Assembly: GCA_033816765.1 (NCBI GenBank)
Contig: CM066296.1
Coordinates: 1,302,001-1,366,000 of the forward strand
Origin: Nothopassalora personata
Lineage: Eukaryota; Ascomycota; Dothideomycetes; Mycosphaerellales; Mycosphaerellaceae
Direction of reading: 5' to 3'
Length of the DNA stretch: 64,000 nucleotides
The translations under genes were made by a program, and so were the position numbers. The notes under the pieces are model-generated. The model was given only the letters and a program-made list of their open reading frames with translations. It did not search any database and was not told the origin of the DNA. Shown piece by piece: positions 1 to 64,000 of this stretch. Position 1 is the first letter of the stretch. Each line of letters begins with the position of its first letter.

Positions 1-1852
1 TGTCACAGCTGGTGCCTTAGCCACTACAGACAGTCCTCCACTGCCCTCAAGCGACGTTCAATTCCCAACAGGGGACAAGAGCTTCACCGTGACTTACACA
101 TATCAAGACGATCCTCTACCCAGCATCGACGCCATGGGCACAGCACCGGCTCCGGGCCTCCCAATGCCGACCTCAGGTCTACCAGACCTACCCTGCGTCA
201 TCGATCCGAGCTCCACCAACAGCCAGTTCAACATCCTGGGCTCGAACTTCGTGCCGCTTGTCAGCGCCGCTGGCAACAAGCTCCAGCCTCTGCCAGCTCC
301 AACTTCAGAAGCCCAAGCCAATGCCATGGGTCCTCCTGACTCGGTCGTGCTACCGGCTTTCTTCTTCCAGAAGTCTGCTAGCGCACCTGCTGGCGTCTAC
401 GATCTTGTCATGGCCGGTAACAAGCTGCAGTATGTTGCGAAGGCGGCCAATGGAGGACTTATCCTGACCTCGGCATCGACCGGCGCCACTGCGAAGAACG
501 TCAACGGACAATCACTCGTGACCTCAATCTTTAGCATCGACTGCAAAGGGCGATTCAGCGTCAAGCAGGGCAACACGGCTTACACCTGGGACATCGCTGC
601 CAATGGCCAAAGCACCACATTCACCCCGGGTCTTTCTTCTTCGAATAAGACCATGGTCGCCTACTCGCTACAAATGAAGACCAAGCCTTCTCGCAAGCAA
701 CGCCGCAGTATCTACACCGATGGCGCAGCACCACGATGCCCATACAACCCAGCAGACCTGATAGCGAAAGTTTTCCCTGGCGCTCGCGGTCTCGCTCCAA
801 ATGGATGTGGTGCAGCCAACGGCGTCGACTTCGTGCCTGACTTCAGCTTCGGCAAGTGCTGTGATGGCCACGACAACTGCTTTGACGACTGCGATAAAGG
901 GACGTTCGAGGGCTGCAACGACCAGTTCCACAGCTGCATGCGCGGACAAGGCTGTGATTATCTCAATCACTGGTACTCGTACGTGCCATACCTTTCCTGC
1001 TTGAAAGCAGCCGACTTCTATGCTTGGTCCGTCGGCACTTCCATCGGCCGCGACGCCTTCAAGAGTGCGACCGAAGAGCGATGCAAATGCTACTGCAAGG
1101 ACAACCAAGCTATTTGCATGCCCGGCGGTAGCGCGCGATGCACCAACCTCTTCACCGACGACGCCTCGAATTGCGGTGCTTGCGGACGAACCTGTCCAGC
1201 CAAGTCCGTGTGCAGGACTGGCACCTGCTCTTGCCCGAACGACCAATGCGGTGACCGCTGCGTCAGCCTCAAGGACAACCCAAACAACTGCGGCAGATGC
1301 GGCCACAGATGTGGACCAGGAGAAGCATGCTATCAGGGACAGTGCTACCTCCCACCTCCAGACAAATGCGCCCCAGTCGAGGGTTTCTCCGATGGCGGTA
1401 GCCCGCAGACCTGGCAGATCACCGAGAAGAAGAACGATGGCTTCACCTGTCCCATCTGTCCATATTTCACGGGAGCACCTACTGACACTTGGAAGATTGA
1501 GAAGGATGGCTACGGCGCAATCGGCACTACAGTGCACATGTGCCCTGACACCGACTACGATCTGTCCTTCCAGACTAGGCACGGCGATGGCATCAACGTT
1601 AACTCTTGTAAGATGAAGTACAAGTTCGGCAACAGAGATTGGTCGTCCTTGCAGGGTGTCCCGACAGGTGGACCGACGTATGAGAAGTACACTGGAAGTC
1701 CGAACTACCGCATTCCTCGCTTCCAGAAGGGTGAGGGAGGGACTACGCTGAATGGATTGAGTTTGGACGTGCCGTTCCAGGCGTATATGACTTGCGACGG
1801 CCAGACGTTTGCTATGGCGATTAATTACTTCTCCCTGGTGCCGGCGTCGTGA
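1..1852 (+). CDS. Secreted phospholipase A2-like modular protein, 5' partial
   Basis: The frame is open from base 2 without a stop, so the start codon and any signal peptide lie upstream of the window; the GTG at 89 is not a credible start. Residues here are numbered from that GTG. About 200 residues of N-terminal region end in a basic RKQRR stretch (about 202-207), a possible Kex2-type processing site. A PLA2-like core follows with CCDGHDNC (about 255-262), matching the CCxxHDxC catalytic His-Asp and calcium-loop pattern of secreted PLA2s, within a cysteine-rich context. Two short Cys-rich modules with NCGxCG repeats come next, then a C-terminal domain of about 170 residues that I do not recognise. 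PLA2s hydrolyse the sn-2 ester of phospholipids; secretion and processing are inferred. No intron is needed to reach the TGA at 1850-1852. Confidence 0.75.
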   Translation, partial: VTAGALATTDSPPLPSSDVQFPTGDKSFTVTYTYQDDPLPSIDAMGTAPAPGLPMPTSGLPDLPCVIDPSSTNSQFNILGSNFVPLVSAAGNKLQPLPAPTSEAQANAMGPPDSVVLPAFFFQKSASAPAGVYDLVMAGNKLQYVAKAANGGLILTSASTGATAKNVNGQSLVTSIFSIDCKGRFSVKQGNTAYTWDIAANGQSTTFTPGLSSSNKTMVAYSLQMKTKPSRKQRRSIYTDGAAPRCPYNPADLIAKVFPGARGLAPNGCGAANGVDFVPDFSFGKCCDGHDNCFDDCDKGTFEGCNDQFHSCMRGQGCDYLNHWYSYVPYLSCLKAADFYAWSVGTSIGRDAFKSATEERCKCYCKDNQAICMPGGSARCTNLFTDDASNCGACGRTCPAKSVCRTGTCSCPNDQCGDRCVSLKDNPNNCGRCGHRCGPGEACYQGQCYLPPPDKCAPVEGFSDGGSPQTWQITEKKNDGFTCPICPYFTGAPTDTWKIEKDGYGAIGTTVHMCPDTDYDLSFQTRHGDGINVNSCKMKYKFGNRDWSSLQGVPTGGPTYEKYTGSPNYRIPRFQKGEGGTTLNGLSLDVPFQAYMTCDGQTFAMAINYFSLVPAS

Positions 1853-2148
1853 GGTGTATAGCTATGAGATAATGTTTGAATGCGGAATGATATCTATTAC
1901 CACATGTTGATTTGAAGTCTCGAAAGCCCCTTGGTGATTCCAGCCAGCCAATTGCCACTTACTGATTGACTCTGCTGACTTCCCCTTTCGATGCCAAGAT
2001 CTCTGGACTGGATGCCACTTGCTTTTTGAATCTTGCGTTAGGAGTAGAGTGTCCGGCGTCCATTGCCATGAGCAATGGCATCCAAAAGCGGCCGTCTTTG
2101 ACTACGTACTCGCGCTCTCACCATATATCTATCCACCAGGCATTGTGA
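1853..2148. other. Intergenic, no feature recognised
   Basis: About 300 bases between the phospholipase-like gene and the broken DUF3176 gene. Short open frames here have no protein-like composition. It presumably holds the terminator of the first gene and the promoter of the second, but no specific signal stands out. Confidence 0.5.
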
Positions 2149-3988
2149 GTGGAGCAGTCGACTTGGATGCAATTTCGTCGAAAGAATCTGGTCTACCGGC
2201 GCCTACTAACCCCCCCCCCCCCCCCCCCCCTGAAAGACAATCAAATCAACCGTCGATTCCCGCGACGGTTAGTTTGGTGGCTCGAGTTGTTATCGGTCGC
2301 CACCGCCGCAGCTCTACTTGTTGCGATCGTGGCTGTTCTGTACAATATTGACGGCGAACCTCTCGCGAAATGGGATATGCCATGGAACAACAAACCCAAC
2401 ACTTTAGTGGCCATTCTGACTACGTTTTGCAGACTGTGTCTGGTCGTGGTCATCGCGCAAGGTCTAGGCCAGCTCAAGTGGATCTACTACGAGCAGCGCT
2501 CTCACAGGCTTATCGACTTCGAATACCTTAACGAAGCCAGTCGCGGTCTTTGGGAAGCAAGCTTGCTTATGTGGCGCATACGATGGCGCGCAGTCCTACC
2601 GGCCGCCGGAGCGCTACTATATCTCGTCGCTCTAGCCATGGATCCCCTGGCGCAACGTACCATTTCAGACGACTTCATAAGAACCAATGCGTCATACGGG
2701 GGGGCCTCACTGAGCTCTTGCCGAGCGTACGACACCCGAGCGAAAACGTACAGGGGCGATGGAAGAAATCCGAATGTGGACAGTAGGGTAAATTGGTCTC
2801 TTTCACCGGGATCTTACTGACAACTCTTAGACGATGACATGTACGAGGACGTGAGATTGATGAAGGCTGCACACAGTGGGTTGTTCAGCATCGATGATCC
2901 CAACTCGGTTTGGTTGCAGCTCTGACAATTGCGCCTGGCCGGTATACAGCAGTCTCGAAGGATGTTCGAAATGTCGCAATGCTTCTTCAGAGGTGACATC
3001 TGAATGCGACGGCGACGGTTTTAAATGGACTACGCACCGTTGCCGATACACCACTCCTGGGGGAATACCAATGAACGCCACTATAGCATGCGCATGGTCA
3101 TGGGCACGATTTGGAACGCCAACACTTCTTCGCCTGACGCATTGAGAGATCACAGTCTGGACATTGTTGGGCTGGCGGTCCTCAGACGACCCACTACCTT
3201 CTGCGATAACCCGGAAATTCCATTACCAAAAATCAGACCATCTGGGAATGTAGCATGGCGTGGTGCACAAAAGCTCACAATACGTCGTCACTGAATGGCA
3301 GGCTCATTCGTCAGGAATTAGAGTCACAATATCGGGCGATGCCCCGTAACCTGACAGAATGCGACCATTCTTATGGAGCCTACCATTCTTGGATGCGGCC
3401 GGGTGACTACCGTGTCGCTATTTATGCTGGTTTCGAGCCAAGCGATCTGCCAACAGATGTGGATTGTCCCTCATACGCCACATTGAACACATCTACTACA
3501 CCCTGATGAAGGACATGTTCTCGAAGAACATCACGGCCGGCAGCTCCTTCTCAGGCAGGGGGTTCAAAACGAAGATTGATGCCGTCACGCAAGCCATGTA
3601 CGATGGTCACGATGGCAATTTCTCCAGGGCCATGGACTCTATCGCTGCAAGCATGAGTGACCAGATCAGGCACGGGCCAAACTCGACAGAAGTTGAGGGC
3701 CAAGCTTATTACACGCAGACCCACATTCACATTAATTGGTCTTTGCTGATCTCGAAGATCGGCATGGTGGTACCGTCGCTCTGCTTTCTATTGGCAGCCA
3801 TGATTGTCCCCGCCGAGAAGAGCAAGGCAGTCTGGAAGTCATCCAGTATGGCCGTACTCTATCATGGTATACAGCCAGGTCATGCCATAGACCATCGTAG
3901 TATATCAAATATGGGCTCTGCCGCCGCCAACCTATGGGTAAGCCTGGAAGAGGACGGTGATGGAGTGCTTCGACTCGTCAAGCGATAA
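2149..3988 (+). pseudogene. DUF3176 membrane protein gene broken by frameshifts
   Basis: Spread over three frames are the parts of a fungal DUF3176 protein in correct order. 2149-2782 holds the N-terminal membrane segments (WWLELLSVATAAALLVAIVA; later ISQLKW-like AQGLGQLKW and the DFEYLNEASRG stretch). Next comes an extracellular Cys-rich part (CSSDNCAW, about 2905-2945), then WCTKAHNTS (about 3260), and last the C-terminal GPNSTEVEG and membrane segment ending at 3988. The total of about 613 codons fits the family. A GTAGGG...CTGAC...TTAG intron (2783-2830) restores one junction. At least four other frame changes (near 2905, 3060-3110, 3250 and 3480) have no usable splice sites. It is either a pseudogene or a gene damaged by assembly indels. 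The family's role is unknown. Confidence 0.7.
2210..2230. repeat. Poly-C homopolymer of 21 bases
   Basis: Twenty-one consecutive C residues lie inside the N-terminal coding part of the DUF3176 gene, where they would encode a proline run. Tracts of this length slip in replication and are often miscalled in sequencing, so the reading frame upstream of it, and hence the true start codon, is unsure. Confidence 0.95.
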
Positions 3989-5253
3989 GGTGTGATACTG
4001 CAGTCTCTGTGCTGTTACCAGAGAATTGAATTCCAACGTAAGAAAATACTTGGAGCTGCTGGTAAAGAGGAGGCACTCCTCGTTTGGTGCAGACGTCGTG
4101 AGGAGGTACGCGGAGCTATATGAGATAATAGTTGAGTGCGAGATGATAGAACATAATAATGTATCTCCTCGCGTCATCAATGAATGTTGGCCACAAGAGC
4201 AAAGAGCAATCACGATCTTTCATTTCTAAGATATCTGCTATACTGGTCTGTGACCAGTAAGCCTCGTTCTGTTCATCCACCTTCGACCATCTCCTCAAAC
4301 CCCAGTCTCTGAACTTCTCCACTGACTACCACGATGCAGTCTACAGTAGAGCGCCAGGTATCTTAACTGCACAACCCACGGTGGAAGTGCAACATGATCG
4401 GGAAACCGAGCGACGGCGAAACGTGAACGCCAGGCAACATGTGCCAAGACGGCTGCAGGTCTGCACGCAGCTGTTGTACATTTTTGCTAAACAAAGATCA
4501 CGAACAAAGAAATACGACCCTCTGATGGAAGCTTTGAACCTTTCCCTCCTGGAGCGCAGTGACTTTTCAGTTAGAAGATGCTTCAAGGTCTAGTAGTGGG
4601 TGATATTTGGAAAGACTCTACGCTCACGGCGTCGAGGCGAAGGTCTGCGGAGACTGACGAGCAAGAGAATGGGAACAAAAGACCAGAAAGATGATTGAAG
4701 TGACTCGAGTGATGATCGATCCGAAGAAGGTGAACCGAAGTGTAAGGTGGCTGAACTCGTGACAATTCTCCTTGACTCTGATCGGTAAGATACACAGCTG
4801 CTTTCGGCTGTGTAGGCAGAGCTTCCTTACCAGTTTGATCGCACCTAACGAGCGCACCTAACGAGAACTCGAGTCCATGCGGACTCAACCAGAGACCTAA
4901 AGCTATAGGTCAGAAGCAACGTCCATTGGACTAAGGACAAGACTGCTCCGTGCAGCTGGCAAACAGTGTTTTGCAGTCATACTGTAGAGTTTGATCGTCG
5001 ATCCGCGCGCAAGTCTTGTCAGAAGTCCAAACTAGAGGTTCCAGATTGACCGGGCTTCTAACTCCTATGATGCGTGCGGTCTGAGTCTGACAACGAAGTG
5101 GTAGTCATTTCATGACTGAAAATTTTCTCAAGAGCTTCAGTGTCACTCCAAACTCATAGGCAAGATCCAAAGACCAAGCTGCTCACCGACAGTAGATTGC
5201 GGCGTGCTTACCAGCAACCGCCATCCAGCCTCAGGGACCTCAAAATACGCCCG
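3989..5253. other. Intergenic region, nothing recognised
   Basis: About 1.26 kb with only short overlapping frames on both strands, none with a recognisable motif or convincing length. Base composition resembles the flanking gene-rich DNA and shows no TAG-rich RIP signature. Confidence 0.5.
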
Positions 5254-6087
5254 TCATGAATGATAATCCATCTTGACTCCACACTTCGGCATCTTCCCAA
5301 TGATCTTCGCATAATCCGCCCTTTCCACCTTCTCTTCTTCAGTACTTGGCTTGACCAGAAATTTCTCCTGCAGGTCACACTTCCAAGCGAACCATGCCTT
5401 TTGGTTTGCATCAGCGCGGTTTGAGCCCATCATGATTTCGACAGTCTCGAGCGTATCTACGTTGAAGAATGTGCGCCATTCTTGCTCCGAGCCTCTGAGT
5501 GGCATGCAAGCCTCGTTGGAAATACAGAGCCTTTTGAGATTAGGAAAGCTGCGAGAGATTTGCTTGAATTCTAGGGCTGTGGCGAAGTATTCGATCATGT
5601 TGGTGCAGTCCGAATGGGCGTAGCTGTAGTGATCTCTGGCCCGATCTCTGGGTGCCGAGGACCCAACGTCGTCATTGAGTCGAGCTGTATCCTCCTCTAT
5701 CTTTCTACTCAACTGATAAGATTCATCCCACTGGTCGGGATGCTCGCAGATAGCATAACTCAGTTTACTACACTCTGTCACATCTGACCATTTCGTGGCG
5801 ACATCAACGGCAAGCTCGCCAGCCTCTGGCACATCCCAATCTTCGCGGAGCAAGTGTCGGCTGGAGGGTTTGCAATGTCTGATGCGCACATGTACTGTGC
5901 CTGAGCCGAATACGTATTCATAAATCCGAACTCTCAGCTCTGCTGGAAGTCCGAAGAGTGGCGATTGTTCTTGCGAAGTGGGCAAGAGGGTCCCAATGGC
6001 TGGAAGGGCTTCATGAATTGGCATACGCTTCATGCGATTGTCCGCTTTGTTTTTCGCAATGCGGATTGGAGTCATCGTTGCCGGCAT
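5254..6087 (-). CDS. 2EXR/DUF7730-type protein with shortened core
   Basis: A 277-residue intronless ORF. Residues about 40-65 carry LFGLPAELRVRIYEYVFGSG, the F-box-like 2EXR signature (LPxEIRxxIYEYVFG) found in large lineage-specific families of Pezizomycotina. It is a diverged paralogue of the gene at 20685-21980: the N-terminal motif, the ICEHPDQWDESYQLSRK stretch (there VCRYPDEWETAYSLSKK) and the C-terminal FPNLKRL...FLVK region align. The middle of the paralogue, including its LQTCRQVYHEAS core, is missing here (roughly 100 residues). That could be an internal deletion or normal divergence. The function of this family is not established; substrate recognition for ubiquitin ligases has been supposed from the F-box likeness only. 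Confidence 0.65.
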   Translation of the reverse strand: MPATMTPIRIAKNKADNRMKRMPIHEALPAIGTLLPTSQEQSPLFGLPAELRVRIYEYVFGSGTVHVRIRHCKPSSRHLLREDWDVPEAGELAVDVATKWSDVTECSKLSYAICEHPDQWDESYQLSRKIEEDTARLNDDVGSSAPRDRARDHYSYAHSDCTNMIEYFATALEFKQISRSFPNLKRLCISNEACMPLRGSEQEWRTFFNVDTLETVEIMMGSNRADANQKAWFAWKCDLQEKFLVKPSTEEEKVERADYAKIIGKMPKCGVKMDYHS

Positions 6088-7025
6088 GTTTATAAATATG
6101 TTCAGCGAGGGAGGATGGCAGACAGTGGGACAGTCGACTCACCCGCACTGTGAGTGGGTAAAGAGGGGGGACGACTCATTGACAAAAGTCGTTGTACGAC
6201 ATTGTGTTACTGTAATTGTCTATGCTATGGTGTTTCCGGATGTCTATCATCATCGCAGCACATATGTGATATCCACGAGGACATAGCCATGCGCGAGATA
6301 TGAGATCTGCACTTTACCATGATACAGAGGTGCTGCATCTTAATGCTTGGAGCATTGTGGTGATGCTGCCGTACTCGGGAAGAGGATCCTACCCTGCAGG
6401 TGTGGTAAAGGATGAAATCAACAGTATGTGTGTGCGAGCCATGCGGGCTCGCGGACGCTGACGGACATGATCCAGACCATCAGTATAATGGGCTCGAGAC
6501 TCTGGTACTGGAGGCTTGCACCGTGCATACGAATGAGCTTCGAGTCTCTTAGAATATTGAAAGTGGAGAATGGCGAAATCACTCTCCAAAACCTGCTGTT
6601 GGTGTGAGTGATAATGATGGCTGACCACTCTTTGTGACTTCGGTATTCTAGAAGTTTTGACGAACGGTGAGAGGAACAAACCTTCGTTGCCAGGTCGAAT
6701 GAGAACATGGCGTTGGTCCCGCCAGGTCTTCACGGGGTTGGAGCTAAAGTGAGTTGATAAAGCATCATTCGTTTCGTGCGATGATCTGCTTCGTTGTTGA
6801 TGATTCGTACTGAATTCATGTGTGGAGTCGATGTTTCTGCTGGTGTGTTGTGGGTAAGGGCGACTTCCTTGTGGGACGCTCATTGCCCAGACCCTGTCAC
6901 CGGCTGCAGCCTGGTGACCGATCAAACACTTATTGACACTCACGTGACAATATGGGATTGAGGGATTCGGATGTATTGATCTGTACTTTGACTTTTCCGT
7001 CGTACACAGTCCTCTTTCCCAGAGC
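6088..7025. other. Intergenic region, nothing recognised
   Basis: About 940 bases between two minus-strand genes. A minus-strand open frame of 217 codons crosses it (6389-7042) and overlaps the end of the F-box gene, but its translation has no domain, no low-complexity coding bias and no homologue I recognise. I regard it as chance. Confidence 0.5.
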
Positions 7026-8693
7026 CTACAAGCCACTCCCATAGCTCCTTACCCTACTCCAGTAGAAAGCCTTGTCATGCCTGAGCGTGAATTCTCCCCA
7101 ATCATCCGTCAACTTGTTATGGCTCCAGAACCCCTTCCACGCAAGTTTGTTGTTTCTCGTGCTTTTTCCCGCGTGTGCCAAGGCGAGGTGCATCTTGAAG
7201 ATGTACTTGACGACCGTTCCTTCCGTCTCAATATGGACGTCACCCTCTGTCTCGGGTTCACCTGTCATTTCGTCAACCATTCCAGAGTGTGGACCGGATA
7301 GACGCCATCGACCGCGCAGGGCATCTTTCATAACGGAGCTGGGTAGGTAGTTGCCGTGGTGGCTGTGGACATTCTCTTTGGTCAGATGATGGACGACGTC
7401 CGAGGGCTCCGCTGTGGTGAGAAGAGAGATTACTGAACCATCGCGGAAGAAACGGAGGTAGCGGAAGTAGGTCACTACGTGCACGGGTGCGCCCCAGGTG
7501 AGAGTGTTAGTCGATGTTGCACCGGCTCGTGTGTAGTTCACTGTGGCGATATAACATCCGTTGAAGCGTACCCGAGGTCGTGAGCGGAACATATGTCGCC
7601 AGGAATAGGCGTAGGTTGTGCGCAGGAGCTGCTCGGTCAATGCATCGAAAGCCAGTGCGCGCTCCTGGGGTGTGGGTGGCAAGACCTGGTCTGGATCGCC
7701 GTCTTCGTAGGCGCCAAGGTATCGTGCTATCTCGTCATTGGATGTAATCTGGTCGCCTTCTACTTCAACAGCATAGGTGTAGTGCATCGCGCCGAAGCCG
7801 ACCTCTTCGCCTTGGGTCACACGTTTCCAGATGGACTCCTCAGTGAGAACAAGATACGCGAGTCGCTTGCACACTTGCGCACAGCGACCAAGAGAGGCCA
7901 CGTCAATGATGGCAAGATCAGTGAGGATGGTCGTAAGTATCTCTTCCGGTAGTCCAGCGATGGGACACTTTCCTTGTGGCGACGCGTCCGCAGGTGGAGG
8001 TGGAGCTTCAATCCGAAATGATGCAAAATCATCGACCAGCTGCTTGAGTGTAGCTGGCAGCGCTTCGGAACTGCCATGTAGCGAGTGATGGGCGGTACCG
8101 GGGACTGTCGCAGATGCGTTGGAGGGGTTGACATTTGGTGGCTTTGGTTTTACGGAAGAGGAAGGAGGAAAGTGTTTGCGTTTATAGGCTTCGTGGACGC
8201 CATCGTCAAGCTGTTACTTACCTCAGCATGGGTGTCACGAAGGAAGTAACGCAGTGCAGCCTACTTTGAACGCTTTGCGGTAGTGCCGCATGCTCTCCGA
8301 CAAATTGCCGTGTGCCTCCTTCTCCACAGCACGCTCATAGTGCTCGAGCGCTGAGCTTGGCTCACGGTCTGCATCTCTGTCATGATTCTGGCCATGCGTT
8401 CCAAGCTGGAGCTGCTCTTCTTTGTCCGGAAGATCATGGTACGCTTTGGGCTCGAAGTCTTCGTTGAAGTTGCGCGTCTTTGATGGACCTGCAGACGCGG
8501 TCGCATGTGCTGGTGCGGGCGCTCCTCGTGCCCGATCCAGCCTCTTGTATGCTAATCTGGTCGATAATGGTTCGTTCGCTAGCCTGTTCCTAGCTGACAC
8601 TTCTTCTCGCCATCTCTGTCGGAATGCTTCGAGCTCGGCTTCCGTCTCAGGTGCTGGATGTGCCATGTCAGGCTTCTGCTCTGCGTCACTCAA
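7026..8693 (-). CDS. F-box protein of the Pof7/Hrt3/FBXO9 type
   Basis: Two exons, 8693-8265 and 8210-7026, give 537 residues; the 54-nt intron (8211-8264) starts GTAGGC and ends AACAG, and joining restores the family sequence AFK-LDDGVHEAYKRKHFP. Residues about 110-143 form a TPR-like helix pair (ALEHYERAVEKEAHGNLSES). An F-box with LPEEILTTILTDL lies at about 225-275, and the C-terminal half has the FBXO9/Hrt3 signature RPRVRFNGCYIATVNYTR followed by YFRYLRFFRDGSV. The family supplies substrate specificity to SCF ubiquitin ligases; in yeast and mammals it is tied to nutrient signalling and protein turnover. The start ATG at 8693 is the first in frame. It is divergently transcribed from the carrier gene at 9106. 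Confidence 0.88.
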
Positions 8694-9105
8694 GATGGAT
8701 ATCAGTACGTAGGTGAATGGTGAGGGGTGAACGGGTGAAGTTCAAAAGGAACCTCGGTGTCCGCCCTGGAACACCCCGGCGGAATGCTGTCCGATCGCGG
8801 ATACGTCAGAGCGAACCTTAAGCGACATCGCTCCGATTGGATTGGTTAGCGTCGACTAGTCGCGCACAAGATTAAACTTTGGCATCAAGGTAATCGAATC
8901 ATCATTCCTTCCTGTAGAAACATTCAAGCCGCTCTCCTTGACCACCACTCCCCCCACCGATCTGGAGACACATTCATCCCATCATCAACCCCGACTACAC
9001 GCCCCTTCCTACCCCCTCGCAGCGTTTCAGACAAAGACGACCAGCTTCTCGCGCCACTGAGCGCGGTGGAGCTACCGCGAGCGAGCAGCTCTTGATCTTA
9101 TCGAG
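8694..9105. promoter_or_regulatory. Shared divergent promoter region
   Basis: 412 bases separate the start codons of the F-box gene (minus) and the mitochondrial carrier gene (plus), so both promoters and 5' leaders must lie here. Pyrimidine-rich stretches on the plus strand (about 8940-9020) are typical of fungal 5' leaders. I see no clear TATA box. Confidence 0.5.
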
Positions 9106-10404
9106 ATGGCAGCCGTACACACTCAAGGCCAGGACCACGATAGAATACTGTCTGCCGACGGCGAAGGCATATCCGATACAAACACACTCCACCTCACAAT
9201 GCCGCCCAACACCGCCCGGACAGCAAAGGACGATGAGACCTCGGCCGCCCAGAAAATGTTGTCTGCTGTAACTGGCAGCATATTGACTTCACTGCTTGGT
9301 ACGTGCATAAGTCAAATAGGAAAGGAGCTCAACTGACCTACTACAGTAACACCCCTCGATGTCGTCCGTGTGCGACTCCAGTCTACCTCAAGTCCGTCTC
9401 CCTCTGCGCGATTGCCTGCCTTCGTCCAACTGCCTCCCAATCTCGGTGTCACTGCCTGTTGCCGCGAGGTTTTCTGGGTGCAGAACCAATCACAATTCTG
9501 CGTTGCTTCTCCTGCGGTCATCGATGAAAGAGTCATCTCTGACTGTGCGGCAGAAGAGACTCAACGTAAGACTTTCAACTCCACCCTCGACGGGATCCGG
9601 AAGATCGCCAGGAACGAAGGAATCTGGACACTATGGCGAGGGCTCAGCCCGACACTCCTGATGAGCATACCTGCGAACGTCATCTACTTTGCTGGATACG
9701 ATTGGCTGAGGCATAGCAAGAGGAGTCCTATGAAGGATCACATCAGTGACGACTATGCGCCGTTGGTGGCTGGAAGCGTCGCAAGAGTGCTGGCAGCAAT
9801 TGCTGTCAGTCCGATTGAGATGCTAAGGACAAGAATGCAGGCGACACACTCGAACGGGAAGAATGTCATGCGGGCAACAGTGTCTGGTCTGCAAGAGATG
9901 GTTTCGTCACAAGGGTACGCTTCGTTGTGGCGCGGCTTGAGTCTCACCCTTTGGAGGGACGTACCCTTCTCAGCTTTTTACTGGTGGGGATATGAATGGG
10001 GTCGCAACCGGCTGGACCAGAACCGGGCACAAAGCACCACCTTCTCTGGCAAGGACGGCTCGCACTATCAACTCCTTCTGGACTCTTTCATCGCTGGAGC
10101 TGGAGCGGGTGGTGTGGCAGCGTTCGTAACAACACCCTTCGACGTAGGCAAGACCCGGCAACAGACAGTCATCAACTCCAACATGTCTGCTGAGAAGAGA
10201 GCAAATCTACCCGAAGGACGAACCATGCCACGCTTCCTCTGGCATATTTATAAGACCCAAGGCACATCCGGACTGTTCAAAGGCTGGGCAGCACGATGTC
10301 TAAAGGTCGCACCGGCTTGTGCCATCATGATCTCAAGTTACGAGATCGGTAAGAAGATGGCCGTGACTGTGAATGATAAGAAGCACCAAGGTCTTGAAGA
10401 CTGA
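9106..10404 (+). CDS. MTM1: Mitochondrial carrier, Mtm1 / SLC25A39-40 type
   Basis: Exons 9106-9298 and 9347-10404 give 416 residues. The 48-nt intron begins GTACGT, has a CTGAC branch and ends CTACAG; splicing yields the first carrier signature TPLDVVRVRLQ. The other two repeats have SPIEMLRTRMQ and TPFDVGKTRQQ, so all three PxDxxK/R-type motifs of the SLC25 fold are present. The segment GVTACCREVFW and the following insertion before WTLWRGLSPTLLMSIPAN are characteristic of the Mtm1/SLC25A39/SLC25A40 branch. It should sit in the mitochondrial inner membrane. Yeast Mtm1 is needed for manganese and iron homeostasis and SOD2 activity, and SLC25A39 imports glutathione; which activity applies here is inferred from the branch only. 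Confidence 0.9.
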
Positions 10405-11915
10405 TTCTATGTGCAGCACCTTATCGCTTTGAAAAGTGAAAATTCGGCATCAGCATTTCGGCATTTTTGGGCGTTTAGCCAATTAAAACAACATCGAGCG
10501 AGGAGTTCGGGAGTGGCGGAATACCCCATGTACGACTACAATAGTACGATTAGCACGAGGAGGAGACTTGAGCGTCCTTGTATGGCATATAGTGTACTCA
10601 ATTGCTCGATCAAAGATAATCACAGTCCCCTTCGGCGCTAGTTAAAAGTTCAGTACAGGAATCACGTAGTGGCACCATTTGACGAGGTGACTATTGACTG
10701 CACATCAAACCAGTCTTACATTGTACTTCACACATACCTGATGATGCAACCCAGCCAGCGACATTACGGCACCTTTCAGGAACCACAGATCTCAAGCAGC
10801 ACACATAAAGCTGAACAAAATCGACCATATTTTCCCTCCAACATCTAGTTAGAACCATGAATCTTCTTCGTATCCGTCACGCGATGCTTCTCCGCCCATG
10901 AAATTATCGCCTTATAACTTGTACACTGATGCCGATAGCTCGACCGCGTGCTTCCGACATCATCTGGCGGGGCTGGCACCCGCCCCAAAGTCGTGTCATT
11001 GGCACACACATGAGCGCCTGTCGCAAGGAGTCCCAGTGATGCGACAGATGCGTAGGGACGGGTGGTCGTCGAGTTACCGGCGCAGGCAGAAAAGTAACCA
11101 CTCCGAGTTGTGTACAGTATACAACGAACGTGGTCAGTCACCCTCAAGCGTCGGGTGAAATGAAGAAGCTAGAGGTACGTACGAGACAGCGACTCTAGCG
11201 CGCTGATGCGGTAGGGACGAGTTGAGACCAAGGGGGCTGGATCTAAGGGCAGCGAATCTCGTGTAGTTGTGCCACGCGACATGTCCGGTCCTAGAAACAT
11301 TGGCGTCCCCGCCGGCTCATTGTCTTGATGTTCGAGCATATTGTGGATACTGCAGTCGTGATCGCACCAAAGTAGAGTACGCTCGCAGAGGTTGTGGTCC
11401 ATGTCCGCTGGAAGAAACCAAGGACCTTGATTGACTGGATCGTCATTCGTATGGAGAAACAGATGCATACTGCGTTAATAGAGCAGCAGCTATCTGGCAG
11501 GTGAGCTTGCGTCGCGTTCGATTATGGTGCCATGCAGTTCGCGGAAGAAGCTGTGTGGTGGAAGCGCAGACGCCACTGTGGGATAAGGGGAGGCCCGTGA
11601 CCGACTATACAGCTCTGAGACACGGTTTGAGTGTCCTGGCGATGGATAGACATGGCTGGACAGAGAGAGCAGTTGATTGTCCCGAGCAATCAGTAACGGC
11701 AGAAACATGGGGCGCAAGCAATGTGAGCTTGCGACGAGATCTCCAGCAGCTGAAGGACACGCCGCCCGCTAAAATAGAGCGATTGCCTCACAATTTCGGC
11801 GATGCATTGTAGTATCTGCTTGACAGATTAAGAGACTTTAACGGCATCAAGTCTGCGCAAGACCCTGTCCCCAAGGTCAGCGCCAAACCACCATCATCAT
11901 CTCTGCTCCTGTACT
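10405..11915. other. Intergenic region with weak minus-strand open frames
   Basis: About 1.5 kb downstream of both convergent genes. Minus-strand frames at 11717-11490, 11468-11169 and 11147-10845 could be exons of one hypothetical gene. Near 11175 there is a GTACGT donor, but I could not find a consistent set of acceptors. The 99-codon piece at 11169-11468 has protein-like composition but no recognisable domain. I leave it uncalled. Confidence 0.35.
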
Positions 11916-12764
11916 TCACAGCGCCGCCTTCTCCCCCAGCTTCCACGTCCCACCATCACCTTGCTTAACTTTCCCCTCTTCCTCCAACTTCTTCAAAACC
12001 TGCTTCACCCCACCCTCGGCCGGCACCCACAAATGCTCCGGGTAAGCTTTATACACCACCTTTACAATCTCCATACTCGTCCACCCCTCTGCTCCACCAG
12101 GTGCCTGACCCTTCAACACATCCAATACTTCCACCTCTCTCTGCCTCCGGTGCTGGATATACTCCTGAATCTTCGCTTTCCCATTCTCAATCACCTGTCC
12201 ATGGCCGGGATACGCCCGTCCAGAGAACTGATGCTGCATGCGATCCAAGCTGTCGATATATGTGGCGAGGTCTTCAAATACTGCTGTGCCGTGGCCAAGA
12301 ACGTTGTCACCGGTGAATATTGCGTCTTCATCCTGTAAAATGAAAGCCATATGGTCTACTGTGTGCCCTGGGGAATGAAAAGCTCGTAGCGTGGCGCCTT
12401 CAGTCTTGAAGATACGGCCATCTTCATAATTCATAAAATTCTCCATGGGACGCAGCTGATTCTTCCAGACTTTCACATCCGAGGCGATAGATTTGACGTC
12501 CTCTACGCCTCCGACGTGATCCGGATGCCAATGCGTCAAGATCACATCACTAATCTCAGCTTTCTCATCGCTTAGTGCAGATTTGAGGGAGTCAAGCCAC
12601 TCTTTCTTTCCCTCTCCAGTATCGAGGAGCAAGCGTTTGGGACCTTGACCTATGAGATATGTATTCGTGCCTTGTAGGGTGAATTTGCTTGGGTTATGGC
12701 CTAGGATCCGAATCACTCGTGGACTTAGTCTTTCGAAATCTGGGAGGCGGGGAAGTTGTTCCAT
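11916..12764 (-). CDS. Metallo-beta-lactamase fold protein, LACTB2-like
   Basis: 282 residues from the ATG at 12764, ending at 11916. The metal site THWHPDHVGG (HxHxDH) is intact, followed by FHSPGHTVDHM, FTGDNVLGHG and YPGHG, and the C-terminus (about 230-280) has the winged-helix of the LACTB2 family. Human LACTB2 is a mitochondrial single-strand endoribonuclease; fungal relatives also include metallo-beta-lactamase thioesterases of polyketide pathways, but no polyketide synthase is nearby. The frame stays open upstream to an ATG at 12872 and further to 13040. The start at 12872 would add an Arg-rich, mostly uncharged leader resembling a mitochondrial targeting peptide, so two start choices are plausible. 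Confidence 0.82.
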   Translation of the reverse strand: MEQLPRLPDFERLSPRVIRILGHNPSKFTLQGTNTYLIGQGPKRLLLDTGEGKKEWLDSLKSALSDEKAEISDVILTHWHPDHVGGVEDVKSIASDVKVWKNQLRPMENFMNYEDGRIFKTEGATLRAFHSPGHTVDHMAFILQDEDAIFTGDNVLGHGTAVFEDLATYIDSLDRMQHQFSGRAYPGHGQVIENGKAKIQEYIQHRRQREVEVLDVLKGQAPGGAEGWTSMEIVKVVYKAYPEHLWVPAEGGVKQVLKKLEEEGKVKQGDGGTWKLGEKAAL

Positions 12765-13040
12765 CTTAATGGTGTAGGATCTGGTGGGAAAATGTCTAGA
12801 CCGGGACAAATATCGGCGTCTGATGATGGTTGAGAGTGGTATTCTGTATGTGCGGTCGATGCAGATGGACATGCGCTGAGGACCGACTGGGAATGCCTCG
12901 ATGTTATGGAGAATGATGCCTCGTCTTGGGTGTTGAGATGCGTTGAAGTCGAAAGAGCATAGCAAGCACATCATCATCAGAGGTGAAGTCGGCCTTCGGC
13001 ATAAGCTTCCCGAGATCAGTAGGGTTCTACCGAGGGCCAC

Positions 13041-13452
13041 GCCTGGAAGCGTTCACTCGTCGAAGGAAGGCACGAAAGGCGCGATATCAGAGCAGAGAGT
13101 CACATTTCTCTAGTGACTGCGAAGCACATCTGACTGCAGTCATGCTATACGCATCCACCGCAAGCCCATTTCGGCGCTTGACTCGATTCTTAGCTGTTGA
13201 AAGTTGAAGACATAGCACAGTCCAGCCAGGCTGAAAGAACGCCCGTCGCTCCAGGTTGCGGCCCTTTGCTTCCCATGTCCTGTCCCACGCTGCTACACCC
13301 CATCACACTGCCCGATCTCTAGTTGACTTGGACCGAAACTATTTTTGATTCTGTTTCTACATGCTGATTTCGAACTCTGCTGAGTGAAAGAGAAGCGCAC
13401 GCGGCGGCGTTTCATACAGGCATACGAGCCTGTCTTGGGACGTTGAGTTTAA
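13041..13452. other. Intergenic region, nothing recognised
   Basis: About 400 bases between the longest 5' extension of the metallo-beta-lactamase gene and the stop of the NAB3-like gene, both on the minus strand. It should hold the terminator of the latter and the promoter of the former. No clear signal was seen. Confidence 0.45.
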
Positions 13453-16134
13453 TCACCGATTGTAGGTACCCAGCCTAGCGAGGATGTCTGCCATGTTTGG
13501 CGGAGCTTGACCTGGCGGAGCGTCGGTGGCTGCAGGTGGCTGCGGCGGTGCTTGTTGTGCATGCTGAGGAGGACATCCTGGCTGCTGCTGGTGACCACCA
13601 TACTGCTGCGGCATCGGTGGATAGCCTGGCGGTGGTGCACCATACGAGGGTGCACGACCATGTTGTGTTGTCGGAGGGGCCGGCTGATTGAGAGTCGATA
13701 GCAAGTTTCGAAGATCGTTCGGATCTCCTGGGAGACTGGGGTTATGCTGTGGGGGACCAGGTGGAACGCCATACGGAGCTGGAGGCTGACCGTATCCTGG
13801 TGGATAACCTGTCGGTGGCGGGAATGGAGGAGGCTGCTGTTGATAGCCATACTGCGGCAGTGGTGCCTGTGGCGCAGGAATATACTGCGGTGGGTAGCTG
13901 CCATAGCTCGGGACAGCGGCTTGCAACTGCTTCTCTCTAAGCACCAGCTCAGTGCAGATGGCTGGATCCAGATTGTCGTACTCTTCGAACTGGACATCGC
14001 GCGAACCACCTTTGCGCTTAAAGATTGTCAGGCCGATCTTTGCAGAGTTCTGGTTCTGACGACGGAGCTTAGACACCGCCAGAACGCCCTCCATGATCTG
14101 ACGTCTGACCACTGCCTCCTCGCTCAAACGTGGAGATAGAATCAACACATCTACACGAACGCCTTTGCTTGTGAACGCCTTCTCAACCCACGACAGGAAG
14201 TCACGCTCAAGCTGGTCGAGTGCAATGATTTGAACGTCGGGCACGTCACGAGGCTGACGACGTGGTAATGGCAGATCGTCATCAGGTGAGCGACGTGGGC
14301 TGCCGCCACGGTATCGGTCCCTGCCGTAACCTGGCGACCTTGACCTCGACCTCCTGTCACGGTACCTGTCATCGTATCGCTCCCGATACCCGCGAGCCGG
14401 CGGTGACGGTGATCGGCCGTAGTTGGGTCGGTACCCTCCTCGCTCTCGTCCGTTATCTCGTGCGGTGCGATTTCGATCGTTACGGCCGCGATTGTGGTTG
14501 TGGTCTGGAGAGCGAGATCGACGACCGTTGCTCTGCTGCTGTTTATTGTTGCTCTTTTGAGGCTTGCTGATTTCAAGGTCTACGAGCTGTTAGCCAGTAT
14601 CGTGGCGACCTCGAAGGGCGAACTCACGAATGCGCTTGTCTCTGATTTGTCTGCCTTGCTCTTCGTTCAATGCGCGTTGGCAGTCCTCTGTTCGCAGAAA
14701 CTGCACGAAGCCATAGGCCTGCTTGATGGAGATTTGGGCAAGGTCGCCGTAGGTGTGGAAGACGTGGAAGATGTCTCGCTTTGTGACCTTCTCGGAGCTG
14801 AGATTGCCTGAGCCTCCTGTCAGATGCTGGCAAACACTGTGTTCTGGGCGCAACCTACCAACAAACAAGCGTGAACCGTTCGGGAATTGATCCCAGCGTG
14901 CCTCGTTCACGTATCTCCTCTCCTCTTCCATGAAATGATCATACTTCCGCTGAACATCTTGTGTCCATGGCATGTCGTCTGACGTCGGTGTCTCCCCAGC
15001 ATTGATCTTGAACTCTCTTCTGCTCTCGACGGGTGTACCGTTGATCGTATACTGCTGCTGCGCAGGCGGGAAGGTCTGTGTCGGAGGCGTAGCGATGCCA
15101 TTGCTCTGAGGTTGGTCGTTTTGGTACGTCTGTGCGTTGATGGTGGGCGGCTGGAAAGTAGCGCCAGGCGTAGATTGTGCGAACGTAGCACTGGTCGGAT
15201 CGGCGTTGTCGGCGCTAGTGTTACGGGCATGCGACTGGACAGCGGGGTTGGCGGCATGAGGATGGTAGTCTCGAATGTGTTGAGAGTGGACATAATTTGG
15301 GTTCATGAGCGGCGCCTCCTGGGGTGGAGGACGAGCTGGGAGGCCGCTGGGTGGTGCACCAAGACCTGGAGCTGACAGAGACGACGAAGCATCCGCGCCA
15401 GGGATTGGCGGCTGAGCTTGGGCATGGGATGGAGACAGGATGGCAGCTAGGCCTCCGGCACTGGACGCGACATTTGCCTCATTTGAGGGAGCGGATGGGT
15501 TCTGCGACAACGTTTCCAGGAGTGCTTGAACGTCAACAGCGCCTGGGATAGGCGTGGGCTGCGGTTCGGATTTGAATTCATCTGACTGGACTGGTACATG
15601 GTCTGCTGTGGGTGCAGGCTCAGTGGCGGATACAGGTTGATCTGATGAAGGCTGAGGTGCTTGTGTAGATGTGACATCGGGCGCGGCTTCTGCCTGGACG
15701 TATGACTCTGCATCGTTAGAGATGCCATTGAGAAGTGATGAAATTGGGTTGGCATCATCGTCATTGGTAGGTGACTGGTCGCTATGTGAGGCCGTACCCG
15801 CATCAGCTGGTCCAGATGGTTGAACGCTGTCGACTTGCTTCGTCGCATCCATTGCATCGCCACCAGTGGAAAAGGGTGAGGCATGATGGTTGGCCTCGTT
15901 TTGCTGTTCGCTCGGATCGCGCCAGGCATCGGCACGCAGGGTAGTGTTGCGCATTGTCGGGTCGCTCATATGAGCTTCCGTTTGGTTGAAGCCAACGTCC
16001 ATCATGTTCTCCAGGACCGGTATGTTGGTCGGCTGTGGGAACTGCAGTGGCTTTGGTGAGGTTGGAGATAACAGGGCCTCACTTCTGAGGTATGGTTCGT
16101 CGGGTGGCTCTGAGCATCGAGCGGATTCATTCAT
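13453..16134 (-). CDS. NAB3: Nab3-like RRM protein (transcription termination factor)
   Basis: Three exons, 16134-14859, 14807-14628 and 14579-13453, give 860 residues. Intron 1 (51 nt, GTAGGT...CTCAG) has no stop and keeps frame, but removing it restores the RNP2 motif RLFVGNL. Intron 2 (48 nt, GTGAGT...CTAAC...CGTAG) joins to give RIHLEISKP at the end of the RRM. The long N-terminal 420 residues are acidic, Ser/Pro/Gln rich and disordered; the RRM follows with RNP1-like AYGFVQFL. Next come an Arg/Ser/Gly-rich stretch, an anticodon-binding-like fold (DVQIIALDQLERDFLSWVEKAF) and a Pro/Gln/Tyr-rich tail. This order matches yeast Nab3, which with Nrd1 and Sen1 ends transcription of short non-coding RNAs. 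Orthology is inferred from architecture. Confidence 0.78.
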
Positions 16135-16598
16135 CGGTATCGATCAGAAGCGCATTATCAGCGCGAGGTAACGACAGTGTGGATCAGGCGGAAAGCTCGT
16201 GCACAGCAGGAGGAGAGTGGGCGACTGCGGAGCGTTAGGTGGATATGAGGGCGGATGCCGTGCCGCGCTGCAGCTGCTGATAGACGACTGGATGGCAAAC
16301 ACAACAAAAGAGACCACGCAGTGCCGTGGCAGTCGGGTTTGACTGTCGGTGCCGCCGCACTACGGCCGTCGCTGCTGCCGCTGCTGGTATCGCCGCGCCG
16401 CTGTCCGCCGAGGGAAACACAAAGCGCAAAAATTTACCTCGAAAAGTTTGTCCAGCAGTGGGCGGCTGGCGCGTTTGCTGTGATAGCAGAATGAAGGCGG
16501 CTTATTGCCACAACGAAGCGCGAGGTGGGGGGGCTGGACTGGGCGCGATGGACCGATGACAGGTCGTTGTAGGTGCGAAGTCACTGTTGATGGGCGAC

Positions 16599-16633
<35 letters not shown>

Positions 16634-16848
16634 CGGCGGAAAGAGTGCCTTGATGTGGAAGAAGAGGGGGATGGTTGCTGTTTGATGATGTGGTTTTGCA
16701 GTCATCATCGTGAATGGACATGCGCGCACCGGGCCACGCTTTCGGCTTAGATCCCCATCTTCCTGAAACAGATAGAACATCCCGCAGTACATATAGAACT
16801 ACTCCACTGTGTCCATGCTCGCTCTTGGATGTAGCCAGGCAAGCTAGT
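16135..16848. other. Divergent promoter region with GAT microsatellite
   Basis: About 714 bases between the NAB3-like start (minus) and the release-factor-like start (plus). It contains a trinucleotide microsatellite (separate entry) and otherwise no recognised gene. The plus-strand frame of the downstream gene stays open back to 16714, but that extension lacks a targeting signal. Confidence 0.45.
16599..16633. repeat. (GAT)n microsatellite
   Basis: Thirty-five bases, about eleven and two-thirds perfect GAT units, in the divergent promoter region. On the opposite strand it would be read as poly-Ser or poly-Ile, which explains a spurious Ser-rich open frame there. Confidence 0.95.
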
Positions 16849-17491
16849 ATGCTCCAGCGCAATGCATTGCAGCACGCCTTACGATTGAACTCCCCAATAT
16901 GCAGCCTCCTCGTGCACGTGACCACGCGATCGTTTGCTGCCAGACGTCCAGCCGAAACTGATGAAGCTGAACTGGCTGCGGCCAGGCAATGGCTGTCGAA
17001 GCTTGACCCAGATACCATCCCGCGGCACATCTGCGAGGTGACCTTTAGCAGATCGTCGGGTCCAGGAGGCCAGAACGTCAACAAGTGTGTGTCACAGCAG
17101 TATGTGTATGGCGATATGCTTATAGAGTCCCAGAGTATCATCGAAAGCTACTTTGCGCATCCCCACCACGTCCCTCCTCAAACTCGTGCCGAGAGTCCTG
17201 CATCCTTCCATCCTGACCAGTCGCTTCCATGCCGCCAAGTCGAACGACATCGTGATCCAAGCCGACGATTCCCGCAAACAAAACGACAATGTGACTGGCT
17301 GCTTCCGCAAGCTGCATGAGCTGATCGTTCAGGCTGGCCGAGAGACTGTGCCTGGGGAGACGAGCGTTGAGCAGACTAAGCGCGTAGAACAGCTGCAGAA
17401 GGCCGAAGCAGCAGGACGGCGTAAGATGAAAGAGTTCCAGAGCAAGAAGAAGAGCGCGAGGAGAGGTGGTGGTGGCCGCGGTGATGATTGA
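16849..17491 (+). CDS. Mitochondrial peptidyl-tRNA hydrolase, ICT1/Pth4 type
   Basis: Exons 16849-17084 and 17134-17491 give 197 residues. The 49-nt intron begins GTGTGTGT and ends CCCAG; joining makes the family sequence SSGPGGQNVNK-VSSKATL. The GGQ motif is the catalytic loop that releases nascent chains by hydrolysing peptidyl-tRNA. The C-terminus has the basic tail KMKEFQSKKKSARR expected of ICT1/MRPL58, which binds the mRNA channel of stalled ribosomes. The ATG at 16849 begins an Arg/Leu-rich, acid-free leader ending RSFAARRP, a good mitochondrial targeting peptide. The upstream ATG at 16714 gives a less plausible leader. Short length without the codon-recognition domain of RF1/RF2 separates it from true release factors. 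Confidence 0.88.
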
Positions 17492-18359
17492 GCTGGGAGC
17501 CGGGACGCTCGACATGTGAGCAGGCAGTCTGAGGCCTGTCATTATCAGGTGTAATCCACCGTCGCTCAACTCACGGGATGGATGGCATCACACAGCCTAC
17601 AGGCATGAAGCGGTAGTACCACGTCCTGACGTCAGAATAAGCCCATCATAGACAACACAACCTTCTCCTCGCCCCGAACCCTTGGCTCGCGCCACCCTTC
17701 ACTCTCCTGTCACTTCACCACCCACCCCACCAACCTCACCTCCACAATGAGCCTATATATACCTCATTATTCTACCAACCACAACACCGCGTGACGTAAA
17801 TCGCTAAGCCAGCCTGCCCCCGAAAATCCGCTGGTTTAGTGTGGTCCGGTGGCATGCAAGATAAACTACAATGGATGTGCTCATCATATCAAGAGATAGA
17901 GCACATCTTGATGAGCCTTTGTCCCAGGGTTCATCAATTCACAGTTGATCCTGCACTCGCTTGCACTGGAAATTGATGATCATTGTTGTGTTTACTTCAC
18001 CTTTCATATCTGAAAATTGGTATGCGAGGTCTTCTTTTTGATGGTTTGCGCTGATTGAGGGTGAGGGTGAGGGTGGTGGTGAGGAGAGAGACGTGGGAGG
18101 GTTCGAGTCCTGGAGGCGGAAGGGTCGTGCTTTAGGGGGATATCTTTTTGTCAGTGTGATGGATCTTGCACATAGGCAGATAGGGACCAGGTGTGGTGCG
18201 CACTATAGCTCTCTCTCTCTCTCTCTGTCACCACTACAATACGTCCTTTCACATTCCACCATCTCTACTCCCCCTCCTCAAAGTTGCCCTAGACCCAATC
18301 TTCTTCAATCCCTTCCCAATATCCTCAAAATACCCACTTGCCTTCCTAACCACCTTCTT
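17492..18359. other. Intergenic region with simple repeats
   Basis: About 870 bases with no supported gene. It includes a GAGGGT-type imperfect repeat near 18058-18085 and a CT dinucleotide run at 18209-18226. A plus-strand frame of 199 codons starting at 18093 spans the CT run and is Pro/Ser rich; I judge it non-coding. Confidence 0.45.
18209..18226. repeat. (CT)9 dinucleotide repeat
   Basis: Nine perfect CT units, a simple microsatellite upstream of the weak minus-strand gene candidate's 3' end. Confidence 0.9.
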
Positions 18360-18937
18360 AAACCCCATGAGGAGGAGGCGGATATCTCTCCGTCCAACCC
18401 CTGTACACCTCCAACACAGCCTCCATCTCCGGATACCGCTTCACAACGGCCGAATCCTCCTCTCTCTCTCCTTAGCTGCTTCAATTCTAGAAAAGAGCGT
18501 GAATTACGCGCATACTGCTGCTTAACCCGCATCGCAAGCACAGCACACGCCCACCTAAAATCCGCGAAAATTGCAGCAGAACTTTCGCGTTGGTATCGAC
18601 AGTGTCCAGAGCTTCCTTCCATTGAACTGAGGATTTTTGAGCGCGTTGATTGGCTGAAAGTGCGGCATCAGTTGGAGCTGGTGGAGGGGTAGTCTTGGTA
18701 GGGGAGGCGGGAGAGGTTGAAGGGTGCGGCTTGGGTGGGAATTCTGGGCTGGGATCAGGACGCCTTCGTCTTGGGTGATTGCGAGGATGTAGAGGCGGAC
18801 GGTATGTAGCGGGTATTGTTGTTGGCGTTGAGATCGTTGGATAGGTCGTTAGGAGTATTGTGGGTTGGCAGGGTGCCGAGTGAGAATGACATTGAGAAGC
18901 TTCCGGTAGCTCTGCAGAGTCGGGGCGGCGATGACAA
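18360..18937 (-). CDS. Hypothetical protein, uncertain model
   Basis: On the minus strand a Pro/Ser/Thr-rich stretch runs into NQRAQKSSVQWKEALDTVDT (about 18650-18590). A GTGGGC donor near 18554 and an AAG acceptor near 18472 would join this to a C-terminal part, AVVKRYPEMEAVLEVYRGW, which ends at a TAA at 18358-18360. Both parts have protein-like composition and the splice keeps frame, but the donor is weak. The 5' end is unresolved: the best start (18937) is in another frame from the Pro-rich part. I do not recognise the family. It could equally be chance open frames. Confidence 0.28.
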
Positions 18938-19112
18938 TCATGGCCGCGGTGGTGGTGGCGTGTATGTGCTGGTTGGCTAGCAAAAATAAAGGAGTAGCAA
19001 GCTGATCTTTGTATGGCGAGAAGGTGCTGGGTCATATGTTTCTTGGCAATAGCATGTCTAGAAGATGTGCAACTGGCTTCAGAGCTGCTGCTGCGAGCGA
19101 GCGAGCCTTCCC

Positions 19113-20678
19113 TCACCACATCTGCACGCTCACCCTGTCCGTAACGTCCTGGAAATGCCCTCCGACATGTACGATCGGCTCATAGCGCACAAAGGCCCCT
19201 GCTCTCGTGATCCTCGCAATGCCAGGTGTGCCGAAGGTCCAGCTCAAGCTAGCAGCTGCGAAGAACTGCACCTCCTCTTCAGTCTCAAGATCGAAGTTGG
19301 TCATCATGAAGCCATGGTTTGAAATGGTACATTTTGAGCCCTGGTGGAGACCCAATTTAGAAAGTTCGGTGGGGAGCTGGGCTTGAATCTCGTCTACAGT
19401 CTGGAGGCCTTGACCGGAGAAGGATTTGAGCCAGTAGCTCACTGCTCGCACTGCTTCGTCAGTGGGTAGAGCGGAGGTGTGCAGAGGAACCATATCATGC
19501 AACTGGAGACCAGAGTCTGTCAAGTTACCTGGCTGCCCAGCACCCCATGAGTGCCAACGCAAGACTGGGATCAAACCCCATTCTGGATCTGGGAGTGGAC
19601 GCCACCTGCAATCAGCACTCGCGTTCCTTGGGTTTGAGGTGTAGATGAATGAGAAGTCGCCATTCTTCTCACAAAGTCGCATGGCTTCTTCTGTAAGAAA
19701 CACAACGCTTTCCTCGTCGGATATTTGCCATGAAGCCTCATTGGTTAGAACACCGAAGAGCGCGAACAGCCTGTTGCTGGGCCGATCAGGATCACAATGT
19801 CGACCGGCAATGCCTGTCAGACAAGTCAAAGCAGACATGCCCAGATACTCGCCGACTTGCCAATCCGCCAGTGTATCTTCAAGTGTACAGATGCCTGGAT
19901 AGCGGCGAGCTAACTCCCAGCTTGAAATTTGAGAATTCTGCTCCACGTCCCTTAGCGCCTTGCCAGTCGTGCTGAAGAGGTCATTGCCGTCCATATGCAT
20001 TGGTGTCTCGAGATCGAAAGTCGTGAACATGATCTTGCGCGCATTGACGATCTCCTGGAACGTCCATACACTTCGGATCCATGGTTCTCGCTCGATGGTG
20101 GATACGTCGGTGTCTCTTGCTCTGCCTCGCACACTGCGCCAGACGGCGAAGAAGGTTGCTTGCTCGAGCAGCACGATGCAGGAGACCGCTCGGGCGTAGA
20201 TCAAGCCCATGCTCTCCAGTGTAGCAATTCGCTCTGGTCCTGAGGGAGGCACGCATATCGCGTCGATCCAGTAAGCCTGGACGTAGGAGTCCGCATTGGC
20301 TCTGATAGCATCTTCTAGCGCCCCACGGGTGCGCGAGGAAATCTCCTCTGAGAAGCCGAACATATTCTGACTTCGCTCTGTGCCCCATGTGTAGGATATT
20401 GTGTGATAGCCAGCAACCAAATGAGAGCTCGTATCCAGCGGCTCCGACACTTTCCATGCTCGTTCATCCAGTACTTCTACCGCTCCGGCCCAGTCTGCTT
20501 CTGCTGGAACGATGACACGGAGCTCCATAGTTGGGTGCGATGCCAAAATGTGCTCGACGTGGGCCAGCAGTGTCAAGTACGACACATTAGGACTCGTCCC
20601 AGCCGCACGAGCTGTGGCCGCGCAAGAATGGCAAATGTCGTGGCACATCTCGTCTACCATTACATTCGTCCATGCCAT
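19113..20678 (-). CDS. HET-domain (heterokaryon incompatibility) protein
   Basis: A 521-residue intronless ORF. The HET core is clear: YHTISYTWGTERS (about 92-104), YWIDAICVPPSGPERIATL (about 136-155) followed by MGLIYARAVSCIVLL, and WIRSVWTFQEIVNARK (about 200-215). The rest is a fungal HET-associated region without ankyrin, WD40 or NACHT repeats. HET domains trigger cell death on non-self recognition after hyphal fusion; some also act as NLR-like immune effectors. It lies at the edge of the transposon-rich region. Its start codon is 6 bp after the stop of the upstream 2EXR gene and in the same reading frame (see findings). Codon use is like that of its neighbours. Confidence 0.85.
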   Translation of the reverse strand: MAWTNVMVDEMCHDICHSCAATARAAGTSPNVSYLTLLAHVEHILASHPTMELRVIVPAEADWAGAVEVLDERAWKVSEPLDTSSHLVAGYHTISYTWGTERSQNMFGFSEEISSRTRGALEDAIRANADSYVQAYWIDAICVPPSGPERIATLESMGLIYARAVSCIVLLEQATFFAVWRSVRGRARDTDVSTIEREPWIRSVWTFQEIVNARKIMFTTFDLETPMHMDGNDLFSTTGKALRDVEQNSQISSWELARRYPGICTLEDTLADWQVGEYLGMSALTCLTGIAGRHCDPDRPSNRLFALFGVLTNEASWQISDEESVVFLTEEAMRLCEKNGDFSFIYTSNPRNASADCRWRPLPDPEWGLIPVLRWHSWGAGQPGNLTDSGLQLHDMVPLHTSALPTDEAVRAVSYWLKSFSGQGLQTVDEIQAQLPTELSKLGLHQGSKCTISNHGFMMTNFDLETEEEVQFFAAASLSWTFGTPGIARITRAGAFVRYEPIVHVGGHFQDVTDRVSVQMW

Positions 20679-20684
20679 AATAAC

Positions 20685-21980
20685 TCAGGTCATTTCAGCT
20701 TCGGATGACTCTGGCGACAGTCCATCGAGCAGGTCATCAGGAGGTTGCTCGGCCTCGTTCGTACTTTCAGTCTCAGGAACCTCCCAACACAGTTCGCCGC
20801 CAGCTTGCTTATACTCAATGGCTACATCAATCGCACTCTCGAGCGACTTACTCACCAGGAAGCGCTCATACGCTTGCGAATATTCTGCTCGCTGCTGCCT
20901 GCGATCTTCATTATCGTCCTTGTCGCCGTCATATCCAGTGATGACTTGAACCCGCTTGAGGTCATGCGATTGAAAGTAGCCAGCCCAGCCGCGGCTGTAC
21001 TGATCTGTTCGCTTTCTGTATGATATCGCGTGCCGGGTCTGGTGGAGAACTTGTAGCTTTGGAAATGCACGCACTACCATCTTGAAGTGACCCGAAGTCT
21101 CACAGTCGGACTGCACATGCACTCGTTCGATAGCTCGCCTCTGACGTAGAGTCAATAGCTTGGCAAACTCCAGGCCGCGACGTGGCGATGAAACGTCAAA
21201 TTCGTATAGTGAATACGGCAGAAGGGATGCCTCGTGGTACACCTGCCTGCATGTTTGCAGGACGGCCAGGTTCAGAGCTGAGTCGGCATGCACCTTCTTG
21301 AGACCTTGCGAAGGGGAACCATAGATTTCTGTAAGCCTGTTTCGTTGTCCTGGAAGATCGCATTTGCTGCAAGTATCTTCATAGTGATAGTCCATGTCCT
21401 GTCCAGTGCAGATTGGCACGTACTTCTGCTCATGCATTTCGAAGGTTGGAATGGTGCACATGGTATGTCGCTGCGCGTACGCCCTTAGCTTACGGCGAGA
21501 AGGCCCGTACTCGCCCACGCCGATATCCAATAACGCATTTGCAGGAGTATCAATCGCAGCGAGTGGCTTCTTACTTAGACTGTATGCCGTCTCCCACTCG
21601 TCTGGATAGCGACAAACCGAGTACGTGGACTTCTGATACCGCACATAAGGTTCACGCTTAGGATGTCCATCATCGTCGATGCTGGTGACTCGAGTCAAGG
21701 GACCACTCCAGTGAAGCGAGATATTATCTGTGGCCGTGCACTTTCTCTGCGTTAAGTGAATGGTGCCATGTCCAAAGATGTACTCGTAGATGACATTGCG
21801 GATCTCGGGCGGAAGGGAGAGCAGTCTTGATTCTTTCTGATGCTGGAAGGCACTTGTATCCATAGGCTTTGCTGCTCTTAGTGCTTGCCTTCGCTCCTTG
21901 TGCCGTGCTTCAGCGAGGCGGAACTGTTCCTTCGTCGCGCCATCGAAGCGTTCATCCCATATTCTTGTTCGCCACGGCAT
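20685..21980 (-). CDS. 2EXR/DUF7730-type protein
   Basis: A 431-residue intronless ORF with LSLPPEIRNVIYEYIFGHG at about 53-71, the 2EXR motif, and the family core ALNLAVLQTCRQVYHEASLLPYS at about 230-255. The C-terminal part ends in an acidic tail. It is the full-length paralogue of the shortened gene at 5254-6087. Such proteins form large families in Dothideomycetes with unknown function; the N-terminal motif resembles an F-box. It is the last intact gene before the RIP-mutated region, and its start codon lies only about 100 bases from the boundary. Confidence 0.75.
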   Translation of the reverse strand: MPWRTRIWDERFDGATKEQFRLAEARHKERRQALRAAKPMDTSAFQHQKESRLLSLPPEIRNVIYEYIFGHGTIHLTQRKCTATDNISLHWSGPLTRVTSIDDDGHPKREPYVRYQKSTYSVCRYPDEWETAYSLSKKPLAAIDTPANALLDIGVGEYGPSRRKLRAYAQRHTMCTIPTFEMHEQKYVPICTGQDMDYHYEDTCSKCDLPGQRNRLTEIYGSPSQGLKKVHADSALNLAVLQTCRQVYHEASLLPYSLYEFDVSSPRRGLEFAKLLTLRQRRAIERVHVQSDCETSGHFKMVVRAFPKLQVLHQTRHAISYRKRTDQYSRGWAGYFQSHDLKRVQVITGYDGDKDDNEDRRQQRAEYSQAYERFLVSKSLESAIDVAIEYKQAGGELCWEVPETESTNEAEQPPDDLLDGLSPESSEAEMT

Positions 21981-22085
21981 GATGACGGTCTATGCAGCAG
22001 AAATGCATTGACCGCAAGCAGGATCCGCCGAGGACAAATTCAAAAGAAAGATGAGTGCACGGGGCGGGCGGGTGGCCAGAGCAGT
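21981..22085. promoter_or_regulatory. Compressed promoter at the chromatin boundary
   Basis: Only about 100 bases of normal-composition DNA lie between the 2EXR gene's ATG and the start of the TAG-rich repeat region. Any promoter for this gene must be here or extend into the mutated DNA. Confidence 0.4.
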
Positions 22086-23070
22086 GATGGGAATAGTCAT
22101 AGTAATAGTCAAATAGTCATACAATAGCAATTACTATTACTACAAAAATCAATAGTAATAGTAAATAGTAATAGTTACACTTTTCGAAAAGTCGTAGTAA
22201 TAGTAATTACTAATCGGCTATAGTAATAGTAATAGTTATAAAATAGTAATACTATAGTATTACTATAGTCGAATAGTAATACTATTAGTATTACTATTAG
22301 CTATTTTTAGTATATTCTAGTAAGAACGACTAGTATAAGTAAGTTAAAGTACTTATTTAACTATAGGTAATAGTAATAGCTAATTCTAACTTAAATATAT
22401 AGTTAATACTAACTAAAATAGGTACTATATAAGCCTATATATAGCTTATATATAGTAATATAGTACTATAGGTATCTAGGCTCTAATCTATAAGTATAAA
22501 TAGAGCTATAACCTTGAATTCATAGTAGTATATAATAGAAATATAATATTATAGGGTCGATTCCTATAGTAGTCTATCCTTTAAGTACTAAACTTTTAGT
22601 CTCGAAGAATTCTCTAGAAAATCTACTTTATTTCTATATATAAGTTATATTTTTGCTTCTATTAGTTCTTTTTTAATTAATCATTTATTATTAAAATACT
22701 AGAATAGATATACTTTATTACTATACTATAGTTACTATTATGACCTTCTAAATTATATTCTAATACTATATACTTAAGTATACGTACTATATCTAAGTAT
22801 ATATTAGAGCTAATAATACTAATATAGCCTTTTAATAAATATAAGTATCTAATAGTAATAGTAGAAGTATACTACTATTACTAATATAAATACTATACTA
22901 AGTCTTAGATTGAAATGTCCTAATCTTAGATAGTATTACACTACTAGTCTAGAGCTCTTATAATAGATATACTTAGTAGAACTAGTCTTAAATAATTATA
23001 ACTAGTATAACTTAGTATAGTTATCTATTAGTATACTCTTCTAGATAGTAATGTCTACTAACTACCCTAT
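22086..23070. repeat. AT-rich TAGTAA/AATAGT simple-sequence boundary
   Basis: From about 22086 to 22340 the sequence is an irregular array of TAGTAATAG-like units on both strands; AT-rich DNA with many TAG and CTA trinucleotides follows to about 23070. No gene or element end is recognised. It is probably a degenerate, RIP-mutated repeat. CA and TG dinucleotides are rare compared with the left 22 kb. Confidence 0.6.
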
Positions 23071-23123
23071 GTAGGCCTGTCCAAGTTGTGGTGATATAGA
23101 GCGGTGCTTACATAAGCAGGGGT

Positions 23124-23172
23124 ATTTGCCGGTCCCGGGACTGGGAAATCAGGTCACGTGACGAGTAGCGCA
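23124..23172. repeat. Element A left terminal inverted repeat
   Basis: Starts ATTTGCCGGTCCCGGGACTG and contains GTCACGTGAC just inside. It keeps CA and TG dinucleotides and so looks less RIP-mutated than the right end, where the same site reads ATTACGTAAT. Confidence 0.65.
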
Positions 23173-23779
23173 GTAGCTAGATAAAATAAGAGGATTAGCG
23201 GACCCTAAACCCATATGCCCTCTACTCGAGAGGTATAAATTGAATTGTTTTCTTAATGCTAAGCTTATAATGCTTAGCTACGCATTATATATCTTAATAG
23301 CCATATTAGGTCCTACTAGCTTACCTAAATGTCCAATTAAACCTAAATAAAATTGGAGTAAGTTGGACCTAAGGGACCCCCCCCCCTCTAAACCTAAGGT
23401 TAACACAACCTATTAGTCGTTAATATATCCTCCCCTATTACGAACCTGTCCTTAGGTTCTAAAGCAGTAAGCCCGGGCAACACAGGTAGCGTAGTTAGTC
23501 GCTATAAGCTAAGGTAGTCTTATAGTAGCATAGTAGCTTACCCTACCATTTAGCTTAATATATAAGATGTTAGGCAATCCTAGGGCCTACTAGTAACAGT
23601 TTGTAAAGATCGAAAGGATCCTTCTAATAGAGACCGTAATAATGACGTTAATAACCGCGACTCGCATCCGTCGCACTATACTAACGTATACTACGAAACT
23701 AGCGAGGGAATAGATAGCTATGTTAGCATTAATCGAGCGGGCTAGATAGTCGAATAACGTAAACGCCATTTATAAGACA

Positions 23780-26700
23780 AGTAAGCGTTAGTACTAGTAA
23801 CCTAATAAATCTAAAGACGAGTCTACCGCGTAACTAGAAAGTGAGTTAAGGGAAGATAAGTAACTATAAGAAACAAGTAAGATCTAAGGACTAGAAGCAC
23901 CTGTACCCGAAGCATTAGAACTAGAATTAGAACTAGAACTAGAATTAGGACTAGAATCCCATAGGCTATAGCTATAGCCGGAAATTAACTAGAAACTAGG
24001 AGCCTATAGACCTACACTAACTACTTAGTTCTACCTAGTCTCATATAACTCCTTTATCTAGACCCACTCGTTGTCGTAGCTAACACTAGTCTTACTAGAC
24101 GCGTCCCTAAGTGGCTAGTTAGTGAAGTTCCTATAGTAGTTGCGGAAGAAGCTCTCATTACGCCCTTCGCTTATAAAGCACATCTACTCGAGAGTAGTAA
24201 CTAAGCTAAGCTACTTATCTATTAATTTTATAGCTCGGACGCGCTAATTATATATCTTCTTATAGAAGAGCTCCGAGTCTAGGCGGACCGTAGCATTAAG
24301 CTACCTTCTAGTATTAAGGATGACTTCGTTATCGTTCTAAGACTTTAAACCCGCTAGGGCATCGGATAGAGGGCTAATGCTACTAAGGTATACGGCCGTA
24401 GGAAAAGGATAGCCGGGTACTAGGCGTCGATACTTAAACCCCGTAGCGCTCTTACTTAGCGTCTTAAAGTTACGATAGAGGTCTATTACCTAGTGCATGC
24501 TCTAGCTTCTCTAGAGTTTAAGATAGTTATCGTCGCGGATCTCGATAAAGTAAGGGTTAATCTAGCGTAGCGTCTTCTTATGTGCGGCCTACCTTATTAG
24601 AACGCCTATAGTAGTTACCCGCATTTACCTAGCGCTTAGGTCCTCTCTAAACTAGCTAATGCTATTCTTACTTAGGTAATTCTAGACCCTAACCGAGAAG
24701 AAACGCTTAAATCGGCCGTCTTCTATATAGTCGTTAATCTAGCACTACTAGATAAACTCTCTAGCATTCCCTTTCTTATGAAAACCGTATAAAAACTCCG
24801 GCCTACTAGTGCCCTCTAAGTTAAGAGAGTACAGTATGTTAAGCCGGTTGCTAGTCTAGTAGTTTTTAATTTCGAGGTTTAAGTCGACCCTAGTATACTG
24901 CACTATAGTGTTCGCGTCACCCCCCTAATAAGCCCTATTAAAACTGAAAATCGTAGGCCTAGGGAAGGAGATGAACCGAGTGTAGTATTAAGGGTATAGC
25001 GCCACTTATAAGAGCTATAGCCCGGGGTCTTATCGCATAATCTATTAGCTTAGAGAATACTACATGTTCTAGTAGACGCCGCCGTTACTAACCTTATTCA
25101 ATTCTCGTAGGTACTATCGGTACACGTCAAATTCTCGACTTATTATCTCCCTAACTGTTTTAACCCGCGGCGCTAGTTTAGCGTTATTATACTAGTATAG
25201 TATGTTACTATTAATGTAGGTACCGGTACTATTAAGATCGGCTTAGTTAGCTTTATCGATGCTAAATTTGTCGAGGATCTAGTTATAGTTAGCATGCGTA
25301 ACGATACTACTCGTAGTACCGACTTTGCCTCGAACGCGGAGGTAGCTAAGCGGGTTAATAGTCTTCTAACTACGCTTATTAGGGCGAAACCACGACCTAT
25401 TCTTCACCTTAATAGCTAAAAAACTCTTACCTTTAAAGAGCTAGTCTTGGACCTTAAGCGCGCGCTTACATAGGGTATTAGCGGTAATACCGGGATTCGT
25501 AACGAAGTAGAGGGCCTTATAGTAGAAATCTCAAACATACTAATCGTACATTATAGCGCTAACCTTACTATCCCTCTTAAGAACCTCCGAGATAGTATAT
25601 TCAAGCATCTTAAGGCCCGCTATCCGGTACTTAGGTAGCTAGTTAATGCTATCTACGTTAATTAAGTTTCTAAACTTAATGCTATAGTACCGCTTATTAT
25701 AGGTGTACTTAGCGCGCTTAATCCGGAGGGCCTCGTCTTCTTATAGGATCTAATCCTTAAAGACTAATACATCCCTAATTATAGCCGAAGGTAACATAGT
25801 AAGTATCGGATTACTATTCTTAGTTAGGGCCGGAGTAGATCGTAGGGTGCTAACCGGTGTACCTAGCGGACTACCTTCGCGTATAGATGCGCCGTCTAGC
25901 GTTCGGTTAGGCGAGGATTAAGTAGGCGTAGTTATGCCCTTACCTATACTCTCGCCTATACGGAGCTACTTAAGTCGACTCGACTTACGACCGCCTCTCG
26001 ATAGGACTGTAGGCTAGGTAGAGGCTAGTAGAGTTAGCGTAGTACTCTTTACACGTCCTTTACCTTTACTACCCGGTAGTAGCTAACGTAGCTAAGGCTA
26101 TTACTAGCTAGATAGTCGAGGTTAATCTATGCTATCCTCCGGGGACGCGGACTTCTTAGTAATAGTACTCTCTATAAAGTATAGAAGGCTATCCTTATAG
26201 ACGGCTAGGCGGTATCTTCTAATAATTTCCCTACTCTTAGCTAACTACGGATTAATGCTACGTGCTTTAGCCTCCCTATCGTACCGGGTAAGATTACTAG
26301 GCTCTAGAATTCGCTTACGATCTATACCCTTACGGCCGATCCTTATACGCTAGATTAATACCCTCTAAATTCTACTAACAGCCCTACTATAGTCTAGTTA
26401 CTTATTAATAAAGGCCATAAACTAGCGGCGCCCGCTATTAGTACTATAAAGCTCGGAGATAACGCGTCGATTAAGAATCTTATTATCTATCTACTATAGC
26501 TAGTAGCGGGTAAGCGTAGCTCGAAGAGTCTTCTCTCGGTTACGAATCTCTAAACCGGCCTTACGAATCTTACCGACGATAGGAAATAAGACATTAAGCT
26601 TCTTATTACTAAGGAATTTATCCTAGTAGCTCTTACCTATACCGCTCTTAACTTCCTCGAAAAATAGGTTAACCTAGACGGAGTAGTCTTCGAATACCTT

Positions 26701-27000
26701 CTCGAAGCCCTTATAGAAGTCCTTTAACACCTTAACCCGCTTCTAAGGACTAAGCTCTCGGAACATAACATTAGCGGCGGACTTCGGCGTATTCGTGTTA
26801 GTAAGGACATACTTAACGTTGTCCGGTAGGCGAAGGGACTCGAACAAGGTCTAAGGTAGGCGGGTAAGCCTAGTAATAGTGCTAGTAAGCGCTATACTCG
26901 AGCTAGCCGGGCGTAACGATAGACTAGCTAAAGCTATAATAACTAGGATTCGCTAGTAGTAAGATCGAAAGAGCTAGCTATCTCGTAGTACTACTCTAGA
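23780..27000 (-). pseudogene. Large unrecognised ORF of element A, RIP-broken
   Basis: Reading through internal TAG (and a few TAA) codons, one minus-strand frame stays protein-like for roughly 1,050 codons. Recognisable stretches are RVKVLKDFYKGFEKVFEDYS (about 26730), AKYTYNKRYYSIKF, QYTRVDLNLEIKNY (about 24880), EFLYGFHKKGNAREF (about 24800), YRRLVPGYPFPTAVYLSSIS (about 24410) and ISEGRNESFFRNYYRNF (about 24150). The tail is Ser/Asn rich. Aromatic and charged residue patterns are those of a real protein, and most stops fall where Trp or Gln is expected. I do not recognise the family; being the sole ORF of a TIR element, it could be a transposase of undescribed type. Confidence 0.6.
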
Positions 27001-27360
27001 GTATTAATAAGCTTTAAAAGCTTAGTATCGGGGTAGGGGCTTTAAAGAAGGTTAAGGTCGTAAAGAGAGAGAGGCTAAAGAACCGTCTAATATATATAGT
27101 AGTAGTAGATAGATGTGTTAGTAGCTCTAGTAATAGTGTTAGTGTTTAAAGAAAAGGAGAGGAAGTAGTAGGTAGAGAGCTACGCTTAAGTATGCCTCTT
27201 AGCGTATATCCCTATAACCGTTATAAGGCAGTAGCGCCGAGACCGGTCTTATAAGTAGTAAGAGTAGTACTATTAAGGTTACACTAAAGGTCCGATAACC
27301 CTACATGTAACCGAAAACTAGTGCTAGTAACCACCTAGGTAAGCATTTAGTAGGGGTATA

Positions 27361-27406
27361 CTACGCTATTACGTAATCCGATTTACCGGTCCCGGGACCG
27401 GTAAAT
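27361..27406. repeat. Element A right terminal inverted repeat
   Basis: Read on the minus strand it starts with the perfect 26-bp palindrome (27381-27406) and continues CGGATTACGTAATAGCG, matching the left terminus with RIP-type changes. Confidence 0.65.
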
Positions 27407-27533
27407 GTAACTCTACTAACTAAGGTCTAACTAAGGTAAGAACACCCTATAAAGTGAAGTCTAGATAACCGAATCGACTTAATAAACTAAAGGGTATATG
27501 TAACATATGCCTAAGGGAAGTAAACTCCGTACG

Positions 27534-27538
27534 CCATT
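27534..27538. repeat. Target-site duplication CCATT, left
   Basis: CCATT directly before the left LTR of C1; the same five bases follow the right LTR at 34338-34342. Confidence 0.9.
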
Positions 27539-27734
27539 TATTAAGGGATGTCGTAATATATAGTACGCCTACGACCTACTAGTCGTAGATAAACTAATTC
27601 TTGCCTTTTATTTAAGACGCATTGCGCGTCGCAAGGTGTACGTATGCGTGTCACGTACGGCTTAGTAGCCGGTCGCGACCGCATGTTACATGTAAGGCTA
27701 CATATAAGGGTTAGCTACTAGGCTGCCCCTTACA
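27539..27734 (-). repeat. C1 3' LTR (left)
   Basis: 196 bp. On the minus strand it starts TGTAAGGGGCAGCC and ends CCCTTAATA (the terminal CA mutated to TA). By eye it differs from the right LTR at 13 sites; 11 are CA or TG versus TA. Confidence 0.92.
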
Positions 27735-28040
27735 ATTGCCTCCCCTCCCGTACGAGCTGTCCTTAGCTCGCTAGTTACTACGTAGAGGCTCCTACGTACT
27801 TCTAGAACTATAGTTACTATACGGCCTATATACGGGTTACGTACGTGTCGTTATATAGGTATAGGTAAGTAAGGCTTAGTTACTATACCGACGTAGCTAG
27901 TTAGGGGCATAAAACTCTAGCCTAACCTAGTTCTATTTCGTAGTACGTTCCCTAGCGTACTACCTTCGTCGCACTACTACTACGTACCCGCACCGTACCC
28001 GTACCGTAAGCGCCTCGCTAGTATTATTATCATTATCATT

Positions 28041-28975
28041 ATGTCGGACGGGCCCTCCTCGCCGCTATTCTCTAGCCGCTCCGCCTCCTCTAGTAGTACT
28101 AGTAGCGATAGTACTACTAGCCCCTTAGAAGACGAGCGCCGCTAGGCGGCTCTAGTGCGTAACGTACCTAGAACGCCTAGTAGTCGCAAGCGACTAGCAT
28201 TACCCTCGTAGCTACTAACGCCCTCGCCCGCTACTAAGCTCTCGTAGCGGATTAATATATACATACGGTGCCTCCTATACTTCGTTAGGGGTAAGTCTCT
28301 ACGCGCGCCGCCTACGATTCGTATACTAACTACTTACTAGACGAAGCCGATAACTGTAATAGTATTACTACCGGCGAGCTCCTAAGGAAGTATAGCCGCT
28401 ATAGGCGTAATAGACATAGCTACGTGCCTAATACTAGCTACGCTATCGCCTCGCTAGTAAGTCGCCTACGCGCCGCGCGCTCCTAGCGCGACTTCCTTAC
28501 GGCCATAATGGGCTAGGCGCCTATAGACCTCTAGTAGTAGGAGCTAGTAGAGTAGATCCGCCTATGTACCTAGCTAGGTAACGACATTACGGAGGTAAGT
28601 CGCTACTTCGCTCCTACGAGTCGACTACTACTCGCGTACGGGGGCTCTAGTACGTCTCCTATGCTTCGGCTAACCCTTTCTATAGGCTATTAGGCAATTT
28701 AATGCCTATAAGCATAAGCGTGCCGGGGAAACCCGTATACGTACTTCCACCGCCGCTACTACTACCGCCGCCCCCGCCGCCGAAGCCCTCGCGCTCTAGT
28801 AGGAGTAGAACCGCGCCCTTAATAGGCTGTTCGAACTCGGCCGCGCCGTAAGTCGCATGTTCCTCGTATACGTGTACCCTACTAACCGTAGTCCTAGTTC
28901 CTATAGGCGTAGAACATTAACACTACCGCCGCCGACTAGGCGTTCCTACCTAAGTTACTACGTAATAACAACTAA
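28041..28975 (+). pseudogene. Spliced antisense gene of element C1, RIP-broken
   Basis: On the strand opposite gag-pol, exons 28041-28290, 28341-28594, 28686-28847 and 28892-28975 join into one 249-codon frame from ATG to TAA. Intron 1 is GTAAGT...TACTAAC...CTAG (50 nt), intron 2 GTAAGT...GGCTAAC...TATAG (91 nt), intron 3 GTAAGT...TACTAAC...CGTAG (44 nt). The frame has 17 internal stops, all TAG, as expected from Gln CAG codons changed by RIP; there is no TAA or TGA inside. The predicted protein has a Ser-rich start (MSDGPSSPLFSSRSASSSST), a central part with EADNCNSITTGELLRKYSRY and NTSYAIASLVSRLRAAR, an Ala/Thr-rich linker and a final helical part with NRALNRLFELGRA. I do not recognise it. 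The pol stop (29118) lies 142 bp beyond, tail to tail. A weak TATA-like CATAAAAC is at 27908. Confidence 0.75.
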
Positions 28976-29117
28976 GGCGCTCGCCTTACACGCTACTCGC
29001 GGGCTCCTCGCCTACTACTACTCTACGTAGCCCCTAGTAGGCGCGCTACTCTTTAGCTTTTATTTTGTTTATAGTTAAGAAAAGTTTTATTTATACTCTA
29101 GTACTCCTATACTAGTC

Positions 29118-32100
29118 TTATTTGCTTCTCCTTAACGCCTTATAGTCGGCTACTATACGATCCGCATTCGCGAGGCCCTCCGCCGGTTCCTAGCTATTAT
29201 ACTCCTCTAGCTAGTCCTTCTACTAGACTAGATACTACAGCTTACCCTTACGCTTACGCCTATCTAGTACTGCCTCTACCTTATACTCTCCGTCCTTATT
29301 AGCTAGAGGGGTAACGGGTCCATCCTTATCGCTACCGATATACGGCTCGAGGAGAGAGACATAGAAGACGTTATAGAGCCTTAAGTCGGCTAGTAGCGCT
29401 AGGCGGTACGCCTACGAACCGATAGCGTCCGTAATGCGGTATAGGCCGATGAACTTCAGGCCTATCTTCTTCTTTAGTACTGCTAACTTAAGGTTCTTCG
29501 TTAATAATAGAACTAAGTTACCTACGCGGTAGGTCTTAGCTTAGTAGGTCTTATTATAGTAGCGAGCCTAGCTTTCTACTATAGCCTTCTATCGCTCCTC
29601 GAGTATAGCGCGTAGTTTTCGTATACGACTCGTAGCTATTACCGCTACTAGTACTTCCCCCCCTAGGTCTCGTCTCGAGATCTAGTTAGTGTAGGGGCAA
29701 TCTTAGGTCGCTAACCGTGCGCTATCTCGAACGGACTCATCCGTAGTGTTAGGTAGATGCTGTTATTAGCTACGAATTTAGTAACTACAAGCCACTTAGC
29801 CCACTTAGTTTAATTATTACTATAGTAATAACGAAGGTATTATTCGAGGGTTTAGTTTACCCTCTTAGTTTAGCCGTTAGTCTAAGGGTGAAAGGCCGTG
29901 GATAGCTTACGCTTTACACGCGCCTCGAAGTAGAAGTTACTCTAAAACTAACTAGTAAAGACCGGACCTCGGTCGCTTACTATGCCTAACGGGACACTAT
30001 AGTGTCGTACGACTTCGTCTCGTAGGAGCCTCGTAAGTTCTACGGCTATGTAAGTCTTCGTCGTCGGGATGTATAAGCTCATTTTTAAGTAGCGATCGAC
30101 TATTACTAGGATCGTATTATACACGTAACCGGCTCGCGTACTTAGAGGTAGGTCCGTAATAAAATCCATAGTGATTTCCTACTACGGCCGCTCCGGTCTA
30201 GGAAGCAGTTATAGCCTACTATAGGGTCGATAGCGTTTAGCCTTCGAACCCTAGTAGGTTCTATAGGCTTAGACGTATTGCTTTACGTCCGTACTAAGTG
30301 AGTCCTACTAATAATTACGTCGTAACAGCTCTTTAATCTTAGTCCTTCTAAAGTGACCCGCGAGGACGTCGTCGTAGTACATACGAATTAGATGCGACCT
30401 AATTGCGTAATCCCTAGGTACTACAATCGCGTCTCCGTAGTACATAAGGTCATCCTTTATATACTATCCCTTAGCGTCCCTCGCGCTTAGCGCCTACGCT
30501 AAGTATGCGATACACTAGTCGTCTTACTACTACGCGATCTTTATTAAGAGTAGGATTAACTCACCCGTCGAGCTATAAGCTTAACCCTATATTACTATAG
30601 CGTATACTACTACTAGTAACGACGGCTTGTCTTAATAGGGAAGGTTACCTCTCCGTACTACTATTACCGCGCCTATGTCGCCCTACATCGCCTCGTAGGT
30701 AGTAAGTACGCGCTTTACCGTCGGCTTGCTTATCCCTTCTAGAGACTCCTTCTAGAAAGACAGCTTACTTTATAAGGTAGGTAGTAAGTTCGAAGTTCGT
30801 TACGTTATAGCTACGTAGTTACTACGTCTCGAAGGCGCGTCGGCTAGGTTAGTCTTACCCGGCCGATACTCTACTATAAAATTAAAAGACTATAGGAACG
30901 TGGCCTATCGAGCTTACCGTCCATTTAGCTACTTTACTATTATAAAGCCCTATAGGTTAGCGTAGTCGACTAGTACTCGCACCGTATACGTAGCGCCCTC
31001 TAAGTATAGCCTCTAATGCTTAAAAGCCTTAACTACTGTAAGTAGCTCCTAATCGTGCGTCTCGTAGTTACACTCGGCTAGTATTATCTTACGTAAATAG
31101 AAGGCAATTAGATGCTACTTAGTCCTAAATAGCTAAGAGATAATACCTATAATCGCAAAACCTAAGGCATCCGTCTTAACCCTCGTACATAACGAAGGAT
31201 CGAAGTGCCTTAGGATAGGTGCTCCGAGGAACCTAGCTTTTAGTCGTTAGAACGCTTACTCCTCGTAAGCGGACTACATAAGAGGCCCTTGCTTCTTACT
31301 ATTCTTACATCCCTTTAGTAGGTCTATTAATAGCTTCGCAATCCTCGAGTACCCTTCGATAAAGCGCCTATAGAAGTTATAGAATCCTAGGAAGGATTAA
31401 ACCTTATAAAAACTCGTAGGCCTAGGCTATTCCTCGATTACGGCTACCCTACTCCTATCTATCGATACGCCTACGACGCTTACGATAAATCCTAGGAACT
31501 CGGTATTCTCCTAGAAGAAGCGATACTTCTTAGGGTTTACGAATAGAGTAAACTTCCGTAGCCTCGTAAGCACTTCGCGTACGGCTCGCACGTGTACCTT
31601 ACGCGTCTCGCTATAGATAAGGATATTATCTAGGTAGACTACGTAAATGTTATTAACTAAGCCGGTTAGCGCCTTATTAATATACCCTTAAAAGGTTGCT
31701 AGTGCGTTAGTTAACCCGAACGGTATTACTAGGTACTCGTAGTGTCCGTATCGCGTACGAAACATAGTCTTCCACTTATCGCCTCGCTTAATAGGGATAC
31801 GATAGTAGGCGTCCTTTAAATCGATTATAGTAAAGAACCTAGAACCTAACAGCCTATCTAGCGTCTCGCTAATTAGGGGTAGGGGGTATCAGTTCTTTAC
31901 TATAATCTTATTTAAGCCTCTATAGTCCACATAGAGCCTAAGGGTGCCGTCTTTCTTTAGTACGAACAAGATAGGCGCACCCGCCTCGCTTACGGACCGC
32001 CTAATCCACCCCTTCTCCATTGCTTACGTAAGGTACTCCTTTAAGGCCTCTAACTTAGTTAAGGACTAGTAGTATAGCGGCTTAAAAGGGGGTTTCTTTC

Positions 32101-34080
32101 CTTTAACGAGATCAATCGTATACTTAACCCCGTCGGGTATCTTACGCTTTGCCTACTTATTAGGTACGTATACATCTCGGAAGTCTATAAATTCTTTAGG
32201 CTACGAGGGGCCCTCTCCTTCGGGTACTACTATAGTAATAGCCCGAACACTTATCGCATAAACCTACTTTAAGCTCTCGAGATCCCTAAGGAACTCGCGT
32301 GCGTTACGCTACTAAATCGTAGGCGTCTCTATACCGTAGTACTACTAGTCCTTATAATCGCTCTTTACGATCCGATTACGGTACCTCTAGGGTCTACCTA
32401 AAATTACTAATGGCCTACCTATAGGTACCGCGTAGTAGATAGCATTACTTACGCGCTCTACTCCCGCGTTATTAGCGAGTCGTAGCCGAACCGTAAAGGC
32501 GCCGTAGCAATACCCTAGGTTATACGTATACGACTCTAACTTCGGTAGCCTTACCCTATTAATAGGTTACATTTAATATCGGAGTATATACTTATACGAC
32601 ACTAGGCTAAGATCCGTATAGTTATCTAGGAGAAACGTAGCCTCGCGAAAGCCTTACGAGTCTCGACTACGCCTCGTAAGTAACGCGCTAGACACGTATC
32701 TACTCGCCTTAAAGGGTCGACTTTAGGAAAACTCGGACTTAGGAGCGACCCACTTATAGTCCTCTACCTTTTCCCTAGTCGCTGCGCTAGATACACATCT
32801 ACTCGCCTTAAAGGGTCGACTTTAGGAAAACTCGGACTTAGGAGCGACCTACTTATAGTCCTCTACCTTTTCCCTAGTCGCTACGCTAGATACACATCTA
32901 CTCGCCTTAAAGGGTCGACTTTAGGAAAACTCGGACTTAGGAGCGACCTACTTCTAGTCCTCTACCTTTTCCCTTAGTCGCTACCCTTCTTAGTTAGAGC
33001 CTTCGTAGCGTCTACCCTACGAACCGCTTACGCGTTACGGTCCTTCTATAGGTGCCTATTCGGGCAATCCGTCTTAATGTAACCCTTCTTATAGCATCTA
33101 TAGCACTCCGCTTTAGTCCTATCGAAGGTTATAGACGATCCGCCGGCGTCCCGCTAGTAACTCGCACCCGGGTCGCGCGACGCCTAACTATGCTTCTACT
33201 ACTTCGAGCTACGATCGCTTCGCCCTTAGTCGCCCTTAGTCTCTCGCCTACGGCGACCATGCTACCCGCGGTCGTACCCTCCGCTACTACGCTCCGTACT
33301 TTTAATACGCGAAGCTAGGATTACTAGTTCCTCTCTAGTTATTAGGATGTTATAAAACTTAACGATTGCGGACCGTAGGCTAGGCGTAAGCTTAGCGAGT
33401 ATGTGTCGTACGCGTTACGCCTCCGTATAGTCCCCTAACTAATCCTCTATAATATCTAGCTTAGTCGTAAACTAACGCACTATCTAGTTATCCTTCTATT
33501 TTACCGCCTTATACTCTAATATTACGTTAAGTACGCGGTTTATAGGGTTACCGTATGCGTCTCGATAGAACTCCTTAAAGTCCTAGTATATATACCCTTT
33601 AAGGTTAAGGACGCTATAGTTAGCGTACTATCGCTCACTTGCCTCTCCGCTTAGGTACATAACCCTATATAGGACCTTTAACTCGTTCGTCGCATACGTG
33701 CCGCCTAAGAGGGTAAAGATAAGAGAGAGCTCCCTTAGGAATACCCGTACTTTCTTAATCGAGTCCCCTCTAAAAGGCGTAGGTTCTTTAAGACGTAAAC
33801 GTGTCGTATGCGATGCGACCGCGCCTCGAGCTACGATATTATCGTTAGTTACTATAGATAGAGGAGGGGGAGGGGGAGTAGGGGATAGTTCTCCGCCGGA
33901 TTCGCCCTAAGGGTCCGCCGGCGGCACGCTTACGTCCCGTAAGATCTCTAACTGTTTAATCTCCCTCTATATCCCCTTCTCCTTAACCTCTACCCGAAGG
34001 GCATCCCTCCTTACGACTAAGGCTACACGCCTCGCTTATTACTAGGCCCTAGGGCTTAGGGGAGCCGTAGGCGTAGCGCT
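29118..34080 (-). pseudogene. C1 gag-pol with chromodomain, RIP-broken
   Basis: Minus-strand polyprotein remnant ending at a TAA (29118-29120). Order: gag, zinc knuckle, 33-residue repeats, protease (FLLDNYTDLSLVS near 32620, VILGRP near 32410), RT with VIPFG (about 31720) and YLDN instead of YLDD (about 31640), RNase H, integrase and chromodomain with YLV-KD-LEEYNS-EP. Stops are overwhelmingly TAG at Trp and Gln positions. The longest uninterrupted piece is the integrase segment 29948-30169. Confidence 0.88.
32688..32984 (-). repeat. Three tandem 99-bp (33-codon) units in C1 gag-pol
   Basis: Units begin at 32688, 32787 and 32886, with exact 99-bp spacing. On the minus strand each encodes a 33-residue unit containing EKVEDYKWVAPKSEFS. 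It lies between the zinc knuckle and the protease; the length keeps frame. At least one full unit and most of another are present in copy C2 before the window ends. Confidence 0.9.
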
Positions 34081-34141
34081 ACTGTCGTCGCGTTCGGACT
34101 CTATAGCGTGTATAGATTGTAACGAAGGGAAGAATTAGAAC

Positions 34142-34337
34142 TGTTAAGGGATGTCGTAATGTATAGTACGCCTACGACCTACTAGTCGTAGATGAACTAA
34201 TTCTTACCTTTTATTTAAGACGCATTACGCGTCGTAAGGTGTACGTATGCGTGGAACGTGCGGCTTAGTAGCCGGTCGCGACCGCATGTTACATATAAGG
34301 CTATATGTAAGGGTTAGCTACTAGGCTGCCCCTTATA
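34142..34337 (-). repeat. C1 5' LTR (right)
   Basis: 196 bp, paired with 27539-27734. On the minus strand it ends CCCTTAACA; its start is TATAAGG, from TGTAAGG. Confidence 0.92.
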
Positions 34338-34342
34338 CCATT
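34338..34342. repeat. Target-site duplication CCATT, right
   Basis: CCATT directly after the right LTR of C1, matching 27534-27538. Confidence 0.9.
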
Positions 34343-37300
34343 ACTAACTAATTAGTTCTTAGCCTTAATCCTACTAAACTGTAAAATTTCGGCTATAGAA
34401 AGGTTATAAGGCCTAACCTATAGCTTCTTAGATTCCGGTTTAGGATACGATCCCCTTTCGTTAACTCCTATAGGTAGTACGTCTTCGTCGGCGATAGGCT
34501 CGATCTCGTTCAAATTACTACTGTCTTCGCTATTAGCGACGCTATTAGCGACTTCTCCCTCCCCTATTACGAGATCGATCCTATTATCTAGGCCTAGTAC
34601 TCCTATATTATCCGGACGAAGCTCTAGAACTAGCTTAAGGTTTTCTCGTGCCTAAACACCCTTTATTAGCGTACTATTAAGTTCCTTAAGAATATAGGTA
34701 CTAAACTCCCTAGAGACACTAGACACCCGATATAGACCTTACTATCGGTAACCGATCTTACGTAAGAAGTCATCCTTATATAGCTTGTCGAATCTTATAA
34801 TAAGGTCGCCCTTCTAGAAACTAATAGAGTTAACATTCCGGTAAGAATTAAAGTAGTCCTTACTAAGTTCTCTTAGTCGCTTCCTTCGAGTATATAGCTC
34901 TTCTAAACTAAGGTCTCGAGCCTAGAGTTAACGCGCACGTATAGTAAGTAGGTCCTTAGTCGTTCTTACCGATCCTTATTAGTAATTCGCCTACGTCGGG
35001 TACTTAACCTTAATTAGTAGAATCGTGCGATAGCTATATAGGACCTAAGCTAGCGTTATTCTAGTAGTACGATAGGTCGTAGTCCTATTAGCCTATAACA
35101 TAGCGGGTACCTATTATTCCTATCCGCGGTATATGTTCCTTATAAGCTTTACTAACGCTATAAGAATAGGACGGTATCTAGCCTCGACCGGAGCATTAGA
35201 CTACGGATAGTACGGTAATATTCGGATCCTTCAAACACTAAGCCCTACGAGTAACCGCTTAACCTTAGCCGTATAAACCGTAGCGTTATTAAGCATAATT
35301 TCAGTATAGTAGCCGTACCTATAGAAGACATCTTCGTATAGAAACTTAGTAACCGTCTTAGAGCTAGGAGGTGCCCTCGTTACTCTAGCCTCGATCTAGT
35401 TGCTAAGTGCTTCGCGCGTAACTAGGAGGTATCTATTTTTATGTACCTAGACGGGGTCCGAGTACTACTTCTTACTAATAACCTAAGGGCCCAATAAGTG
35501 AAGCTTACTAGCGCGCTAGTTACCTTCGCGAAACCTATAGGGAGCATAACTTTGAACCTACGTAGAGACATCGGCGAAGCACCCGTCCTAGTAATACCGA
35601 TCGGAAATAAGGTTATATACGACCTTAGCGCTACGGTAACCGTGTCTCTTATAGCACTCTATAACGATCTCCTTCTAAGCCTTATTATCGTTAATTACAA
35701 GTTGTAACGGTACTCCTCGGCGCTTCTAGAAGAATAGCAATTAGTCCCGGATAAAGAAATTGACGCTTTTCTTTACTAGCCGCCGGTACTTAGTACGGGT
35801 AATACTATCGGGCCGGGTCCTAGTTTCTATAACCTAAGTAAGCTACTAAGAGCCCTTAGAGTATCGGTCCCCGAGATGTCGTGTTTTCTAGATTTTAACT
35901 AGATAGGTGTCGACCGGCTCCGGGTACCCAAATAGCTTATTATTAATTATCCGGTCGACTTCGTCTTTATTAGCTTCCCTAGGTTCCTAAGGTGTAGAGG
36001 GCCTACGAGATAGGGCATCTAGGCTAGTATATCTAGTCCCCGTAACGTGCTTTACTTCGAACGTAAATAACCTAATCTATACAACCTACCGGGCTATTAC
36101 CGAGTTTAGCAGGTCCGAAGCCGGCCGGTTAAGCTACTATATAAGTGTCTTAGTATTAACCTTAAGGATAAAATTAACGCTAGTAATATATCTCTAGATC
36201 TTCTTAAGCCCCATAAGGACCCTAAGGCATTCCCGCTTACTAGTATTATATCTAGATTCTAACGCGTTCTAGATTCCGCTCTTATACCGCACCGGGTAAC
36301 GCTATCGGGTACTGTCTATTAATTCTTAAGAAACGATACATCTCTATCTAGTACCGCTAGTATTAACTAAGACAAAGATGGACCTAGCACTAGGTAAGTA
36401 GTAGAGGGTAACTAAGGCTAGAGTCTACATAAGATATCTAGTAACCTCTTCTTTTAAGAACTGCTTATTTTCTATCTAGGTGAACTCGGCGTCCTTCTTT
36501 AGTAGCTTATACATTAGTCGAGCGATAATAACGAACTAGGGAATCTATATCCGGAAGTACATATATAGCCCTATATAGGTGCGGACCTCCTTAATATAGG
36601 TAGGCGTAGGCTAATCTAGGATCTTAGCTACAATCTTTAGGTTAGGATAGCGACTATCCGGGCTAGTAACGTACCTAACAATCTTAAGCTTTTCGTATAA
36701 CTATTAGGATTTACCTCTAGCAACTACCGTACTAGCTCTTTCTAGGTTAGTAAGAACTAGATCTAGGGAAACGATGTAGTTAACGACCTATTTCCTTAAC
36801 CTAGGCTCTACTTCGGCATTCCTATAGTCCTTAGTTAGTCCCTTAATACCGATGTTATCGAGAAACGGCTTTGCTCGATACGAGATATAATTAAGTAGAA
36901 TCTTTGTTACTATACGCACGAACTAAGTAACCGAATTAGTAGCCCCTTAAGGTAGAGTCGTGTTGCGTACTAGGCCAAGAGGGGTTATAAAGGCTATTAA
37001 GTCCCGGTAGGACTTATCTAAAGTGATCTAATCATAACCTAAAAATAGGTCCATAAGTGAAGCGACTCGGTAACCGGCAAAATCCTCTAAGAAGCTATCC
37101 GTGTCCGGTGGAATGTTAGCATCGCGCATAGTAACCTCATTTAGGAGTATAGCTAAGTTAATTAACCGATATAGCACATCGCTTCTAGAGGTATTAACCT
37201 TCTTTACGACTAGGAACTAGCTATTAGAATATGCCCCTTATAAGTATTCTAGGATGTTGTTCTTAATCCGGGCTCTAATTATGCGCTTAACAATTACCCT

Positions 37301-38700
37301 AAGACTTGGGTGTAGCCGGATAGGGCGTGCCTACTATAGCCTATAAGGGACCGTGTTAATCTTCTAAGGTAGCACAACGTCGTACCTAATTTGCCTCATG
37401 TAACTAAAATCCCAAGTAAGGACTACCTCCCGGTTATAGAGCATCTCATCGAATAAGGCCCTTTCTATTAGTAATAGCTTAATGCTAACCTTAATTAAGG
37501 TAAGTCGTTCTAGAGTGATTCGGCTACCTCGCTTAATACTTAAGAATTTCTTAGTTAAGTACTTCCTATCGAACGGTCCTTATCCTTTAGGTATCTTAGA
37601 TTCTAGGTATAGTACCCTACGCTTCTATTCTATATCTCTCTTAACTCGTGATTCTAGGCGTTCGTGAACGCTCGCGTCTACTAGCTTCTTCTTGTCCGCC
37701 TTACGCTTATACATCGTAAAGACCTACGGCATCCTAATATTAGCTATATGTTAGCCTACTTATTGCTTTCGTGCCTAAGCATTCAATGTAGACTGCCTTA
37801 GGATCTCGGAAGGCCAATCCCCTTAAACTGAATAAACGTTAGTAATAGAATCTCCCTTAAACGCGCCTATTCCAATTTCTATAACTCGTTCCTTTACTCT
37901 AGCAGTCCTAAGCAATCCTAATAAGTGAGCTAAATAGTTACTAGGCGTTAGAGCCTTACCGGGTTCCTATAGATGCGTCGTGTCTTCCTATAGATACGTC
38001 GTGTCGTAGTCGTATCCGTTTTCCTTACTATAGCTATTTACCGGTCCCGGGACCGGTAAATTAAAGTCCGAGGTTTTTCCGAGATAGTGCGAGAACCTTA
38101 CTAATTTTGTCAAATCCGGCTTTAGCAAATCGGTAGGTTAAGCGCCGTAACTTAACCTACCCTTCTATTTCCCGACGCTTTTAACAGTTCTTAAAGGGTC
38201 TTATACCTATCCGAGCTAACTAGGGTAGTAAACATAACACTTTCACCTTTACGGCTAGTAATAGTCTCCTCCTATAAACTATTATCGCAGTTACGGGTAG
38301 TGAGTCGCACCTTACGGGCCTACGGACGTCCTAGGATTGTTAGTAAGTTTAGATCCGAGGAGATAAACATGTCTATTTAGTAGTGAACCCTAAATACCTA
38401 AACATCCAAATTGCCTATAACACCTTTAAACTAGGCCCGCCCTCTAGCACCTCGAAAGGTAAGCTAAGTACTCGACATTACCGGTAACCTAAATCTATAA
38501 GCGTTCCTCTAGCCGATGATATTTACCTCGGAACCCTCGTTAATTAGGCACCTAATCTAGTTCTTGTTTATCCCGAACTCCGCTACTACCTAAGGACTAG
38601 GGACTATAGTAAAGTTATTAAGGACACTAGAGAGCCCGATTTTCTTAACGTCCTTATAGAGCTTAGTAGTAGGGACCGTACCCTTAGAGTAAAGTATAGT
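34343..38700 (-). pseudogene. Element B pol (protease, RT, RNase H, integrase), RIP-broken
   Basis: Minus-strand Gypsy polyprotein remnants in the order given for element B, with many TAG stops at former Trp/Gln positions. The second catalytic Asp of the RT box is changed to Asn (FLDN). Downstream of integrase the sequence lacks a clear chromodomain. Confidence 0.7.
38036..38061. repeat. Isolated perfect 26-bp palindrome inside element B
   Basis: Exactly the palindrome found at the right end of element A (ATTTACCGGTCCC followed by its reverse complement), here alone between the protease and RT parts of element B. The flanking bases on neither side resemble the inner part of element A's inverted repeat. 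Confidence 0.85.
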
Positions 38701-40450
38701 TAAATACACTCCGATATACTAGGCCTAACTATCTTCGCGGAAGACCTCCTTATTATACTTAGGTTCATCTTTATAGGTAACTACTTATCTAGTACGAACC
38801 TTAGGGTCCTTTCCTATAAGACGTCGTACTATAGCGAGCTTCTCCTAAATAGCGGGGGTGTTAGTAACGCGGATAAGAGGGCAGCCTTAAACTAGCGACT
38901 ATATCGAAACTAATCTTAGGCGTTCATATTAGGAAACGTTATCTAGAGGATCTAATTAATCTAGTAGATAATACCCTCTTCCTTTATAACCGGACTATTA
39001 CTAGCTAAACTATATTATCGGACGTAGTTGTTAATCCTTATAGTCTTAGCATTCTATATACGCTTCCTTTATACGAAGGGGGCGTTCACGGGACTAATAG
39101 GCATATCCTTAGGCAGTCCTTTATTAGCATCGTTCCCTAGTCTATTTACTTAGGCATTATTTCCTCTTCCTAGGGTTACCCCGGATTTAGCTAATAATTA
39201 AGTTTCGCTTATTTAAGCACTAACTTCGTTAATTATTTCAACCTCCTACTAGTTAATCTTAGCTTACCGGATCTCCTATTCTAATTGTAGGCGAACTTTC
39301 TTAGTAGCCTTAGCTCGGGCTCGTAGATCCTAGGCTAAGGACCGGGTCCTCGGGTGCGGATTCTTTAGAATGCCTACGGGTGCCTTCCCTTTCACTTTAT
39401 TAGACTATATAGGATAGGTAGATACCTCGTTAAGCTCGCCTAAGTCGATCGCCTACTCCGCTTCACTTTCTCCGAATAAGACCTAATATATCCTAGTAGC
39501 CTTCTCCGTTTAGCTAGACCGTACGTCCTAAGGGCTATACTCTATTAAATGCCTAAAGTTAGGAGGGGGCTTAGAATAATTAGGAGGCGTAACCTTAGTT
39601 ACCCTAGTATAGTCCCTACCTATCTATTACTTACGTAGTGCGGGAATCTTATACTAGTTATTAAACTCGATCGGTCTATAATGTTCTTCGAGTAGAGGGA
39701 GCATGTAGAGTAGTTTCGGTTTACTATAGTCCCTCCGAAAGTTAAACTTAGTAGGACGTAGATCGCCTTCTTTCCCTAGATACTACTAGTTATTCGGGGC
39801 GAGGTATACGTAGCCCCGGGATATTAAGGACCTTATCGCCCTACAATTACTAGCCTAATACTTCGAGCTACTACAGTTATAGTAATAACTATCTATCGCT
39901 TTAGACTGTTCGCGATTCTACGATAGGGGACGCTACATTACGTAAACCTATAGTTTAGTGTCTAGGTTAGGCCTCTCCGGTTACATAGAGCGTTAATTCT
40001 CGCTCGGGTAGAAGGCACCCGCGTCCGCGACGCGACCGCGCTAGTATGTACGTATGCTCATTTTAGCTACCTTCTAGATTAGGTTATTATTAATAACAGT
40101 CCTAGAGGTAGCCTTCTTAAGAGTGTTAATCTTAGGCTTAAGGCGCGGCATTTACTTCACGACTAAGCGGTGTAGCTAAGGTAAAGTAAGAGGGAAATCT
40201 ATATATATAGCTTTCTATCCCTCCTTACTATCTACGATACTAGTAGCTTTATCGAGAATCCTCTAAAAGTCCCTAAACTTCTTAGGTTGCTTTAGGTAAA
40301 GCCCGTAAGCCTTATAGACCGCTTTTGCGACTGCCTCTAGTAATCCCTAAAGGAGGAGGTGACTCCGGGAGCTATTATCTAAATCCTTAGGTTTAATTAG
40401 GTCACTTAAGGATATAAATAGGCGGATAAATTCCTTCACATCTTGTTCTT

Positions 40451-40860
40451 TAGTGTTACGGTCCGGATTAAGCTACGACGACACGCCTAACTATTAGCTA
40501 TAGAAATTACATACGCCGCATGAGATTACTCGCTTACTAGCGACTTAGTAATTCGAGATTACTCGCTTACTAGCGATTAAGTAATTAAGACTAAGACTAG
40601 TAATGCCTCCTTTATATTTAGGAACGCTAAAAACCCTTATGGTTTAGAGGCGTTTAACTTACTATTTAATATCACGATTTAGAATACACTATAACCTAAC
40701 CTCTACCTTACTACTGCTTAGCCTTTATAAGATAAGACAGCTACTACTTTATTACTCTCCCTTAACTTCCTATCGGCCCGAGAATAAACCCGATTAAGCT
40801 TGTCTTCTTAACTTGTAATATTATTAGGTTATACTAAACCTAATAGCTTTAAACGCCCTC
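40451..40860. other. Junction between elements B and D
   Basis: About 410 bases between minus-strand element B and plus-strand element D. It probably holds LTR or leader sequence of one or both, but I found no matching partner. It contains a 33-bp tandem duplication (separate entry). Confidence 0.4.
40522..40587. repeat. Tandem duplication, two 33-bp units
   Basis: GAGATTACTCGCTTACTAGC begins at 40522 and again at 40555; the units differ by a few RIP-type or single-base changes. Confidence 0.85.
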
Positions 40861-43449
40861 TACGATAGGAGACCGATAGAGTAAACGGGGAACACCCGCC
40901 CCTAGTAAAGCAAGTAGAGCCCGACGACCTTAGACCGCGAACGATGCTATTAATGCCTTAGCTACTTATATAGGTAACGACACCCTTAAGGTTAGTAAGC
41001 TAGAATACTACTATAGCGACCGAGACAAGTTCGACACTTAGGTCTCTTAGATAGACATGTACTTCTTATTTAACTCTATGCCTAAGAACCTTAAACCTAT
41101 CTTTACTACTACCTTTTTAAGAGGACGAGTATAGCATTAGGTTAAACTATTCCTTAGGAAATACCTAGACAGTAACGGAGAAGACAATGCCGACGGAATC
41201 TTTAGGTTATATAACTATCTTAAGTATGCTATAAAGAGCGTCTTTAGTGTCTCTAATAAGATTACTACTACCGTTCGTGTTATTTAGCATTTAACCTAGA
41301 AGACATCTACTACCGAATATGCTACTAAATTCTAGGAATACGCGCAACTTACCGATTAGGACGATGAAGTACTTTAAGTTATGTACTAAAGAGGACTAAA
41401 GGAGTAAGTTAAGGACGAGTTAATAAGGGACGGTCGGAAGATCGATAGCTTAGGCGACCTCGTTAGAGTCACGATTAATCTTAACGATAAGCTCTACGAG
41501 AGAGCTATAGAACGACGATACGACTCTAAGGTATCCGGAAAGGCTAGATATATACCGGGCTACGATAACCGTAATAGAGGCTTCTACGATAACTATAACA
41601 ATAAGCCTAGGGACAAACCGTACTACGGACTATAGCTAATAGAACTCGACGTTACTAAGAAAGGTCGTAAGATTAGGAACAGTAACGGGAATAGAGCATC
41701 CCGGAGTTCGAAAGAAACACGAACTTACTACGGATGTAGTAAACCTAGCTACCTAGTAAGGGACTACCGCGGTAAGAATATAGTACGCCGCGAACAGTTT
41801 AACATAATACAACCCCGAACTAGTAAATCTAAGAGTAGCGTTAGATCTTAAGGAGATACCGACTATACTCGGAGAGTAGGGGAGAGAGCTAGTAATAGAA
41901 GCACGACGCCTCTCCTAGACCCCTTAGAAGGACGAGGAGGATACTATAGGTAGCAAATAGTAGTTATTCTATTTAATGCGAAGAACTAACTACGATAGTT
42001 TAATATAATAATACGAAGAGTCGACTACGAGATCGAATCCGAATCTCGAAATGGTTATAGAAGCCTTTATTAGCGATTCTGTTACTAAGACTCGTGTTAA
42101 GTTTACTACGCCGCGAAATTAGGCGTAGGGTATTAGCCTTAGTAACCGAGAGGAACTCTAGGAGCGACGTATAGGTAAAACGCTACGCTCCGAGAAGTAG
42201 ACATCGACGAATCCTACTTTAATAACGATAAAAGCGATAAAGAAAACTAGGACCTAGGATAGAACGGATTATAGTTACTAGAACTATAGGAAGAAAGTTA
42301 AGAAACTACCGGGCTAGACACTATCGAAGAAGATTAGGATCCGGAAGAATTAAGCGAAGAAGATTCTTCCGAAGGAGAAGAGAGCGATACTAACGATAAT
42401 AATAAACAACTAACCTTCACGATTAATGCACCTAAGAAATTATATAATATAATCGTACACCTATAAAGAAGGCACGAGGAATTCCTATCTAAGATAGGCG
42501 AACGAAGGATGCTACACTCTATTAAGTTTAATAAGACACTCGACACCCTACGAGGTATAGCCTAGGGATACCTACTTATAGAAACAACCGAGAATCTAGT
42601 AACCGCCGTTATAGAACGACTACCGATAGGGAGCCGAATAATAAGAACCGGATATCTTATACTATTAGGAACATTTATATCAAATGAATTACGTAACGTA
42701 GTATAACACGTACGCGCACTCTACTTAGAAACGTAGAAGATCTAGGAACGTTACTAAATGTAGGTATAGATATAGAAAGGCTCGCGCTAGGTTTAAGCGG
42801 AGGCCTCGAGACACGAAGTACGACGTTCTATATACGAATAGGGAAAAGGATTAACTCCCTAGGAATAAGCGACCGAAGGGAGTTATATAACATAGAAAAG
42901 GCTTAAGCATTACTAACGATAATAGTATTTCGAACTAAGATTATCGTTAACGGGTATAAGATAGATGCTATAATAGATTCCGGAGCGAGCGGGAACTTTA
43001 CCTCCGAATTATTTATTATAAGACATAGGATCGCTACCTATAAGAAGAAAGAGGGTTATAAATTAATCGCGGTAGACGGATTATCCTTACCTAGTATAGA
43101 GCGCGAGACGATACCGCTACTACTTACTATCTAACGGTACTACGAGGAGATTATCTTAGATGTTACTAACATAGCTAGTTATAACATCGTACTAGGTATA
43201 CCTTAGTTAAGAAAGCATAATCTAGTAATCGACTAGAGAAGGGGAGTACTTACATTTAGGGAATGCGACTATATTATCGACATTTAGCCTACGTAGCGGT
43301 AGCGTTCGCTAGTAGATAAGGTAAAGAGATAGCTAAATAGGATATAGCTTACGCCGAATAGAAGGATAGAAGAACCACCTTCGACCGGGATAGACACTAG
43401 CATAGGGCCGCCGGGTTACGAAGTTACTAGAAGTAATAGAAGTAATGTA

Positions 43450-43454
43450 CTATC
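43450..43454. repeat. Target-site duplication CTATC, left
   Basis: CTATC precedes element E's left LTR; the same bases occur at 51884-51888 after its right LTR. Confidence 0.9.
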
Positions 43455-43615
43455 TATAAGGGCACCTACTTAGGTAGTACGAAGTTGTTAGATAAGGTAT
43501 CTAAGAGGAGCGCAAGGTACGCGAAGTAGATATATAAGCCGAGGCACGCGGGTCGGCCCGGGCCCGGTTACGTAACGCGCTACGTTTACTCGTCGTACGG
43601 CTATAGGCCGTTACA
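43455..43615 (-). repeat. Element E 3' LTR (left)
   Basis: 161 bp. Compared with the right LTR it has 11 differences, all transitions; ten are CA or TG versus TA and in most of them this copy carries TA. It contains GGCCCGGGCCCGGTTACGTAA, where the other copy has GGTCACGTGAC. Confidence 0.92.
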
Positions 43616-43633
43616 CTACCCCCCCCTTTAAAA

Positions 43634-46600
43634 CGGTTACTCCGGTGCACCGTATTATTCATTAACCTACTATAAGTATATGCAAATGCTTCGTTATCCT
43701 CTATATTAGTCTCATTGTTCGTCGTGTCGTTATCTAGGCCCGCGCTCTACGCTTCCGTCGCTCTATCTCGGTAGCTAACTTAGCCTATATAGGATATGTT
43801 ACGCTAGCTATAACGGTAAGCGAACTCCGTAAGAGAGTCCGTTACATCGGCTATTGCTTAGGTTACTAAAGAGCTACGGGGTCCGATACTAACTTAAGTT
43901 AGTAGTGCCTTCGTAGTTACCGTGTTAAGGGAAGTATAGTATCTATTTCGCGTGTCGCTCGTACCTAGCTAGTCATCGGTTACCTTCGCAGGCGCTATGC
44001 CTAGCGGGTTATTATCTTTATACGAGCCGTTATCTTCTACTAGAAGTGTTATAGGCCCCTACGAGAGAATGTACTTACGTAGCCCTCCTATAGTTACTAG
44101 GTTAGACGTAATTATCGTAGCGCTAAGGTTTGCGCCCGCGTTATTAGATGGTACTTCCTTATTAGCTATCTATCCTAGCGGTAGTGTAAAGCCGGCTAGT
44201 CTAGGGGCCGTAGGGTAGTTATAATGGAAGTTAGCGATAGAGGCGGCTACTATTATAATTATAGTCTCTACGGGCTCCTAAGTTAGCTTATTGTCACCTA
44301 CCCACTTTACGTAGTACTTATATATCGGGATCTTTCCTCTAACTAGTGCTCGACCGGGCGGTAGGGACCTATACGAATCTACGACTTTCTCTACATGCTA
44401 CTCCTAGTACGATCTATCTTCGTTTTCTACCTCAATTAGCGGAGGTAGAGGGACGACTTACCCTATAACTAGATTATAACCTAGCCGTAGGTAATTAGCG
44501 TAGAAACCGTTATATAGATTACTTAAGGAGTCTAGTAACGCGACTCGGTACGTGTCGCGTGGTAGTACTTCCTTAATAGGATAGGGTCCTACGTACTTAT
44601 AGTCTAGCTTCTTAGATAGTCGCGTAGTGTACTAGTTCTTAGTGCTAATATACACTATGTCGCCTAGTTAGTATACTAGCGCTATAGTCCTACGCCGGTT
44701 AGCGTATTCGGCTTACGTGTCTTATGCTATCTACATAGCGTCGCGTAACGCGGCTCTTATCTCGTTTATACGAGTCCCGAAAGCGGTTACTAATTCCGCA
44801 TCTAGACGCTACTTATGTAGCATAAGCTCTAGCGGTAGTATAACTTCTATATTAGAGTATCTCGGGTTCTTGCTAATTGTTACTATAAATAGGGAGAAAC
44901 CGGTTATCTCTAAGACGTAGTCGTTAGTAGTAAACTCTACTAATAGCAGCTAGTTAGGCCAGTTATCCTATACGTAGTTAATATACGTGCGTAGGTACTT
45001 CTCTATTCCCTTATTCGTAATCTTGCTCTATCCATTAGTCTAAGGGTAATAGCCTATTAATAGCTTACGCTTAATGCCTAGTAATTAGTAGAGTCGCTTC
45101 TAGAATGCGGAAAGCTATTAGAGTCCTCTATCTATAACGATCGACTTTAGTAGACTATAGCGGCTAAACACGTACTTAAGGTAGATAAACGCAATGTACT
45201 CCGCAGTTATATTTAAGACTAGGATTAGATGCCGCTCCTTACTTAGGCGATCCGTTACCGTAAGAATGTTCTTATACTTTTGTCTATCGGTACTATAGTA
45301 GCCTTCGGGTAGTTCGACTACGAAGTCTATCGCGATGTCGTCCTATGTGTCGAATGGTACTAGTAACGGGGCTAGTAACCCGTGTTCGGTATCCTATACC
45401 GGGTTTACATTCGTATAAGTCGTGCATCCTTTATAGAACTCGCGGATGAAGCGGGTCATACCTAGCTAGATATAGTAGCGCTTTAGTAAGGTGTTAGTCT
45501 TAGTCTTACCTAGATGGCCTACTACGGGAGCGTCGTGGAAATGCTTTACAATCCGTACGTAGACTATGTTCTCTTCGTCATCCTCCGGTAGCTCTAGGAC
45601 GTATAGGCTATAGCCTCCTTCTCTATTCTTAACGTAGATCATGCCTTCGATGGATATAGCCAGTTTCGGGTTAATCTTATAACGATGGAGCATTTTAACC
45701 TTGTCTCCGGCTACTAGCTACTACAGTGCCTCTTATAGCTCTTATTGTTTATACAATTTGCGGATGTCGCGTTATAGGTCTTCGTCTACGACACCTGTTA
45801 CTTCGGACGCTACGAGATAAAGAACTCTACTAGCTAATAGCTTTAGTATAAAGAGTTCGGGCCCTAGGAGCACTCGGTTTTACTAAGTGTACCGTAGGTC
45901 GTTCTCTCCCTCTCCCTTACGTATTATATCTTACGAGCGCCGTGTAAGGCTGTTGGGTTTACCTCCTTAGACACCTAGTCGATAGATAATCTTAAAGTGG
46001 AACTATAATAGGAACTCTACCTACCGTACTTAGCGTCTATTAAGCTCCTTCGTTATTATAAAGTACTCGAGGTTCTTATAATCTAAGTAGACTAGCACCG
46101 GTTTACCGCTTAGGTTAGCGAGGAAGTTCTCGTAATCGCTATCTACGCAATTAATGTCGCCCGCTACTAACTCTAGCCGCTATTCCTCGAAGGCCTTAAC
46201 TATAGCTAGGAGCTCCTTATCGTAGATATCGTAGTTATACTCTTAGGGCGACATCTTCTTCGATAGGTAGGCCACCGGTCTCAAGATACTATTATAACGC
46301 TAGGAGAGTACTACTACGGTAACGAAATCTAAAGCGTCGGTCTCGAGAACCGTCTCTAGTCTATACTAAAAAACTGCTAGTATCTCTCCTTCCGCGTCCG
46401 TAAATGCTTTCTTAAGCCCGTCGAACGCTACTTAACACTCTAGCGTCCATTGCTATAGTACGTCTTTCTTAGTAAGGCGGGTAAGTAGTAACGTTATCTT
46501 ACTATAGTTCTTAATAAATCGCCGGTAGAACCTAGCGAAGCCGTTAAATGCTAACACGTCGGTCACGTTACGAGGAGTCTCCTACTCCTACACTACTCTA

Positions 46601-49600
46601 ACTTTCTCTAGGCATATAGAGATTCTATCCCTACCGATAATAAGGCTAAGGTATTTAGTAGATTAGGTATAGAACTCGCATTTCTTAATGTCTAGTTATA
46701 ACCTAGCATCCCTACATCTACCGAGTACTTTCTTAACGTGCTCGATGTGCTCTTTAAGCGTGTCGCTAAAGATTAGGATGTCGTCTAAGTATACTGAGGC
46801 GAAGTCGTCTAAGAACTCTCTTAATGTGTTATTTACGTATACTTAGAACGTTCCTAGCGCGTTACATAATCCGAAGGGCATTACGAGGTACTCGAACTGC
46901 CCGTATCGGGTAGTAAAGGCAGTTATCTATTCGTGTCCCTTAGTAATGCGTATGCGGTTAAAGGCTACGATTACGTCTAGCTTAGTAAACTACTTCTTAC
47001 CCGCAATACGGTTTAGAGTATCTTACATTAACGGGATGGGGTATCTTAACTTAATAGTAAGAGCGTTAAGTGCCCTATAGTCCACGCATACCCTTAGCCT
47101 ACCTCCGGGCTTCTTTACGATAAGGACGGGAGATGCTATATCCGCACGTCCTTTATTCCTCTAGATCTTACCTTACGCGAGCTACTTATCGGTCTAGTGC
47201 TTAATAACCTCGTCTTCCTATTTAGACATACGGTACGGTCTCTTAAACGGCGGTACGGCTCCTAGCTTAAGCTTAATTTTATAGTCGATACTAGGTCGAT
47301 AAGGTAGTAGCTCCTCGGACGCCTTCTTAGAGAAGCAGTCTACATACTCGTAATAGGTAGGTAGTAGATAGTCTTTTAGATTAATCTATTCGTCGTTAAT
47401 CTTTATAAACTTTACTACGTCTAATTTAGCGTGCATCTTATATAATCGAAGCGATAGCGCGGTTTGGTTATATGCTAGCATAAAGGCGGCTACTTGTACG
47501 TCGAGCCGCTAGATAGTCTTATCGTCTAAGAGCATCTTATAGTTACCGCCTACGACTAGCCTTATGTTATGCGCGGTTATAGCGTATACGGCTAGCGAGT
47601 CGCCCGATCGCTACTACTCTACCTTCGGGTTATATACGTACATTAAGTGGACTTATGCGCCCTTCTACTTAGCGAGTCGTATAAAGTAGTCCGCATTAAC
47701 TTCCTTAAGGTCGATAGGCTTCTTAGGCCTGTCTCCCGCTTTATCTATTGTAGCTTCGGCGGCGGCTACTTTAGCTTCCTTTTCCTCGCGTCGCTTCGTA
47801 GCTCGGCGCACGAGTCTAGGTCCGCGAGAAGTTATGCGCTTAATAGTTAGTTCTCCATTAGCCGGAAGTAGTAATCGGGCATACTACTACGTAAGGTCTC
47901 CTTTATTATCTTCTTCTACCGAAGCTAATCGGTAGGTAGTAAGGAGTTCCTCGTATGCCTATCGTATAAGGATAGGGGCTTAGTTCTAGTCGTTAATAGA
48001 CTAAACCTAAGCTAGTCCGTTGTGTTCGAGGTAGTGTTCCCTACAATGTTCCGAGTCTAAGGTTATAGTGCCGGACTCGTAGTATAGTCCTAGCTAGTAC
48101 TTATCGTACTAAGGTCGTCCTAGTACGATATCGTACTTAAGGTTAGTTAGCTAGCCTATGATCCCTTTAGTGTAGCCGTCGATATCTAGGGTGAACTTAG
48201 TCCGGTATTTAATTAGTTCCTTCGCCGTAGACATATCGGCTAGGCCTAGTACTAATGGGCTGTCTAGCTTAGTAAGTGGTAAATCATTCTTTCGCGTATA
48301 TACGATGTTAACGTAGGTAGAGTTTACTCCGATATTAAGAAACGAGAATGTATTCTTTCTATTTGCCTTATATAGTACTACTAGGTATAAACTAATAACG
48401 GGATTGTATTCTACGTGCACTATTCGTAAGGAATGGGATAATATCCTAAGGTCGATTCCTAGAGCCTTATCTCCCGTTAATATGTTCGTATCTAGTCCAC
48501 TAGTTATTACGCTTAACGAGTAGACTATGCTTTTTCCGACTAGGTCGGGCGCGGTAGCATCTAGTAGGCCTAGAGCTTACACTCCTTATCGGTTAGCTTA
48601 TAACCTAGCTTACGGCACTTCTTATATAACCGCTCCTTTATATAGCGCTCGGTCTCGGCGTTATCGAGGAGTGGGAGGTTCTTAAATTTAGCTAGGCGGG
48701 TGTCCTATAGGAGGCGGTCGACCTTACGCTTCGATCCGCTACTAGAGCCGCCGGCTAGTAGAGTGCCGTTAGACTTATCCTTATCCTTATCGTCCTTCTT
48801 AGCCGAAGGCTTCTTCTTTAGGTAAAGAGTCTCGGCAATCTTAAAATCCTCCTTAGCCTTAAATAGGGCGTCGACTACGTCGGTAAGGGTCTTAGGGTTA
48901 GCTTACTAATAGCGGATTAGATAGCGATAGTTAAGTTTACGTATAAGATTGTCTATAGCGTCTTCGCCGGACATACGTATAAGGTTAGCATAGCGGCTCT
49001 ACTTACGGTAGAGCTCGGCGAAGGAGTCCTTAGAGCTCTCTTCTAGCTACTTTAGTACTAACATGTAATCGCGAGCCCGGCCGACTAGGTTACGATTACC
49101 GTACTACTCGATTAGGGACTTTATTATCTTATTAACCGATAAGTATAGGCGCTCGCTCCTACTTATAATGCCTACGATAGACGGAACCTTCGGGTTAAGT
49201 AACGCCTAGGCACCTCTATCGGTGTAATCTAGTATAAATTTAAGTATAGCGTCCTTGTCGCGGAAGCTAGTAGCGGCGAGCTTAGTCTCTAGTACGCTAA
49301 GCTACTTCTCGAGTAATAGTCCCTTTAGGTCGCCTTCCTTACTAAGGTCGCCTTAGAACTTCTACTTAGGGCTATCTACGCTTCGGTCTATCTTCTATAG
49401 GCGATCGAGTAACTCCTCGATGTCTAGGATGTCGTTAAAGTCGATCTTAGTCTTCTTAGTCTTCTTAGACTTACGGCGGCGAGCACGGCGGTCGTCCTCG
49501 GAGGACTCGTCGCTACTACTACTATTACTACTGTCCGGATTATATCTCGGCTTCCTACTCTTACGCTGCTTACTAGCCCTATCCTTCTTAATAACCTCTT

Positions 49601-49640
49601 TACTTAACTTATCGGATAAGTCTCCTCCGCTAGGCTGCCT
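43634..49640 (-). pseudogene. Element E pol and gag C-terminal part, RIP-broken
   Basis: Minus-strand frame remnants from the zinc-knuckle-free gag tail (Ser/Asp/Lys rich, about 49640-49420) through protease, RT, RNase H, integrase and chromodomain to a C-terminal extension ending near the polypurine tract. Open pieces such as 45466-45693 and 48151-48420 are uninterrupted fragments of it. Confidence 0.8.
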
Positions 49641-49652
49641 ACTAGCCCGATC

Positions 49653-50413
49653 GTCGTCCTATAGAGAGCGCCTTCACGCGGCGGACGACGTAAGTATCTT
49701 CGTTACGACGAAGAGAAACTAAGACTCTCTCTCTCGAAAAATACAAGCCTACTCGACTCGAAACAAGAAAAGACAGGTCGGACGAACCGAACGAACGAGA
49801 TACGCTCAAAATCTACAAACAAGAACTCCGGAACTGCGAGAAGGGAAAGCGACGTACATAGCGTACACGTCGCTCGAACAACGAAGGCGCTGTCTACCTG
49901 TCGTCCCGGCAAACCACGTAAACTGCCGGCTGGAACCAAGAGAGGCGTTTAGGGGCGCAAACCACGTATACTGCACGGCTGGAACCAAGAGAGGCCGAGG
50001 GGGGGACGACAGCGAGGCCACTGCGACCGAGGAGCTACACTCGAGACCGGAGAACGCGACTGGATTGAAACAGAGGCAACGGGTGTTTCTTGGGATTTTG
50101 CTCGGTGCGTACGGGTACGGCCGGCTTGGCTTTTTAAAACAAGAACGAGACACGGGCGCAAAACTTGTCTCGCCCGGGGCAAGGCGACAAACCGCAATTC
50201 TCGACAAGACACGACTACCGGGTACGCGCGTACTACGCCGCAATATATTCGATTTACGGTTCGAATAGCGAGCGTTGCTCGCATCTTTTAAGGAGTTTTT
50301 ACGTCCGGGGTACGACGGGGCTTTTCTCCTTCTCTCAAATTTTGGTCTCGTTCTCGAGACCCGTGTTGCATAGTCTTTGACTCAAATAGCACGTTAATGG
50401 AATAATCAATCAA
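49653..50413. mobile_element. Non-RIP-mutated insertion in element E gag
   Basis: Between about 49690 and 50410 the sequence abruptly regains CAG, CTG, TGG and CAA trinucleotides, unlike DNA on both sides. The gag reading frame (LRRRVGRELSPPKDKDRAS) ends here and resumes with DDDRASRQPSGG. A 12-bp direct repeat ACTAGCCCGATC lies at 49641-49652 and 50414-50425 and could be a target duplication. Inside is a near-duplicate (CAAACCACGTAAACTGC / CAAACCACGTATACTGC, about 46 bp apart). Minus-strand frames of 111 and 145 codons exist but resemble no known protein. No terminal repeats were recognised. Confidence 0.55.
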
Positions 50414-50425
50414 ACTAGCCCGATC

Positions 50426-51700
50426 CTTATCCTTAGGAGGCGATAGCTCTCGTCCTACGCGGCGGCGTAAGATGGATCTTAATAGTAAAGATCGGCGGTC
50501 CTTACCTCTCTCTTCGGTACGGCCGCGCTATTTAGTAGCTTCGAGTTCCTTAGCGTGTACGTTACGTAGGGCTTAGAGGTTATGCTCGTAATCGGTAACT
50601 GCCTCCTCGTAGTTATCTACTTCGCGCTAAAGTTCTTTAATACGGGCTTTACGTTCCTTAACCTAGATTATAGCTTACTTCGCCTATGCATAGGACTTCT
50701 TAGCGTCTATAGGGACTAGTAGTGCTTTAAGGGTAGCTAGCTCGATCTAAGTAGTACTAAGATCTTAAGTAGTAGAGTTACGTTCAGTAACGGCGGTATT
50801 ACGTTCTATAACGGCTATGTTACGCTCTAACGACGCCGCATCGCGTGCTTAGGTAACTAGGTTAAGGTTGTTAATAGTAGTGTCGCGTTCTACTACGACC
50901 TTAGCTAAGTCCTTACGGAGGTCGTTTTACTAAGCGTTTAACGTCTTAAGTAGCTTATCTAGATCTACTACTTACTTCTTCGCATCGTTAAGCTCCTTCT
51001 ACAACTTATCTCTATACTCTTAATTCTCGTAATAGCTCTTATATAACAGCTCGGCGAGGTTAGAGACGTTACGGTACTCCTCTTCGCTACGGCGTAGGAT
51101 AAAGTAGATTACGGGAGGTGTAGACACGTCGCTACCGTATAACTTCTCGAAAGTAGCGATATCGAGTTAGGTTAGCGACTTAAGTATTACTCGATAGGTC
51201 TTCGCGACTTATGCCTCTTTATTTCCCTCTTTACCTTTATCTATTGCTACGTCGTCTATGTAGTCTACTACTACTATAGCCTCCTTACCCTCCTCCTCGA
51301 TGATTTTGTCGTCGTGTAGGAAGTCGCTTAGGTTAAGGTACGCCTATAGTTCGGTAACTAGTTTACCGAGGTTAATTATCTTTTACTAAAGGCGTTCTTA
51401 TTCTTGTTCTTACGTCGCATTACGACCTTAAGTCTATGTATTAAGTACCGACTCGCGTTAGACCGCTAGTCGTAGCGCTAGTAGTAACTAGCGGCCGCCG
51501 TTACCGCGTACTATCTTATTAACTTATTAACTTAGGGTTAACTTAACTTAAGTACGATAGGTCGTCGTACTTAGTAACTTAACTTAAGTGCGTTTATCTA
51601 TCGCACTTTTTCTTAGAGTCGTACTATCGGTAGACTTAACGCGCTTGTCGCGTTTATCGGACTTAATCTACCCTTCGTAGATCCTTCGTAGCTTATCTAC
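50426..51700 (-). pseudogene. Element E gag N-terminal part, RIP-broken
   Basis: Minus-strand frame with charged, heptad-like stretches (ERNIAVIERNTAVTERN, KELEATK) suggesting a coiled coil, ending KDKDRAS at the inserted block. Stops are TAG. Assignment to gag rests on its position after the 5' LTR. Confidence 0.6.
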
Positions 51701-51722
51701 GGAAAAGAAGGGTCTAATAAAG

Positions 51723-51883
51723 TGTAAGGGCACCTACTTAGGTAGTACGAAGTTGTTAGACAAGGTATCTAAGAGGAGCGCGAGGTGCGCGAAGTAGATA
51801 TATAAGCCGAGGCACGCGGGTCGGCCCGGGCCCGGTCACGTGACGCGCCACGTTCACTCGTCGTGCGGCTATGGGCCGTTATA
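51723..51883 (-). repeat. Element E 5' LTR (right)
   Basis: 161 bp, TGTAAGGGCACC...GGCCGTTATA. Less mutated than its partner; keeps the GC-rich palindromic block and GTCACGTGAC. Confidence 0.92.
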
Positions 51884-51888
51884 CTATC
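51884..51888. repeat. Target-site duplication CTATC, right
   Basis: Matches 43450-43454 across element E. Confidence 0.9.
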
Positions 51889-53570
51889 GAAGGATACTAA
51901 TATCTTAGAGTTAAGTATTCCTAAGGAGTATCGTAAGTAGTCGCGACTCTTTAAAGAGGAAAGAGGTAAGGATGCCTTACCTAAGCACTAACTATAGGAT
52001 TATAAGATAAATATTTAGCTAGGGAAAGAGCCTCTATAGGGACCCCTATACTAAATGTCTAAGAAAGAGCTATAGACCCTACGAGAATAGCTAAAGGAGA
52101 AGCTAGCTAAAGGATAGATAAGAAAGTCTACCTTAAGTATAGGAACTCTATATATATTTGTTCTAAAAGCAAACGGGAAGTTACGACTCGTATAGGACTA
52201 TAGGAAGTTAAACGAGATTACGATTAAGAACCGATACCCGCTACCTAACATCGAAGAAGTATAAGATAGATTAACCGGATTAGACTAGTACACGAAGATT
52301 AACCTACGAGATGCCTTCTACGCTATACGGATAGTAGAAGGAGAAGAATAGAAAACCGCTTTTAGAATAAGATACGGACTTTACGAATTCTTAGTTATGC
52401 TAATAGGATTAACTAACGTACCCGCATCCTATTAGGACCTTGTTAACGAAACACTAAGAGACCTACTCAACGTATACGTTATCGCTTATATAGACGATAT
52501 ATTAGTCTATACGAAAGGATCCCTTTAGAATTATATAAAGTAAGTCTAGGACGTATTCGAACGACTTACGCGTTTAGGATTTAAGACAGTACCCGAGAAA
52601 TGCAAATTCTATAAGAAAGAAGTTAAATTCTTAGGCTTTATTATTAGTACTATAGGGATAATAATCGACCCTACGAAGACATAGTCAATTAGAGAATAGC
52701 TAGAACTAAAAATAGTTAAGGACGTACAATCATTCCTTAGACTAGCGAACTATAACCGGAAATTCATTAAGGACTACGTAAAAACAGTAGTACTAATAAC
52801 GATGCTTACGAGAAAAGACGTTACCTAGAAATAGGGAAAGGAACAGATTAAAGCATTTAAGAAACTTAAGGAATAATGCGCTTTAGCCCCTACGCTTCGA
52901 CTATTCGATAGTAGTAAGGAAGTCTACATCGAGACCGATGCGTCTAATATAGCAATAGGCGCGTGTCTAATATAGACATACGATAGGTAGAGATACCTAG
53001 TAGCCTATTACTCCCGGAAAATAACTATAGCGGAATAGAACTACGACATCTATAATAAAGAGCTTCTAGCCATTGTTACTACTATATAACATTAGAGAGT
53101 ATACGTCGAGGGCCTACCGAAGTTAACGATTCTTTCTAACTATAAGAATCTTACGTAATTCACAACGACGAAAGAACTTACCCGAAGGTAAGCCCGCTAG
53201 TTGGAGTTACTAGGACAGTATAAGTTTGAAATTAAATATACTCTAGGACGAGAGAATAGCCGCGCCGACGCGCTAAGCTAAAGAAGCGACTATATAGAAG
53301 GAAAAGAACTAGTGCAACACAAAGTACTAAAAACAAACCCCGACGGAAGTCTTAGTACTAACATAAGAGAATTTAATAGTATCGTACGGATATTAGGCGA
53401 TAGGGACGAACAATTCCCTATATCGTAAGGAAAATACTAGGTACTAAAGGATCGAGAAGAAGAATATATACGATAACATTACGACGGACTAACTTATAGA
53501 CACCCTAGAACTTTAAAGATAATAGATGTTAAGTTAAGACCTTATAGGATACGTAGTTAGCAGCGGAGTA

Positions 53571-56500
53571 GAGTAAGAGATTAATCTTCAACTAGATAAT
53601 AGCTATAGGGCATATAGTAATATATTAGGAACCAATGTGTTAATTGTGTTGTTTTATGTCTATCTAAGCTAAAGGGGAGAGAAGGTGTCTTCCGATAAGC
53701 TAAGTCATCGTAGATGCCTTAGGCTATTAGATTATAACCTAACTGTTAGCTCCCCCTAAGATACTACATCTTAACACTCCTACTTATCTTATATGGGAGG
53801 TCACAGTCTACTCTTCTCCTATTAGTAGTATTTAGACCTCTATAACAGGTTAAGCTAGCTTACAAACCTCTAGAAGTGTAGACTAGTCTTTAGCTTTATG
53901 AACCTATCTATAACTATCTTAGATGTTAGGGTGTACTTAATAGTAATAAGCCTTCTCTACTAAAGTTTCCTAACAGCATTGTAGGCAATGTTAATGTGCT
54001 TTAACTTATTATAAACATGTGCATCCCTTACTAGGGTAAGGGCAGCTTAGTTATCACCTCTTAATTAGACTAGTCTTAAGCTTAACATAGTCTCCTAGTT
54101 TCTAGTAATCCTTAGTTAATAGGAACAGTCTCCTACTAACTCTAGACAGTCCATCTCCCTTAGCAGTAAAGCTAGGAATTGGGATTGCTTTACACATGCA
54201 TTTATAGCTATGTATTTAGCTTCTATTATAGATGTTGCTATAGACTTTTACTTCTTACTTATCTAGGAGACTAGTGCCCTATAGAGGAAGAAGACATACC
54301 TAAGGATAGAGACTCTGTCTACTTTATCTATTGTATAATTAGAGTTATAGTATCTAACTAGGCATCCTTCTCTATACCTAGAGAAGACAAGGCTAAGATT
54401 AGGATATAACCTTAGATATCTTGTAATCTTCTTTAAAGCCTTTATATAGTAGGCGGATAGGTCACTTACAAATAAGCTTATCCTTCCTAGGGCAAAAGCA
54501 ATGTCTAGCCTTATAATTGTTACTAGCTATATCTATATACTATTCATACTTTAGTACTCTACCTTGTTACACCTCTCATCTATGTAGCTTAAAGGTTTAA
54601 GAGCCTTATAGCTGTCTATAGGTAAGTGTGTAGGTGCTGCCTTCTTATAGTTCATCCCTATCTTAGTAAGGTTGTCCCTAACAAAGTGTCCCTAATTAAG
54701 TTTTAGGATTCCTCTCCTCCTATCCCTTATAACTCTTATGCTAAGGATCTTTTTAGGTTTACTAAGATCTTTAATCTTAAAGACTTTGCTAAGTTCTCTT
54801 TTAAACTAGAGAACATCTATCAACTTTAGTATAGCAATTAGAATGTTATCCACATATGTAAGAATTATAATCTCTTTTTCCTTATGAATAAGTAGGCATA
54901 GATCCACCTCTAACTATATAAATCCAATCTCTCTAAGCTTTAATATATAGAGTTGATTCTAATCTCTAGCTGCTTGCTTAAGTCTATATAAGCTTTTAAG
55001 GATCTTAAACACTATGTTTAGTAGAAGCTCAACTCCTAGTAGTAGTAATATAAAGATGTCTTTATAGAGGGTGCTTTCTATAAACGCATTGTTCACATCT
55101 ACTTAGTGAAGATAGAGATCCTTCTTGCACACAATAGCTATAAATACCCTAAGGGTGTCCTATCTAACTATAGGCGCAAATGTCTCTATGAAGTTAATAC
55201 TAAACTTCTATAAAAAGCCCCTTATAACTAGCCTAGCCTTGAACTTTTCAATGGCTCTACTAATGCTTCTTTTAACATTAAAGACCCATCTTAACGTAAC
55301 TAAGTTTGCTCCTTTTAGTAGAACAGCATTCTCCTAGGTGTTGTTACTCTATAGAGCATCTAGCTCCTTCTAGATCACTTCCTTCTAAAGGTGTCCCTAT
55401 TTCTTGTTATTTATAGCATCCTTATATGACTTTAGAATTAGGATCTCTTACTTATATATAATGACTTCTATAGTTGCTATAAAGGCTATCTCCTTAACTT
55501 CTTCTAGGAATTTACTATCCTATAGTACTAAATCATCTACTAATTGTATAGCTGTAAAGAAAGCTTAGTAGTAAGCAGTAAGGTTCTCTAAGAGGTCTAT
55601 TACTTCTCCTACTTTAGTAGCTAGTTTAGGTTTAGGGACTATAGATCTTAGGGCTTTCTATTTCTATTTATAGCCCTTAACATTATGGTTAGCCCTCCTC
55701 TTCCTAAGGGATAATCTAAGAGTAGTCACTTGTGTCCTAGTAACATTCTTTTCCTAGAGATCTAGTAAACTTATCTTAATTAGCTTATCGATTTTCTAAA
55801 ATTCCCCTACATTCTTTAGAGGCTAGGGAAGTTACATAAACAGCTTTCTTAGCTAGGCTGTTACTAGGCTGCTCTACTGAATAATTGAATAGTGAACAGG
55901 TTGCTCTAAGGATATGTCCTTCCTTAGCCTCCCTAAGGGTCTCCTAGCTGGTGTATTGCTTAATAGATTCAATTTTGTAACATTAAGATTTATATCACCT
56001 CTAGGTTAGTCCTTAAAGAAGTCTGTATATGTATGTTATTTAATAGCTTTTATGTCTAGTTCCTAAAAGAGCTAGGCCTTAGCTGTGTTTTCAACGTATC
56101 TAACAAACACTACTTCTTTACCTCTGTTTATTAGTTTATTACTTCTTGCCTATTAAGGCTAGGATCTTATGTCTATGTAGATAATAGCTTTACATCCCTA
56201 AACCTTTAAATAGTTAATAGTTGGCTTAATACCATTAAAGGCTTTATCTAGTAAAACCTTAAACCTATTATAGTCTAGACTATTTAGTAGTTTGTTCCTT
56301 ATGTAGGTTTAGGCTTCTAGTGCTTTAGGCTAGAATTCAATTAGCATCTTGGCCTCTTTAAGCATTGCCCTTATAGAGTCTTCTAAGGTTTATATTGACC
56401 TTTTAACTAGTCCATTTTAGAGCGAGTTGTATGCCTTAGTATGCTCTAGCCTAATTCCCAAATCCTTCTCCTACTGCTTAACTAATATAATAAGTTCCCT

Positions 56501-58690
56501 TATATTGTTAAGCCTAACTACTTTTAACTGTACTAATGATTTCCTCTCTGCCTTAATCTTCTAGTTCTAGAGAGCAACTAGAGTATCTTCTCTTTTCTTA
56601 AGAGGATAGGTCCACTTTTTTCTAGAGAAGTTATTAACAATCTTAAGCTAGTATTTGAACCCTAGCCTTAATGTTAGTAGTGGACTATATTTATTAATAG
56701 ATATAAGGGTAAGTCTTTTAGGTCTTCTCTTAGTAACTTTGCCTTTGTACTTCTTTATCTTTACTATTAAACACACTCTACACTAGTAGAAGCCATCCCT
56801 AGGAATAGGAATAGGTTCTTTTAAGTCTATTACCTTATAAAGATTCTAGAGCAAGTTCTTCCTAAAGTGTGCAAATCTTCTATACTAAAGTTCCTACTGT
56901 TTTAGGTTAGTCTCTAATTTAGCAGTTATAAAGGCATTCTCTATTAGTAGTGCACATAATAAGTAATGTGCCCTTTCTTATAGTAGAGGAGAAATCTCAT
57001 TAATAAATGGAACCCCCCTAAGGAGCCTTATCTAGACAATAGTTTAGCTAGAGGGGGATAGAAGAGAAAATAAAGGAGGTTAGACACTAAACTGCTTACT
57101 AAACTAGTTCTAAGAAATTAGGTTTACCCCTAGCTTAGGTATAAGTAGAACATCTTCTAAAACAACTTTCCTGCTAGATCTCCTACTTATCTCCGTAGTC
57201 CCAATATAAGTAGCTAATAAATGCCCACCTCCCACTTTAATCTATTTCTTCTTTGTTAAGGGAGTTATAGATCTAAAGAGGCAGTTCTAGTTAGTTATAT
57301 AGGATAAAGCATAAGAATTAAGTAACTACTCTAATAAGGGGAACTTGCCTTAGACTTCTATAGTTAAGTAAGCCACTTCATTATACTTATTATTATTAGA
57401 CATTGTCTTCTAGGATAAGTTGCATAAGTTAGGTAGCTCTTAGGTAGAGAAACCTTTCCTAGTCTTCCTTATTTTAGAGGAAGGAGACTAGGCCTAGTTC
57501 TTCTAGAGTAACAGCATGTTAGAGCTAAGTTTCTTTACCATTTTCTTAAGTTCCTCTATAGAGGACTTCTCTCTTAGTGTTCTTCTTAAAGATAGTAGTA
57601 GAGATCTTCTCTTCTTAATATATGTTGCATTCTAGGAGGATAGTGCTTAGGAATAAGATCTAAGGACCTTCTTTACCTTAGAGAGACTAGGGCAGTCCTT
57701 AATAAGATAGTCCTTCTTATAGAGAAGGCAGGAAAGTGATCTTACCTAACCTAAGGGCCTAACCTAGGTGGCTGCTATACTATACTTAGCCTTAGAGGGA
57801 TTTAATCTAGCCTCTTAAGCCTTAAGGATCTTTAAGGTCCTTTTATAATCTATCTTTAGCTAAGCTATAATGGTATTCCTAGCTATATGGTAGTTAGGTA
57901 GCAGTAAGCTTAAAAGCTAGGTTATTCTTACATTAGCTTTCCTATAGTGCTAGCCCTCTAGGTTAACATTAGCAATCCTCCTTCTAAGAGATACTAGGTA
58001 TATCTTTACAGATCTAATAGTAAACTCTTTACTTATCTTAAAGTTTATAAACTGTTTTGTAAGCTTATGTGCATAGGTTAGTAATACCTAGCTATACTTG
58101 TTCTAGAGATGCACCTATATCTTAGCAGCTTTTCTAGATTCGTAAGAGCCCTTAAGCTTAAATTCATCTTCTTCTATAATCCTACTTAGGATACTAAAGC
58201 AGTAAGCTGCATTTTGTTTTGTCTATGTTAGTGTATTAAGAATCTCTTTAATCTTAGTCTCTTCCTAGAGTTTTAGGTTCTTACCCTTAATGTTGTTAAA
58301 TAACACTTCTAATAGGTTATTAATTGCAAAGAATGCTAACTGGCTCTCTATCTTATATCTCTAAAGGTTGAACTATCTCTTCTAGTTGTCTCTCCTAAGA
58401 ATTGGGATTTTAGTTCCCTTCTCTTCTCCTTTCTCTTAGTGTAAATCTATAATAAATTGAATATAATAAAATAAGGTGTATATGCTTTAAAGTCGTGGCT
58501 TAGGTCCTACTAAGGCTTTTAGTGTAGAATAGTAAGGTTCGTAGGTATAGATACTAAGGCCTACTTAGTAGGGTAAAGAAAGAGCGGTATAGTCTCGGAG
58601 CTAGGACATAGGTCTGTCTCTCCTAGTAGAGTTCTAAATGACTTACTTAAAGTCCTTCTTAATAGTATCTCGATGCAGTTCTACCTACAG
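53571..58690 (-). mobile_element. Element F: Copia-type retrotransposon
   Basis: Minus-strand order is typical of Copia. A zinc-knuckle-like CLYKKDYLIKDCP lies near 57720, an integrase region near 56900-56100, and the RT follows with ILKSLYRLKQAARDW (about 55000) and LTYVDNILIAI (about 54850), then the LSKPKKILSIRV block. RNase H remnants come last (about 54300-54000). The usual YVDD is YVDN. Unlike the Gypsy elements it is poor in CpG and keeps more CA and TG, so it either had different codon use or has a different mutational history. The ends are approximate: I found no LTR pair in 53571-53760 or 58440-58690. Confidence 0.75.
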
Positions 58691-58887
58691 TATTAAAGGG
58701 ATGTCGCAATGTATAGCGCGCCTACGACCTACTAGTCGTAGATAAACTAATTCTTGCCTTTTATTCAAGACGCATCGCGCGTCGCAAGGTGTACTTATGC
58801 GTGTTACGTGCGGCTTAGTAGCCGGTCGCGACCGCATGTTATATATAAGGCTATATGTAGGGGTTAGCTACTAGGCTACCCCTTATA
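58691..58887 (-). repeat. C2 3' LTR
   Basis: 197 bp, same family as 27539-27734 and 34142-34337, with one extra A near the end. Differences from C1's LTRs are mostly CA/TG versus TA. Confidence 0.92.
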
Positions 58888-59188
58888 ATTGCCTCCCCTC
58901 TCGTGCGAGCTGTCCTCAGCTCGCTAGTTACTACGTAGAGGCTCCTATGTACTTCTAGAACTATAGTTGCTATACGGCCTATATACGGGTTACGTACGTG
59001 TCGTTATGTAGGTATAGGTAAGTAAGGCTTAGTTACTATACCGACGTAGCTAGTTAGGGGCATAAAACTCTAGCCTAACCTAGCCCTTTCTTAGTACGCT
59101 CCCTAGCTTATTACCTTCGCTACACTACTACTACGCACCCGTACCGCACTATTATCGTAAGCGCCTCGCTAGCATTATTATTATTATT

Positions 59189-60123
59189 ATGTCTACCGTG
59201 CCCTCCTCGCCGCTATTCTCTAGCCGCTCCGCCTCCTCTAGTAGTACTAGTAGCGACAGCACTACTAACACCGTAGAAGACGAGCGCCGCTAGGCGGCTC
59301 TAGTGCGTAACGTACCTAGAACGCCTAGTAGTCGCAAGCGACTAGCATTACCCTCGTAGCTACTAACGCCCTCGCCCGCTACTAAGCTCTCGTAGCGGAT
59401 TAATATATACATACGGTGCCTCCTATACTTCGTTAGGGGTAAGTCTCTACGCGCGCCGCCTACGATTCGTATACTAACTACTTACTAGACGAAGCCGATA
59501 ACTGTAATAGTATTACTACCGGCGAGCTCCTAAGGAAGTATAGCCGCTATAGGCGTAATAGACATAGCTACGTGCCTAATACTAGCTACGCTATCGCCTC
59601 GCTAGTAAGTCGCCTACGCGCCGCGCGCTCCTAGCGCGACTTCCTTACGGCCATAATGGGCTAGGCGCCTATAGACCTCTAGTAGTAGGAGCTAGTAGAG
59701 TAGATCCGCCTATGTACCTAGCTAGGTAACGACATTACGGAGGTAAGTCGCTACTTCGCTCCTACGAGTCGACTACTACTCGCGTACGGGGGCTCTAGTA
59801 CGTCTCCTATGCTTCGGCTAACCCTTTCTATAGGCTATTAGGCAATTTAATGCCTATAAGCATAAGCGTGCCGGGGAAACCCGTATACGTACTTCCACCG
59901 CCGCTACTACTACCGCCGCCCCCGCCGCCGAAGCCCTCGCGCTCTAGTAGGAGTAGAACCGCGCCCTTAATAGGCTGTTCGAACTCGGCCGCGCCGTAAG
60001 TCGCATGTTCCTCGTATACGTGTACCCTACTAACCGTAGTCCTAGTTCCTATAGGCGTAGAACATTAACACTACCGCCGCCGACTAGGCGTTCCTACCTA
60101 AGTTACTACGTAATAACAACTAA
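59189..60123 (+). pseudogene. Spliced antisense gene of element C2, RIP-broken
   Basis: Exons 59189-59438, 59489-59742, 59834-59995 and 60040-60123, with the same splice signals as the copy at 28041. The first 30 residues differ at several positions (MSTVPSSPLF; TTNTVEDERR instead of TTSPLEDERR), including changes RIP cannot make. The rest is essentially identical, including the TAG stops. The pol stop is at 60266-60268, again tail to tail. Function unknown. Confidence 0.73.
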
Positions 60124-60265
60124 GGCGCTCGCCTTACACGCTACTCGCGGGCTCCTCGCCTACTACTACTCTACGTAGCCCCTAGTAGGCGCGCTACTCT
60201 TTAGCTTTTATTTTGTTTATAGTTAAGAAAAGTTTTATTTATACTCTAGTACTTCTATACTAGTC

Positions 60266-63200
60266 TTATTTGCTTCTCCTTAACGCCTTATAGTCGGCTA
60301 CTATACGATCCGCATTCGCGAGGCCCTCCGCCGGTTCCTAGCTATTATACTCCTCTAGCTAGTCCTTCTACTAGACTAGATACTACAGCTTACCCTTACG
60401 CTTACGCCTATCTAGTACTGCCTCTACCTTATACTCTCCGTCCTTATTAGCTAGAGGGGTAACGGGTCCATCCTTATCGCTACCGATATACGGCTCGAGG
60501 AGAGAGACATAGAAGACGTTATAGAGCCTTAAGTCGGCTAGTAGCGCTAGGCGGTACGCCTACGAACCGATAGCGTCCGTAATGCGGTATAGGCCGATGA
60601 ACTTCAGGCCTATCTTCTTCTTTAGTACTGCTAACTTAAGGTTCTTCGTTAATAATAGGACTAAGTTACCTACGCGGTAGGTCTTAGCTTAGTAGGTCTT
60701 ATTATAGTAGCGAGCCTAGCTTTCTACTATAGCCTTCTATCGCTCCTCGAGTATAGCGCGTAGTTTTCGTATACGACTCGTAGCTATTACCGCTACTAGT
60801 ACTTCCCCCCCTAGGTCTCGTCTCGAGATCTAGTTAGTGTAGGGGCAATCTTAGGTCGCTAACCGTGCGCTATCTCGAACGGACTCATCCGTAGTGTTAG
60901 GTAGATGCTGTTATTAGCTACGAATTTAGTAACTACAAGCCACTTAGCCCACTTAGTTTAATTATTACTATAGTAATAACGAAGGTATTATTCGAGGGTT
61001 TAGTTTACCCTCTTAGTTTAGCCGTTAGTCTAAGGGTGAAAGGCCGTGGATAGCTTACGCTTTACACGCGCCTCGAAGTAGAAGTTACTCTAAAACTAAC
61101 TAGTAAAGACCGGACCTCGGTCGCTCACTATGCCTAACGGGACACTATAGTGTCGCACGACTTCGTCTCGTAGGAGCCTCGTAAGCTCTACGGCTGTGTA
61201 AGTCTTCGTCGTTAGGATGTATAAGCTCATTTTTAAGTAGCGATCGACTATTACTAGGATCGTATTATACACGCAACCGGCTCGCGTACTTAGAGGTAGG
61301 TCCGTAATAAAATCTATAGTGATTTCCTACTACGGTCGCTCCGGTCTAGGAAGCGGTTATAGCTCGCCGTAGGGTCGATAGCGCCTCGCCTTCGAACCCT
61401 AGTAGGTTCTATAGGCTTGGACGTATTGTTTTACGTCCGTGCTAAGTAAGTCCTACTAATAATTACGTCGTAATAGCTCTTTAGTCTTAGTCCTTCTAAA
61501 GTGACCCGCGAGGACGTCGTCGTAGTATATACGAATTAGATACGACCTAATTGCGTAATCCCTAGGTACTACGATCGCGTCTCCGTAGTATATAAGGTTA
61601 TCCTTTATATGCTATCCCTTAGCGTCCCTCGCGCTTAGCGCCTACGCTAAGTATACGACACACTAGTCGTCTTACTACTACGCGATCTTTATTAAGAGTA
61701 GGATTAACTTACCCGTCGAGCTATAAGCTTAACCCTATATTACTGTAGCGCACACTACTACTAGTAAAGACGGCTTATCTTAATAGGGAAGGTTACCTCT
61801 CCGCACTGCTATCGCCGCGCCTATGTCGCCCTATATCGCCTCGTAGGTAGTAAGCACGCGCTTTACCGTCGGCTCGCTTATCCCTTCTAGAGACTCCTTC
61901 TAGAAAGACAGCTTACTTTATAAGGTAGGTAGCAAGTTCAAAGTTTATTACGTTATAGCTACGTAGTTACTACGTCTCGAAGGCGCGTCGGCTAGGTTAG
62001 TCTTACCCGGCCGATGCTCTACTACAAAATTAAAAGACTATAGGAACGTAGCCTATCGAGCTTACCGCCCATTTAGCTACTTTACTATTATAAAGCCCTA
62101 TAGGTTAGCGTAGTCGACTAGTACTCGTACCGTATACGTAGCGCCCTCTAAGTATGGCCTCTAATGCTTAAAAGCCTTAACTACTGTAAGTAGCTCCTAA
62201 TCGTGCGTCTTATAGTTGTACTTAGCTAGTATTATCTTACGTAAATAGAACGCGATAGGATGCTACTTAGTACTAAACAATTGGGATATAATACCTACGA
62301 TCGCGAAACCTAAGGCATCCGTCTCGACTCGCGTACGTAGCGTAGGATCGAAGTGCCTAAGTATTAGTGCACCTAAGAATCCGGCCTTAAGCTATCGAAA
62401 CGCCTACTCTTCGCTTAAGGTCCACGTAAGAGGGCCGTGCTTCTTGCCGTCCTTAGATCCCTTTAGTAGGTCCGTTAGGGGCTTATAGACCCTTAAGTAT
62501 CCTTCTATAAAACGCCGGTAGAAGTTACAAAACCTAAGGAAGGACTAGACCTTATAAAAGGTCGTAGGTGTAGGCTATTCCTCGATAGCGGCTACCCTAC
62601 TCCTATCTATCGACACGCCTACGGCGCTTACGACAAACCTAAGGAACTCTACACTCTCCTAGAAGAAGTAACACTTCTTAGGGTTTGCGAACAGGGTAAA
62701 CTTTCGTAGCCTCTCTAGTACCGCGCGTACGGCTCGTACGTGTGCCTCACGCGTCTCGCTATAGATAAGGATATTATCTAGGTAGACTACGTAAATGTTA
62801 TTAACTAAGCCGGTTAGCGCCTTGTTAATATACCCTTAAAAGGTTGCCGGTACGTTAGTTAACCCGAACGGCATTACTAGGTACTCGTAGTGTCCGTATC
62901 GCGTGCGAAACGTAGTCTTCTACTTATCGCCTCGCTTAATAGGGATACGATAGTAGGCGTCCTTTAAATCGATTGTAGTAAAGAACCTAGAACCTAACAG
63001 CCTATCTAGCGTCTCGCTAATTAGGGGTAGGGGGTATTGGTTCTTTACTATAATCTTATTTAGGCCTCTGTAATTAATATAGAGCCTAAGAGTGCTATTC
63101 TTCTTTAGCACAAATAGGATAGGCGCACCCGCCTCGCTTACGGACCGCCTAATCCACCCCTTCTCTATTGCTTACGTAAGGTACTCCTTTAAGGCCTCTA

Positions 63201-64000
63201 ACTTAGTTAAGGACTGGTAGTACAGCGGCTTAAAAGGGGGTTTCTTTCCTTTAACGAGATCAATCGTATACTTAACCCCGTCGGGTATCTTACGCTTTGC
63301 CTACTTATTAGGTACGTATACATCTCGGAAGTCTATAAATTCTTTAGGCTACGAGGGGCCCTCTCCTTTAGGTACTACTATAGTAATAGCCCGAACACTT
63401 ATCGTATAAACCTGCTTTAAGCTCTCGAGATCCTTAAGGAACTCGCGTGCGTTACGCTACTAAACCGTAGGCGTCTCTATACCGTAGTACTACTAGTTAT
63501 CCTTATCGGCCTTTACTATCCAATTACGATGCCGCTAGGGTCTACCTAAAATTACTAATGGCCTACCCATAGGTACCGCGTAGTAGATAGCGTCACTTAC
63601 GCGCTCTACTCCCGCGTTATTAGCGAGTCGCAGCCAAACCGTAAAGGCGCCGTAGCAATACCCTAGGTTATGCGTATACGACTCTAACTTCGGTAGCCTT
63701 GCCCTATTAATAGGTTATATTTAATGTCGGAGTATATACTTATACGATACTAGGCTAAGATCCGTATAGTTATCTAGGAGAAACGTAGCCTCGCGAAAGC
63801 CCTTACGAGTCTCGACTACGCCTCGTAAGTAATGCGCTAGATACGTATCTACTCGCCTTAAGGGGTCGACTTTAGGAAAACTCGGACTTAGGAGCGACCT
63901 ACTTATAGTCCTCTACCTTTTCCCTAGTCGCTACGATAGACACATATCTACTCGCCTTAAGGGGTCGACTTTAGGAAAACTCGGACTTAGGAGCGACCTA
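60266..64000 (-). pseudogene. C2 pol, RIP-broken and partial
   Basis: Minus-strand chromodomain, integrase, RNase H, RT and protease remnants collinear with C1. The RNase H segment (about 62270-62560) differs from C1 at many sites including transversions, whereas neighbouring parts are close. Confidence 0.85.
63828..64000 (-). repeat. Tandem 99-bp units in C2, cut by window edge
   Basis: Two successive units (TATCTACTCGCCTTAAGGGG) homologous to 32688-32984; the total copy number is outside the window. Confidence 0.8.

Follow-up and report, generated by a model that had tools for sequence, protein, structure and literature searches.

An antisense, putatively spliced protein-coding gene in RIP-mutated chromodomain Gypsy elements of Nothopassalora personata

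The window analysed here, a stretch of 64,000 nucleotides from Nothopassalora personata (host genome size 54.5 Mb), falls in GC content from about 22 kb onward, and its segments 28041-28975, 29100-34100 and 34400-41000 carry the mark of RIP, with CpA/TpG depleted (observed/expected 0.20-0.28) and TpA enriched (1.7-2.6). The minus strand holds a complete chromodomain Ty3/Gypsy element, bounded by LTRs of 196 bp (5' LTR at 34142..34337, 3' LTR at 27539..27734) that differ from each other at 13 of 196 positions and are flanked by the target site duplication CCATT. When pol was tested as separate pieces, Pfam matches on this strand marked a reverse transcriptase at 31481..31960 (RVT_1, 2.3e-32), an RNase H, the zinc-binding domain of an integrase at 30251..30403 (Integrase_H2C2, 7.1e-08), its C-terminal SH3 domain at 29340..29522 (SH3_Tf2-1, 5.6e-12) and, at the end of pol, a chromodomain at 29139..29285 (Chromo, 1.8e-06). 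The integrase core (rve) gave an E of 0.0085, below its cut-off, the query piece being damaged by RIP, and the two pol pieces preceding the reverse transcriptase had no Pfam match. We presume that gag occupies 33000..34100 of the same strand, where a CCHC-like motif can be seen by eye and Pfam again gave no match. Between its LTRs the element thus has the reverse transcriptase, RNase H, integrase and C-terminal chromodomain of a fungal chromovirus. Upstream of the reverse transcriptase, at 32685-32984, stand about three head-to-tail units of about 100 bp, 96.5% alike, which would make some 33 residues recur in the polyprotein. Elsewhere in the window we noted a HET-domain gene at 19113-20678, DUF7730 in two open minus-strand frames about 15 kb apart (5254-6087 and 20685-21980) and, at 46000-58690, more damaged retroelements with RT-like YLDD, YIDD and YVDN motifs on both strands (from a regular-expression look only).

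Our main subject is a plus-strand frame of four exons and three introns that lies between the chromodomain and the 3' LTR, antisense to the element and tail to tail with pol. Exon 1 (28041..28290) begins with an ATG at 28041 and is followed by intron 1 (28291..28340, 50 nt, GTAAGT donor and TACTAAC branch site), by exon 2, the conserved core of the gene (28341..28594, 254 nt), by intron 2 (28595..28685, 91 nt, GTAAGT and CTAAC), by exon 3 (28686..28847), which continues the joined frame, by intron 3 (28848..28897, 50 nt, or 44 nt with an acceptor at 28891; GTAAGT and TACTAAC) and by exon 4 (28898..28975), which ends in TAA. Because this TAA might have arisen from CAA by mutation, the C-terminus is uncertain. 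The acceptors of all three introns are TAG in the window copy. The four-exon structure, the donors and the branch sites had been described in this form by an earlier, sequence-only reading, and the window sequence confirms them; its count of 249 codons with 17 TAG does not stand as well, for it requires splicing at 28891, where the branch A is no more than 6 nt away. We prefer the acceptor at 28897, which gives 247 codons and 16 TAG, then TAA, because its distance of 12 nt from the branch A is like that of introns 1 and 2 (11 and 12 nt) and because it is CAG in 7 of 60 copies of the window's family (family A, see below). In the interval between the 3' LTR and the start of the gene (27735..28040), where a G-rich polypurine tract of the minus strand stands beside the LTR (by eye), we would presume the antisense promoter to lie. 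The window has a second copy of the gene on the plus strand at 59189..60120, inside an element that starts at 58691 and extends past the window edge.

Could such a frame arise by chance? We looked for the longest frame tolerating TAG and introns of the form GTAAGT...CTAA...AG in 164 tiles and in 150 first-order resamples. The piece with the gene yields 289 codons with two introns (a solution that differs from the exact model first proposed), against a maximum of 204 codons for the best tile overlapping neither gene copy and of 172 for the resamples; taken together with the introns and frame being kept in a second Gypsy family, this bears out the original opinion that the frame is not a chance one. 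It had further been argued that a chance frame would not combine stops that are exclusively TAG with phase-correct introns. The TAG pattern itself can be seen (16-17 TAG), but it is weaker evidence than was claimed, because a minus-strand frame does likewise and family B has TAA: one frame read through the exons in reverse complement contains 12 TAG and no TAA, and two internal TAA occur in 10 of the 11 parsed copies of family B. The same rules applied to the opposite (minus) strand of this piece yield 268 codons, a result that speaks for an alternative in which coding belongs to the minus (sense) strand, with an additional ORF, env-like or otherwise, downstream of pol, and in which the plus frame is no more than the mirror of that ORF. 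With minus-strand frames this long, a single copy cannot decide the strand; it is the comparison between families that decides.

At the nucleotide level, 533 candidate places were found, of which the best 40 gave matches of 93-100%, and a protein search, in which the best 150 of 1238 candidates were scored, gave at least 229 matches. Every copy among the matches listed has in-frame stops, and nothing points to a present-day working of the gene. Our alignment contains 60 copies of family A, the window's included, and 18 copies of a family B, which was recognised via copies adjoining those of family A (diverged families were sought in this genome, among the best 40 or 150 places). Family B, with at least 40 close copies, is about 80% identical to A at the chromodomain end and 67-69% in the antisense-gene region, and the proteins of the two families are 52-60% identical. 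Among the A copies, 29 (the window again included) share the exon lengths of the window; these have 15-17 in-frame TAG each, and two of them also have TAA, one of these TGA as well; RIP looks close to saturation across the A copies.

The gene is present in most copies of the element, since all or part of it was found beside 37 of the 40 best pol matches (one partial and one internally deleted copy being counted). In 32 of these 40, the window's two included, the gene is in our copy lists; at the expected place beside the other eight it is nearly whole in three, partial in one and internally deleted in one, and the last three (L088, L089 and L091) gave no antisense-gene match at E 1e-5 in the 935 bp taken at that place, which suggests truncations, insertions or gene-less variants. 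In copy L087 the middle of the gene is deleted (about 28326-28852 in window terms) and both ends are kept. One might suppose that the gene is simply cargo, captured from the host or from another transposon by the common ancestor of A and B and of no use to the element, and indeed its three short introns resemble an ordinary fungal gene and its protein matches no Pfam retroelement family. However, such persistence beside pol, combined with the purifying selection in two families described below, is unlike useless cargo, and we consider this explanation very unlikely.

Conservation of the splice sites across copies was a test named in the sequence-only reading, and the gene passes it well: signals, introns and frame are kept in both A and B, with donor 3 mostly ATAAGT in B. 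The introns measure 50, 91 and 50 nt in the window copy and 53, 88 and 50 nt in B. Donor 1 is GTAAGT in 59/60 A and 16/18 B copies, and donor 2 in all 78. At donor 3, GTAAGT is found in 50 of the 59 A copies having the site (the others have GTGAGT, eight times, and GCAAGT, once) and in 3/18 B copies, the remaining 15 having ATAAGT, a probable RIP product of TpG. The acceptors are TAG or CAG in B and in all A copies with the site, save for a single GAG, found at acceptor 1. Of the A copies 50/60 keep the ATG, and B has its ATG at another place in 10 of 11 parsed copies (a count that omits six unparsed copies and one without exon 1). Exon 2 is 254 nt long in 76 of the 78 copies, while intron 2 is 88, 90, 91 or 92 nt; exon 3 is 162, 165, 150, 177 or 171 nt, two copies excepted; exon 1 is 250 nt in 52/60 A copies, and the eight odd lengths differ by threes in four cases (253 twice, 238, 271) and not by threes in the other four (249, 240, 239, 170). 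We give only modest weight to these lengths, because a trinucleotide tract upstream of the ATG also varies by threes. From the conserved sites we infer that the antisense gene is spliced.

RIP produces transitions only, and we therefore used the transversions fixed between A and B as a test of selection. The window supplied the bases of A and a single actual copy those of B, and the same changes were placed at random on like bases in 1000 permutations, over 205 codons from 28170 on (the N-terminus aligned poorly). The 117 fixed transversions change 59 codons of the spliced plus frame versus 81.2 expected (z -5.7, 0/1000), and an alternative B copy gave 58 versus 81.3 (z -6.0, 0/1000). The remaining plus frames have z of -1.6 and 1.2, and the minus frames -2.0, -2.9 and 0.3. 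The value of -2.9 (4/1000 permutations) belongs to the minus frame that runs over the exons with 12 TAG and no TAA, and could be cited in favour of a sense-strand ORF; however, this frame has its third positions in common with the plus frame, and we read its value as a shadow of the latter. Counted by codon position 1, 2 and 3 of the plus frame (205 sites each), the fixed transversions number 35, 28 and 54, the second position being the most conserved; these figures supersede a preliminary count with fewer copies (36, 22 and 47, p 0.011). The frame-by-frame transversion test thus largely refutes the idea that the sense strand codes, against which the splice signals kept in A and B also stand, and we hold it to be extremely unlikely. 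As a control, the same test at the pol end singled out pol's own minus frame (z -2.96, 3/1000, 27 transversions). Within family A there is little codon-position bias, as one would expect where copies are close and RIP dominates. The introns, with 32 fixed transversions at 188 sites versus 117 at 615 for the exons, do not evolve faster, an observation that speaks against our reading.

In our opinion these comparisons show that the protein was under purifying selection before RIP of the copies, and they support well the first reading's view of a real, intron-bearing and protein-coding antisense gene in a chromodomain Gypsy element. One could instead imagine that the selected product is an antisense non-coding RNA, which would form double-stranded RNA with the genomic RNA and silence or restrain the element, a possibility discussed for plant elements (PMC7264820) and one that the arrangement convergent with gag-pol would suit; yet neither fewer amino-acid changes in one frame nor conserved splice sites are predicted by it, and we regard it as quite improbable. 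A non-coding RNA role may exist alongside the coding role.

The protein, read with its stops omitted, has 247 residues in A (34 K+R versus 20 D+E) and 226 in B (35 K+R versus 24 D+E), and is basic in both families. In family A its N-terminus is rich in Ser and Thr, and a basic SSRKR stretch (by eye) could serve as a nuclear signal. Exon 2 alone gave a weak fold model of two helices (mean pLDDT 72.5, pTM 0.33). The protein had been said to resemble nothing recognised, and this agrees with our searches: a protein collection gave nothing at E up to 1 and 10, the window protein fell into no Pfam family, and a PDB profile search returned two hits only, with E 1 and 1.4, neither of them convincing. 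The absence from the protein collection is weak evidence, because stops and RIP changes cost exact words and the fungal coverage of this collection is uncertain. An acidic-ribosomal Pfam match in two of seven members (best E 0.038) was taken for chance.

We think that the region is very probably a true accessory gene belonging to a lineage of fungal chromoviruses, antisense, spliced and protein-coding. Its transcription would converge with that of gag-pol and start at a promoter that probably lies close to the 3' LTR; after splicing, the mRNA would encode a basic protein some 225-250 residues long, which may regulate the element's own transcription or RNA in the nucleus, a role also proposed for GENE23 of Grande. 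The introns would survive reverse transcription because they are antisense to the genomic RNA. The function is suggested by analogy, because no convincing relatives were found, and to a nuclear regulatory role, which we prefer to a purely RNA role or to passive cargo, we would give about an even chance. A more ambitious proposal would be that the protein represents a family not described before and without kinship to BRTN, and that two or more chromovirus families retained its antisense gene, with the three introns, under selection because it regulates how they spread; to this tentative idea we grant slightly less than an even chance. Introns preserved in antisense imply that the copies descend from the sense RNA, and not from the gene's own mRNA, and the very many copies in a single genome make the role of antisense accessory genes in LTR elements open to RNA mapping and comparative tests.

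Among known systems, HBZ of HTLV-1 is a spliced bZIP protein which regulates its element's own transcription or RNA. The gene described here would share with it an antisense orientation, splicing and reading from the 3' end of the element, but HBZ is retroviral and a bZIP protein, whereas Pfam gave no bZIP match in the window protein or in seven members, the exon 2 model being too weak to judge. HBZ is nuclear (PMC11963269), and in HTLV the antisense promoter is located within the 3' LTR (PMC7264820). The aORFs of plant Gypsy elements (Grande gene23, RIRE2, Retand) are similar in position, in orientation, in being present in most copies and in that their function is not known (PMC7264820, PMC11963269). 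For the antisense GENE23 protein of Grande, which is nuclear and has its own promoter, an accessory role was proposed (PMC7264820), and the antisense TRP28 proteins of Retand may bind DNA (PMC11963269). Retand is a non-chromovirus, described as nearly always TRP28-coding (PMC7264820, PMC11963269), whereas we deal with a chromovirus, and TRP28 (PF04195) is absent from the Pfam matches of seven members up to E 10, a test weakened by the RIP changes. The gene here also has three introns, and the word "intron" is absent from the main text of the two plant papers (PMC7264820, PMC11963269).

The closest parallel comes from fungi, in whose chromoviruses the sequence-only reading knew of no such gene. 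A title of 2011 by Zhao reportedly names the antisense gene brtn. In Boty-like elements of Botrytis cinerea this antisense gene lies between pol and the 3' LTR (PMC7264820), and such an element is described with gag, zinc finger, RT, IN and CHROMO domains in addition to brtn (PMC4227169), so that this part of the earlier reading has to be abandoned. Furthermore, brtn is named as the additional ORF of BcGypsy1 (PMC8365987), and a transcript from Monilinia resembles Pol and BRTN (PMC5987419). By these descriptions, an antisense gene of this kind is already known in fungi, in a chromodomain element, and ours is a new and well-supported example, not a first. Both cases involve a fungal Gypsy element with a CHROMO domain and an extra antisense gene between pol and the 3' LTR, a likeness of position, orientation and chromodomain, BRTN being known here by its description and not by its sequence or exons; the copies studied here differ in being heavily RIP-mutated. 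A literature search, outside which subscription papers mostly lay, found no paper on such introns or such selection in a fungal element. Our contribution consists of the intron structure, the finding that two families conserve it, and evidence of protein-level selection that is independent of RIP. The result is a fungal antisense retrotransposon gene in which selection on the protein is supported and spliceosomal introns are conserved.
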